From positions 44,213,034 to 44,277,033 of the forward strand of contig NC_133169.1 of NCBI RefSeq assembly GCF_040802235.1: DNA of 64,000 nt, given 5' to 3'. This DNA is from Manis javanica (lineage: Eukaryota; Chordata; Mammalia; Pholidota; Manidae). Position 1 is the first letter of the stretch. Each line of letters opens with the position of its first letter. A model generated the notes under the pieces. That model was not told the DNA's origin and ran no database searches. It worked only from the letters and a program-made list of their open reading frames with translations. Below, piece after piece: positions 1-64,000 of this stretch. A program made the translations under genes and the position numbers.

Positions 1-789
1 ATTTACTGAAAGAGAATATACTCTAATATTTAACATAAAGGAACATAACCTTGTCTTCTTCCATGTCATTTTAATAGCAGAGATCTAGGAAGGAGGAAGG
101 CTATGACAGAAAATTTACATTTCCCAAATCTGTATGATTCATCATCAGTATTACTTGAATACATTTTTGGTTTGGTTTTGGGTGAGATGGGAAGCTTTTG
201 AAGAATTTTCTGTAGCAATGTAATTTGATATAATGTACAGTTTAAAAGGATCACTCTGTTTATAATGTGGAGAATAGAGCTAGGAACTAGGTCAGGTAGA
301 TACAGGAAGACAACTTCAGAGGCTTTAAAGATGAGAGACAAAGATGGACTGAGTGGAGCAGTTGGACAGCAGGATCAGGTCTCAGGAAAGACGGCTGCTG
401 GGAGGAGTGCAGAGCAAACGTTGGCTCAATGGTTTGGGCTCTAGCGAACTGACAATGGCATTTCTATTTACTGATATTTTGAAAACTTTTCAAATGTCAA
501 TATTGAGTAGGAGAAATAGAATTTCATTGTTATGAAGACACTTTTGAAATGCTTGTTAGTTGTGTGAAGTCAGTTGGGCTTCAGATTAGAGTTCTGGGCT
601 GAACATCTAAATATGGAGTCTTCAGAGTTGAAGGGATATCAAAAGGCATAGGATGAGTTGCGATCATTTAGGTAAGAATAGAGGGTTGAGAGTGAGAACT
701 GAGGCAGCTTTGTTCACTGGGAAGCAAGTGAGACAGTAAAAAACAAATGAACAAACAAACAACAGAAATAGAGTCAGTGATACCGAGAA
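1..789. other. Intergenic, nothing recognised
   Basis: AT-rich sequence without a supportable gene. The short open frames have no recognisable motifs and no coding character. No tRNA-like fold or known repeat end was recognised. Confidence 0.5.
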
Positions 790-1062
790 AAAATGGGTGA
801 TGACTGTACTGGGGGGATAGGTGAAGGGCATGAGGAGATAAAAACTACCAATTATAAAATTAATTACTATTGGGAAGAAAAATGTAACAGGGAATATATT
901 TACTAATATTTAATATCATTGTGTGGTAAGAGATCATAACTACACTTATAGTGTTGAATAATAATGTATATAATTATTGAAACATTACATTGTATAGCTG
1001 AAACCAATATATTATTGGATTAAAACTATACTTTGATAAGTAAATAAAAATAAATAATAAAG
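790..1062 (+). repeat. Old L1 3'-end fragment (L1MA-like)
   Basis: The segment has the characteristic order of an old mammalian L1 3' end: a stretch about a gene-independent 'gtgaaggg' region, then 'taagagatcataactacact', 'gtatataattattgaaacat', 'gctgaaaccaatatattatt' and a terminal A-rich tract. It is heavily diverged, so it predates the four recent L1s in this window. The subfamily name is an estimate. Confidence 0.65.
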
Positions 1063-4000
1063 AGATAGGGATTGATTGGGTAATACAAAATATTTTCTCA
1101 GATTCAGGTGTGAGAATGGCTCAAAGATGGGAAGTGCGATCAGCTGCAGCAGGTGCGGCGTCTTGTTGGATCACAGTGAGCTCTGAACACTGACCATTGT
1201 ATTTGGCAGCCTGGAGTCCGCTCGGGACCTAGTAAGAAGAGTCAAAACGGAGTTATGCTCAGAGGGCATTTGGGGTAAAATAGAGGGAAAGGAAGGGAAC
1301 AAGATGAATAAAATATTAATTAATACAGTTTGTCTTTTTGTGCTAAATGAGAGCAGAGAAACGGAGGAGTAGCTAGAAGGGTGTATGACTCCAGTGTGTT
1401 TTGTTGCTGTGAGATATTACAGGCAGGTTTAAGGGAAGCATTCTATAAAAGAGAAAATTGGTGATGAATGAAAAAGGGGGAAATTTCTTACAGACAGAAG
1501 ACATTTGAGAATGGTCAAAAGCTTTGGAATCAATTTCTTGTGTGAGCAAGGCCAGCTCATTAACCACAGCAGGAGGGAAGGCGGAGAGAGCCCCCGCGTG
1601 GCACGAGTGACTTACTGTCTTTTGCCTCCTGTTTTCTCGGTGCGACCAGAACCAAGAAGAGCTCCTCTCTGTGAGAACAGGGCGGATTGTTAAAAACTTT
1701 AGAATAAAGGCATTTTGGAGAGTAGGTGAGCAATGAACAAGGTAGAGATATCAGGATTGTCAGGTAGTCTTAGGAATCTTTTGGGATTGATTTATAAATT
1801 TAAGATAAACATATCTGTGCAATAGTCTAATAACTGCTCCCCACGGGAGCCTAGCAAAGAATGAGCATCCACTGTGTTACCTACAACTGATTATGGCAAC
1901 AATAATGACAAGAATAATAGGAAAAACAACTGCTATCACTTCTACAGACTTAGCATTCTTTATGTGAGTAAACATGTTGTAATCATTTATGTTTTTCCAG
2001 TGCTTAGAACTTGAAGCATGTAATCGGTATGCATCATTGTTCATTTAATGGATTGTTCCCTTTATGTAAATTAAAGGCTGTATAACCCACATTCCTTCCC
2101 CTGTGGATCTTCTAGGACAACATGACGTGATTTGGAATCATAAGGTAACATCCTGTTCTTTCAATATGCTAATTATTAAATTCAGGAGTTAACACACTCC
2201 CAGCATATCCAATCTTTACTCTTGTGTTTGTGATGGCTTATCTGCTGAAAAGCTGTCTCCACATTTAGTGTGAATTAACGTCCCCAAGCTGCAGTTGTGC
2301 TCAGTGAACAGCCTTTGTGTTCCGACAGATCTGATTGACACGATCCAGGTTTCTACTTTTGTGCATGCCTAAGAAGTGATCATTCAGCTCTTGACCTCAT
2401 TGTTTTTCATAAGGTTTATTTTCTGTTAACATGTAAATGCTCTTTAAATTACCTGATACCTATATACCACTTTCAGGTGTGAATTAGATAGGCCTTAAAA
2501 TCATTGGCTTATAGTTAAACTATCTGTTGTTTGAAGCTTTTCTTGTTAATGTCTAGCTCATGTATCCTTGGCCATGATAACTGATCTCTGTACCATAGTT
2601 TCCTGTCTTAAGCACTAATCAAAAATCAAGAAGTGGGAGAAGCGTCTTATAACAGAAGTTTTCTGTGTCTGTGATGGTTGCTCCTTGAGGTGAAGGAAGT
2701 TCTGCCTTTGTCATCTGGCCGCTTAGCACCCTCTGCATGTTCTCAGGATACCACTCTTGCCAGAACTCTCTCTATGCGTTAAGAAGCTTGTTCCTCAGCT
2801 ACCGGAATCATAGATATTTGTGACTGTATAGGAGACTCTTATATCTGTCCCCTTTATCCCTTGGCTAGATGATCTGTCTCCACAGGAAGGAGAAATGTGT
2901 ATATTAATTGAAGGGATTATTTTCAGATTCTATCTAGAACTCTAGTAGGCTAATATGGGAACGATTTGGCATCACCCATGGCCACCTGGTGGATAATTAA
3001 CATAATATTTTTCCAAAGCTACATTGTATGTCCTCGGTGTATTTCTTAAAAGAGCATGTATGACTAGGGGAATAAAAAACAAAATATAACTACAAAATGA
3101 TATTAAGAGTACCTATGAAGGATTGATGTTGATTTTTAAAAATTTTGTCATTAAATATTTTCTGCATTGAGCAGACTATTGTTTGACATATCATTATTAG
3201 AGGTAGTATTCTGTGTTTAAGCACACAAATCAGTTGGATTTCAACACAACACAACCACTTACAGCCTTGAGGAAAGCACTTCACATTTTTGTGACTCAGT
3301 TTCTTCATTTTCATAAACATTAAATTTGTACTGTAAGTGGAGTGCTTTTCTGACTAGTTTAGTTTTTGGGTTAGTTTTTATAACCAGCATCATCATCATT
3401 ACTATAGTCCTCAACACCCAGGGTACATCCTGGATTAAGGGATTAAACTCTAAATTCAAACACCTGAGTATGAACCCTATGGGATGTGGATAGTTTAATA
3501 CCACCAGGAATCATAGGAGCAACTGGTTCATCGTGATATCCACTTCACTGAATAGAAGGGAGGATTACGTCCACCACTGATATATCTAGTGGTTCTCTGT
3601 AAGAGCCTAGAGGTGTACTGAGGTATTGCCATCATAGTTATTTTTACAGTTGCCCTTCACATCTCACCTTGGTCTTTACATGTTCTGTCTCATTTTTATT
3701 CCATATCCCTCTAGAAGCAATAAGGGAGATACAATATTTTCTTTATTACTTCTCTCCAGACATATTTTTGTTAATATTAAGAGAAGTTCATTGCTTCAAA
3801 TACATTTCTAAGGCAATTTCCCTCCTATTGTATTATAATGATAGAATAAAGATGGTTATTCAATGTACTTCTGTGGTAGAGAAGTAATTCCTTATTGGGT
3901 ACATTTATTTGTATCTTTGTACTAATTTCTATAAATTTTACTTGAATGTTTCATATTTTTTAACAATTCACCATTTTATCATGTATATTTAGGTTATCAT

Positions 4001-4795
4001 TAAACACTACTTAAAATTTTTAATGGGTGTGCATTATACCACTGCGTGACAAAAAGACCTTATTAATCTGTTGCTAAGGTTTTCCTCTCATAACAAGAAC
4101 ATTAAAAATGCCAAACAATTTTCCAATGATTAACATGATTTATTAAAGTGCAATATTTGATAAGCAAGTATTACTGCCCCCAAGTTTTATGATCCTGATA
4201 CCAGGAAAGACAGAGGTCTAGGGTGGGAACTCTGTCCTGGCTGAGAGCCAGACTTAGGGAGAAAGATCCATGGAGCTGGATACCACCACTGATAACATTA
4301 ATGGTAATGCATATCATTAAAATTTTTAAAAATATATGTATCATTCAAAAAATTGTATCTGTGTGCATCTTTAGTTGCCATTCTATCATTCTATCTCATT
4401 GGAATAAGACATTATGACAAAAACCCACACAGCTCTCTTTGACAAAGAGGAGAAATCCTTGCTTTAAAAATGTTGGGAAAGAAAGGTAACTTAATATTTA
4501 AATGTGGTATCTGCACAACTTCAGGGAAAGCAATAGAGAAGGGACCACATGAGTAAAAAATTTATTGAGAGTCACGAAAATCTAAGGGAAAGCACCTACC
4601 ACGAATATTGGAGGGTCAGTGATTTTAAACCAATCTTACCTAGATATCAAGAGTTACTATGACATCTGTGTTCTGACATGAATAGAAAGTATTCTTGAAC
4701 AACAGAAGCTATGTTATAATAGTCAGTCTGTTGGTAATAGACACTTTGAGGGTTTTACGAAAGTATTCAAATGGTTTGTATATCAGATGTACAAC
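1063..4795. other. Intergenic, nothing recognised
   Basis: About 3.7 kb of AT-rich DNA. The open frames here (for example 3090-3504 on the minus strand and 3669-3887 on the plus strand) are short, overlap each other and show no known domain. No RNA gene or strong repeat was recognised. Confidence 0.45.
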
Positions 4796-4844
4796 TGTGT
4801 TAGGGTTCTTCAGAGAAACAGAACCCATAGGGATAGATCTATTG

Positions 4845-5000
4845 ATAAGAGATAAATAGATAGATGATAGATAGACAGATGACAGATAAATCAGATGGAT
4901 AAAGATATACAAATATAGATATATAAATTCTATATAGTTATATAATCATACATAGGCATATATTTTATATATAGATATTCATATAGAGATAGATGTGGCA
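4845..5000. repeat. GATA/TATA-type simple repeat
   Basis: Imperfect runs of gata, agat and atat, including 'tagatagatgatagatagac' and later 'tatatatagatattcatata'. It is probably a degenerate tetranucleotide microsatellite inside the host repeat. Confidence 0.75.
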
Positions 5001-5155
5001 CCAATCACCTATCTATCCACTGAGAGAGAGACAGAGAAGATTTATTATAAGAAACTGGGCCACATAATTATGGAGGCTGAGAAGTCCCGTGATCTCTTTT
5101 CTACAAGCAAGAGACCTCATAGACCTGTGGTGAAAGTCCTAGTCCAAATGCAGGA

Positions 5156-5704
5156 GACCAGTGTCATAGGTCAGACTATCAGAGTGTAGGAGACCAGTGT
5201 CATAGGTCACACTGTCAGACAGAGTGCAGGAGACCAGCATCATAGGTCAGACTGTCAGTCAGAGTGCAGGGGACCAGTGTCATAGGTCAGACTGTCAGAC
5301 AAAGTCTAGGAGACCACTGTCATAAATTAGACAGTCAGACAGAGTGCAGGAGACCAGTGTCATAGGTCAGACTGTCAGACAGATTGCAGGAGACCAGCAT
5401 TGTAGGTCAGACTGTCAGTCAGAGTGAAGGGGACCAGTGTCGTAGGTCAGACAGTCAGACCAAGTGCAGGAGACCAATGTCTCAGGTCAGACTGTCACAC
5501 AGCATGTAGGAGACCAGTGTCATAGGTCAGACTGTCAGTCAGAGTGAAGGGGACCAGTGTCGTAGGTCAGACAGTCAGACCGAGTGCAGGAGACCAATGT
5601 CGCAGGTCAGACTGTCACAGAGCATGTAGGAGACCAGTGTCATAGGTCAGACTGTCAGATAGAATGCAGTTGTCCAGTGTCGTAGGTCAGACAGTCAGAA
5701 AGAA
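5156..5704. repeat. 40-bp minisatellite, about 14 copies
   Basis: Each unit starts with a variant of 'gaccagtgtcataggtcaga', followed by 'ctgtcagacagagtgcagga'. The period is 40 bp and the first unit is shorter. Units differ by scattered substitutions (gtgtc/gcatc, cataggtc/cgtaggtc), and a two-unit block (about 5420-5500) appears again at about 5540-5620, indicating higher-order duplication. The unit seems to come from an internal segment of the surrounding interspersed repeat. Confidence 0.9.
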
Positions 5705-5870
5705 TGTATTCTTCCATCCTCGGTCTTTCAGTTCTATTCAGGTCCTGGATGGATTGGATAATGCTCACCCCCATAAAGAAAGGCAAAATTCTTTACTCAG
5801 TCCATGAAATCAAGGGATTATCTCATTGGAGACATCCTCACAGATAAATTTTAAAAAATAATTTTAAATA

Positions 5871-8855
5871 GGTTGTGTCAATCAAAAAACTTGTTTTTAT
5901 TCTTCTGATTTTCAAAATCCTTCTTTCCAATTTAATATCTTCTCATATTCTTATTTCTCTGAGTTGATAAATCGTCGTTCCCTTTGAAATACTCTTTTCC
6001 TTCCTTGCATTCACCGTTTGCTTTTTTACTCTGCCTTTGGTTTGCTGAATGTATTTTGTTTTAGAAAATCTCTTATGTGTCAGCTAATCCTTGCATTTCT
6101 GCTGTTAGGAAGGTCTTTGGACAAGAGTAAATCTTAAAAACTGCCAAGTTGTGCTGAACTATGACCCAAGTGATTCATTCATCTAGGAAACAGTCAGCGC
6201 CAGTGTGACATTTCCCTGGTTGCCATCTGATTCCCCTGGACAGAGTCTCTCGGGGACTGGAGGCCATGGTGGGGGGCCGGCACCTGAGAGCCCAGCAGCA
6301 GGAAGGGGCTGGATGCCTCGCAGTTCACTGTGTAGATGTCCCCTTAGTGACCATGCGCTGCCTATCTTTCCAAATTCAGAGCCTCTTGAAATCACCACCT
6401 CCTTAAACTATAAGATGCCCAGCTACATGACATAAGTGTGAAGATGAACAGTCAGGTTTTAACAGCCTTATAAACACACTTTTGACAAAGCCTCCAATTT
6501 CAGTACCACCTGTAGTCAATGGCAATACCTGGTCACTCCAGCTTCAAGCTATTGGAGAGTGTTTTTCAGCATGATTTAACTTGCTTCCATTACCAACTTA
6601 TTTCTCTTAATTACAATAATTATTGGTATATGTAACCTTGCTTAAATTTAATTAAATACTGTTTATTGTTTTTCTTTTCAGCATATTTTATTGCTGTTGT
6701 ATCCAAATCTCATGATCTTTGGACATTTATACCTAAACTTAAAGTTTTCAGACAGTGCTAAACAATCATATCAAAAAAAAATTAAAATATCTTCTTTAAA
6801 AATTGTTATTTTTTCTTATTCTTGAATGATAGTTTAGCTGGGCTTAGAGTTTAGAACTTGTGCATTTTCCTCTGAGCATTTTCCTTTGAGGCTTCCTTTT
6901 TGACTCATGGGTTATTTGGAATCATGTAGTATAATTTCCATGTACTCAGAGATTTTTCTAAAATATTTCATTTGTTATGTTATTGATTTTCAGTTTTATT
7001 ACATGATTACAAGAGGACACAGTCTGTAGAGTTTCATTCTTTTAAATTTTTCATGTTCATTTTATGGCCCATAATATTCTCTTCTTTGGTGAATGTTTTT
7101 GGGGACTTCAAAAAAAAGGTATATTCTATTTTTGTTGGGTGAAGACTTTTATCTATTTCTGTCTCCTAGTCAGCGTAACTACGAGTTGTCTTTATATTTT
7201 CAGGGTTCATTTCTGCTCATACGAATGTTTCAGCAAGAAAAGGTCAGTGCCATCTTGAGAAAGGCTACTTGGGAACATTGCTAAGTGGCTTACATCTCCA
7301 CCATGATAATAACTTGACTCCAGCTGTTGAGCAACTCACACACTTAATCTGCTCCTTGTGCTTGTTAGTATCTACTCAGTATAAGAATAGCAATGGGACA
7401 CAGTTCAAGCATCAATTTTCTCAGCTGAGAATATTGACAGGCAGTGGCCAACTCCTGGACAGGAAATATTTAAAATAAAAATAAATTGAGTAAATAATAA
7501 CATATTTCAAAGAGGGGCTTGATTGGATAGTAGGAGAAGAAAAAGACAATGAAGCAAGGATGATAAGATGAAAAGCAGGAAAAAAATAACACATAGCTAC
7601 AATTTATTGGGTCACCCAACAGGGCAAGCAGTGTTTACTGCTATTTTTCTATCTATGAAGTATTATTAGGCTTTAGAAAAGAAAAACTTTTCATGTAACT
7701 ACTTTGAAAAAGCAACTCCTCTTTAAGCCACATCACAAATAAATATCTCTTCCCTCCCATCTCCAATAAACATCTCTAACTGAGCCTATTGTTTTTTATG
7801 ATTATGACAGACATTACACTATTCAGCAATACACCGCTCTGCCCCACAGAGCTCTTGTCTAAATCACCTAGAAACTGGTGCAGTGACTCTGGCATAAATC
7901 AGAGAATGGGTATGTATTATAATTTATTGTAAGTAGGTGGTATCTTTTGGTATTTCTGAGAGCACAAGGACCTTTAAATTGTTCAATTTACCCTAATGAA
8001 ATTTTTTAATTCAGGTTTTTGTGTTAAAGTGTTGGGTTCATCATTTAAAATCTGAGTTTAATTTTCAAAAATCCACTTGGATTTAGACTGAGTTGTGTTT
8101 TACCACCTTACCAAAAAGGAGATAACATAGAGAATACATGAGGCAGTGAGTTTTATTTTATCCTTTGTTTTATTTAAAGATGGCTTTGTATAATGTAGGT
8201 AGAATAGATTTGAAACAAATATGTACCATATTTGTAATCACACAGAGATTGAGTTTGGGTTTAAACATCCTTCTGTCTCATGGGATGAGAGCCTGCACAT
8301 CCTCGGGAATAAGTACCCCAGAGGATTATCACTCTCATGGGTATGTCTTATGAAAATTCTAAATAAAAGAAGAATATAGCAAAATGTATGCAGGAAGCAC
8401 TTCTTAGTACCCAAGATGTCATTCAGATACCAAACTTAAAAAGTAAAACTGCATTTAAACAGAAAGCTAGGAAAACTGTAGGAGCATGTCTCTCCTTTCA
8501 GGTTTATGTAATTGAGTTTTTGGAGTGCGGTTACATTCATTTAAAAAAATTTAAACAGGTATAGCAGATAACATAATTTGTTGGTTTTCTAATATTGAAA
8601 TGTTGGTACTTAATATGCTATTAAAAAATCATGAATTCATCCAAATAACTCTGCAAACAGCATTTCTCCCTGTGGAAGAGTTAATAGGTGGACAAAATGG
8701 ACAGACTTTTTCTTACCAAAATTTCTTGTAAATTATTAGGAATAAAGAATAATTCATGAAGTACTGCCTTTGACCTAAGCCCTCCCTCCTCTACTTAGAA
8801 TTCAGACTCTCCACTGTAGAGTGGGTGCAGATCATGATTTTCAAATTAGTTCCAG
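5871..8855. other. Intergenic; duplicated OR-locus arm begins at about 7.8 kb
   Basis: No gene is supported. A GC-richer island at about 6190-6420 gives overlapping open frames on both strands without known motifs. From about 7800 onward the sequence aligns by eye, with many gaps, to about 27300-28245. Examples are the shared 'aaggagataac' phrase and the stretch immediately 3' of each OR. It is therefore the downstream arm of a segmental duplication. Confidence 0.5.
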
Positions 8856-9809
8856 TCAAAAACTCAATTTATTATTTCCCCTCACGCTGTCCCCCTTCCT
8901 CAGGAGTCTTTGCAGGGCCCCCTTCACCTCTTTGTTCTGCAGGGTGTAGATGAGGGGGTTCAGCAATGGTGTAACCATGGTGAAGAAGAAGGTGACAAAC
9001 TTGCCGTGTTTGGAAGCAAGTTGGTTCTTAGGGTCTGTGTACACCATGGCCACTGTCCCATAGAACATGATGACCACGCTGAGGTGGGGGAAGCAGGTGG
9101 CAACGGCCTTCTGCCTTCCCTCCTCAGACTGGATTTTCCCCAAGACTTGAGCTATGAAGCCATAGGAATTCAGGATCAACCCCACTGGCACGATGGTGAA
9201 GAGAACAGCAGAGATGGTCATCTGCCACTCACTGGCAGCGGTGTCCCCACAGGCCAGGCATATGAGTTCAGGAACTTGGCATAAAAAGTCATCCAGGTGG
9301 CGGTGAGCACCGAAGGGCAGCTGGAATGTGACGGGGGTTTGGGTCACAGATTCCATCAGGCTGCACAGCCAGGCCGTGAGCACCAGCTTCCAGCACAGCG
9401 GACGGTTCATGATGACAGTGTAGTGCAGGGGCCGGCAGATAGCGACGTAGCAGTCAAAGGCCATTACCACCAGCATGACGCCTTCTGTGGCCCCAAGACA
9501 GAGCAACACACAGACTTGGAGAACACAGCCTGTGTAGGTGATGCTCTTGTCTGGCCCCCACAGGTTGGACAACATCTGGGGCACAGCAGCTGTGGTGTAG
9601 CAGAGATCCAGGAAGGAGAGATTGCTGAGGAAGAAGTACATCGGGGTGTAGAGACGAGGGTCCACGCAGGAGAGCAGGATGATGGCTGAGTTGGAGAGGA
9701 CGATCATGGTGTACAAGAGGATCACAGCCCAGAAGAGAACAGTTTCTAGCTGTGGCTTTTCAGAGCAGCCCAGAAGGATGAAGCCGGCTGGGAAGCTCTT
9801 GTTGGTCAT
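8856..9809 (-). CDS. Olfactory receptor, class II, family 2-like, with Cys in place of the DRY arginine
   Basis: This is a single-exon seven-transmembrane odorant receptor, expected in olfactory neuron cilia and coupled to Golf. An ATG at 9837-9839 gives 327 residues, but I prefer the ATG at 9807-9809 (317 residues), because that start is conserved in the paralogue at 29181 and gives the usual N-glycosylation site in MTNKSF. Visible OR hallmarks are [17 protein letters not shown] at the end of loop 1 and in TM2, the TM3 cysteine, the cysteine-rich second outer loop (FLCQVPELICLACGDT), SYGFIAQVL in TM5/loop 3, KAVATCFPHL in TM6, and PLLNPLIYTLQNKEVK in TM7. Oddities are MAFDCYVAIC, where Cys replaces the DRY Arg (codon 9450-9452, TGC against CGC in the paralogue), CFPHL where CSSHL is usual, and TLQNK where TLRNK is usual. 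The family assignment is by resemblance only. It is open and complete, but function is doubtful. Confidence 0.92.
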   Translation of the reverse strand: MTNKSFPAGFILLGCSEKPQLETVLFWAVILLYTMIVLSNSAIILLSCVDPRLYTPMYFFLSNLSFLDLCYTTAAVPQMLSNLWGPDKSITYTGCVLQVCVLLCLGATEGVMLVVMAFDCYVAICRPLHYTVIMNRPLCWKLVLTAWLCSLMESVTQTPVTFQLPFGAHRHLDDFLCQVPELICLACGDTAASEWQMTISAVLFTIVPVGLILNSYGFIAQVLGKIQSEEGRQKAVATCFPHLSVVIMFYGTVAMVYTDPKNQLASKHGKFVTFFFTMVTPLLNPLIYTLQNKEVKGALQRLLRKGDSVRGNNKLSF

Positions 9810-9839
9810 GCCTACTGCTTTTGGCTTTGGGGTTTGCAT

Positions 9840-12836
9840 GTAATTGTAAACAATGTTGTGAACAAGTTTTGCAGAAAGGCTTTACTTTCACTTATTTGGA
9901 GAATGCAAGCATTAATAGCTTTCCAGGGAGTTTTGGGAAATGGGATATATGGGTATTTTTTACAACATTAGACCAATAGGATATTATATTTTTCATAAGG
10001 CTATGGTTTTAACATTAAAGTAGTTTGGTAGCACACTAAAGTTGGGACTCCTATCCACAATCTTTAATCACAAAATACAGTAGACACCTTCATAATCACC
10101 TTAGATCATGTGAATGTTCCTCCAAGTTTATTCTTGCAGTCATGCATATAGAATGTCTAAAATATTTGGAACTGCATGTAGAACACCAAGTTTTATCTTT
10201 GAAATACATAGCCCTCCAATACAACAGAGCATTTATTTTCATTGCTTGATATTGTGAATAGGAACAAGCAAACTGAAGTTATCCACAAAATAAGGCTGTT
10301 CTGTTCTCCATGTAGGCTCTAAACCATGAAGACCCTGAATAAAAGTCATTTTCAAGTATATGAAAAATAACCTTGGGATTGGAGACATACCAGTTTTTAA
10401 ATGAGGGAAGCCTAGCTTGGATACCTGGTTCTTTCATTTAACTAAAGTAATTCAACTCTACTTAAGCAAACAACTTAAAAAATGAGTCTATATTCTTATA
10501 TGAGAAATGGTTATAACCTTCACCTCTGGGGAATAACCGTAGATATAATTGTTTAATTGTGCCCGCTACCTTAACAACAAAATGGTAAGCATTATAATCA
10601 CAGTGAAATGAAAGCATTATAAATGCCCTTTAATTCTTGCACGACAAATGTCCATTATTGTGCTCCTCCATAATCACTTGGCATACTAAATAAATTTCAA
10701 TAAAGAACCAGAATTTAATGATAGAAAAAAATCTAAGTGAAAGATGATGCAGAGGCATTAATTAAACAATAGAATCATAGCACATTCCATTTTTCATTAC
10801 TGTCCTGGAATATTAATTCCTGTCTCCTAGGAGCAGTTAAATAATTCAGAGGATATCAAGAATGTGGAAGGTATAGGACAAAAAAATGCTGTCAGGTGGA
10901 GGAAACTGACTTTTAGATTATGAAAATTAAATTTTGGAAGTGGCAAAACAATGCACAGATTTTGAGGAATATACAGGGTTATGCTTCTCTTCAACAGCGA
11001 CTTTCTGTCTCTATTTAGCAAGTGCTGTGTACCAGCCACTGTGCTCTGACGTGGGAATACACTGGGAAAGAGAGAAATGAAATCCCTGATTTTGCAGAAC
11101 TCAGAGACCCATGGGAGATAGAGACAGCAAGGGCAGAAACAAGTAAATAAATAAGAATTCAACCATTTTTAAGATAAGTCTAAAACATAAAAAAAAATGA
11201 GGGTATTACAATTTAGGGTAACACTAAAAGGTGGAAGAATAGAGAAAGATAATTCACAGAGGGGAAATGGGAGGACCTTCTGGTGCTGAGGAAATGTGCC
11301 TGCTACAAAAAGTCCAGCTGAATGGGGCAGAGCGGGAGCTGTGTGGCTGGATGTGGTCAGGAACGTCCGCTGAACTCAGCTTCTTGGCGCTACATTCCCG
11401 TGATCATGCCCTGAGCCGATCCCATCATCTTCGGTGCAGATACCCCTGAATTAACTACAGAATATCCATCTGCTACTTCTTCCGTCCTCTCTGTACCCAC
11501 AGAGTTTGTTTCCTATACTCACCTTGGTCTGCCTCAGAATGCAATACTACATTAAAGTTGGTATTTAGGTAAAATGTTTTATTTTCATCTGGTTTTTTTT
11601 TATTGAAGTATAGCTGATACACAACATCTATTGGTTTCAGGTGTACAACGTCATGATTCAACAATTAAATACATTATGGAATGCTTACCATGAAAATAAT
11701 TCACAGGGATAAAAAGTACAGCAGGGGGGATATTGTCGAGTAATATTGTAACATCTGGATTTTGTTTTGAAATGATATCATGGGTTCAATTTCCTTTATC
11801 TAAAGAAAAATAAACTCATATCAATGGTATTATGCGAATGTTTTTGCTAAAATTATGTTGAATTATTTTTTAAAGCCTATAGTCTATAAATGCTTCTAAT
11901 GAGCACTACAGATTATTTAACACACATGTGGAAAAAAGGAGAAATAAAAACATCTCTAACCCCACCATCAAATATAATCTTTCCTTTAAAACATTTGTTT
12001 CTTTTTTTTGACACATTTTTAAATGAATAATGTATATACAAATACAAATATTTTACATAAAAGGTATATCTAGAATACAACTTAAATGTGATAGCTCTCT
12101 ATATATGCAAATATTATAATTGTGTACATGTTCTCATGACTAAATACTTCGGAAATATTACTTTTTTAATATGCAATTAGAAGTGCCATAGAATTTTACC
12201 TAAGCAACAGATCCTATACAAAAAGTATTTTATTATTTTTAAAGAAAGTTTCTTCAAATTTTTTAACAAAACAACATGGATATAGCCATCTCTATGAATA
12301 ATGCTGACTGAGAATACATTTTATTAAGAAAGTATTGTCTTTCAGGCTCATATTGCTTCCCAGGAAGGATCTACGCCCTGATCTGCCACAGAGGACAGTC
12401 CTAGCCTTTTAATTTTTCCCACAACCAATGATAATCATCAATTTTCCTGTCTGTGATTCATAAAATAAGGATAAACACCCTATTATGGATTTAATATGCA
12501 TTTTTTTGCTAATATGTTCACCTGTTTCTGCATATTCTTCACCAAAATGTTTGTGATATTTTTAACTTGATTTATCTTTTTCTGCTTAATATGTAAGAAA
12601 TGGTTCCACATTACTGACTTTCAATTTTTGATGTATACCCACATGAACTTTACATTTTAAAACATCTTTTAGCATAGTTTGTATCTTTCTTCTTCTCAGA
12701 TACTATTTTTTTCTTTTTCGAATTGTAATTTGTATTGCGTGGTGTTTCCTTCATCAAATTTGCTCATGCTTTACGTATTTCCCTATACGTTTGTTTTGTT
12801 AAATTGGAGTTTCATTTTCTACATCTAAATCTTTAA
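9840..12836. other. Duplicated OR 5' flank, copy A
   Basis: This is non-coding sequence upstream of the OR. It aligns by eye with 29240-30986 (and on to about 38090-39180) and with 52060-54260. Shared phrases include 'gaggatatcaagaatgtgga' against 'gaggaaatcaaaatgtaaaa', and 'cttcccaggaaggatctacg' near 12360 against 'cttcccatcaagcatttacc' near 53880. OR promoters and 5' non-coding exons normally lie in this kind of interval, but no specific exon or promoter could be identified. The 111-codon minus-strand frame at 10827-11162 is not supported. Confidence 0.6.
11590..11740 (-). repeat. Old L1 3'-end fragment (L1MA-like)
   Basis: Read on the plus strand it starts with a T-tract and 'ttgaagtatagctgatacac', then 'ggtttcaggtgtacaacgtc'. 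This is the reverse complement of a typical old L1 3' terminus. It is embedded in duplication copy A. Confidence 0.7.
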
Positions 12837-12851
12837 TCAATCTTATTTTTT
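12837..12851. repeat. Target-site duplication of L1-1, left copy
   Basis: TCAATCTTATTTTTT here is repeated exactly at 20750-20764 on the far side of L1-1. The exact limits on the T-rich side are ambiguous by a few bases because they run into the reversed poly(A) tail. Confidence 0.85.
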
Positions 12852-14515
12852 TTGTGGGGGAGGGCATCTCTCATATTTATTGATCAAATGGTTGTTAACA
12901 ACAATAAAATTCTGTATAGGGGGGTCAATGCTCAATGCACAGTCATTAATCCATCTCAAGCCTAGTTCTCTTCAGTCTCCAATCTTCTGAAGCATAATGA
13001 CCAAGTTCTTACATGGTGAACGAATTCTTACATAGTGAATAAGTTCTTACATGGTGAACAGTACAAGGGCAGTCATCACAGAAACTTTCGGTTTTGATCA
13101 CGCATTATGAACTATAAACAATCTGGTCAAATATGAATATTCAATTGATTTTTATACTTGATTTATATGTGGATACCACATTTCTCCCTTTATTATTATT
13201 ATTATTTTTAATAAACTGATGAAGTGGTAGGTAGATGCAAGATAAAGGTAGAAAACATAGTTTAGTGTTGTAAGAGAGCAATTGTAGATGATCAGGTGTG
13301 TGCCTGTAGACTATGTGCTAATCCGAGCTACACCAGGGCAATAGAACATCCACGGATGCAGAAGCTTTCTCTCAACATGGGGGGGGGGGTGAGGTTCTAA
13401 GCTTCACCACTGTTGTTCCCCAATTTCTCACCTGATAGCCCCCCTGTGAACTGTGCCTGTCTTAGGTTGTTCCTCCCTTGAGGAATCTTACCATCTCTGG
13501 CTAACCAGTCATCTTCCGGGGCCATACAGGGAAATGTAAAGTTGGTAAGTGAGAGAGAAGCCATATTGTTTGAAAAGGTTAGCTTTTTACTTCTTTTCAG
13601 ATTTATGCCCTGTGACTTCTATGCCCAGCACTTGTCTCGAGGTATCTTTACCACCTGGAGAAATTATGATACTCAGTAAATTCGATATGAGGCACGAATT
13701 CTATTTAAGGGTTGTAATAAGGAAGGAGGAAGAAAATCTATAGAGGTAGCATATAGAATAAAACATGGGAGGATTGATTATTTCTTTGACATATCTTCTT
13801 GTAGAGTACCTTAAGCATGTATAGGTATTAAACTACTAACTAACTTGCACACACATATTTACATAATAGGAATACGGTGACATAAACAAAGCAAATCTAT
13901 AATTACCAGCCATCTCCAGTGAAGCCAAGAAAACCATTTAGACACCCTAGGCATTTGTGAAAATTAGTCTATGATATGATGGATATTGTCCAACTGTACA
14001 TGAACAGTCTGACAGATGTCAGACAAATTAAAGCAACCCATTTCTGGGATCTGTTCACATCCTATAAGTTCTTTTAACTGTAGATAGTCCATAGTCATAA
14101 GATTTTGTAGCACTACAACTTGCACCCCTCCCAACTCCTGATTGAGTTCCAACAGTACAGATCCAGTCAAATTCATTGTCTCACTGTATGCACATGCCAG
14201 CCTAAACATCTCCCTCCTCATTCCAATGGCAAGTCCAGGAAACGGTGGGGTGGACGCAGCCACAACCACAGCATCGCCTGGATCCCTGTGGAGGCTTTTT
14301 GATGATCATCCGCTGGCACGAGTCCTCCACAGAGTGCTGATGCCGGAAGCTCCTCCTCATATCGTATCTTAGTTCATTTTCTGGGTATCCAAGCTAGGCC
14401 TTGATCTTCTGCATAGAAACAAACAGACACTTTGCCCACACTTTGACATGCCCTCTATACCACTGTGCAGAACTCATTGGAGGTCAGCACACAGGAACTG
14501 ATTTTTTTTAAAATC
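12852..14515 (-). mobile_element. ERV-derived 3' extension of L1-1 (Env-TM remnant, PPT, U3-like end)
   Basis: In L1 sense this follows an A-tract (14509-14516). A frame at 14269-13964 reads through the SETMNLTG region, a heptad-like stretch ending LKELIGCEQIPEMGC (14033-14059, a CX6CC-type site whose first Cys of the pair is Gly), and then QLDNIHHIID. A stop follows where the other copies continue into FSQMPRVP and a hydrophobic anchor. Downstream come AAGGGAGAAA and TG (about 13178-13190), then a U3-like segment with AATAAA (plus-strand TTTATT at 12876-12881), and the poly(A) tail. The copy lacks the roughly 150-bp spacer seen in L1-3 and L1-4. Confidence 0.72.
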
Positions 14516-14850
14516 TTTAATCTACACTTATATGAAGAATACTATGTTTACTATGCTCTCCCCTATATCAGGTCCCCCCCAAAAACCACATTACGGTCAC
14601 TGTCCATCAGCATAGCAAAATGTAGAATCTCTACTTGTCCTCTCTGTGTTGTACAGCCCTCCCTCCCCTTTCTCCCTTCCCCCACTATGCATGCTAATCT
14701 TAATATCCCCCTTCTTCTTCTCCCCCTTATACCCCCCTGCCCACCCATCCTCCCCAGTTCCTTTCCCTTTGGTACCTGTTAGTCCATTTTTGGGTTCTGT
14801 AATTCCGCTGCTGTTTTGTTGCTTCAGTTTTTCCTTTTTTCTTATACTAC

Positions 14851-17800
14851 TCAGATGAGTGAAATCATTTGGTATTTCTCTTTCTTTGCTTGGCTTATTT
14901 CGCTGAGCATAATACTCACCAGCTCCATTCATGTTGCTGCAAATGGTAGGATTTTTCCTCTTCTTATGGCTGAGTAGTATTCCATTGTGTATATGTACCA
15001 CATCTTCTTTATCCATTCATGTGTCGATGGACATTTAGGTTGCTTCCAATTCTTGGCTATTGTAAATAGTGCTGTGATAAACATAGGGGTGCATCTGTCT
15101 TTCTCAAACTTGATTGCTGCATTCTTAGGGTAAATTCCTAGGAGTGGAATTCCTGGGTCAAAAGGTAGGTCTGTTTTGAGCATTTTGATGAACCTCCATA
15201 CTGCTTTCCACAATGGTTGAACTAATTTACATTCCCAACAGCAGTGTAGGAGGGTTCCCCTTTCTTCACAGCCTCGCCAACATTTGTTGTTGTTTGTCTT
15301 TTGGATGGCAGCTATCCTTACTGGTGTGAGGTGATACCTCATTGTAGTTTTAATTTGCATTTCTCTGATAATTAGCGATGTGGAGCATCTTTTCATGTGT
15401 CTGTTGGCCATCTGTATTTCTTTTTTAGAGAACTGTCTGTTCAGTTCCTCTGCACATTTTTTAATTGGATTATTTGTTTTTTGTTTGTTGAGGCGTGTGA
15501 GCCCTTTATATATTCTGGACGTCAAGCCTTTATCGGATCTGTCATTTTCAAATATATTCTCCCATACTGTAGGGTTCCTTTTGTTCTATTGATGGTATCT
15601 TTCGCTGTACAGAAACTTTTCAGCTTAATGTAGTCCCACTTGCTCATTTTTGCTGTTGTTTTCCTTGCCCAGGGAGGTATGTTCAAGAAGAGGTCACTCA
15701 TGTTTATGTCTAAGAGGTTTTTGCCTATATGTTTATGTCTAAGAGGTTTTTGCCTATGTTTTTTTCCAAGAGTTTAATGCATTCATGACTTACATTCAGG
15801 TCTTTGATCCATTTTGAGTTTACCTTTGTATATGGGGTTAGACAATGGTCCAGTTTCATTCTCCTACATGGAGCTGTCCAGTTTTGCCAGCACCATCTGT
15901 TGAAGAGACTGTCATTTTGGCATTGTATGTCCATGGCTCCTTTATCAAATATTAATTGACCATATATGTTTGGGTTAATTTCTGAAGTCTATAATCTGTT
16001 TCACTGGTCTGTGGCTCTGTTCTTGTGCCAGTACCAAATTGTCTTGATTAATATGGCTTTGTAGTAGAGCTTGAAGTTGGGGAGTGAGATCCCCCCTACT
16101 TTATTCTTCTTTCTCAGGATTGCGTTGGCTATTCGGGGGCTTTGGTGTTTCCATATGAATTTTTGGATTATTTGTTCCAATTCATTGAAGAATGTTGCTA
16201 AAAATTTGATAGGGATTGCATCAAATCTGTATATTGCTTTAGGCAGAATGGCCTTTTTGACCATATTAATTCTTCTTAGCCATGAGCAGGGGATGAGTTT
16301 CCATTTGATAGTCTCCCCTTTAATTTCTCTTAAGAGTGACTTGTAGTGTTCAGAGTATAAGTCTTTCACTTCTTTGGTTAGGTTTATTCCTAGGTATTTT
16401 ATTCTTTTTGATGCAATGGTGAATGCAATTGTTTTCCTGATTTTATCTTTCTATTGGTTCATTGTTAGTGTATAGGAAAGCTACAGATTTCTCTGTGTTA
16501 ATTTTGTATCCTGCAACTTTGCTGTATTCCGATATCAGTTTAGTATTTTTGGGGAGGTGTCTTTAGGGTTTTTTATGTACAGTATCATATCATCTGCAAA
16601 TAGTATCAGTTTAACTTCTTCTTTACCAAACTGGATTCCTTGTATTTCTTTGTTTTGTCTGATTGCCGTGGCTAGGACCTCCAGTACTATGTTAATAACA
16701 GTGGGAAGAGTGGGCATCCCTGTCTGGTTCTCGATCTCAGAGGAAATGCTTTCCGCTTCTCGCTGTTCAGTATAATGCTGTCTGTGGGTTTATCATATAT
16801 GGCCTTTATTATGTTGAGGTACTTGCCTTCTATTCCCATTTCGCTGAGAGTTTTTATCATGAATGGATGTTGAATTTTGTCGAACGCTTTTTCAGCATCT
16901 ATGGAGATGATCATATGGTTTTTGTCTTTCTTTTTGTTGATGTGGTGGATGATGTTGATGGATTTTCGAATGTTGTAGCATCCTTGCATCCCTGGGATTC
17001 ATCCCACTTGGTCATGGTGTATGATCCTTTTGATATACTGTTGAATTCTGTTTGCTAATATTTTATTGAGTATTTTTGCATCTACATTCATCAGGGATAT
17101 TGGTCTGTAATTTTCTTTTTTGGTGAGGTCTTTTCCTGGTTTTGGAATTAGGGTGATGTTGGCTTCATAGAATGAGTTTGCAAGTATTCCCTCCTCTTAT
17201 ATTTTTTGGAACACTTTAAGGAGAATGGGTATTATGTCTTCTCTTGTGTCTGATAAAATTCCGAGGTAAATCCGTCCGGCCCCGGGGTTTTGTTCTTGGG
17301 TAGTTTTCTGATTACCGTTTCAATTTCTTTGCTCGTAATTGGTTTGTTTAACTTTTGTGTTTCTTCCTTGGTCAGTCTTGGGAGGTTGTATTTTTCTAGG
17401 AAGTTGTCCCTTTCTTCTAGGTTTTCCAGCTTGCTGGCATATAGGTTTTCATAGTCGTCTTTAATAATTCCTTGTATTTCTGTGGGGTGTGCCATGATTA
17501 TTCCATTCTCATTTCTGATTATGTTGATTTGTGTTGATTTTCTTTTTCTCTTAATCAGTTTGCCTAGAGGCTTATCTATTTTGTTATTTTCTCAAAGAAT
17601 CAGCTCTTGGTTTCATTGATTTTTGCTATTGTTTTATTCTTCTCAATTTTGTTTATTTCTTCTATGATCTTTATTATGTCCTTCCTTCTGCTGACTTTAG
17701 GCCTCATTTGTTATTCTTTTTCAAGTTTTGTTAGTTGTGATGTTATACTATTTATTTGGCATTGTTCTTCCTTCTTCAGGTGTGCCTGGATCGCTATATA

Positions 17801-18692
17801 CTTTCCTCTTAGGACTGCTTTCACTGCATTACCACAGAAGTTGGGGCTTTGTGTTGTTGTTGTCATTTGTTTCTATATATCCCTTGATCTATATTTTGAT
17901 TTGTTCATTGATCCATTGATTATTTAGAAGCATGTTGTTAACCCTCCATGTGTTTGTGTGCCTTTTTGTTTTCTTTGTAGAATTTATTTCTAGTTTTATG
18001 CCTTTGTGGTCTGAAAAATTGGTTGGTAGAATTTCCATATTTTGGAATTTACTGAGGCTCTTTTTGTGAGCTAGTATGTGGTCTATTCTGGAGAATGTTC
18101 CATGTGCACTTGAGAAGAATGTATATCCTGTTGATTTTGGATGTAGAGTTCTATAGATGTCTGTTAGGTCCATCTGTTCTAGTGTGTTGTTCAATGCCTG
18201 TGTGTCCTTTCTTATTTTCTGCCCAGTGGATTTATCCTTTGGGGTGAGTGGTGTGTTGATGTCTCCTAAGATGAATGCATTGCAGTCTATTTCCCTCTTT
18301 AGTTCTGTTAGTATTTGTTTCACATATGCTGGTGCTCCGGTGTTGGGTGCTTATATATTTAGAATGGTTACATCCTCTTGTTGGACTGAGCCCTTTATCA
18401 TTATGTAGTGTCCTTCTTTATCTCTTGATACTTTCTTTGTTTTGTAGTCTATTTTGTCTGATATTAGTACTGCAACCCCTGCTTTATTCTCGCTGTTGTT
18501 TGCCTGAAATATGTTTTTCCATCCTTTGACTTTTAGTCTGTGCTTGTCTTTGGGTTTGAGGTGAGTTTCTTGTAAGCCGCATATAGATGGGCCTTGCTTT
18601 TTTATCCATTCTATTACTCTATATCTTTTGATTTGTGCATTAAGTTCGTTTACATTTAGGGTGACTATTGAGAGATATGTACTTATTGCCAT
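14851..18692 (-). pseudogene. L1 ORF2 (endonuclease/reverse transcriptase), degraded
   Basis: ORF2p nicks target DNA and reverse-transcribes the L1 RNA. The start MAISTYLSIVTLN at 18692 opens the apurinic-type endonuclease domain (to about 17.9 kb, with CGLQETHLKPKD and the SRIDHIL region). The reverse transcriptase domain follows (about 17.45-16.4 kb), with [31 protein letters not shown] and the catalytic FADD box at 16589-16600. The C-terminal part ends near 14851 after [12 protein letters not shown]. The frame is broken repeatedly by stops and indels, so only fragments of at most about 200 codons stay open. It lies downstream of ORF1 on the same strand, as in all mammalian L1s. Confidence 0.93.
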
Positions 18693-18887
18693 TTGCAGGC
18701 TTTAGATTCGTGGTTACCAAAGGTTCAAGGTTAACTTATTTAGTATCTTACTGCCTAACTTAGCTCGCTTATTGAGCTGTTATATACACTGTCTGGAGAT
18801 TCTTTTCTTCCTCCCTTCTTATTCCTCCTCCTCCATTTTTCATATGTTGTATGTTTTGTTCTGTGCTCTTTTTAGGAGTGCTCCCAA

Positions 18888-19777
18888 CTAGAGCAGTCCC
18901 TGTAGGTTGCCCTGTAGAGGTGGTTTGTGGGAAGCAAATTCCCTCAGCTTTTGTATGTCTGGGAATTGTTTAATGCCACCATCATATTTAAATGATAGTC
19001 GTGCTGGATACAGTATCCTTGGTTCAAGGCCCTTCTGTTTCATTGCATTAAATATATCATGCCATTCTCTTCTGGCCTGTAGGGTTTCTGTCGAGAAGTC
19101 TGATGTTAGCCTGATGGGTTTTCCTTTATAGGTGACCTTTTTCTCTCTCTCTGCTTTTAAAACTCTTTCCTTGCCTTGATCCTTGCCATTTTAATTATTA
19201 TGTGTCTCGGTGTTGTCCTCCTTGGATCCTTTCTGTTTGGGGTTCTGTGTATTTCCATGGTCTGTTCGATTATTTCCTCCCCCAATTTGGGGAAGTTTTC
19301 AGCAATTATTTCTTCAAAGAGACTTTCTATCCCTTTTCCTCTTTCTTCTTCTTTTGGTACCCCTATAATACGAATATTATTCTTTTTGGATTGTTCACAT
19401 AGTTCTCTTAGTGTTGTTTCGTTCCTGGAGATCCTTTTATCTCTCTCTATGTCAGCTTCTATACCTTCCTGTTCTCTGGTTTCTATTCCTTCAATGGCCT
19501 CTTGCATCTTATCCATTCTGCTTATAAATCCTTCCAGGGATTTTTTCACTTCTGTGGTCTCCTTCCTGACATCTGTGATCTCCCTCCGGACTTCATCCCA
19601 TTTCTCTTGCATTTTTCTCTGCATCTCATCCCGTTGCTCTTGCATTTTTCTCTGCATCTCTGTCAGCATGTTTATGATTTTTATTTTGAATTCTTTTTCA
19701 GGAGGACTGGATAGGTCTGTCTCTTTCTCAGGTGTTGTCTCTGTGATTTTTGTCTCCCTGTATTTTTGCCTTTTCAT
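18888..19777 (-). pseudogene. L1 ORF1 (RNA-binding chaperone), frameshifted
   Basis: ORF1p trimerises and coats L1 RNA. The start MKRQKYRETKITETTPEKE is followed by a charged coiled-coil region rich in MQRKMQE repeats, then the RNA-recognition part (NNIRIIGVPKEEE, about 19.33-19.38 kb). The frame meets a stop at 19157-19159. Downstream sequence in other frames resumes with the C-terminal domain (SDFSTETLQARREW, LEPRILYPARLS) and ends at 18888-18890. L1-2 keeps the 19157 region continuous, so this break is copy-specific. Confidence 0.92.
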
Positions 19778-20749
19778 GGTGATAGAGATTGTTTGCAGAG
19801 CTGGTACGAGTGACAGCTGGATGAACTTTCCTTCTTGTTGGTTTGTGGCCTGCCTGTCCTGGGAGAATAGCTACCTCTAATGGCTTATTCTTGGCAGCTG
19901 TGTGCAGACAGGGCTCCTGCTACCTGTCCGGTTGCTACGGAGTTTATGTCCACTGTTGCTGTGGGGGTGGCCTGGTTGGGGCTGCTTCTCCAAAATGTTG
20001 GAGCCCCGTTGGATGGGGAATGGCCAAGAGGCTATTTATCTCTGTAATGGGCCTCTGTGCTCCCTGTTACCTTGGGGGTTACAGTGCACAGAGATCCCCA
20101 GATTCCCTGCCTCTGGGCTAAGTGTTCTGTCCTGCCCCTGTAAGACTTCCTAAAAGCCCTCTCCAAACCAAAACAACAACAGCAACAACGAAAGAGGAAA
20201 AAGAAAAAAAAGGAAAAAAACACGCGATTTTCTTTGTCCTCAGGCGCTGATCTCAGGCACCCGCTCACCGGTCTTGCTGCCCTGTTTCCCTAGTATTGGG
20301 TTCCCTGTCCCTTTAAGGCTTCCAAAAAGCACTCACCAAAAAAAAGGGAAAAATGCGCGATTTTCTTTGTCCTTGGGCGCTGGTCTCAGGCACCCGCTCA
20401 CTGGCCTTACTGCCCTGTTTCCCTAGTATTGGGGTCCTTGTCCCTTTAAGGCTTCCAAAAAGCACTCGCCAAAAAAGAAAAAAAAAACTGCTCCAGTTTC
20501 TTTCCACCCGCCGGGAGCCGGGGGGAGGGGCGCTCGGGTCCCACTTGGCCGGGGCTTGTATCTTACCCCCTTCGCAAGGCGCTGGGTTCTCGCAGGTGTG
20601 GATGTGGTCTGGATGTTGTCCTGTGTCCTCTGGTCTCTATTTTAGGAAGTGGTCTTTGTTATATTTTCATAATTCTATGTGGTTTGGGAGGAGAGTTCCT
20701 CTGCTCTACTCACACTGCCATCTTGGCTCTGCCCCAGGCCATGCTTTTT
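19778..20749 (-). promoter_or_regulatory. L1-1 5' UTR with internal tandem duplication
   Basis: This is GC-rich sequence between the L1 5' end and ORF1, where the internal L1 promoter normally lies. On the plus strand, 'gcgattttctttgtcc' occurs at 20224 and again at 20357, and 'cctttaaggcttcc' at 20310 and 20443. That is a 133-bp tandem unit present about 2.3 times over 20135-20490. L1-2 has a single copy. The element's first bases correspond to plus-strand 'ccatcttggctctgcccc' near 20735. Confidence 0.8.
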
Positions 20750-20764
20750 TCAATCTTATTTTTT
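20750..20764. repeat. Target-site duplication of L1-1, right copy
   Basis: TCAATCTTATTTTTT is identical to 12837-12851. Together the two copies define L1-1 as a single insertion event into duplication copy A. Confidence 0.85.
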
Positions 20765-23100
20765 ACATGTGAAATTGGGACCTAAATTTGATTCCTAATT
20801 TGTTACTATCTTATCAAAATATTTTATTGAAAAATATTTTCTTAGTTTATTTCATCACAATTTTTCTGCTTTTACTTGCCAAGAACTCTGCTAAAGTGAT
20901 GGCATGGAGCCACACATCACATCATCGTGGTCATGGACAAAAATTTGACAATCTGTAAGGGGAATGATTTCTTTCTCTCCACCATTTCCTATTTTTTCAG
21001 ATAATAACACTATAAACTTTCTGTAATTGCACTGGGAGTATTTAATAAGTAGCTTAATACATACATGTTAGTTCTAAATGAACAATAAATTCTTTAAGGC
21101 TGACCCTGTTTCAGATTACTATACAGTGCCCATAGATGTGAAATCATTAACCTCTAGGGTTTATGCTAAGTTACATTGTACTAAATATTGCATTACACTT
21201 CTCGGTATCCCATTTAATATCAGGGATTTTAAAAATTTACTGTCATGACATGATAAATGAAATACTGGGCATAAAATTTCTGTAACAAAACAGCAAAAAA
21301 TTAAGTTATGATTCTGTATGTGGTGTGTGTTAAGAAACAGATTCTCCATAAAGTACGAGGAGTTATTGAGACTGAAAAGACCATAATGATAAAGTATGCA
21401 TCTTAAAATACACTTGACACATTTTCTGTTCCCTGAAATTCCACATAAATTTGGGTAGGTTCCCTTCGAGTCCAAGGAAATGTTAATGAGTCTTAAACTT
21501 ATGTGAGTCTGATTTGTTCCTTTCTTGTTTTCTAACATCTCAACCTCAGATGTAAGCTTACCTGTGCTGGAAAGAAGTCAGTGGCAGGATCCAGATAATA
21601 AGCTTTAGGCTGCCTGGGAGCCATCTGATGACCTTCCAGCTTTGAGTCCTTCTCTCAAGCTTCCCCACGTGAGGCGACTCCCACCTAGATATATAGCATT
21701 GTCTGTTGTCATTCAGATGTGAGAAAAGGGGTGAAAACATTTCCGTTGAGGGGAAGAGCATAAGAAGCTTAGAGGGAACAACTCAGGAGGTCCCCAGGGG
21801 ACTCATTATGTGGTTCATTAGCTAGCATTCCAAAGAGTTTAAAAAGCTTGGAAAAAAATGATCCCCATGTTTTCAGTATGTGAACTGAGCTAGCACTTTA
21901 CCTTGTTCCATTTGACTGTCTTCAGGTGATCCTTACTTAACACTATGAAGCAGTTGGTACACTGACTCTATCTGTTAAAAATTTTTAAGTCACCAGTTTG
22001 CATATTCATTCCACAGATGTTCAATAAATTTCCAACTCTTATGTTACACATTGAAAACACAAAAGAGATGAAAGGAAATAAGAAAGAATGAAAATAATAA
22101 TCTTTATCAGTTTGAAATTGATTGCCCTTATCATTATATAAAAAAAAGTCAGAGGACATTAAAGGAGTCAAAGCAGTATTTACATGAGAGAAAAGAATCA
22201 GTTGGGTTTAGAGACTAAAGATAGAGAGGAAGATAAAATAACCCAGTTTTATCTAATACATGCAATGAGGGGTAGCATACATATATATATATAGGATTCT
22301 TTAATGGTTCATTAATTATCATTATAGGAAATACATGTAACATGTAAAAAAATCTGAAAGTCTTTAAGCACATTTCAAAGCCAAATTCTGAATTACATAT
22401 ACTGACAACTAAAATTAGAAACCTGTAAGTGTATAAAATTCAGGCATCATTTATAAAATGTAAATAAGGAACATGTGATAATACAGGAAAGAAAAGCAAA
22501 AGCAGGTATGACATCAACATGACACGGGTATGAATCCCATCAATTTACTCCCCCAAAAACATGAAAAATACATCATCTGTCCATGGACAAAAGGGCTTTT
22601 GAAGAAACTGTGAGATCTTCATCCATATACAAACTACCCTGGGGAAGTCTCACCCACACACGCATCAGGTCACAGGCAGACAGAACTCAGTCCTAGCTGT
22701 GAGGCCTGCAGTGGCCAGAGAGCCAGGTCTGGACTTTCTCCAGTGCACTTGTGACCCCGTGAGGGGCGATCACAGACAGAAGAAAAGAAACTTTGTTGAT
22801 ATCCAGGTTTCCAGAGGAGAATTTCTAGCACACTGCTGGAGAGAAAAAAATACAAATTTGGACACATTGAAGTGAGTGAAAGGACCAGTTTATCTAGATA
22901 AATAATTTATTAATGAGCACAACAAAAACATAATATAAGGGAGAGAAATAGAATTTTTGTAGGTAATTTAAGCTAAAATGTTCCCAGTGTAAAATAGACC
23001 GCAGTGTCTTGGAGAGGTTTTGCATAAGCCTCATGGTTACTACATAGTGAAAGTCCACAGAGGATTCACAGAAGAGAAAGAGAAAGGAATGAAAGCATTC
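20765..23100. other. Intergenic; upstream arm of duplication copy A
   Basis: No gene is supported. About 20990-22440 aligns by eye with about 40720-42150. Shared landmarks are 'ctagggtttatgctaagtta' against 'ctagggtttagtgtaaaaca' and 'gtatgtggtgtgtgttaaga' against 'ggtctgtgtgtgttaacata'. A short (TA)n run lies at 22280-22294. Confidence 0.55.
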
Positions 23101-25680
23101 CACGTGGAAATCACAACTTTATGACGGATTTCAGCCAGAAGAAAGGGACAAGGCCAGAACAAAACAGCTAGAAAACACTGGGATGTCCTTAGTAAATCTG
23201 TACCAATAAACAGTTATATTAAGTGTAAATGACTCCAGTTGTCCAATGAAAAGATGCTGGGATGAGAGAATTAAACTAGAAGCGGTCGGAGGACAATGGC
23301 AGGACAGGATGTCACCGCGACGACAGCCTCCCCCACACACGCCAGGAGCAGCTGGGATGAGGGCACCTAACCGGGAGCTCCCCGAAGGCCGCAGAGCAGA
23401 CCGCCTGCCCCTGGCGAGGAGGAGAAGCCCGCACCGGGAAGGCAGAGCCGCTGCATCCTGGACCCTCCGAGCCCACGGGCAGGAGCAAGAGGCCCAGCGT
23501 GGAAGGTGCCCGTGAGCAGGTACCCGGCATGCCTGGCTCCGGGGATCTGATTCAGAAAGACAATTCCCCATTGCACTGGCTTTGGAGGCTGGCAGGGTGG
23601 GACACTGGAGGGCGTGGAGCACTGAGGGGGGCTGAGATTCCATCACTTGGGGAGGACTGGAGTGCTTTGTGGGTCCCTCTGAGACCCAACACAGAGGAGA
23701 CGTTTGAAAGGCTTTCTAGCCTTAGGAAGTGTGCAGAGGGCCACAGCTCTGAGGGAGCCGTCTAAGGAGGAGAAGGACACTTTCCAGCATTCCCGCAGAT
23801 GATTGCAGCCAGGCGGTAGTGGGGCCATCTCTGAAGCCCTCCCCCTGCAATGCTGGCTCAGGCCCTGCCTTCCCTGCAGCCCTGCCTCCCCAGGTACACC
23901 CCCCAGGGGTTCTCGACCATTGCTGACAGACATACAGGGCCATCTGACCCATAGCACACCCCGGCAGAAACAGCTGCATGTCACAGAAAAGGACACTCAA
24001 GAGGTGAGCAATGGAGAGCCATTCTGACCAGGAGACAGGCAGGAGGTTGGCCCCTCCCACAGCCCCACCTCAGCAAGTGTCAGCTGCAGAAGAGAAGCAG
24101 GCTCATGAGAGCAGGGGGTGTGAGCTGTGGGCCCCACAAGATGCCTGCTGCATAAATACATGACTCTCCAGGCCAGGAGACTGGCATCTAATTCAAAGGA
24201 GGAAGCCCAGAGGCCCGGACAGAATGAGGAGGCAGAGGAATATATGCCAAACAGAAGAACAAGACAAAACACCAAAACATTCCTATATGAAATGGAGATA
24301 AGCAATTTCCCTAAAAAGAATTCAGCATACAGGTTTAAAGATGCTCACTGAACTGGGGAAAGAATTGGTAATCAGAGTGAGAACTTCAACAGAGGCACAA
24401 TGTATGTGGGAGTCATTGAGAGCTTCAGAATAAATATCCACAATGAAAAATGCAGTAGAATGAACAGTGGGCTGCAGGAGGCAGAGGACCGCACTGGTGA
24501 GCTGGGAGGTAGGGCTGTGCAGAGTAAAAAAGATGAGGAACAGAAGGAAAAAATTAGAAAAAAGGGAAGATACTGAGAGAGCTCTGTAATAACTCCAGAT
24601 GAAACATTATTCTCATAATAGGGATTCCAAAATGAGGAGAGACACAAAGTGGTAGAAAGTCAATTAGGTGAATCCTACCTAACATATGAAGAAGAGCTAA
24701 TATGCATCCTTCTTAAAGTTTTCCAAAAAATATTGGAGGAGGGAACACTTCCTAACTCATTCTGAGGCCACCATCTCTCTAACACCAAAACCAGATAAAG
24801 AAACTACAAAAAAATTACAGACCAATATCCCTGATGAACATAGATGCCAAAATACTCAAAATATTAGCAAACGGAATTCAAAAATGTATCATAAGGACCA
24901 GCCATCAACAAGTGAGATTTATTAGAGAGATGCCTGGATGGTACACTATCTGCACATCCATCAATGTGGCACGCACATTAACAAAAAGAAGGATAAAAAC
25001 CTCGTGATTATACCACCAGATGCTGAAAAATCATTTGACAAATTTAACGTCCAACCATGATAAAAACTCTCAACAGAGTAGGTATAGAGGGAACATATCT
25101 CAACATAATGAAGGCCATATACAAAAAAGCCACAGCCAACATCATACTCAACGGCAAACAGCTGAAAATATTTTTTCTAAGATCAGGAACAAGACAAGAA
25201 TGCCCACTCTTCCCACCTTTATTCAACATAGCACTGGACAACACACAGAGATAACAGGCATCCAGGCTGGTGAGTGAAATAAGTCTAACAGAGAAAGCCA
25301 AATACCATATGATTTCACTTATATGTGGAATCTAAAGAAACAAACAAATAAAATGAGAATAGATTAATAAATACAGAGAACAAACTGGTGGTTGCTATAA
25401 GGGAGGGGTGAAAATGTGTGTGAAAGAGGTAAAGGGGATAAAGAGGTACAAACTTCCAGTAAAAAAAATACTTATGCCACAGGAATGTAAAGTACAGCAT
25501 AGGGAATAAGGTCGGTACTATTGTAGTAGCTTTGTGTGGTGACAGGGTGTAAGTACACCTATTCTGGGGGGCATTTTGTAATGTCTATAATTGTGGAATC
25601 CCTATGTTGTACTTCTGAAACTAATATAATATTGTGTATTGATTATACTTCAATTTTTTAAAAGTTAAAAACATTTGTAT
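23100..25680 (+). mobile_element. Old plus-strand L1 with large internal deletion
   Basis: The order of pieces is L1-like. A GC-rich 5' UTR-like segment (about 23290-24150) comes first. An ORF1-like segment follows (about 24200-24660: 'gaacaagacaaaacaccaaa', 'gaaatggagataagcaattt', 'aagatgctcactgaactggg'). Next is an ORF2 reverse-transcriptase segment (about 24690-25245: [20 protein letters not shown], then [20 protein letters not shown]). The old-type L1 3' end is at 25290-25680, with 'agaggtacaaacttccagta' and a terminal 'actaatataatattgtgtat'. The endonuclease part of ORF2 and the ORF2 tail are missing. The left edge is uncertain. Confidence 0.75.
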
Positions 25681-28245
25681 TCCTATACTATTTTAAAGTA
25701 TGTTATTCTAATTTAATATCTGCTTTTATGTTGCTTAAGATTAATTAAGTTCCCTTTTGAAAGAGTTATTTTGTTCCCTATAAAAATTGTTTATTATGTT
25801 TACTCCATCCATTTGTTATGATTTCTATCTTTCATTTTAGAAGTTTTCTTCCAAATTGTTTGTAGGCTTTCCATTTAATAACCCATCCTATGTCTATTTT
25901 TCTGAATCCAGAACACTTTTGCTTCCAGTATGTCCTTTAGTTAAATTTCCACAGTCATGTCTTATCAGGCAGGAGCAGTTTCACAGCTTTATGAAGTGGG
26001 TGCAATGTGTTATTGATATTGTTTGGTAACGTTACTACAGGAAAACACACTATATATGGTTTCAGTACTTTTAAATTTCTTCAGGTTGTTCATGGCCCAG
26101 GACATGGCCTATCTTGAATGTTTAAGTTCTGTCGTGTTTTTCTTGGGTAGAATGCTCTAGCTGTCTGACTTGCGAATGGTAGGACTCTTTTTTTCTCATT
26201 TAGTTGTGTTTTCCACTTCTTTGCATCTCTAATATGAAAAGTTCAGTGCCCATTTGCCCAAAATCACTTGAAACACATTGCAAATTGGGCCCATGCATAA
26301 AAACGGTGACCAGAGCTCCATCTGCTGATCATCTCTGACTGCTCATCTGCTTCTGGGCTTAATAAATTGACTCAGCATGTGAACGGTGGTTGACATGTGA
26401 AAAGCATCGATTCACACATTTAACAGGACTAACAGTAGTGGTCACATATTGGCAAAGAAAATATTTTAAAGTGAAAACAAACCTAATAAATAATAAAATT
26501 ATTTGAAAGAAAGGATTAAATGGATATTGAAAGAATTGAAATGGTGAAGAGAGAAGATAAATGAGAAGATAAATAAAAATACATGCACACAGTGGCCATT
26601 TCATTGACTCAGCCAACAGTGCAAAGGATTTCTTGCAATTCTTCCTTCTATGAAGTTTTCATCAGCTTTTACAAAAAACAATTCCACACAATCCCAACTA
26701 CTCTGAAATATGAATTTCTGCTTGTTCAGCTTTGTGAAACTCTCCTCCCATCTCCACGAAGCCTCAGCAGCTCTGTCCCTCTTTTACCTTATGTCCGTGC
26801 AGTGAGCATTCCCATAATCCCTATCACCCAGGCATGTTGCGATTGTGTAGATATTTTAGAAAATCTCAAACAGCCTATTTGACCATAACTTCCACTGTCC
26901 TGGGAAACATAAGAGGAAGAGGCATGTGTAACTTCCGGGAGGAAGCATTTAGTTGTCCAGCTCTCCATTCTCTCATGGGATCACACGTGGAAATGGACTG
27001 GTCCCAAGGATGAAGCAGCACAGAGTGTGAAACCCGCACACAGGACACTGCCCCAGAGAGCTGTGTGCCTCCACACTGGACCTTGAAAGTACAAGAAGTA
27101 AACCCACACTGTTGATTAAGGTGCTGATAATCTGCCACGGCTGCCTTTGAAGTCTCTTAAGTAATCTAGTTAATACATTCATCAAAGTTTACAAGGGTCT
27201 ATAAACAAAATGAATTGTAGCCTCTAGCTCTAAGCCATCTGCTTTGAAGACATCTGCCAGGAATGTTACTCCCAGACCTCTGCCTAACTAACTCTTCATA
27301 TGACATTTGACAGCAACCCAAAGCCTCTGTGATAAGCCAGAGAACAGATAGGACTACAAGGTACCTCATAGCTTTGGGATTTCTACCGGCAAAAGGGTCT
27401 AGATGCTTTCAGCAAACTTAATGGATACTTCCAACTCAAATTATTGCATTAAATTGGTGGGACCCGTTAAATACCTGAGTTTCAATTGCTAAAAATCAAT
27501 AGAATGTGAACAGAGCTGTGTTTGTACAATTTCATAACAAAGGAGATAACTCATGAAATTAATGAGGCATTCACATTTTTCATACTAATTTTACATTATT
27601 AAAGTCACTTTTAAGTTACCAGTCTGTCTCAGGGAATAAAAGTGGCCACAGCTGATCTGGATTCAAAAATCTAACAGGCATCTGTCATGGCTTCATCTTC
27701 TCACAACACGAAATGAAGTAATTTTATATAGTTCAATAAGTTCAGGAGATATTTCTTCTTTATTGCCAACATTTTCTTGTCATAAATTTAAAAAGGAAAG
27801 ACTGTATAAATAGTAAAGACCTAGGGAAATGCCAGGAAAATTCCCTTCTTTCCAGTTGCATATGAGAATACATAAAACACATTTCTCTTTATGACTTTTC
27901 ATTAATACTAGATATGTTGTAATTTAACAGTTTTTACTTAAAAACTTTCAGCTCATGGTACTTATGTTGCCTGAGATAGATGTTTTTTGAAATTTAGCTC
28001 CACAAAGATTTTTCCCCCAAAGACAAAATATTTTGACTACTCATTAGCTGCCCAAACCTAGCATCATATTTGGATATATTTTTTAAAAAACAACTTGTAA
28101 AAACATGGGAATAAAGGAAAATAAGTCATAATTAATGCCTTCTAACTAAACCAACCCTTTTTTAATGATGATTCAAAGATTCTCACTGATAGGGAGTGGT
28201 GAGTATCATGACCTTCTACTTCCTCCAAGTTCAAAAGTTCTCATT
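25681..28245. other. Intergenic; downstream arm of duplication copy B
   Basis: No gene is supported. From about 27300 to 28245 it resembles 7800-8855 downstream of the first OR. Short frames such as 26583-26882 and 26875-27138 have no recognised motif. Confidence 0.5.
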
Positions 28246-29181
28246 TTACTTCTTTGTGGGTACAGCTTTGCAGAGCAGCCTTACCAGGGCACCCTTCACT
28301 TCTTTGTTCCTTAAGGTATAGATGAGGGGGTTCAGCAGTGGTGTGACCAAAGCATAGAAGAAGGTGAAGAACCTGCCGTGCTTTGAAGCAAGTTGGTTCT
28401 TAGGGTCCATGTACACCATGGCCACTGTCCCAAAGAACATGAGGACCATGGTGAGGTGGGAGGAGCAGGTGGCAATGGCCTTCTGCCTTGCCTCCTCAGA
28501 CTGGATTTTTCCCAAGGCTTGAGCTATGAAGCCGTAAGAAATCACGATCAACACCACTGGCAAAATGGTCAAGAGAACAGAAGTGATGGACATCGGCAAT
28601 TCATTTGCAGAGGTGTCCCCACAGGCCAGCCTTATGAGGGCAGGCACCTCACACAGAAAGTCATCCAGGCGGTGGTGCATGCCAAAGGGCATCTGGAATG
28701 TGAGGGAAGATTGGGTCACAGATTACAGCAGGCCACACAGCCAGGCCGTGAGCACCAGCTTCCAGCACAGCAGACGGTTCATGATGACAGTGTAGTGCAG
28801 GGGCCGGCAGATAGCGACGTAGCGGTCAAAGGCCGTCACTACCAGCATGACGCCTTCTGTGACGCCCACACAGAGGAACACGTAGAGCTGGATGGCACAG
28901 CCTGTGTAGGTGATGCTCTTGTCTGACCCCCACAGGTTGGACAACATCTGAGGCACAGCACTTGTGGCGAAGCAGAGATCCAGGAAGGACAGGTTACTAA
29001 GGAAGAAGTACATGGGACTATGAAGCCGAGGGTCCACGCAGGAGAGCAGGATGATGGCTAAGTTGGAGAGGACGACCATGGTGTACAAGAGGATCACAGC
29101 CCAGAAGAGAACGGTTTCTAGCAGGGGCCATTCCGAGAAGCCCAGTAGGATGAAGCCCACTGGGAAGCTCTTATTAGTCAT
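28246..29181 (-). pseudogene. Olfactory receptor, paralogue of 8856-9809, one in-frame stop
   Basis: This receptor is paralogous to 8856-9809. The preferred start is [17 protein letters not shown] at 29181; an upstream in-frame ATG at 29238 adds 19 residues. Hallmarks visible are [16 protein letters not shown], an intact [42 protein letters not shown], and PLLNPLIYTLRNKEVK near the end. The reading frame is continuous except for one TAA at 28723-28725 in loop 2/TM4, where the paralogue has GAA (Glu). There are no indels. It is a very young or possibly polymorphic pseudogene, because every other signature residue is better preserved than in the open paralogue. The two halves, of 152 and 157 codons from the preferred start, are in the same frame. 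Confidence 0.93.
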
Positions 29182-30986
29182 TCCTGTTGTTTTTGTTACT
29201 GGGATTTGGACATAAATATAAATAAGAGTTGCAAGCAAATTTTGAAAAAAGGCTCTACTACAATTTATTTAGAGAAAGTAGATTATTTTTTCAAGAGGAC
29301 TTGGGCATAGTCCATATGAATATTGTTTCATATATTTAAACAGATTACAGTGTGTCTTCCATGTGGCTATTTTTCACCTAACACATATTTGCAAGGTACT
29401 TCTTTTTGGAATTCAATTTCGACTTGAAATTAAAATTGTAATCACAAAAACATTTGTGGCCACCTTGAAAATTTATCTTAGGTAATATGCATATTTTCTC
29501 CACTTGTCCTTTCTGTCAAGTATGTGGTCACTGTCACAAATATTCAAAATGAAATGTTGATTATATTTCATTTGTATACATTCCTCAAAGGGACATAATA
29601 TTATATGGGGATATTTTTATGATGTTTGTAGGAACCCGTCACATGAGGATCATCCCAGAAACAAAGCCCTTCTGCACTGATTCCAGACTCTTGACAGAGA
29701 CCCCAAACATGAATCATCTCCATATCTATGAAACCCACCTTGGCAAAGGAGATATACTAGTGTTTAAATGAGGCAAACCACGTTTGTACAACTTGTTCTT
29801 TCACTTTCTAAGTAAACAACTGCGAAACCTCAGTTGACGGTCCTGTCTAGATGTGGTTACAGTAGATCCCACCTCATGGGGCTCAGGTCCAAGCCACAGG
29901 GATGAGGGTCTGACAGTGTCTGCTACTTTCTAGAATAAAACACTAAGTACTATAAAACTGTAAGCACTATGTTGTCCGATGTCTACCCCACAAATGTGCA
30001 GTAATTTCTCCTCAATAATCAATTGGACACAACAAATTTAACCAAGAACCATAATTAAATAGACCTTAATCAAAGTGCAAAATCATGAAACCTGTAATTA
30101 TCCTAAAGCTCTGCTTCAAGGACAGGGAGAAGAGATGATGCACAGGCATCACATGTGTAATATCAGCCTGGAGCATTGCTTATGAGAAACACTGGCCTTG
30201 AATATCAACATTTTGTCTTCCAAAAATTGTAGAATTTGTCAGAGAACATTAGCAACATGAGTGAAACTGTACACATAAAACATTGTTCTGAAAATAAACT
30301 GAGTCAGATTGTGAGAATCAGATTTTGAAAAAAGAGCAAACAATGTAAAAATGTCTAGAACAATAGAGGACATATTCTGTTCAATAGTGTCCCCACAGGT
30401 GTTTGTTCAGTACCTGTCATGTACCCAGCTCTCTGTTACAGTGTGGGAATGCACTGTGAATAAGACAGATGGAGTCCCTGTTTTAGTAGAGTTTTCAGGC
30501 TCCAGGAAAGAGAAAGAGACAAAAAGTAAAGAAATGAGCAAATATGTCATAAGGGTTCATATATTTTACAGGATAAGCTCTCTAAATGCAAACAAACCAG
30601 GATTTACACTGAGGATAACAGTGGAAGATTCAGCTCCACTCAGGGAGAGCAGGAAGGGAGCTGTGCGGTGCTGAGGATGTGTGTCTCCTGCAAGGGGCCA
30701 GCCTGGTGGGGGAGGGCAAGTCCCTGTGCAGTGAGTGTGGGCAGGATGATGCGTGCGGTCAGCTGCCCTCTTCTAAGTTTATATGATCACGCCTGGAACT
30801 CGCAGCATTTTGTTCTCTGCAAGCACCCTGCATGTAGCACAGAATGCCCATTGTGTTGTGCCCCATGGCATCACTTTACTGTTCTGTCAGTTTCCACAGT
30901 GTTTTCCCGCCTGTGCCTGTCCCCACCTGCATTGGACTGCAATGATGAATTTAACTGTAGCATTTAAATGAAAATGTTCAAGTTGT
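29182..30986. other. Duplicated OR 5' flank, copy B
   Basis: Non-coding. It aligns by eye with 9840-11450 upstream of the first OR and with 52060-53260 in copy C. Shared examples are 'gtgtttgttcagtacctgtc' (about 30400) against 'agcaagtgctgtgtaccagc' (about 11020), and 'catttaaatgaaaatgttca' at its end against 'gacatttggacaagaaagtt' near 53230. L1-2 inserted at its right edge. Confidence 0.6.
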
Positions 30987-30997
30987 TCAACTGCCTT
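30987..30997. repeat. Target-site duplication of L1-2, left copy
   Basis: TCAACTGCCTT here is repeated exactly at 38078-38088 across L1-2. Confidence 0.85.
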
Positions 30998-31016
30998 CTT
31001 TTTTTTTTTTTTTGAG

Positions 31017-32640
31017 AGGGCATCTCTCATATTTATTGATCAAATGGTTGTTAATAACAATAAAATTCTGTATAGGGGACTCAATGCTCAATGCACAATC
31101 ATTAACCCACCCCAAGCCTAATTCTCATCAGTCTCCAATCTTCTGAAGCATAATGAACAAGTTCTTACATGGTGACCAAATTCTTACATAGTGAATAAGT
31201 TCTTACATGGTGAACAGTGCAAGGACAGTCATCACAGAAACTTTCAGTTTTGATCACGTATTATGAAGTATAAATAATCAGGTCAAATATGAATATTTGA
31301 TTTTTATACTGGATTTATATGTGAATCCCACATTTCTCCCGTATTATTATTATTATTTTTAATAAAATACTGAAGTGGTAGGTAGATGCAAGATAAAGGT
31401 AGAAAACATACTTTAGTGCTGTAAGAGGGCAAATGTAGATGATCAGGTGTGTGCCTCTAGACTAAGTATTAATCCAAGCTAGACAAGGGCAACAAAACAT
31501 CCACGGCTGCAAAAAATTTCTCTCAAAACAGGGGTGCGGGGTTCTAAGCCTCACCTCTGTTGATCCCCAATTTCTCACCTGATGGCCCCCCTGCGACTGT
31601 GCCTGTCTTAGGTTGTTCCTCCCTTGAAGAATCTTACCCATCTCTGGCTAACCAGTCATCTTCTGGGGCCATACAGGGAAATGTAAAGTTGGTAAGTGAG
31701 AGAGAAGCAATATTGTTTGAAATGGTTAGCTTTGTACTTCTTTGCAGATTTATGCCCTGTGGCTTTTATGCCCAGCATTTGTCTTGAGGTATCTTTACCA
31801 CTTGGAAGAATTATGATACATGGTAATTGCATTATGAGGCACTAATTCTAAGAAAGGATTGTAATAAGGAAGGAAGAAGAAAAGGTATAGAAGTAGCAGA
31901 TGGAAGAAAACATGGGAAGATTGATTATTTCTTTGACATATCTTCTTGTAGAGTAACATAAGCATGTATAGGTTTTAAACTACTAATTAAATTGCACACA
32001 CACATTAACATTATAGAAATACAGCTACATAACCAAAGCAGACCTAGAATTACCAGCCATCTCCAGTGAAACCAAGAAAACTAGTTAGGCACCCTAGGCA
32101 TTTGTGAAAACTTATCAATGATATGAAGGATATTGTCTAACTGAATTTGAATAGTTTGAGAGAAATCAGACAAATTAAAACAACACATTCCTGGGAACTG
32201 TTCACATCCCATATGTTCTTTTAACAGTAGATAGTCTGTAGTCGTAAGATTTTTGAGCGCTGACACTTGAACTTCTAATTATTGGTTGAGTTCCAACAGT
32301 ATACATCCAGTCAAATTTGTTGTTTCACTGTATGCACAGGCCAGCTTAGATATCTCCTTCTTCATTCCATTGGCAATTCCAGGAACCCGTGGGATGAATG
32401 CAGCTACAACTGCAACAGCGCTAGGATCTTTGTTGAAGTTTTTGATGATCATCTTCTGGAATGACTCTTCCAGAGTATGTTGATGTTGGAACTTCTTCTT
32501 CATATCGTATCTTAGTTTGTTTTCTGGGTAGCCAAATTAGGCTTTGACCTTCTGTATAAACACAAACAGACCCTTTGCCCACACTTTGATATGCCCTTAA
32601 TACCATTGTGAAGAACTTAATGGAGGTCATCACACAGGAA
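31017..32640 (-). mobile_element. ERV-derived 3' extension of L1-2 (integrase-tail-like, Env-TM remnant, PPT, U3-like end)
   Basis: One sense frame (plus-strand 32511-32568) reads [20 protein letters not shown], a G-x-G/VCV/WLPR pattern like a retroviral integrase C-terminal domain. A second frame starting at 32503 holds the hydrophobic AVAVVAAFIPRVPGIANG (about 32364-32428), like a fusion peptide, then LACAYSETTNLTG. After a break it resumes with TTDYLLLKEHMG, the CX6CC motif CEQFPGMCC (32180-32206), FNLSDFSQTIQIQLDNI, and IIDKFSQMPRVPN. Beyond are the polypurine/TG site (about 31334-31350) and AATAAA close to the tail. It is broken by several stops. The domain order is that of a retroviral TM subunit. 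Confidence 0.75.
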
Positions 32641-32683
32641 CTGCTTTTTTTTTTTGAAGAGAAAGGAATATTATCAGAAAAAT

Positions 32684-35600
32684 GTATTTCGACCGTTTTG
32701 AGGAACCTCCATACTGCTTTCCACAACGGTTGAACTAATTTACATTCCCACCAACAGTGTAGGAGGGTTCCCCTTTCTCCACAACCTAGCCAACATTTCT
32801 TGTTGTTTGTCTTTTGGATGGCAGCCATCCTTACTGGTGTGAGGTGATACCTCCTTGTGGTTTTAATTTGCATTTCTCTGATAATTAGCGATGTGGAGTA
32901 TCTTTTCATGTGTCTGTTGGCCACCTGTATTTCTATTTTGGAGAACTGTCTGTTTAGTTCCTCTGCCCATTTTTTAATTGGTTATTTGATTTTTGATTGT
33001 TGAGGCATGTGAGCTCTTTATATATTTTGGACGTCAAGCCTTTATCGTATCTGTCATTTACAAATACATTCTCCCATACTGTAGGGTTCCTTTTTGTTCT
33101 ATTGATGGTTTCTTTTGCTGTACAGAAGCTTGTCATCTTAATATAGTCCCACTTGTTCATTTTTGCTCATGTTGTCCTTGCCCGGGGAGATATGTTCAAG
33201 AAGAGGTCACTCATGTTTATGTCTAAGAGGTTTTTACCTATGTTTTTTTCCACGAGTTTAATGGTTTCATGACTTATATTCAGGACTTTGATCCATTTTG
33301 AATTTACTTTTGTATATGGGATTAGACAATGGTCCGGTTTCATTCTCCTACATTTGGCTGTCAGTTTTGCCAGCACCATCTGTTGAAGAGACTGTCATTT
33401 CACCATTCTATGTCCATGACTCCTTTATCAAATATTAATTGACCACATATGTTTGGGTTAATGTCTGGAGTCTCTAGTCTGTTCCACTGGTCTGTGGCTC
33501 TGTTCTTGTGCCAGTATCAAATTGTCTTGATTACTATGGTTTTATAGTAGACCTTGAAATTGGTGAGTGAGATCCCCCCTACTTTATTCTTCTTTCACAG
33601 GATTGCTTTTGCTATTCGGGGTCTTTGGTGTTTCCATATGAATTTTTGAATTACTTGTTCCAGTTCATTGAAAAATGTTGCTGGTAATTTGATAGGGATT
33701 GCATCAAATCTGTATATTGCTTGGCTGGATGGCCATTTTGACAATATTAATTCTTCCTAGCCACGTGCAGAGGATAATTTTCCATTTGTTAGTGTCCCCT
33801 TTAATTTCTCTTAAGAGTGACTTGTAGTTTTCAGAGTATAGGTCATTCACTTCTTTGGTTAGATTTATGCCTAGATATTTCATTCTTTTTGATGCAATTG
33901 GGAATGGAATTGTTTTCCTCATTTCTCTTTCTATTGGTTCATTTTTACTGTATAGGAAAGCTACAGATGTCTGTGTGTTAATTTTGAATCCTGCAACTTT
34001 GCTGTATTCCAATGTCAGTTCTAGTAGTTTTGGGGTGGAGTCTTTAGGGTTTTTATGTACAATATCATGTCCTCTGCAAATAGTGACAGTTTAAGTTCTT
34101 AGTTAATAATCTGGATTTCTTGTATTTCTTTGTTTTGTCTGATTGCCATGCCTAGGACCTCCAGTACTATGTTAAATAAAAGTGAGGAGAGTGGGTATCC
34201 CTGTCTTGTTTCGGTATCAGAGGAAAAACTTTCAGCTTCCCGATGTTAAGTATGATGCTGGCTGTGGGTTTATCATATATGGCCTTTGTTATGTTGAGGT
34301 ACCTGCACTCTATAACCATTTTGCTGAGAGTTTTTATCATGAATGGATGTTGAATTTTGTCACATGCTTTTTCAGCATCTATGGATATGATCATGTAGTT
34401 TTTGTCTTTCTTTTTGTTGATGTGGCAGATGATTTTGATGAACTTTCGAATGTTGTACCAACCTTGCATCCCTTGGATGAATCCCACCTGGTCATCATGT
34501 ATGATCCTTTTGATATATTTTTGAATATGGTTTGCTAATATTTTATTGAGTATTTTTGCATCTACATTCATCAGGGATATTGGCCTGTAATTTTCTTTTT
34601 TGTTGGGGTCTTTGCCTGGTTTTGGTATTAGGGTGATGATGGCTTCATACAATGAGTTTGGGAGTATTCCCTGTTCCTCTATTTTTTTGAAAACTTTAAG
34701 GAGAATGCGTATGTCTTTTCTGTGTGTCTGATAAAATTCCACGGTAAATTCATCCGGCCCGGGGTTTTGTTTCTGGGTAGTTTTTTAATTAGTGTTTCAA
34801 TTTTGTTGCTCATAATTGGTTTGTTTAACTTTTGTGTTTCTTCTTTGGTCAGTCTTGGAAGGTTGTATTTTTCTAGGAAGTTGTCCATTTCTTCTAGGTT
34901 TTCCAGCTTGTTGGCATATAGGTTTTCATAGAAGTATTTAATAATTTTTTGTTTTTCTGTGGAGTCTGTCGTGATTTTTCTGTTCTCATTTCTGATTCTG
35001 TTGGTTTGTGTTGATTCTCTTTTTCTCTTAATAAGTTGGCTAGAGGCTTATCTATTCTGTTTATTTTCTCAAAGAACCAGCTCTTGGTTTCATTGATTTT
35101 TGCTATTGTTTTATTCTTCTCAATGTTGTTTATTTCTTCTCTGATCTTTATTATGTCCTGCCTTGTGCTGACTTTAGGCCTCATTTGTTCTTCTTTTTCC
35201 AGTTTTGATAATTGTGATGTGAGACTATTCATTTAGGATTGTTCTTCCTTCTTCAAGTGTGCCTGGATCGCTATATACTTTCCTCTTAAGACTTCTTTCA
35301 CTGTGTCCCACAGAAGTTGGGACTTTGTGTTGTTGTTTTCATTTGTTTCCATATATTCCTTGATCTCTATTTTAATTTGTTTGTTGATCCATTGATTATG
35401 TATGAGCATGTTGTTAAGCCTCCATGTGTTTCTGAGCCTTTTTGTTTTCTTTGTAGAATTTATTTCTCATTTTATACCTTTGTTTTCTCAAAAGTTGGTT
35501 GCTAGAATTTCAATATTTTGTAATTTACTGAGGCTCTTTTTGTGGGCTAGTATGTGGTCTATTCTGGAGAATGTTCCATGTGCACTTAAGAAGAATGTAT

Positions 35601-36166
35601 ATCCTGTTGCTTTTAGATGTGGAGTTCTATAGATTTCTATTAGGTCCATCTGTTCTACTGTGTTGTTCAGTGCCTCCGTGTTCTCACTTATTTTCTGCCA
35701 TTGGATTTATCCTTTGTTGTGAGTGGTGTGTTGAAGTCTCCTAAAATGAATGCATTGCAGTCTATTTCCCCCTTTAGTTCTGTTAGTATTTGTTTCACAT
35801 ATGCTGGTGCTCCTGTGTTGGGTGCATATATATTTAGAATGGTTATATCCTCTTGTTGGTCTGAGCCCTTTATCATTATGTAGTGTCCTTCTTTATCTCC
35901 ATTTACTTTCTTTGTTTTGAAGTCTATTTTGCCTGATATTAGTACTGCAATCCTGCTTTCTTCTTGCTGTTGTTTGCCTGAAATATGTTTTTCCATCCCT
36001 TGAATTTTAGTCTGTGCATGTCTTTGGGTTTGAGGTGAGTTTCTTGTAAGCAGCATATAGGTGGGTCTTGCTTTTTAATCCATTCTGCTACTCTGTGACT
36101 TTTGATTGGTGCATTAAGTCCATTTCCATTTAGGGTGACTATTGAAAGATATGTACTTATTGCCAT
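32684..36166 (-). pseudogene. L1 ORF2, degraded and 3'-truncated
   Basis: It starts MAISTYLSIVTLNGNGLNAP at 36166. Endonuclease-domain fragments (LQETHLKPKD, YAPNTGAPAYVKQIL) lie at 36166-35690. The reverse transcriptase fragment at 34742-34167 includes [20 protein letters not shown] and [20 protein letters not shown]-terminal fragments run to the junction near 32684. Stops and indels are scattered through it. In the last open piece the frame passes from ORF2 ([20 protein letters not shown]) directly into extension sequence, which shows the internal deletion. Confidence 0.9.
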
Positions 36167-36360
36167 TGCAGGCTTTAAATTCGTGGTTACCAAAGGTTCA
36201 AGGTTAGCCTCTTTAGTATCTTACTGCCTAACTTAATTCACTTATTGAGCTGTTATATACACTGTCTGGATATTCTTTTCTTCTCTCCCTTCTTATTCCT
36301 CCTCCTCCATTCTCCATATGTTGGGTGTTTTTTCTGTGCTCTTTTTAGGAGTGCTCCCAT

Positions 36361-37212
36361 CTAGAGCAGTCCCTGTAAGATGCCCTGTAAAGGTGGTTTG
36401 TGGGAGGCAAATTTCCTCAGCTTTTGTTTGTCTGGGAAATGTTTGATCCCTCTGTCATATTTAAATGATAATCATGCTGGATACAGTATCCTTGGTTCAA
36501 GGCTCTTCTGTTTCATTGCATTAAATATATCATGCCATTCTCTTCTGGCCTGTTGGGTTTCTGTCGAGAAGTCTGATGATAGCCTGATGGGTCTTCCTTT
36601 ATAGATGATCTTTTTCTCTCTAGCTGCCTTTAAAACTCTTTCCTTGTCCTCGATCTTTGCCATTTTAATTTTTATGTGTCTTGGTGTCCTCGGGTCCTTT
36701 CTGTTGGGAGTTCTGTGTATTTCTGTGGTGTGTTCGATTATTTTCTCCCCCATTTTGGGTAAGTTTTCAGCAATTATTTCTTCAAAGACACTTTCTATCC
36801 CTTTTTCTCTCTCTTCTTCTTCTGGTACCTCTATAATATGGACATTGTTCCTCTTGGCTTGGTCACACAGTTCTCTTAATATTGTTTCATTCCTGGAGAT
36901 CCTTTTATCTCTCTTTATGTCAGCTTTTATGCGTTCCTGATCTCTGGTTTCTATTCCATCAATGGCCTCTTTCATCTTATCCATTCTGCTTATAAATCCT
37001 TCCAGAGTTTGTTTCACTTCTGTAATCTCCTTCCTGGCATCTGTGATCTCTCTCCAGACTTCCTCCCTTAGTTCTTGCATATTTCTCTCCATCTCCATCA
37101 GCATGTTTATTTTTTTTACTTTTAATTCTTTTTCGGGAAGACTGGTTAGGTCTGCCTCCTTCTCTGCTGTTGTCTCTGTGATCTTGGTGTGCCTGTAATT
37201 TTGCCTTTTCAT
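36361..37212 (-). pseudogene. L1 ORF1, one premature TGA
   Basis: It starts MKRQNYRHTKITETTAEKEA. A coiled-coil region and the RNA-binding region are open for 246 codons and end at a TGA at 36472-36474 after LEPRILYPA. L1-1 has an arginine codon (CGA) there, so this is a single CpG-type transition. In-frame sequence continues with the C-terminal domain to the stop at 36361-36363. It is better preserved than the L1-1 ORF1. Confidence 0.92.
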
Positions 37213-38077
37213 GGTGATAGAAAGTTTGCAGAGCTGGGTCGACTTATGGCTGGATGAACTCCCCTTCTTGTTGGTTTTTGGCCTTCCTATCCTGGGAGAA
37301 CAGCGACCTCTTGTGGCTTGTGCTCAGCAGCTGCGTGCAGACAGGGATTCTGATTCCTGCCTGGCTGCCATGGAGTTTACCTCTGCTGTTGATGTGGGCT
37401 TGGCCTGTCTCGGGCTGCTCCTCCAAAATGGTGGAGCCACATTGGAGGAATGCAGCAGGGAGGCTATTTATCTCTGTGAGGGGCCTCCATGCTCCCTGCT
37501 GCCCAGGGGGTTAGAGTGCCCAGAGATCCCCAGATTCCCTGCCACTAGACTAAGTGTCCCACCTTTCCCTTTAAGATTACCAAAAAGCACTTGCCAAAAC
37601 AAAACAAACAAAAAAGAAAAAATTAAATGAATAATTAAAAAAAAAGTTAAGATAAAAAAAGCTGCTTGCTTTTCTTTGTCCTCAGGCACTGGCCTCAGGG
37701 ACCCGCTCACTGCTGTTGCTGCCCTCTTTCCCTAGTATCCAGGATCCCACACACGCACTGTGTCTGTGCTCTTGTCCGGATGACTGGGGCTGGGTGTTCA
37801 GGAATCCTGGGCTCCCTTCTCCCTCCTGGCTCTGACTCTTCTCCTCCCACCAGGAGCTGGGGGGAGGGGTGCTCAGGTCCCACTGGGCTGGTGCTTGTAT
37901 CTTACCCCCTTTGCAAGGCGCTGTGTTCTCTCAGGTGTGAATGTGGTCTGGTTGTTGTCCTGTGTCCTCTGGTCTCTATTCTAGGAAGAGTTGTCTTTGT
38001 TATATTTTCATAAATATATGTGGTTTTGGGAGAAGATTTCCGCTGGTCTACTCACACCACCATCTTGGCCCTGCTTC
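37213..38077 (-). promoter_or_regulatory. L1-2 5' UTR
   Basis: GC-rich and homologous to the L1-1 5' UTR, but with a single copy of the unit that is tandemly repeated in L1-1. Its outer end is plus-strand 'ccatcttggccctgcttc', adjoining the target-site duplication. It is expected to hold the internal promoter by family knowledge; no individual factor site was assigned. Confidence 0.75.
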
Positions 38078-38088
38078 TCAACTGCCTT
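38078..38088. repeat. Target-site duplication of L1-2, right copy
   Basis: TCAACTGCCTT, identical to 30987-30997. Confidence 0.85.
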
Positions 38089-39300
38089 TTGTTTGATAAT
38101 TATATCAAGGATTCAGTTGTTTTCTATGTGTAAAGAAAATATGACATTTAATTTTTAATTATTTTGAACTATTTTATAAAATGATCTTTTTCATACTATA
38201 AAAGCATAATAAGGTAATTGGATTATCTGACAAATAAAAGCACCATTAAATATAACATTTATCTAAGATTTGATTTCTTTTTTATAAATTAAATAATACC
38301 TATAGGTAAATAGACATGGACCATAAAAAATAGATCAGATGTAAAGTAGAATCATGCTATATATGACTCTAATTTTCCTAAATATTTAAATTGTGTATTT
38401 AGTTCTCATGATTTAAATAGTTCTAGAAAATCATATTTGAATTACATTTAAAGCTACTAATATTTTGCCTTACTAACACAATTTGGATACAACTTTTCTA
38501 TTTTTAAAAATGTATATGGCTTGAGTCATTATTTTGTATAATTGAAGCCAATATAATGTTGTATATCAACTATATTTCAATGAAAATATATCAACAAAAA
38601 TTAAAAAAAATTAATGAAACATAATATGTTGTTCTCCTATAGTTTTTTTAAATCTAAAACAACATTTAATTTTTATGGAACTAATTCACTGAGTCTATAA
38701 TTACATTTTTTAAATAATTTCTTTTTGGTTCATATTTTACTCTGCTTCCCATTCAGTTTCTATCCTGATACACCATCCGAGGATATCACCTTCTTTTTCC
38801 TTCACTTACAGAACCACTGATAACCATCCTGTTTCCTGTCTGATTCTGCAAGTAGAAGAGCAAGGCCCCGTTTGTGGATTTAATTTGCATTTTTATCATT
38901 CATATGCTCTTTTGTATTATAGTCATCTGAAAATTCTTCTTCACTGAAGTTTTGTACCATTTAAAAAATTAATGTGAGATCTTTATCTGCCTAACATGGA
39001 AGAGATTCTTATGCATTACACACCTCCAACCTTGGATTTGTCATATGAGCCCCATAAATTACTAAATTTAAAAAGTTTCATATAGTTCATCCTTTTTTCT
39101 TCTTCTCAGATACAGGTAGATGACAGAGAGATGATAGATAAGTAGATAAATATAGATATATAGATATATAGATATATATTTTCCTAATTTTATTTGTCAT
39201 GGTATTTACTTCATTGTCTTTGCTCAATGACCTATAATTTATTCTTAATTTCTTACTAAATTTTCAGAATATTTACTCAAGAATCCTTCCTCAGTTCACT
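38089..39300. other. Duplicated OR flank, copy B (continuation)
   Basis: AT-rich and non-coding. It aligns by eye with 11740-12836 and 53280-54260. The shared segment near 38750-38960 has 'gcttcccattcagtttctat' and 'gtggatttaatttgcatttt'. A GATA/ATAG simple repeat occupies about 39115-39178. Confidence 0.55.
38515..38610 (+). repeat. Old L1 3'-end remnant
   Basis: 'gtataattgaagccaatata' followed by 'atcaactatatttcaatgaa' is the terminal piece of an old L1 in plus orientation. It is short and diverged. Confidence 0.6.
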
Positions 39301-40600
39301 GCATTGTTGGGAGGTTCATGGCTTGGAGAGTCAGGGATGTCAGAGCACAAGGGGAGGAAGGAATGACCACTGCCCTGCAGGCCACAGAGAGCAAGGAAGA
39401 ACAGAATCAGGGAAGGTCACTGAACTGCTGGGCATAGGGCACCTCCCCTGCCAACTCCTAAAGCCAGAGTCACTGATGCTCAGGATCTGCACAATGTGGA
39501 CTGAGTCCCTCCAACCCCAGGATTTGGGGGAGACACAGAGCACTGGATGGAGTGAGATGATGTTCTGAGAACTTCCCAAGGCAAAGAAAGGGGATTTTCA
39601 GGCAGCCTGCCAGCGAGTATGAGGCTACAAGCCCTGTGGATGGGAACTTGCAGCCCATATCAGAGCTTCCAGCAGCCCCTCCCTCCCAGGCTGAGGTGGG
39701 ACAGAGGCAGAGGAAGGCTTGTGCTTAAGCCTAGAGAATAGAATGAAATAGCCAAGTAACATGGACACATACAACTGGGAGAGTGCAGGGACAAAATGCA
39801 GTCGGTTGAGCCATGAGAAGCTTACTGAAAGTAAAGAGGTGCACACTCAAGGGGCAGTGTGGGCAACCTCAGAGAGAGGCACACCCAAAAGCTGGGATTC
39901 TGTCTTTTATGGAGTTTCAAGAATGTGAAAAAGGTAAAAGATTGAGGGGGACTAGGCTTGTTAGGCTGTCTCCCTATGTCTGTCTCTGGTGGGAGACAGC
40001 ATGTCATTATCCTCAGCCAGCCCTCTAGGGGATTCTGCAGGACAAACCTCTTGTGCCTCTCCAGGAGAGTGGCCACTCCCAAGCCCTGGGAACTCATCGG
40101 GTAAGACTGCGTGCCCTGCCTTAGGACCAGTCACTGGCTGATTACAAAAGAGTATGCTAGGGATCTAACGCCCCCCAACTCTCTGTTCTTAAAAGGAATC
40201 TTAGCCTCAAGATAAGTCCCTCCTGTTCCACTAAGCTAGTCACATCTCAGCATTTTTCATCATAGGTGGGAAAAGTTCATCATGATGCTTGTCCCAGGTC
40301 TCTGCCCTCTCTCACCTGCATCAGCTGGAGCAGGTCTCAAGGTCAGCCCAGATTCAGAGCCTGTGGATTGAACTCACACTGCAAAGGGTGCTGACTCTGT
40401 GAGTCCTTTCTGGCTCTCTTGCTTTATCTGGGCAACTCCTTGAGTCCCATGTAGTGGGCTTCACTGGCCTTATTCTTTCTCCACCAACCATATCTATTTT
40501 TCTGCCTAAGAATATTACAATGACAATTTTGCTGCTCTATTTTCCAAAAGCTGTGGTACAATCTTATCAAGCAACCACTCATCCCATTGTCATTGTAATG
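39300..40600. other. Block present in copy B only, identity unknown
   Basis: GC content is higher than in the surroundings. Copies A and C have no matching segment between the same flanks, so this looks inserted in copy B or deleted from the others. Several overlapping open frames (39323-39568 plus, 39340-39579 minus, 39813-40028 plus) show no domain. It may be a solo LTR or another repeat, but I do not recognise its ends. Confidence 0.35.
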
Positions 40601-40710
40601 GCCAAAAATTAACCAACACAGTAGTGTATATAATTGCTGAATCACTATGTTGTACATCTAAAGCCAATATAATATTGTGTATTAGCTATATTTCATCATT
40701 ATTGAAAGTT
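40600..40710 (+). repeat. Old L1 3'-end remnant
   Basis: 'gtgtatataattgctgaatc' followed by 'aaagccaatataatattgtg' and 'tagctatatttcatcattat' matches an old L1 terminus in plus orientation. It closes the right edge of the copy-B-only block. Confidence 0.65.
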
Positions 40711-43700
40711 AACTAATACATTCAGGGAGAACAACTCCCTCTCTCGCTCTCTCTCTCCTATTTTCATTAGAATATGACAGAAACTTTCAATGATGTTATA
40801 AGTGATATTTAACAGTTTTTAGTTCTAAATAGTCTGCTAATTCCTTATGTCTGATCCTATTTTAGATTGGCATATATAAAATATGGAATGATGTGAAAAT
40901 CTAGGGTTTAGTGTAAAACATTAATAAGCAATCCACTTCCTGTTTATGTCATCCAATAGGAAGAATTTTTAAATTTTACTATTGTGATATGAGAAATATA
41001 ACAGTGTGCAGCATATTTTCTGTAACCAAACATTCATGAAAACCGTTAAGTGGTTGTGGGTCTGTGTGTGTTAACATACAAGTTCTACACTAAATATAAA
41101 GCACAAGATCCTTCAGCTATTTTCATGAATCAAACACTAAGATAATTTCGGCATCTTAAAATATATCTTCCTCCATAAACTTCAGCGAACCTCATATAAC
41201 TTCCTTCAGGTACAGGGAGATGTTCTGTTTTCTAAATATATGCAAATATGATCTTTCTTTCTTAATTTCTAACTCTTGCAAATTATAAATGTAAATAGCT
41301 TACCTGGGTAGAAAGCAGGTCAGTGGCAGAGTTTTGAGAACACAAATCTGTCCAGGTTGACTGCAGACCTCCCTCTTTGGAGGCTGACTCTCTCCCTATT
41401 TAAGTACATGAAATTGTCTAGGCATTAGGAGATGCGCAGAAAATGGATGAAGCTCCTCTCCATTGAGTGGTGTATGGAGCACAGAGGAAATGCTCCTCAG
41501 GAGGTCCCTGGGGCCTTCTATCCTTGCAAGTGATTAGCTGCCAGGTCAGAAATGTGGCAAGTGACTGTAGAATGAAAAAATATTCCCCTTGCTTTTAGTA
41601 AATGGACTAAGACACCACTTTAACTGTTTTCTGTTAACTGTTTTTCAATTGATCCCTTATTAACATAAGCATTGATTTATGGATTATATGTGCTAAAAAT
41701 GTAATAGGAATTGGCTTACATACTAACTCCATCAGTGTTCATTGAGTGCCAGTCATGTACCCATTCCTGTATATCATCAATGTAATGACAGTATAGGGAT
41801 TAAAGAAACTCATAAATAATTAAGAATTTTATCAGTTTGAAATTGATTGCATATGCTATTACATAACTAAAAATAGAAGAGATTGGGGAATTCAAAGCCA
41901 TATTTACACAAAAGACAATAATGATGTTTTTGTATTTAAGAATAAAATATTCTATTAAAGGATGAAATATTAGATGATAAAATATGTTTTAACAGGAATG
42001 TGATAATGAATAACAAAATTATATACTAGACTATAGAACATCTTGTTAATTGTTTTTCTATAAAACTATGCAGCGTTTTTAAAATATCTAAAAGGCTTTA
42101 AATGCATTTCAAAATCAAGTTCTGTAAAAACAATTTGATAAACAGGAATAAAAACATATTTATTTAAAGAGTAATATATTTCACTTTGGATAATATTACT
42201 TATGAAAAGTAAAAAAGGAAGTAAAATAAAAATAGAAAAATTGGTATAACTCCAAAGGTTATGAAGGTTTTCCTCTTGAAATGAAATTAATAAAATATAT
42301 TTCAGTATGTAATATAATTCAAATGCTATATTTGAAATGTCAAGGAATTATAAAAATGCAGAATAATATTGAACTGATAAACTGTGGTAAAAGTAGAGAA
42401 GAAATATAAAATAAAAAAGAAAATTATGGTATGAAGAAAAAGAGTAGACATAACTATAAATGTTTATGACTTGAAAACTGGTTTATAATCCTGAAGAAAA
42501 TCATTTCCAAAATACATTTGGAAAATACATTTGGAAACCAAATAAAAGTGTCAAAAATAAAATGTATTTATTACAATTGAAAATATGACTAATGAATATG
42601 ATAAGAATATATACCCAGGTCTAGTTTTCAGAAAGTGACATAGCATTTTATACAGGTAAATACATAATGCAAAAATGTAGTATGATAGGTATCAAGGGAA
42701 AATTCCTGGGATCTCAGGGTAAAAATCTCTAGTCACCATACAGAAGGAAATATGTAACAAATCTCTGAAATTTCTGTAGTGACAAAAATTATATGAAAAA
42801 TAGAGCAATATTTACCAAAGTTTTAGTGAAATGTCTTAATCATCAGAGCACTTCTTCAAGTTTTATAGAAGAAGAAAAGTAACTTCAGTAAGTGACGCTT
42901 AAGGAAATAGAGCATCCAGATGGATAATGAAATTAGGAAACTCTTAACTAGAATTATAATGACACTTAGAATATTTAATAATAGCACATGAGGAAATGCA
43001 TCGATGCATGACTAAATAAATGAAGTCACAGGAAAAAATAGAACATATGTTACAAATGATGAGCATGTGGAAATAATAATATAACCAGCAAGGTCCAGAG
43101 GTTGGTGAAATGGATGTGCGAGTGTGAATGAGGAGTACTCTGCCCCCCAATATGTACAAGTCTTTCTTGTCCTTTATGAACAACGCATTCACAGTTTAAA
43201 GCTGGAGAACCAGCTAACAGAGGTATAATTAAGGTTATTCTGCATAAGTTCATTTTAAAGGTTTTAAAATAAATAACAACTAAGTTGGGTGTATTTTTGA
43301 ATGATGAAAGAATTTTTAAATGTATTCATTTCCTTCTTTTTTAAGTGATGATAATTAAATGATGTAGACAAAATGAAGAAGGAAATGTCTATGTAAATTC
43401 TTTTTTGTAAAACAGTATAACATTATTTTAGTATTATATATAAAAGAAAACTATAAAACTGAGGATTCTTGAACATGTAACACTCCAACACATAATTAAC
43501 AGGAGAAGATAAGGAAAAGCAAAGGTAGTTTAAAAAAGGAAATAGCAAAAATAAGAGGCAAGAAAAGAAATGAAACATATTTATGACATGCATAAGTGGA
43601 AATAGAGTAGATACACCTATTAGAAAAAAGAATATTATATTCGATTAAAGGAAAAACCTGAATTTGTGTTGCAATAAATATTCATCTCTAAAGAATACGG

Positions 43701-43855
43701 TGATTGGCTGGTTTACCATTATATAGCTTCCGACACCTTCAAATATACTTTTTTCTCCACGAGAACATGGAAAAAATATCTAAGTATACAGTCTCCTCTG
43801 GATCTGAAAATTTACCTTTGACTTAAGATAAACTATCAAGATGCACATGAGAAGA
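40711..43855. other. AT-rich intergenic DNA; first part matches copy A
   Basis: About 40720-42150 matches 20990-22440. The rest, to the provirus, is very AT-rich, with no gene, RNA or recognisable repeat. Minus-strand frames at 42944-43253 overlap each other and are not supported. Confidence 0.5.
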
Positions 43856-43861
43856 TTCAGA
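43856..43861. repeat. Provirus target-site duplication, left
   Basis: TTCAGA immediately precedes the 5' LTR and recurs at 51886-51891 immediately after the 3' LTR. Six bases is typical of betaretroviral integration. Confidence 0.93.
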
Positions 43862-44195
43862 TGTTGGCAGCCGCGCTCAGAAAATAGCACCCAATGCAGG
43901 GCAGCCGGAAGGCCCCGAACTTCCTAATGACAAATCATCCCACACCACTAAACTACATGCTAATTGCGCCTTGGCATAAGGACCAATGAGACCCACCAAA
44001 TGGTTATGCTAATAAGGCATATGGAGCCGCACCAACCAGGTCAGAGCATGAGAACTATATAAGCAAGCCTCTCCTTCCCCTCTGGGTCCTGCCCAACTCA
44101 TTTGTTTCACAAAGAGCTGAAGAATAAAGCTTTCTGCAGAAGAATCCTGCTGTTGTTGCATGCTGTTCTTGCTGGCGAGGACAGGGCACGCGACA
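43862..44195 (+). repeat. 5' LTR (334 bp)
   Basis: It begins TGTTGG and ends CGACA (TG...CA ends). A TATA box, TATATAA, lies at 44056-44062, and the poly(A) signal AATAAA at 44123-44128. The cap site is expected near 44085-44095 and cleavage near 44145-44150, giving a short R and U5. It drives transcription of the provirus. The length resembles the short LTRs of simple betaretroviruses rather than the roughly 1-kb LTRs of HML groups. Confidence 0.96.
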
Positions 44196-44197
44196 AG

Positions 44198-44215
44198 TGG
44201 TGCCGAAACCCGGGA
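44198..44215 (+). promoter_or_regulatory. Primer-binding site, tRNA-Phe type
   Basis: TGGTGCCGAAACCCGGGA, two bases after the LTR, is complementary over all 18 bases to the 3' end of mammalian tRNA-Phe including CCA. This primes minus-strand synthesis. Most class II elements use tRNA-Lys. Confidence 0.9.
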
Positions 44216-44365
44216 ACCAGAACATCACCGGCACAGGGAGGACCCTTCAGACATCTGGAGAGGATTCAGAACTGCAGGTCAGAAGAAAGCCCGGAGGGGT
44301 AAGTTCCGAGAGGCCCCTGCTTTTTAGGATGATGGTTGATGGTTCTCTGTAAATAAGGAGGCACC
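44216..44365 (+). other. Proviral leader with probable splice donor
   Basis: Untranslated leader between the primer site and gag. 'ggagaggattcagaactgca' and 'ccggaggggtaagttccgag' occur here; the GGGGTAAGT at about 44296-44304 is a good 5' splice-site match for making env mRNA. The packaging signal is expected here by family knowledge. Confidence 0.65.
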
Positions 44366-46122
44366 ATGGGGAATGCACCTTCATTAGTCACGGCGCTGCA
44401 GACAGCTCTCAAAGAGCGAAACTTGAAGGTCTCCAGCAAAGTCTTAGGATCTTTTGTGAAGGAGATAGACCGTGTGGCCCCCTGGTTCATTTGTTCAGGG
44501 TCCCTCTCAATCCCGAGCTGGGACAAACTGGGGAAAGATCTTGATAGAGAGGAGGAGGAGGGTAGCCTGAGGGGAGGCACCAGGCCCCTCTGAAAACTGA
44601 TTAGAGCTTGTCTGCAAGATGAGAGATGTGAAAAGGTAATAAAAGAAGGTCAGAGAGCATTGACAGATATCCAAGAGAGCATGTCAGAAACGGAACGGGA
44701 AACAGAGAGCGCGCGCGGCTGAAAAAAGGCCACAAAAAGGAAGGTAAAGAAACCTCAGAGTGAGGGAGAAAGCCCGCCTAGGGCAAAAGCGAAAGAGCCC
44801 CGAGAAGCGAGTGATGATCGCCTCGGAGAAAATAGTAAATACCCCTGGAAAGAGTTGAGGGACCTCCAACTCTCCAATAGGGAATCTGAGGAGGAATTAA
44901 CGTCCGCAGAGGAAGGGGAAGAAAATAAAACCGCAGAGTGTAGAAGTAAGGGAACCAGCAAAGTTGAAAAGCGGACCAAGGAAAAAATGAAAGCAGGGTG
45001 TCCCCCGACGCCCGTTGCCCCGCCACCTTACGTGAGTGGCGCACTCTCCTTTTGCCACCCAGATACTCTTCAGGCAATTAGACAAATGTTTCCTGTATTT
45101 GAGGATAATGGCGTACGCTCTCACCAGCCCCTGAGCCATAAACAAGTTAAGGAGTTAGCAGAATCCATTCGGGCTTATGGAGTCAGTGCTAACTATACCA
45201 TAGCACAAGTTGAGAGATTAACAGAGACAGCCATGACACCCGCAGACTGGCAATATGTAACTAAGGCATGCCTTTCTAGTATGGGGCAATACATAGAATG
45301 GAAGGCATTGTGGCATGATATCAGCATGACCCAGGCACGCACAAACGCGGCTGAAGGACAGCCTGCGTGGTCATATGATATGCTGACGGGCCAAGGACAG
45401 TGGGTAGCCAACCAGACCGCCTTCCCCTTACAGGTATACGCACAAATAAACACATGCGCCGCCAAGGCATGGAAAGCCCTCACCAACAAAGGAGAAGTAT
45501 CAGGCAATTTGACAAAAATTATTCAGGGGCTGAGCGAGCCATTTTCTGACTTTGTCGCTCGTATGATGGAGGCCGCAGGCAGAATATTTGGAGATCAGGA
45601 ACAAGCAATGCCCCTAGTGGAGCAATTAGTATTTGAACAATGTACCAAGGAATGCAGACAGGCGATAACACCCTGGAAACAAAAAGGGATACATGCCTGG
45701 TTGAAAGCCTGTAGAGAAATAGGAGGGCCACTCACCAATGCGGCCTAGCCGCGGCCATATTACAGAGCCACAAACAAGCCAGGATCACTAACAGAAGTAT
45801 CAAATGCTTTCAATGCGGGAAATTAGGACATATAAAGAGAGAGTGTAGGAGCCCAGCTTCAGAACAAACAACCCAAAAGACCCCTGGGTTGTGCCCTAAG
45901 TGTAAGAAAGGCAGGCATTGGGCTAATGAGTGCCGGTCTATTAAAGATATAGAAGGGAAACCCTTAGAGTTGCCAAAAAATGCCCAGAGGGGCCCCCGTC
46001 ACCAGGGCCCGCAAATATATGGGGCAACCAGCACGCAAGTGTCATTCGGGAACAACCAGGCTCCCCAAGGAGAGCCACTTCAGGTTCCGCGGGATTGGAC
46101 ATCCGTGCCACCACCAGAATAG
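44366..46122 (+). pseudogene. gag: gag, broken by two TGA codons and one frameshift
   Basis: Gag assembles the particle. It starts MGNAPSLVTALQTALKERN with a myristoylation-type Gly2 and a matrix-like domain. The late-domain motif PPPY is at 45020-45031. The capsid region has a major-homology-type sequence IIQGLSEPFSDFVARMMEA (about 45520-45576). Two Cys-His boxes form the nucleocapsid: CFQCGKLGHIKREC from 45805 and CPKCKKGRHWANEC from 45892. Breaks seen are TGA at 44591-44593, TGA at 44720-44722 (same frame), and a change of frame at about 45740-45748, where one frame stops at TAG (45746-45748) and the nucleocapsid continues in another. The final stop is 46120-46122. Confidence 0.92.
45975..45981 (+). 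promoter_or_regulatory. Probable gag-pro -1 frameshift site
   Basis: A AAA AAT in the gag frame fits X XXY YYZ. A GC-rich tract starts about 6 bases downstream ('aggggcccccgtcaccaggg' and 'gcccgc'), able to pair as a hairpin or pseudoknot. A -1 slip here enters the open pro frame exactly. Confidence 0.75.
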
Positions 46123-46895
46123 TGTTGACTCCACAGATGGGAGTTCAGCCTATCCCTTCAGACTTTAAAGGCCCCCTACCACCAAATACCATTGGGTTAC
46201 TCCTAGGGCGCTCTTCTGCTGCATTGAAAGGCCTGGTAGTTCATCCCGGAGTTATAGATCAAGATTATGAAGGACAGGTAAAAATCATGTGTTCGGCTCC
46301 CAGAGGAATCTATCCTATATCCCCGGGAGACCGCATAGCCCAGCTCTTAGTTTTACCTAGTCTCCACGCCAATTATCCTGCTACCAACACGGAGAGGGGA
46401 GAAAGGGGCTTCGGCTCCTCTGACTGGGATTCAGCCTTCATAGTATTAGATTTAGCAGACAGACCAAAATTAACTCTTCAAATAGAGGGAAAGAGCTTTG
46501 AGGGAATCCTAGACACTGGAGCAGATAAAAGTATTATCTCTGCAACCTGGTGGCCCTCCAAGTGGCCTGTGACCCAATCCTCACATTCATTACAAGGTTT
46601 AGGATATGAGTCAAGCCCTTCAATTAGTGCCAAACCATTGAAATGGCGAGCCCCTGAAGGACAAGAGGGTACAGTCACCCCTTATGTACTCCCTCTACCG
46701 GTCAATTTATGGGGGAGGGATGTCATGAGAGACTTAGGCCTCAAACTCATTAATGAATACTCCACCCCCGCCCAAGGCATGATGATGGACATAGGATACA
46801 TCCCTGGCAAGGGGCTGGGGAAACACCAACAGGGACACATAGAGCCCATCCTGCCCAAAGTAAAGAATGACCGTCACGGCCTGGGTTTTTCATAG
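45981..46895 (+). CDS. pro: pro: dUTPase, aspartic protease and G-patch
   Basis: The frame is open from the slippery site to the TAG at 46893-46895. A dUTPase domain comes first: [15 protein letters not shown] from 46083, then [10 protein letters not shown], and [11 protein letters not shown]. It removes dUTP so that uracil is not built into viral DNA. The protease follows, with the catalytic [11 protein letters not shown] (DTG at 46512-46520) and a [10 protein letters not shown]-type second motif; it matures Gag and Pol. A glycine-rich G-patch, [20 protein letters not shown], ends the frame. It is translated by -1 frameshifting and has no own start. There are no stops or shifts inside it. 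Confidence 0.93.
46883..46889 (+). promoter_or_regulatory. Probable pro-pol -1 frameshift site
   Basis: G GGT TTT in the pro frame lies four bases before the pro stop. Slipping -1 enters the pol frame, which is open across this point and continues [12 protein letters not shown]. The heptamer fits X XXY YYZ; use is inferred from frame geometry. Confidence 0.65.
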
Positions 46896-49522
46896 GGGCC
46901 ATTGAAGATGCCATGCCCATACCTTGGCTCACAGAGGAGGCCGTATGGGTTCCTCAGTGGCCCCTATCCTCTGAAAAATTAGAAGCAGCTCATTGCTTAG
47001 TGCAAGAGCAGCTCCAAGTGGGACACCTAGAACCATCTGTGTCCCCATGGAACACACCCATATTTGTAATCAGGAAAAAGTCAGGATCATGGAGGTTGCT
47101 TCATGATCTGAGAGCATTAAATGCTCAAATGAGAATGTTTGGACCCATACAACGGGGACTGCCACTCCTCTCTGTCTTACCTAAAGAATGGAAAGTGCTC
47201 ATAATAGATATTAAAGATTGTTTCTTTTCTATATCTCTAAGCTCCAAGGACAGGGAAAGATTTGCTTTTACTTTGCCAGCTATTAACCATGAACAACCCG
47301 ATGCCAGATTTCAGTGGAAGGTCCTCCCTCAAGGAATGGCAAATAGCCCCACCATATGTCAACTGTATGTTCAGCGAGCGCTAGACCCAATTCGTAAGAC
47401 CTATCCCACGCTAAAGATCATCCATTACATGGATGACATCCTTCTTTGCTCCCCACAACCAGCGGAAATAGAAGAAGCATATATAGATCTCACTAGATCC
47501 CTAGAAAATTGGAGACTGAATATAGCAAGCGAGAAGGTCCAAAAATCTAGTGTTAGCAAATTCCTAGGAGCAACCATTTACACAGATGTAATTTGCCCCC
47601 AAAAGCTTGAGATAAGACATAATCAATTGCGAAATTTGAATGACTTCCAAAAACTCCTAGGGGATATTAATTGGTTGCGCCCATACTTAAAGATACTCAC
47701 CACTGAATTGACTCCACTATTTAAAACCCTAGAAGGAGACCCACAACTAACGTCACCGCGCTCCCTCACACCTGAGGCATTACAAGCCATTCGCAAAGTA
47801 GAACAGGCTTTGATGACAGCACAATTAAATAGAGTGCAATCGAATGAACCCTTTGAGTTGTGTGTCCTTCCCACCCCGGAGCTGCCAACAGCAGTCTTAT
47901 GGCAGCACGGCCCACTGATCTGGATCCATCCCCAAGCCTCTCAGGCTAGAACAATAGAGTACTATCCGGCAGCCGTGGCCAAACTTGCTTTGAGAGGAGT
48001 AAAAACCTCCATGACACATTTCGGAGAGGCTCCAGCTAAAATTATAACCCCTTACAGCGTAGAACAGATACAAGTATTATGTGCTATGAACGATGATTGG
48101 GCCATACTTGCTTACAGTTTCTCAGGAACCTTTGATAATCATTTCCCTAAACATCCCCTCATCAACTTCGCCAAAAATCATCTCCTAGTATTCCCTCGGG
48201 TCACTAGCCTAACCCCGCTGCCTCATGGAAAAACAGTTTACACGGACGGGTCTAAGACAGGCACAGGTGCCTATGTCCATGATGGCAAAGTTGTGACAAA
48301 AGGCTACACGCCTGACACTCCACAAATAGTGGAATGTCGCATAGTCTTAGAGGTCCTACAAATCTTTCCTGAACCTTTAAATATTGTGTCTGACTCCTGT
48401 TATGTAGTTAATGCAGTCAAATCTCTAGAAGTGGCCGGGCTAATTAAAGCGTCCAGCCCAGTAGCCACTTTGTTCAAACAGATACAATCAGCACTACTTC
48501 ATAGGCAATCTCCTTTGTATATAACTCATATCAGAGCACATTCAGGCCTTCCCGGGCCTATGACCCAAGGCAACCACCTGGCAGACCTCGCAACCAGAAA
48601 TATAGCTTTTCCCCTGCTAGACCCTATCACCACAGCTTCAAAATTCCATACACAATTTCATGTCACTGCCGAAACACTGCGCAAGCGGTTTAGCATAACC
48701 AGGGCCGAAGCTAGGAACATTGTCCTTAGCTGCCAACATTGCTGCAGCTTCCTTCCCACACCTCATGTTGGGATCAACCCCAGAGGTATTAGGCCTTTAC
48801 AAGTTTGGCAAATGGATGTGACGCATATTTCGTCTTTTGGGAAACTGAAATATGTACATGTATCCGTGGATACTTGTTCAGGAGTCATCTTTGCCTCCCC
48901 ATTGTCAGGAGAGAAAGCTTCCCATGTCATCCAGCACTGCCTTGAGGCTTGGAGCGCATGGGGATTACCACAGATTCTGAAAACAGACAATGGCCCAGCC
49001 TATACCTCTACAAAATTTGCTCAATTTTGTCATCACATGGGGATAAAACATATCACTGGCCTTCCCTACAACCCACAGGGTCAAGGGATTGTGGAACGCG
49101 CGAACCGCACGCTCAAATCCTATTTACTTAAACAAAAAGGGGGAATTGAAGATATACCCCCCACACCAAAAACTGCCATAGCCCTAGCACTTTTCACTAT
49201 AAATTTTTTGAATCTGGATGCTCAAGGCCATACAGCAGCGGATCGCCATAATCAGTGGCCAAAAGACCCACAAGAACTAGTAAAATGGAAGGACGTGTTA
49301 TCTAACCAATGGAAGGGCCCGGATCCAATCATAATCAGATCCAGGGGAGCTGTGTGTGTTTTCCCCCAGGGTGAAGAAAATCCCTTCTGGATCCCGGAGC
49401 GCCTAACGAGGAAAGTCCTAAACAAAGGAGATGACTTCGCTATACCTCCTGACCCTGCTCCTGACACTGGAGACCCCGACTCAGGGAGTATTGAGATGGG
49501 GAATCCTGTCTGCCTTTCCTAA
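46889..49522 (+). CDS. pol: pol: reverse transcriptase, RNase H, integrase (uninterrupted)
   Basis: About 877 codons are open. The reverse transcriptase shows [36 protein letters not shown] and the active site YMDD (47426-47437). RNase H (about 48230-48600) has [14 protein letters not shown], a [11 protein letters not shown] helix, VSDSCYVV and [12 protein letters not shown]. The integrase has HTQFH and the CQHCC zinc region, then catalytic D (48815), D (48986) and E (49094) with 35 residues between the last two. Its C-terminal domain has [18 protein letters not shown] and [10 protein letters not shown]. It copies RNA to DNA and inserts it. The frame overlaps env by 92 bases. There are no stops, so it is potentially active if expressed. 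Confidence 0.95.
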
Positions 49523-51205
49523 GCCTATGCCTGTCCGTTTCAATGCAGCCGTTTTTCCGCGCTTTTTCACTACCAATGCTAGTATGAACTTGCCCTACTT
49601 AGTTAAAGACACCCTAGTAGCTCCCCTGGGAGAAAACCGATCCTTCGTAACTAATGGGTCATTATGCTTCACCACTCAGAATCTAGCTGGCTGTATCTCC
49701 CTGAAACGGAGGAAATACGGATGGTTCAGTGACATAATTCTAGAGGCCAGTAGCCTCCCCGTTATGTCAGCTAAATTTGAAGGGCCTAATAAGGAAGGGA
49801 GCCCGTCCTATAAGAACATGACTATCCACCAGATGGTTCTCTGGATCAATGGCACATTTGTACACTCTCCCAGGAACAATTCCACCGACAGGCCTCGTCA
49901 ACCCAAATATGCCTCCCATTGTGTGGGCGACTATGAGGGAGAGCTGTGGCCCTGGACTGACTGTCAGTCAACTTTAGTAACGTGGGCAACTGAGAGGCAG
50001 GAGTTTACCATCTCCCCAGATATGGAGGGACGGCCAGCCAATGAGGCTTGGTGGCCAGTAAAGGTGCTCGAAGGCAAGTTTCGTCAGCAGCTGAGCATGA
50101 ACCCCTTCCATAAATGGATGCTGTGTGGAGTCAATGGCTCGTGTACCGACCTCTCCCCCTTTTCCACCCTCCAGGGTGGGGGAATCGGTGTAAAAAATAT
50201 CACCTTTTGGTGCGAGAATAACCACATGCGTGCACACTGGAACATGATCATGACCCATAACAACGAGAACTACACGTGTTCAGCAAAATCAGGTCCAGAG
50301 TCACCTAATTCCCTTTTTCCACCTTCTCCAGTATGCGTATACCCCCCATTTCTGTTTATCTTATCCAATAGTAGCTTTGACTCCTGCTCCAATGAAACCT
50401 GCTTTCTGTCTCAGTGTTGGGATGCGCGTAACTTTACCAATGCTTTGGTAGTCCGCATCCCCCATTGGGTCCCTGTTCCCGTAGACGCCCCTAACACCAT
50501 GACTCTGTTTCGAGAAAGGCGCGATTTCGGTGTTACAGCCGCCATAGTGCTCCTGATCTCCGCGACCGCGGTCGCAGCCACCGCCGCTGGTATAGCTTTA
50601 GACACCTCCATCAAATCGGCTACAGAGCTCAATAACCTTGCAGCCTCAGTAGCTTCTGCCCTGGACCAACAGTCCACACTTGATGGCAAACTGAAAGGAG
50701 GAATAATGATCCTCAATCAACGCATAGATCTCGTGGAGGAACAAATAGAGGTGCTCTGGCAAATGGCCCAATTGGGATGTGAGCGGAAATATCGTGCCCT
50801 CTGCATCACTAGCATTCAATATAAAAATTTTACACGGGCAGCTAATCTGTCACGAGACCTGTCCCAGTATCTTTCAGGAAACTGGTCCCAAGACTTCGAT
50901 GGGACACTAGAAGAGCTGCGGCGAGAAATTATCACATCAACTCCACCCGTCTAGATATCTCCGTAGCGGAAGGACTCTCTTCCTGGTTCCTCAGAGCTCT
51001 CTCCCACGTCAAGGAGTGGGCGGGCATGGCTGGGATGGGCGTGTTCCTGCTTGGAGGTCTCATGCTCTTACTCTGGTTGTTATGCAGACTCCGCAACCAA
51101 CATAAGCAGGACAAGGTGATCCTTTCTCAAGCCCTAATGGTGATAGACGTTGGCGCCTCTCCCCAAGTGTGGCTCAACATGCTTAAGAAGGAAGCTCGGC
51201 TTTAG
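49431..51205 (+). pseudogene. env: env, frameshift just before the membrane anchor
   Basis: The surface/transmembrane glycoprotein starts [19 protein letters not shown], a plausible signal peptide that overlaps pol. SU has many N-glycosylation sites and WPWTDCQS and FHKWMLCGVNGSCTD regions. A furin-type RERR (50511-50522) precedes the hydrophobic FGVTAAIVLLISATAVAATA. The TM ectodomain has heptad repeats and a two-Cys loop (LGCERKYRALC) without CX6CC, as in beta-type Envs. The frame open to 50954 (507 codons) stops after ITSTPPV. The membrane anchor (MGVFLLGGLMLLLWLLCRL, about 51030-51090) and tail are found in another frame, ending at TAG 51203-51205. A single indel at about 50925-50935 explains this. 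Confidence 0.92.
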
Positions 51206-51537
51206 CTTGAGGTAGCTCTTGCACCCTGAGCCCATGTGGCACTGCACCAGGCCCGAGTACCTCAATGCTTAATCACAGCTTTCTTTAAGAAGCTCATGGT
51301 GCAAGAGGGTTGAGAAAAAGGGTCCAAACCCTTTGTACCAAGCGGTCCCAACGCCAGCCAGAGGATGCGAGGCAAAGCACTGCAAGAGGTCTTGGACCCC
51401 TCTGAGAGGCATGCCTGACTGCATAGGGGTAGATGCCCAGAACCCCTCTCCAAAAAGGGGGCATCAAGAAGTATGATGGAGGTCAGGCCTCTGTCTCCGC
51501 CTCTGCTGGCAAGTTCCGCCTTGAGCTTCTGTTAGAC
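51206..51537 (+). other. Non-coding proviral segment with strong inverted repeats
   Basis: About 330 bp between the env stop and the polypurine tract. TTGAGGTA (51207-51214) pairs perfectly with TACCTCAA (51258-51265), and the stem extends inward (CTC/GAG) and outward (AGC/GCT with a bulge). AAAGGGT and ACCCTTT (51317-51334) form a 7-bp hairpin with a CCAA loop. CCCCT and AGGGG near 51436-51460 could form a third. This is where simple betaretroviruses keep an RNA export element, so such a role is possible. No homology to a known element was established. Confidence 0.55.
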
Positions 51538-51551
51538 AAAAAAGGGGGAGA
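51538..51551 (+). promoter_or_regulatory. Polypurine tract
   Basis: AAAAAAGGGGGAGA immediately precedes the 3' LTR. It is the RNase H-resistant primer for plus-strand DNA synthesis. Confidence 0.93.
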
Positions 51552-51885
51552 TGTTGGCAGCCGCGCTCAGAAAATAGCGCCCAATGCAGGGCAGCCGGAA
51601 GGCCCCGAACTTCCTAATGACAAATCATCCCACACCACTAAACTACATGCTAATTGCGCCTTGGCATAAGGACCAATGAGACCCACCAAATGGTTATGCT
51701 AATAAGGCATATGGAGCCGCACCAACCAGGTCAGAGCATGAGAACTATATAAGCAAGCCTCTCCTTCCCCTCTGGGTCCTGCCCAACTCATTTGTTTCAC
51801 AAAGAGCTGAAGAATAAAGCTTTCTGCAGAAGAATCCTGCTGTTGTTGCATGCTGTTCTTGCCGGCGAGGACAGGGCACGCGACA
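51552..51885 (+). repeat. 3' LTR (334 bp)
   Basis: It matches the 5' LTR except at 51579 (G against A) and 51863 (C against T). TATATAA is at 51746-51752 and AATAAA at 51813-51818, which supplies polyadenylation. Confidence 0.96.
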
Positions 51886-51891
51886 TTCAGA
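51886..51891. repeat. Provirus target-site duplication, right
   Basis: TTCAGA, identical to 43856-43861. Confidence 0.93.
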
Positions 51892-54270
51892 TGGTGGAGA
51901 TGTGGAGGGGGCTGATTTGCTCCTTGGATTTTGTTCTGTCAGCACAGAGACCCTTTATTTTTCCTTCAGCAGCATCTCAATGTTTATAGAATTCTGAGGC
52001 AGGTACAACAGAGCCATCATGAGAAGAAGAATAAAATCAAGAAAGTTCAATAAAATTTTTTATTTAAGTAAACAAGTTTAAGATCTTGAGACACTCTCTT
52101 ATATTAGAAATGTTTATAATAACTCCCATCTTGAAAACTCATGTCCAGATTAATGGGAATAACATTATAATATTATTTGCCACCTTTCAGCAAAAAAACA
52201 CATAACATTATAAAACGAGTAGAACAGAAAGCACTGTAATTGCTGTCTAGTTATCACACAATAAATATTTCTTCTATTCTCTAATAATCAATTGGGGATA
52301 GTAAATGAATTTTTTAATCATAAAGTGTATAAATAAATCAAAGTGAAAATCTGATTATATCAAAGCTCTGCTTCATGGGCAGGAAAGGAAGTTGGTGCAT
52401 TGCCATTAGCTAAACAATACTAACCTGGGGAATCTGATTTGGGAAAACAGTACAGAAATATTATTTTCTTATCTTCCAGGGACCGTAGAAGAGTTCAGAG
52501 GAAATCAAAATGTAAAAGGCATAGGACACAAAATAATGTTGTTAATAAGTAAAGGAAACAGTTTGTATATTGTGAAAATTAAAATTTGTATGTAAACAAT
52601 GTAAAAGTTTGAGGAACACTGTGGGAGACATGTCTTAACAATTAATTAACTTCACAGGTACTGACTGAATGAATGCCATGTGTCACTCATTGGCCTGTGT
52701 ATGAGAATATTCTGGAAACAGGAGAGATTAAATATCTTCTTGTCTCAAACTCACAGTCCCATGGATATGGGAGAGAAAGTAAGACAGTTAGCAAATCAAA
52801 AGGATTCAACTATTTTAGGTGACAAGATCTAGAAATGAGGAAAAGGCAGTATATTATAGCTGAGGCTAACAATGAAGGGTTCAGAAACAGAGAGAGAAAG
52901 GTCACTTCTCTCCAGGGGAACAGGAAGAGCAAATAGCCTGGTGCTGACGGAGTGTGTCAGCTCCGAGATCCCCAGCATGGTGGGGAAAGTGCAAGCCCTG
53001 TGCCCTGCAGGTGATCAGATACTTCAACCAGACACACCTTCTCTCCTCTTTCACACTGTCACCCTGAACTGATGGCATTCGTTCTCTGTGAGGCACCCTG
53101 ACTCTGATTCAGAATGTCCATTCTGCTCCATCCCACAGCATCACCTAATCAGTTGTCCATTCCCACAATATTTTTTCATCGTCTTACCTTCATCTGGCTC
53201 AGAGACAAATAGTGCATGAGACCATGACATTTGGACAAGAAAGTTCAAGTAGTTCAAGCGGCTGTTGGTTTAGAAATGTTATCATGAATTCACATCTTGT
53301 TTACATAAAGAAAAAATAAAAACATATTGTATTGCAAGTTGTTTCTTGACAAAATTATATTGACTTCTGTTTGTAAAAGCTACCATTTTTACTCTATGAA
53401 TGCATTTTATAACATTACAGATGAGTTAAAATATTAATGAAACAGAAAGAAGAAAAGAAGGCAACTGTCTTCCTACCATCAATATATTTATATATTATAA
53501 AATTTGGTTTCTCACTCTCAATGCATATTGTTTAATAAATAATTTGAATTGATTAATAAGACACACGAATTATATTAGATATCAAATGGAATCTCACTGT
53601 GTATAGCTCCATATTTCTCTCAATATTAAAATTATGTAATATTTTCATTACCTGAAATACCTATAGAAAATCACTCCTTTGAATATAAATATTTATAATA
53701 TTTGCCTTAATGATAGGAAACATATAAAGATTTTCTGTTACTATAAACATAGAGTTCTTCCAACATTTTACTAATCTTAAACACTGAGATGAATATCTAT
53801 GTATATAATTCCTTGATATTGTGGTTAATTTTTTATTTAAATATAATGCCCTTTTCTGAATAATATATCCATGTTGCTTCCCATCAAGCATTTACCCTGA
53901 TGCACCACAGATGGCAGCGTTTGGTTGTTTTGTTTTACTCACAATACTAGTGGTAATCTATTTTTTCTTTCTGTGATGTATCAAGTCTGAATGGGCCCTA
54001 TTGTGGATCTAATTTTCGTGTTTGTGATTCATGTGTGCTTTTATATTGATAGGTCATCTTCAAGTTTTTCATAAAGGTTTGTGCCCTTTTAAGATATGAT
54101 ATGCTATTCATTTACTAATTCACACGTAAGAAATTCTGATAGAATATAGACCTTTAGCCTATGATTAATAATTAGATACACTTTTAGAAATCTTTTAATA
54201 TGGTTGATCTCTTTTTATTATCTCAGAAATATTTATTTTTCATTTTTCATATCCTAAAATACTTTTCATG
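51892..54270. other. Duplicated OR 5' flank, copy C, without an OR
   Basis: From about 52060 this aligns by eye with the OR upstream flanks of copies A (10450-12700) and B (29800-30986, 38090-39100). Landmarks are 'atcaattggggatagtaaat', 'cacagtcccatggatatggg' and 'gcttcccatcaagcatttac'. No OR coding sequence lies where it would be expected to the left, so it was lost or lies outside the duplicated piece. No other gene is supported. Confidence 0.6.
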
Positions 54271-54289
54271 GTATTTTTTTTACCTGGAC

Positions 54290-56060
54290 CTTTGCTTCTG
54301 GCTTCCATGTCCTGGACCTCAGCAGCTGAACTGCTGCTCTAGCTTGAATCGGTGCCACAGTTCTAACAAGTTCTGACTGGGATACCCATCAAGTTTCTCT
54401 TTCACTACCCTGGCCTTTATCAAATCAATCCACATCTGGGTCCTTGAGACCTTCATGGGGCCCTTTGCACCTCTCCTTTCAGTCACAGCCTGTACTTCCT
54501 TCCATGCCCTTATTGTTTCAACCTCACCCAGATCTGCAAAAGTACGAGTAGCCTCACTTATAGGTTGCCCTATGTGGGGAGCAAGAGTAGTCACTAGGGG
54601 CCCAAGGAGAGATGCGGAGCTGTCTGGAGCATCAGATTTCTCATTCTTACAGTGAACAACTCCTCATTGGGACCTTGGGGGTCCATATTATAGATGATAC
54701 TTTTCTTGCCCTGCTCCCATAACACCTGCTGGAGCTCTGCCTACATTTTCCAGCTAGTGGACAAGTACGATAAATCACTGTTATTAGGCCACACTGCCCA
54801 GATGGATGCTGTCAGCCAATCCAAAAGCTCCTGATTCCCTGAGGCATGATGGACACTTTGCAACCACTGCCAGAGGGAAGGGTGAGTCGTCATGGAAGCC
54901 AGTCTACTCATTTCAGGACCTGACATAACAATTTTTCCACCCCCATATCCTGGAGATGCAAAAGTCATGTCAGTAGAAGTTTTGATGGCATCTGCCTAAA
55001 CCATATGCTCATGTCCACCAGCTCATCCTGGGTATAGGGGCAGAGCATGGAGTGCTCCACAACCTGGAGAGGGGGCAGCTCCTCACCCTGAGGAGCCCAT
55101 GGTTGTTGCATTTTTACTTTCTTAATTACAGCTGGGCAGGCCTTTATTATTGGAGAGGCTGGTGTCTTAGGCAGAGGCCTCAGCAAACCCACATCCTCTC
55201 CCAACATCTCCTCCACCATCTCTGGGGCTGAAGACACCACTCTTTCCTCCTCCATGGCCTCCTGCAATGTGGATTCTCTGGCTGCCTACCTGCTCTTCAC
55301 TGCTCTAAGGAATCCTTCCAGGAGTGTGACCTGTCTTCTCAATATCTGTCTCTCTTTCTTAAGGGCATCCCATAGTTCATCACCCAGCCACTCAAAGTGA
55401 TGCTGACCTGTGTCTCTCTCCTGCTGAAGTTCCTCTCTCTCTTTCATAACACTTTCCACTACCTCGAGGAGAAGGCATCCCACAATCCCGGCTGCTACAC
55501 AGCCACTCAGGGACTCTAAGCAGTCTTCTATCTCACAGAAAGCTAATTTAACAGCTTCCGGTATTTCCACACTTTCCCTCTTCTGCGAAAGCTCCACCCC
55601 ACTAGGAGGTGCTTTACCCTAGACCAGTTCTCCACTGGGGGCTCCCCAATTGGAGGCCCCACAGACAGGGGTCTCCCAGATGAAGCTGCACCCTCTACCT
55701 CGGCAGCCACTACAGCTTCCCCACCATCCACAGTGGGGATTCTGGACATCTCCCCACCATAGCTAGGGGCAGCCCGCACAAAGGTCACACCCATTTAGAC
55801 AAAATTCAGGTTCAGAGGTCCTGCTGCAGATGTAACTCCTGGGGAAAATCCCAAGGCAAAATACCTTTGAAATGAAAGTCAATCACAGGCAGAAATAAAG
55901 TGGTAGAAACCCTTTTATTGCTTACAAGCAGTTGTCCACTTCTGCTTGCCACTCTCTCTTGTGACCTGGCTACAAATGGGCCCCACCAAACCTCTGGTTC
56001 CTGACTGCCATTACTCCCCACTCCCACTGTAATCACCTATTGATGGAGATACGCTTCTTC
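54290..56060 (-). pseudogene. Decayed gag-like ERV fragment with part of its LTR (possibly class III)
   Basis: On the minus strand an LTR-like piece (about 56060-55850) with AATAAA (sense 'agcaataaaagggtttct', near 55920) is followed by a frame starting MGVTFVRAAPSYGGEMSR at 55794. Further frames follow in order: a helical, Glu/Lys-rich block (55597-55286), an acidic block (55267-54965), a Trp-rich block with HPSLWQWLQSVHHASGNQEL (54968-54741), and a terminal block with VSRTQMWIDLIKARVVKEKL (54594-54319). Together they look like one gag gene broken by several shifts and stops. No zinc knuckle or pol was seen. Resemblance to ERV-L-type gag is an impression only. Confidence 0.55.
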
Positions 56061-56212
56061 TCTCTACCTCTTTGAAACACTTGTTGGTATGGAGATGCAC
56101 CAAGGTCAGAAGAGAGAATCTGCAAATCTGGCAATTTTATTTACATGGAGAAAAAAGTTAATTTAAAGGTGTTGGAAGCTATATGACAGTAAGCCAGCCA
56201 AATATACTATTC
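56061..56212. other. Short intergenic segment
   Basis: Lies between the gag-like fragment and L1-3. Nothing recognised. Confidence 0.5.
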
Positions 56213-56221
56213 TTTTTTTTT

Positions 56222-57880
56222 TAGAGGGCGTCTCTCATATTTATTGATCAAATGGTTGTTAATAACAATAAAATTCTGTATAGGGGACTCAATGCACAAT
56301 CATTAATCAACCCCAAGCCTAATTCTCTGCAGTCTCCAATCTTCTGAAGCATAATGAACAAGTTCTTACATGGTGAACAAATTCTTACATAGTGAATAAG
56401 TTCTTACATGGTGACAGTGCAACGGCAGTCATCACAGAAACTTTTGCTTTTCATCACGCATTCTGAACTATAAACATTCAGGTCAAATATGAATATTTGC
56501 TTGATTTTTATACTTGATTTATATGTGAATCCCACATTTCTCCCTTATTATTATTGTTATTACTTTTATTATAATTTTTAATAAAATGTTGAAGTGGTAG
56601 GTAGATGCAAGATAAAGGTAGAAAACATACTTTAGTGCTATAAGAGGGCAAATGTAGATGATCAGGTGTGTGCCTATAGACTAACTATTAATCCAAGCTA
56701 GACAAGGGCAACAAAACATCCACGGCTGCAGAAAATTTCTCTCAAAACAGGGGTGTGGGGTTCTAAGCCTCACCTCTGTTGATCCCCAATTTCTCACCAG
56801 ATAGTCCCCCTGCGACTGAGCCTGACTTAGGTTGTTCCTCCCTTGAGGAATCTTACCCATCTCTGGCTAACCAGTCATCTTCTGGGGCCATACAGGGAAA
56901 TGTAAAGTTGGTAAGTGAGAGAGAAGCAATATTGTTTGAAATGGTTAGCTTTGTACTTCTTTGCAGATTTATGCCCTGTGGCTTTTATGCCCAGCATTTG
57001 TATTAAGGTATCTTTACCACTTGGAAGAATTATGACACTCGGTAATTTCATTATGAGGCACGAATTCTACTTAAGAGTTGTCATAAGGAAGGAAGAAGAA
57101 AAGTTATAGATGTAGCAGATGGAAGAAAACATGGGAAGATTGATTATTTCTTTGACATATCTTCTTATAGAGTAACATAAGCATGTATAGGTTTTAAACT
57201 ACTTATTAAATTGCACACACACATTAACATAATAGGAATACAGCTACATAACGAAAGCAGACCTACAATTAGCAGCCCTCTCCAGTGAAACCAAGAAAAC
57301 CAGTTAGGCACCCTAGGCATTTGTGAAAACTTATCAATGATATGATGGATATTGTCTGATTGAATTTGAATAGTTTGAGAAAAATCAGACAAATTAAGAC
57401 AACACATTCCTGGGAACTGTTCACATCCCAAATGTTCTTTTAACAGCAGATAGTCTGTAGTCACAAGACTTTGGAGTGCTGCAACTTGCACTTCTCCTAA
57501 TTCTTGGTTGAGTTATGACAGTATAGATCCAGTCAAATTTGTTGTTTTACTGTATGCACAGGCCAGCTTAGATATCTACTTCTTCATTCCAATGGCAAGT
57601 CCAGGAACCGGTGGGATGAATGCAGCTACAACTGCAACAGCGCCAGGATCTTTGTTGAAGTTTTTTGATGTTCATCTTCTGGAATGACTCTTCCAGAGAA
57701 TGTTGATGTTGGAACTTCTTCATGTTCTATCTTAGTTCATTTTCTGGGTAGCCAAATTAGGCTTTGATCCTCTGTATAAACACAAACAAACCCTTTGCCC
57801 ACACTTTGATATGCCCTTTATATCATTGTGAAGAATTTATTGGAGATCACCACACAGGAACAGATTTCTTTTTAACAGAA
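56222..57880 (-). mobile_element. ERV-derived 3' extension of L1-3; clearest Env-TM remnant
   Basis: This gives the best reading of the Env-like part. A frame from 57491 to 57165 (108 codons) runs through LQSLVTTDYLLLKEHLG, CEQFPGMCC (CX6CC, 57399-57425), LNLSDFSQTIQIQSDNIHH, PNWFSWFHW, and a hydrophobic anchor LLIVGLLSLCSCIPIMLMC (about 57212-57290). Upstream in the same orientation are a hydrophobic AVAVVAAFIPPVPG segment and LACAYSKTTNLTGS, interrupted by stops. Downstream are AAGGGAGAAA and TGTGGG (56531-56546) and the U3-like end with AATAAA. The order matches a retroviral TM subunit. The reading is decayed and non-functional. Confidence 0.78.
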
Positions 57881-58358
57881 AGGAATATTATCAGAAAATG
57901 TACTTCCATAGCTGATCATCTGATACCCTTTAACTGATCAAAATAAAGGACATTTAAAACATACTTTTCTGGTTGATTTATAGTTAGTTTTATCCCATCA
58001 GGGAGTAATCCCCCTTTTCTTTTTTTTGTTATCATTAATCTACAATTACATGAAGAATATTATGTTTACTAGGCTCTCCCCTATAAAAGGTCACCCCCAC
58101 AAACCCCTTTACAGTCACTGTCCATAGGCATAGCAAACTGTTGTAAAATCACTACTTGTCTTCTCTGTGTTGTACAGCCCTCCCCTTTCTCCCATCCCCC
58201 ATTATGCATGCTAATCATAAACCCCCTTTCTTCTTCCCCTCCTGTATCCCTCCCTACCCACCCATCATCCCCAGTCCCTTTCCCTTTGGTACCAGTTAGC
58301 CCATTCTTGGGATCTGTGGTTCTGCTGCTGTTTTGTTCCTTCAGTTTTTCCTTTGTTC

Positions 58359-60139
58359 TTATACTCCACAGATGAGTGAAATCATTTGGTATTTCTCTTT
58401 CTCCACTTGGATTATTTCACTGAGCATAATACCCTCTAGCTCCATCCATGTTGCTGCAAATGGTAGGATTTGTTTTCTTCTTAAGGCTGAGTAATATTCC
58501 ATTGTGTATATGTACCACATCTTCTTTATCCATTCATCTACTGATGGACACTTAGATTGCTTCCAATTCTTGGCTATTGTAAATAGTGCGTGATAAACAT
58601 AGGGGTGCATCTGTCTTTTTCAAACTTCAGTGCTGTGTTCTTTGGGTAAATTCCTAGGAGTGGAATTCCTGGGTCAAATGGTAAGTCTATTTCGAGCATT
58701 CTGAGGAACTCCATACTGCTTTCCACAATCGTTGAACTAATTTACATTCCCACCAGCAGTGTAGGAGGGTACCCTTTTCTCCACAACCTTGCCAACATTT
58801 GTTGTTGTTTGTCTTTTTAATGGCAGCCATCCTTACTGGTGTGAGGTGATACCTCATTGTGGTTTTAATTTGTATTTCACTGATAATTAGCGATGAGGAA
58901 CATCTTTCATGTGTCTGTTGGCCACCTGTATTTATTTTTTGGAGAACTGTCTGTTCAGTTCCTCTGCCTATTTTTCCATTGGATTATTTGTTTTTTGTTT
59001 GCTGAAGTGTGTGAGCTCTTTATATATTTTGGACGTCAAGCCTTTATCGGAGCTGTCATTTACAAATATACTCTCCCATACTGTAGGGTACTTTTTTGTT
59101 GTATTGATGGTGTCTTTTGCTGTACAGAAGCTTTTCAGCTTAATATTGTCCCACTTGTTCATTTTTGCTGATGTTGTCCTTGCCCGGGGAGATATGTTCA
59201 AGAAGAGGTCACTCATGTTTATGTCTAAGAGGTTTTGCCTATGTTTTTTTCCAGGATTTTAATGGTTTCATGACTTAACATTCAGATCTTTGATTCATTA
59301 TGAATTTACTTTTGTGTATGGGGTTAGACAACTGTCCAGTTTCATTCTCCTACATGTAGCTGTCCAGTTTTGCCAGCACCATCTGTTGAAGAGACTGTCA
59401 TTTTGCCATTGTATGTCCAGGGCTCCTTTATCAAATATTAATTGACCATATATGTTTGGGTTAATGTCTGGAGTCTCTAATCTGTTCCACTGGTCTGTGG
59501 CTCTGTTCTTGTCCCAGAACCAAATTGTCTTCTTTACCATGGCTTTGAAGTTTGGGAGTGAGATCCCCCTACTTTATTCTTCTTTCTCAGGATTGCTTTG
59601 GCTATTCGGGGTCGTTGGTGTTTCCATATGAATTTTTGAATTATTTATTGCAGTTCGTTGAAGAATGTTGCTGGTAATTTGATAGGATTGCATCAAATCT
59701 CTATATTGCTTTGAGCAGGATGGCCATTTTGATGCCAGGAGCTTGGGATAAGTTTCCATTTGTTAGTGTCCCCTTAAATTTCTCTTAAGAGTATCTTGCA
59801 GTTTTCAGGGTATAGGTCTTTCACTTTTTTGATTAGGTTTATTCCTAGGTATTTTATTCTTTTTGATGCAATTGGGAATGGAATTGCTTTCCTCATTTCT
59901 CTTTCTATTGGTTCATTGTTAGTATATAGGAAAGCCACAGCTTTCTGTGTGTTAATTTTGTATCCTGAAACTATTGAATTCCAATATTAGCTCTAGTAGT
60001 TTTGGGTTGGAGTCTTTAGGGTTTTTATGTACAATATCATGTCATCTGCAATTAGTGACAGCTTAACTTCTTCTTTATCAATCTGGATTCCTTGTATTTC
60101 TTTGTTTTGTCTGATTGCCATGGCTAGGACCTCCAGTAC
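58359..60139 (-). pseudogene. L1 ORF2 C-terminal half, degraded
   Basis: Recognisable pieces are [20 protein letters not shown] (58359-58610), [20 protein letters not shown] (59216-58968) and [20 protein letters not shown] (59540-59298). Frames are interrupted by indels and stops. Residual reverse-transcriptase coding sequence reaches 60139 and then ends. Confidence 0.88.
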
Positions 60140-60315
60140 CAACACATAGATATTTGTGTTGTGTGTATGTGTGTTAATTTACATATAATTTGAAATTTTC
60201 CATTGTTTATAAACTACTTTAAAGGAAGTGTTCCCGATAGTTTTCCAAATGTAATATTCAATATCCACAGGGTACTCTACCCCCAGGATATGTTTGATTT
60301 TACTTAACATATGCT

Positions 60316-60318
<3 letters not shown>
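60140..60318. other. Short intergenic segment
   Basis: Sequence between the L1-3 truncation point and the T-tract at 60319. Nothing recognised. Confidence 0.5.
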
Positions 60319-60347
<29 letters not shown>

Positions 60348-60639
60348 GTTTTTGTTTTTGTTTTTTAAAAAGTAAGATTTTTATTGAAAAGATTGGTGTC
60401 TTCAACCAATCAAAGCAATAAAAACATTTATGGGAAATCTTGTCAAACAAGCAGAACAGACATCAATTGGTAGTAAATGAATTAAAACTTTTTTTAAATG
60501 CAGAAAATTCTACATACTTTAACAGATTTTTACTGGGAAAAAAATACAAACAAGCAAAAATGTCAACAGAGTGCTGCTACCTCTCTGGAGAAAACCATAC
60601 TAGTACATGTCTCTTAGACATTTTGTCTGTATATATTCA

Positions 60640-60641
<2 letters not shown>
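60319..60641 (-). mobile_element. Polyadenylated mRNA-3'-end-like segment: L1-4 3' transduction or retrocopy
   Basis: On the plus strand a run of 29 T (60319-60347), then 'gtttttgtttttg', is the reversed poly(A) tail. In sense, AATAAA lies a few bases before the tail ('tttcaataaaaatcttactt'), with about 270 bp of sequence like a transcript 3' end upstream of it. The segment ends exactly at the 37-T tail of L1-4 (60642-60678). That order (L1, tail, unique segment, second poly(A) signal and tail) is the signature of L1 3' transduction. Alternatively L1-4 inserted into an older processed pseudogene. The parent gene was not recognised. Confidence 0.6.
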
Positions 60642-60678
<37 letters not shown>

Positions 60679-60679
<1 letters not shown>

Positions 60680-62315
60680 AGAGGGCATCTCTCATATTTA
60701 TTGATCAAATGGTTGTTAACAACAATAAAATTCAGTATAGGGGGGTCAATGCTCAATGTACAATCATTAATCCATCTCAAGCCTAATTCTCGTCAGTCTC
60801 CAATCTTCTGAAGCATAACGAACAAGTTCTTACATGGTGAACGAATTCTTACAGAGTGAATAAATTCTTACATGGTGAACAGTACAAGGGCAGTCATCAC
60901 AGAAACTTTCGGTTTTGATCATGCAATATGACCTATAAACCATCAGGTCAAATATGAATATTCATTTGATTTTTGTACTTGATTTATATGTTGATCCCAC
61001 ATTTCTCCTATTATTATTATTATTTTTATTTTTAATAAAATGCTGAAGTGGTAGGAAGATGCAAGATAAAGGTAGAAAACATAGTTTAGTGCTGTAAGAA
61101 GGCAAATGTAGATGATCAGATGATCAGGTGTGTGCCTATGGACTAAGTATTAATCCAGGCTAGACAAGGGCAGCAAGACATCCACGGATGCAGAAGATTT
61201 CTCTCAAAGCAGGGGGGGTGAGGTTCTGAGCCTCACCTCTGTTGACCCCCAAATTCTCACCTGATGGCCCCCCTGCGACTGTGCCTGTCTTAGGTTGTTC
61301 CTCCCTTGAGGAATCTTACCCGTCTCTGGCTAACCAGTCATCTTCCGGGGCCATACAGGGAAATGTAAAGTTGGTAAGTGAGAGAGAAGCCATATTGTTT
61401 GCAAAGGTTAGCTTTTTACTTCTTTGCAGATTTATGCCCTGTGGCTTCTATGCCCAGCACTTGTCTCGAGGTATCTTTACCACCTGGAGGAATTATGATA
61501 CTCGGTAAATTCGATATGAGGCACGAATTCTATTTAAAGTTTGTAATTAGGAAGGAAGAAGAAAAGCTATAGATGTAGCATATGAAGGAAACTTGGGAGG
61601 ATTGATTATTTCTTTGACATATCTTCTTGTATAGTACCTTAAGTATGTATAGGTTTTAAACTACTAACTAATTTGCACACACATATTGACATAATAGGAA
61701 TACGGTGACATAAACAAAGCAAATCTATAATTACCAGCCATCTCCAGTGAAGCCAAGAAAACCATTTAGGCACCCTAGGCATTTGTGAAAATTTATCTAT
61801 GATATGATGGATATTTTCCAACTGTACTTGAACCATCAGACAAATTAAAGCAGCCCATTTCTGGGATCTGTTCACATCCCATATGTTCTTTTAACCATAG
61901 ATAGTCTATAGTCATGAGATTTTGGGGTGCTACAACTTGCACCCCTCCCAACTCCTGGTTGAGTTCCAACAGTACAGATCCAGTCAAATTCGTTGTCTCA
62001 CTGTATGCACATGCCAGCCTAGACATCTCCCTCCTCCTTCTTATGGCAAGTCCAGGAGACGGTGGGCTGGATGCAGCCACAACCGCAGCATCGTCCGGAT
62101 CCCTGTGGAGGCTTTTTGATGATCATCCCCCGGCACGAGTCCTCCAGAGAGTGCTGATGCCGGAAGCTCCTCCTCATATCGTATCTTAGTTCATTTTCTG
62201 GGTATCCAAGCTAGGCCTTGATCTTCTGCGTAGAGACAAACAGACCCTTTGCCCACACTTTGACATGCCCTCTATACCACTGTGCAGAACTCATTGGAGG
62301 TCAGCACACAGTAAC
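60679..62315 (-). mobile_element. ERV-derived 3' extension of L1-4
   Basis: A frame from 62080 to 61793 reads LACAYSETTNLTGSVLLELN, DYLWLKEHMG, CEQIPEMGC (61850-61876; first Cys of the pair is Gly, as in L1-1) and FNLSDGSST. In another frame (61875-61639) HHIIDKFSQMPRVPKWFSWL and a hydrophobic segment (IDLLCLCHRIPIMSICVC) follow. The U3-like end carries AATAAA next to the tail. L1-1 and L1-4 share the CPEMG-type variant and are one sublineage; L1-2 and L1-3 keep CC. Confidence 0.75.
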
Positions 62316-62861
62316 TGCTTTTTTTTTTTTTTTTTTTTAATTAAGAGAAAGGAATATTATCAGAAAAGAGTACCTCCATAGCTGATCATCTGACACCCTT
62401 TAAGTGATCAACATTAAGGATATTTAAAGCATGCGTTGATCTTTGATTTACCAATAGTTTTATCCTGTTAAGGAGTAATCCCCCTTTTCTTTCTTTCTTT
62501 CTTTTTTTTTTTTTTTTTTAAATTTTTAATCTACACTTACCTGAAGAATACTATGTTTACTATGCTCTCCCCTATATCAGGTCCCCCCTAACAACCACAT
62601 TACGGTTACTGTCCATCAGCTTAGCAAAATGTTGTAGAGTCACTACTTGTCCTCTCTGTGTTGTGCAGCCCACCCTCCCCTTTCTCCCTCCCCCCCATGC
62701 ATGCTAATCTTAATACCCCCCTTCTTCTTCCCCCCCCTTATCCCTCCCTGCCCACCCATCCTCCCCAGTTCCTTTCCCTTTGGTACCTGTTAGTCCATTT
62801 TTGGGTTCTGTAATTCTGCTGCTGTTTTGTTCCTTCAGTTTTTCCTTTGTTCCTATACTCC

Positions 62862-64000
62862 TCAGATGGGTGAAATCATTTGGTATTTCTCTTTCTCCGC
62901 TTGGCTTATTTCACTGAGCATAATACTCTCCAGCTCCATCCATGTTGCTGCAAATGGTTGGATTTTTCCACTTCTTATGGCTGAGTAGTATTCCATTGTG
63001 TATATGTACCACATCTTCTTTATCCATTCATCTACAGATGGACATTTAGGTTGCTTCCAATTCTTGGCTATTGTAAATAGTGCTGCGATAAACATAGGAG
63101 TGCATCTGTCTTTCTCAAACTTGATTGCTGCGTTCTTAGGGTAAATTCCTAGGAGTGGAATTCCTGGGTCAAATGGTAGGTCTGTTTTGAGCATTTTGAT
63201 GCACCTCCATACTGCTTTCCACAATGGTTGAACTAATTTACATTCCCACCAGCAGTGTAGGAGGGTTCCCCTTTCTCCACAGCCTCGCCAACATTTGTTG
63301 TTGTTTGTCTTTTGGATGGCAGCTATCCTTACTGGTGTGAGGTGATACCTCATTGTAGTTTTAATTTGCATTTCTCTGATAATTAGCGATGTGGAGCATC
63401 TTTTCATGTGTCTCTTGGCCATCTGTATTTCTTTTTTGGAGAACTTTCTGTTCAGTTCCTCTGCCCATTTTTTAATTGGGTTATTTGTTTTTTGTTTGTT
63501 GAGGCGTGTGAGCTCTTTATATATTCTGGACGTCAAGCCTTTATCAGATCTGTCATTTTCAAATATATTCTCCCATACTGTAGGGTTCCTTTTTGTTCTA
63601 TTGATGGTGTCTTTCGCTGTACAGAAGCTTTTCAGCTTAATGTAGTCCCACTTGCTCATTTTTGCTGTTGTTTTCCTTGCCCGGGGAGATATGTTCAAGA
63701 AGAGATCACTCATGTTTATGTCTAAGAGGTTTTTGCCTATGTTTTTTTCCAAGAGTTTAATGGTTTCGTGACTTACATTCAGGTCTTTGATCCATTTTGA
63801 GTTTACCTTTGTATATGGGGTTAGACAATGGTCCAGTTTCATTCTCCTACATGTAGCTGTCCAGTTTTGCCAGCACCATCTGTTGAAGAGACTGTCATTT
63901 TGCCATTGTATGTCCATGGCTCCTTTATCAAATATTAATTGACCATATATGTTTGGGTTAATTTCTGGGGTCTCTAATCTGTTCCACTGGTCTGTGGCTC
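62862..64000 (-). CDS. L1 ORF2 C-terminal part, open to the window edge
   Basis: The frame is open from the window edge (64000) to the stop at 62862-62864, about 379 codons. It contains [40 protein letters not shown], the C-terminal region with [20 protein letters not shown] (Cys-rich motif near 63240-63300), and [13 protein letters not shown]. It encodes the region after the reverse-transcriptase core, needed for target-primed reverse transcription. It is the only uninterrupted ORF2 piece in the window, so L1-4 may be intact upstream. Confidence 0.9.

What the first reader, a model, noticed from the sequence alone, without database searches (positions are those of the whole stretch)
56222..57880. 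L1 lineage carrying a captured retroviral Env transmembrane-subunit remnant in its 3' end
Downstream of the normal L1 3' UTR, L1-3 contains, in L1 sense, a hydrophobic fusion-peptide-like segment, a heptad-like region, CX6CC (CEQFPGMCC, 57399-57425), a second helical region, and a 19-residue hydrophobic anchor. The same segment is at 14033-14059, 32180-32206 and 61850-61876 in the other three L1s. Target-site duplications enclose L1-1 and L1-2 with the segment inside, so the chimera retrotransposes as one unit. I know of no described mammalian L1 family defined by an ERV env fragment, but I could not search.
Basis: partly seen in the sequence, partly recalled or inferred. Interest (0 to 1): 0.93.

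Follow-up and report, generated by a model that had tools for sequence, protein, structure and literature searches.

The report
LINE-1 ending in a retrovirus tail
In this mammal a lineage of the jumping gene LINE-1 took over the tail end of an old retrovirus, from the end of its integrase gene through the membrane part of its envelope gene to its end-of-message signal, and copied that tail many times, which shows that a self-copying LINE can swap its own 3' end for a viral one.

Summary
The finding holds and is larger than described. All four L1s carry, in L1 sense, 1.7-1.8 kb of retroviral sequence at the 3' end: integrase C-terminus, Env transmembrane subunit (surface subunit missing), viral 3' UTR, polypurine tract, and LTR U3-R ending at the LTR's AATAAA. 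It follows the ordinary L1 3' end and an A-run in 3 of 4; L1-2 lost that part. A native 175-codon TM frame from another copy matches a solved alpharetroviral TM at E 8.5e-13; no Pfam model matches. A related provirus matches the tail at 83% on both sides of about 0.9 kb in SU position, and LTRs run on into U5 where the L1 turns to poly(A). Tail-bearing L1s form one clade in the sample tested. The exact L1-integrase junction occurs 998 times, the LTR-end-plus-poly(A) string 17,882 times. Most likely an L1 in an SU-deleted provirus read through to the 3' LTR, and this 3' transduction became the lineage's 3' end. TM changes look neutral. SVA is the closest precedent; ten searches listed no such autonomous L1.

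The parts
56210..60139 (-). L1-3 with the retroviral tail; shorter than L1-1 at its 5' side, no TSD recognised
   Evidence: self-BLAST; sequence
58015..58027 (-). A-rich remnant of the original L1 poly(A) and the A-rich start of the integrase fragment; junction of L1 and provirus in L1-3
   Evidence: plain L1s end at or within 30 bp of this point; 998 exact junctions genome-wide
57651..58014 (-). integrase C-terminal fragment in L1-3
   Evidence: PF00552 IN_DBD_C E 0.0088, below Pfam's cut-off, for 57740-57817; the same part of copy L007 matches L039 2044-2417 at 83%
57147..57650 (-). Env TM subunit remnant in L1-3; SU missing, junction at 57650/57651
   Evidence: positions; L007 counterpart
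57399..57425 (-). CX6CC motif (CEQFPGMCC)
56537..57146 (-). viral 3' untranslated region ending in a polypurine tract in L1-3
   Evidence: match of the L007 counterpart to L031; polypurine tract by eye
56223..56536 (-). LTR U3-R in L1-3, starting TG, with AATAAA at 56240-56245, then poly(A)
12841..20740 (-). L1-1, sharing its 5' end with L1-2; tail 12846-14512; lacks about the first 130-150 bp of the integrase fragment; TSD TCAATCTTAT... at 12837 and 20750
30996..38080 (-). L1-2; tail 31002-32690; lacks the ORF2 3' end, the L1 3' UTR and most of the first 130 bp of the integrase fragment; TSD TCAACTGCCTT at 30987 and 38078
60661..64000 (-). L1-4, runs off the window; tail from about 62511 down to 60667
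36475..37212 (-). ORF1 of L1-2
   Evidence: PF02994 E 1.4e-16, PF17490 E 1.4e-8
34170..34742 (-). ORF2 reverse transcriptase piece of L1-2
   Evidence: PF00078 E 9.8e-18
17892..18323 (-). ORF2 endonuclease piece of L1-1
   Evidence: PF03372 E 1.5e-8

Best explanation
This is an L1 lineage whose 3' end is a fixed 3' transduction of the 3' part of a class II provirus that lacks SU. Shown: the order L1 3' UTR, poly(A) remnant, integrase C-terminus, Env TM, viral 3' UTR, polypurine tract, LTR U3-R, poly(A); the same retroviral order in a related provirus, and the same LTR end followed by U5, elsewhere in the genome; tail-bearing L1s on one side of a branch in the sample; insertions with TSDs whose RNA 3' end is the LTR R end. 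Inferred: an ancestral L1 lay in sense in the A-rich stretch of an integrase gene; its transcript passed the L1 poly(A) site, ran on through the SU-deleted env and was polyadenylated at the 3' LTR; the RNA was retrotransposed and founded the lineage, and from then on the LTR's AATAAA ended the L1 RNA. The TM frame rides along without detectable selection.
For: L1 identity: ORF1, endonuclease and RT domains. Six plain L1s of the same genome end at or within 30 bp of the point where the tail starts. L1 3' end, A-rich stretch and integrase join in 8 of 10 tail-bearing copies whose junction is in view, and in 998 exact genome-wide matches, 0 in the backwards control. TM: E 8.5e-13 to ASLV TM for L007. 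Integrase: PF00552 E 0.0088. Related provirus L039/L031: RT thumb, RVT_1 and RNase H, with rve just under Pfam's cut-off; 83% match on both sides of ~0.9 kb in SU position. LTR end: of 14 places fetched because they were listed with AGCACCAC, 12 continue into one shared U5 of about 110 bp, as do 4 of the first 10 loci. 17,882 exact LTR-end-plus-poly(A) strings, control 0. Mobility: TSDs at L1-1 and L1-2, L004 and L028, the last holding only the distal ~490 bp. One side of a branch: 8 tail-bearing against 4 plain L1s, support 97/97, 98% of bootstrap trees.
Against: The donor locus was not found; 14 requests for it did not complete. No Pfam TM family matches. The SU gap has no GT-AG ends in the one provirus seen, so whether the deletion came before, during or after capture is unknown. 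The 17,882 strings were not each shown to be L1. In the 200-kb random sample 1 of 7 L1 3' ends that I read carried the tail; an eighth, older end in L028 was not read. The seven fetched tail-bearing copies were picked by similarity to L1-3. The tree is unrooted and small; L006, L011 and L019 were dropped for covering too little of the stretch, and L1-2, L004 and L028 lack it. Four of the 12 U5-bearing LTRs match the tail's U3 only weakly (L043 69%, L046 68%) or over 29-44 bp (L050, L052), and L037 not at all, so the LTR family is mixed. The two ends that lie 20 nt into U5 are not shown to be L1-linked transcripts of the source.
Confidence: 0.82

Rival explanations
1. Template switching: during reverse transcription the enzyme passed between L1 RNA and a separate ERV RNA, joining the two without any L1 lying in a provirus.
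For: The junction lies in an A-rich stretch of the integrase gene, where a jump onto poly(A) is easy. The L1-in-provirus locus was not found.
Against: The viral piece is 3' of the L1 and has its own poly(A) end, the form of a 3' transduction. Two elements end about 20 nt into U5 before poly(A) (L036, L047), which suits transcription across a genomic LTR, though neither is shown to come from the source L1.
Confidence: 0.1
2. DNA-level fusion: a deletion or recombination joined a genomic L1 3' end to a proviral remnant, and the fused locus was then transcribed as one unit.
For: The missing SU shows that a deletion occurred in or near the donor.
Against: The junction falls at the L1 3' end plus poly(A), which an L1 insertion explains and a random DNA deletion would not favour.
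Confidence: 0.06
3. The four copies are a local artefact, or chance hydrophobic and cysteine patterns in L1 3' UTR.
For: No Pfam profile hit; two of four copies lack CX6CC.
Against: E 8.5e-13 TM match; homologous provirus; dispersed copies.
Confidence: 0.01
4. The TM frame is kept open by selection and makes a protein (an L1 ORF3). This can hold together with the best explanation.
For: Open native frame of 153-187 codons in 7 of 7 fetched copies. In the 115-codon part 7 of 11 aligned copies have neither stop nor indel.
Against: The other 4 of 11 are broken: L1-1 has 3 stops, L1-2 two stops, L1-4 an 11-base deletion and a stop, L008 a 1-base insertion. Private changes N51:S17:stop5 fit the neutral expectation of 70/24/6%; A/B differences N35:S16:stop1 do not differ from private ones (p 0.85). 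The frame lies downstream of ORF2.
Confidence: 0.04

Closest known systems
SVA (hominid composite retrotransposon), SINE-R part
   Same: A non-LTR-type mobile element whose 3' end is the 3' env and LTR of a class II ERV, ending at the LTR poly(A) signal (recalled; [quoted passage not shown]
   Different: SVA codes for nothing and depends on L1 (recalled). Here the carrier is L1 itself with ORF1 and ORF2, and the fragment holds the integrase end and TM.
L1 3' transductions and transduction families (human L1; recalled)
   Same: L1, poly(A), downstream flank, new poly(A), TSDs.
   Different: Those are usually unique flanks in a few copies. Here the flank is proviral, ends at an LTR poly(A) site and recurs in very many copies.
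L1 5' UTR replacement and LINE-1 chimeras (PMC13174262; abstract, outline, section 22 and found passages seen)
   Same: L1 gains new ends from other RNAs.
   Different: What I saw concerns 5' fusions; the main text had 0 hits for envelope and for endogenous retrovir.
Alpharetrovirus (ASLV) Env TM; gamma-type TM with CX6CC
   Same: CX6CC region and flanking sequence, E 8.5e-13.
   Different: Here a remnant without SU inside a LINE; the related provirus has a class II pol.
Env retrogene copy made by L1 (ARTenvV, PMC9604959; found passages seen)
   Same: L1 machinery copies env sequence.
   Different: There an env mRNA is copied in trans; here env sequence is part of the L1.

Membership tests
L1 (LINE-1) | ORF1 with RBD-like domain | tested here: met
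   PF02994 E 1.4e-16 (L1-2) and 7.3e-15 (L1-1)
L1 (LINE-1) | ORF2 with endonuclease and reverse transcriptase | tested here: met
   PF03372 E 1.5e-8 (L1-1) and PF00078 E 9.8e-18 (L1-2); frames are broken into pieces
L1 (LINE-1) | TSDs and 3' poly(A) | tested here: met
   L1-1, L1-2, L004, L028; none recognised for L1-3
L1 3' transduction | own L1 poly(A) followed by downstream flank and a second poly(A), all inside one TSD pair | tested here: met
   L1-1, whose tail lacks its first 130-150 bp; L1-2's TSDs enclose the tail but its L1 3' end is deleted
L1 3' transduction | flank traceable to a source locus | tested here: inconclusive
   a related provirus was found, not the source; searches for it (first, last) did not complete
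Retroviral Env TM | curated TM profile (Pfam) | tested here: not met
   0 families
Retroviral Env TM | sequence homology to known TM with CX6CC | tested here: met
Retroviral Env TM | position between SU and LTR in a provirus | tested here: inconclusive
   in L039/L031 the matching stretch lies between a ~0.9-kb gap and the LTR; that the gap is SU rests on position, it was not profiled
Class II (beta-like) ERV donor | RT thumb and class II-like RT and integrase | tested here: met
   for the relative L039: PF06817 E 1.2e-32; best PDB 7sr6 E 1.6e-60 and 3jca E 2.6e-9, whose virus names (HERV-K, MMTV) are recalled; the integrase piece had no Pfam hit
Class II (beta-like) ERV donor | lysine-type primer binding site | tested here: inconclusive
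   by eye after LTRs L045, L049, L052 and L037, the type being recalled; the script's own PBS pattern matched none of 14
SVA | Alu-like, VNTR and SINE-R modules, no coding capacity | tested here: not met
   the carrier is an L1 with ORF1 and ORF2; Alu-like and VNTR parts were not searched for

The most novel reading that the evidence does not exclude
The captured TM is translated as a third L1 product: a membrane-anchored fusion or immunosuppressive subunit, open in young copies, that gives an L1 lineage a virus-like protein.
Probability: 0.04. Interest if true: 0.96.

Novelty: new variant of a known kind. Interest (0 to 1): 0.76.

Why it matters
LINEs and retroviruses are usually treated as separate lineages that do not exchange working parts in mammals (my own knowledge). 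Here an L1 gave up its own 3' end and uses an LTR poly(A) signal, with a large number of copies as the record. It makes directly testable whether a strong foreign poly(A) signal helps an L1 lineage spread, and it warns that env-like, TM-like and LTR-like hits in such a genome can be L1 tails and would inflate ERV and env counts.

Tried and rejected
Chance motif or local duplication: rejected. Splicing as the cause of the SU gap: no GT-AG ends in the one provirus seen; left open. Selection on TM: no support. The window's provirus at 43859-51885 as donor: a search with the LTR end of L007 did not match its LTR and its env matches GP41; rejected. IMG/VR scan for TM relatives: 9 pattern matches, none confirmed. 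Plasmid collection, near mode: no match. PHROGs: none. Species identity: not settled; I recall a pangolin-like L1 tail, which no call tests, and a family search meant to help did not complete. Count of plain against tail-bearing L1 ends of one subfamily: requests unanswered. Literature: ten searches (two found no paper; others listed 15 of 82 and 10 of 17). No listed title or abstract start names an L1 lineage with an ERV env or LTR 3' end; four papers were opened (PMC9604959, PMC4643047, PMC1764860: found passages; PMC13174262: abstract, outline, section 22, found passages).

Full report
What is there. Four L1 elements lie on the minus strand of the window: L1-1 12841-20740, L1-2 30996-38080, L1-3 56210-60139 and L1-4 60661 to the window end. 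ORF1 (PF02994), endonuclease and reverse transcriptase domains identify them as L1 (pieces of L1-1 and L1-2). L1-1 and L1-2 have different target-site duplications, so they inserted independently; both lie near olfactory-receptor-like frames (named from recall) in DNA that is itself only 74% alike.

The tail. Six plain L1s in 200 kb of random stretches (L010, L011, L013, L019, L022, L026) end at, or within 30 bp of, the point matching window 14502 of L1-1 and pass into A-rich tail and flank. In 8 of 10 tail-bearing copies whose junction is in view (window L1-3 and L1-4; L002, L003, L005, L006, L007, L008) the same L1 end is followed by an A-rich stretch and then by a string like GGGGATTACTCC, with small differences. 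The other two are L1-1, which lacks about 130-150 bp there, and L1-2, which also lacks the end of ORF2 and the L1 3' UTR. L004 is truncated inside the tail, and L028 holds only its distal end.

Retroviral content. In L1 sense the tail holds, first, an integrase C-terminus: the 26-residue piece 57740-57817 matches IN_DBD_C at E 0.0088, below Pfam's cut-off. Second, an Env TM subunit. Native frames in L002-L008 run 175 codons in 5 of 7, 187 in L004 and 153 in L008. The frame of L007, the only one of these sent to the PDB search, matches ASLV TM at E 8.5e-13 and, more weakly, other viral fusion subunits (9x3j 1.5e-7, 4n21 1.4e-6, RAVV GP2 5.5e-4). Pfam has no hit, and one 85-aa piece of L1-2 upstream of the CX6CC region found no TM in the PDB. 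Third, a viral 3' UTR, polypurine tract and LTR U3-R with AATAAA, then poly(A).

The donor family. A pattern for the LTR end with non-A bases after it gave 2,048 places with up to 2 mismatches and none in the backwards control; 100 were listed. Of the ten loci returned, four (L030, L031, L032, L037) run on into a shared U5, one (L036) goes about 20 nt into U5 and then to poly(A), and five have other flanks; three of those (L033-L035) share one flank. I then fetched 14 listed places chosen because they showed AGCACCAC: 12 continue into the same U5 of about 110 bp, L047 goes 20 nt into U5 and then poly(A), and for L051 the script caught another copy of the motif and it was not scored. Upstream, the 12 match the tail's U3-R over 29-320 bp at 68-91%, and L037 not beyond the motif, so the LTR family is mixed. 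L030 looks like a solo LTR, TG...CA, with GAGGG on both sides (by eye). L031/L039 is a related provirus with RT thumb, RVT_1, RNase H and, just under cut-off, rve. Tail positions 1-386 of L007 match L039 2044-2417 and 388-1814 match L031 134-1524, both at 83%; between them the provirus has about 0.9 kb, by position SU, that the tail lacks. All 40 scored hits (of 3,822 candidates; one is L1-3 itself) run unbroken across this junction.

How many and how old. The exact junction pattern (33 fixed bases with a gap of 5-30) is found 998 times and the LTR end with at least seven A 17,882 times, both with 0 in the backwards control. L1-3 itself does not match the second because it lacks one C. The places were not checked one by one for a linked L1. 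In the 20 random 10-kb stretches, 1 of 7 L1 3' ends that I read carried the tail (an eighth, older piece in L028 was not read); the plain ones are 77-87% alike to L1-1. K2P among the nine A copies is 3.4-7.2%, L1-1 to L1-4 (subfamily B) 7.4%, and A to B 11.4-15.4%. At 2.2e-9 per site per year, the average mammalian rate quoted in PMC4643047 (found passage), 4% between two copies means about 9 million years; these copies were picked for similarity, so this leans young. In a tree of the last 1.2 kb of the L1 body, 8 tail-bearing copies stand on one side of a branch against 4 plain ones, support 97/97, in 98% of bootstrap trees; the tree has no outgroup, and copies that cover too little of the stretch (L006, L011, L019) or lack it (L1-2, L004, L028) are not in it.

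Mobility. L004 (tail only; TSD AAAAATGAAGTAGG) and L028 (distal ~490 bp; TSD AATTATTGTTTTAC) are 5'-truncated insertions. They show that the RNA 3' end used for insertion is the LTR R end.

Selection. Nei-Gojobori ratios of 0.48-0.52 overstate constraint because substitution bias is ignored. With the substitution pattern of the rest of the tail, neutral expectation is N 70%, S 24%, stop 6%; private changes were 51:17:5, and A/B differences 35:16:1, not different from private plus B-private changes (p 0.85). Of 11 aligned copies 7 have an unbroken 115-codon part and 4 are broken. The open frame in young copies is therefore not evidence of use. Unexplained: A and B differ more in the integrase-TM half (12-26% per 100 bp) than in the distal half (3-13%), and diagnostic changes are denser in the TM frame (52 of 508) than in the rest (43 of 1,092), perhaps through recombination between subfamilies.

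Mechanism. Shown: order of parts, donor family, LTR end as RNA end, one side of a branch in the sample, dispersal. Inferred: an L1 in sense within the A-rich part of the integrase gene of an SU-deleted provirus, read-through of the L1 end, polyadenylation at the LTR, retrotransposition and spread. That a stronger poly(A) signal helped is a hypothesis.

Novelty. 3' transductions and, in SVA, ERV-derived 3' ends are known kinds (recalled); no listing among ten searches of the held library named an L1 lineage with such an end. That library lacks most subscription journals, and listings were capped. Repeat libraries such as Repbase could hold this tail unnamed; they could not be searched here.

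Noticed in passing
43859-51885: A young-looking provirus with LTRs of 337 bp that are 99.4% identical and long open gag, pro/dUTPase, pol and env frames (Gag_p24, RVP, dUTPase, G-patch, RVT_1, RVT_thumb, rve, IN_DBD_C; env with GP41). Its LTR did not match the L1 tail.
   Followed up: partly
8856-9839 and 28246-29238: Two olfactory-receptor-like copies (named from recall) on the minus strand, one an open 327-aa frame and one split, within 74%-alike duplicated DNA.
   Followed up: no
5103-5786: Tandem repeats spaced 40 bp apart, 12 copies in register.
   Followed up: no
56210-58014: Subfamilies A and B differ more in the integrase-TM half than in the distal half of the tail.
   Followed up: partly
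L040 93-2098 (next to L036): A full tail copy is followed at once by a second, truncated tail copy: matches end at 1918 and start at 1915.
   Followed up: no
L033, L034, L035: Three places on contig C1 share nearly the same flank after the tail, so they look like copies of one insertion made by DNA duplication.
   Followed up: no
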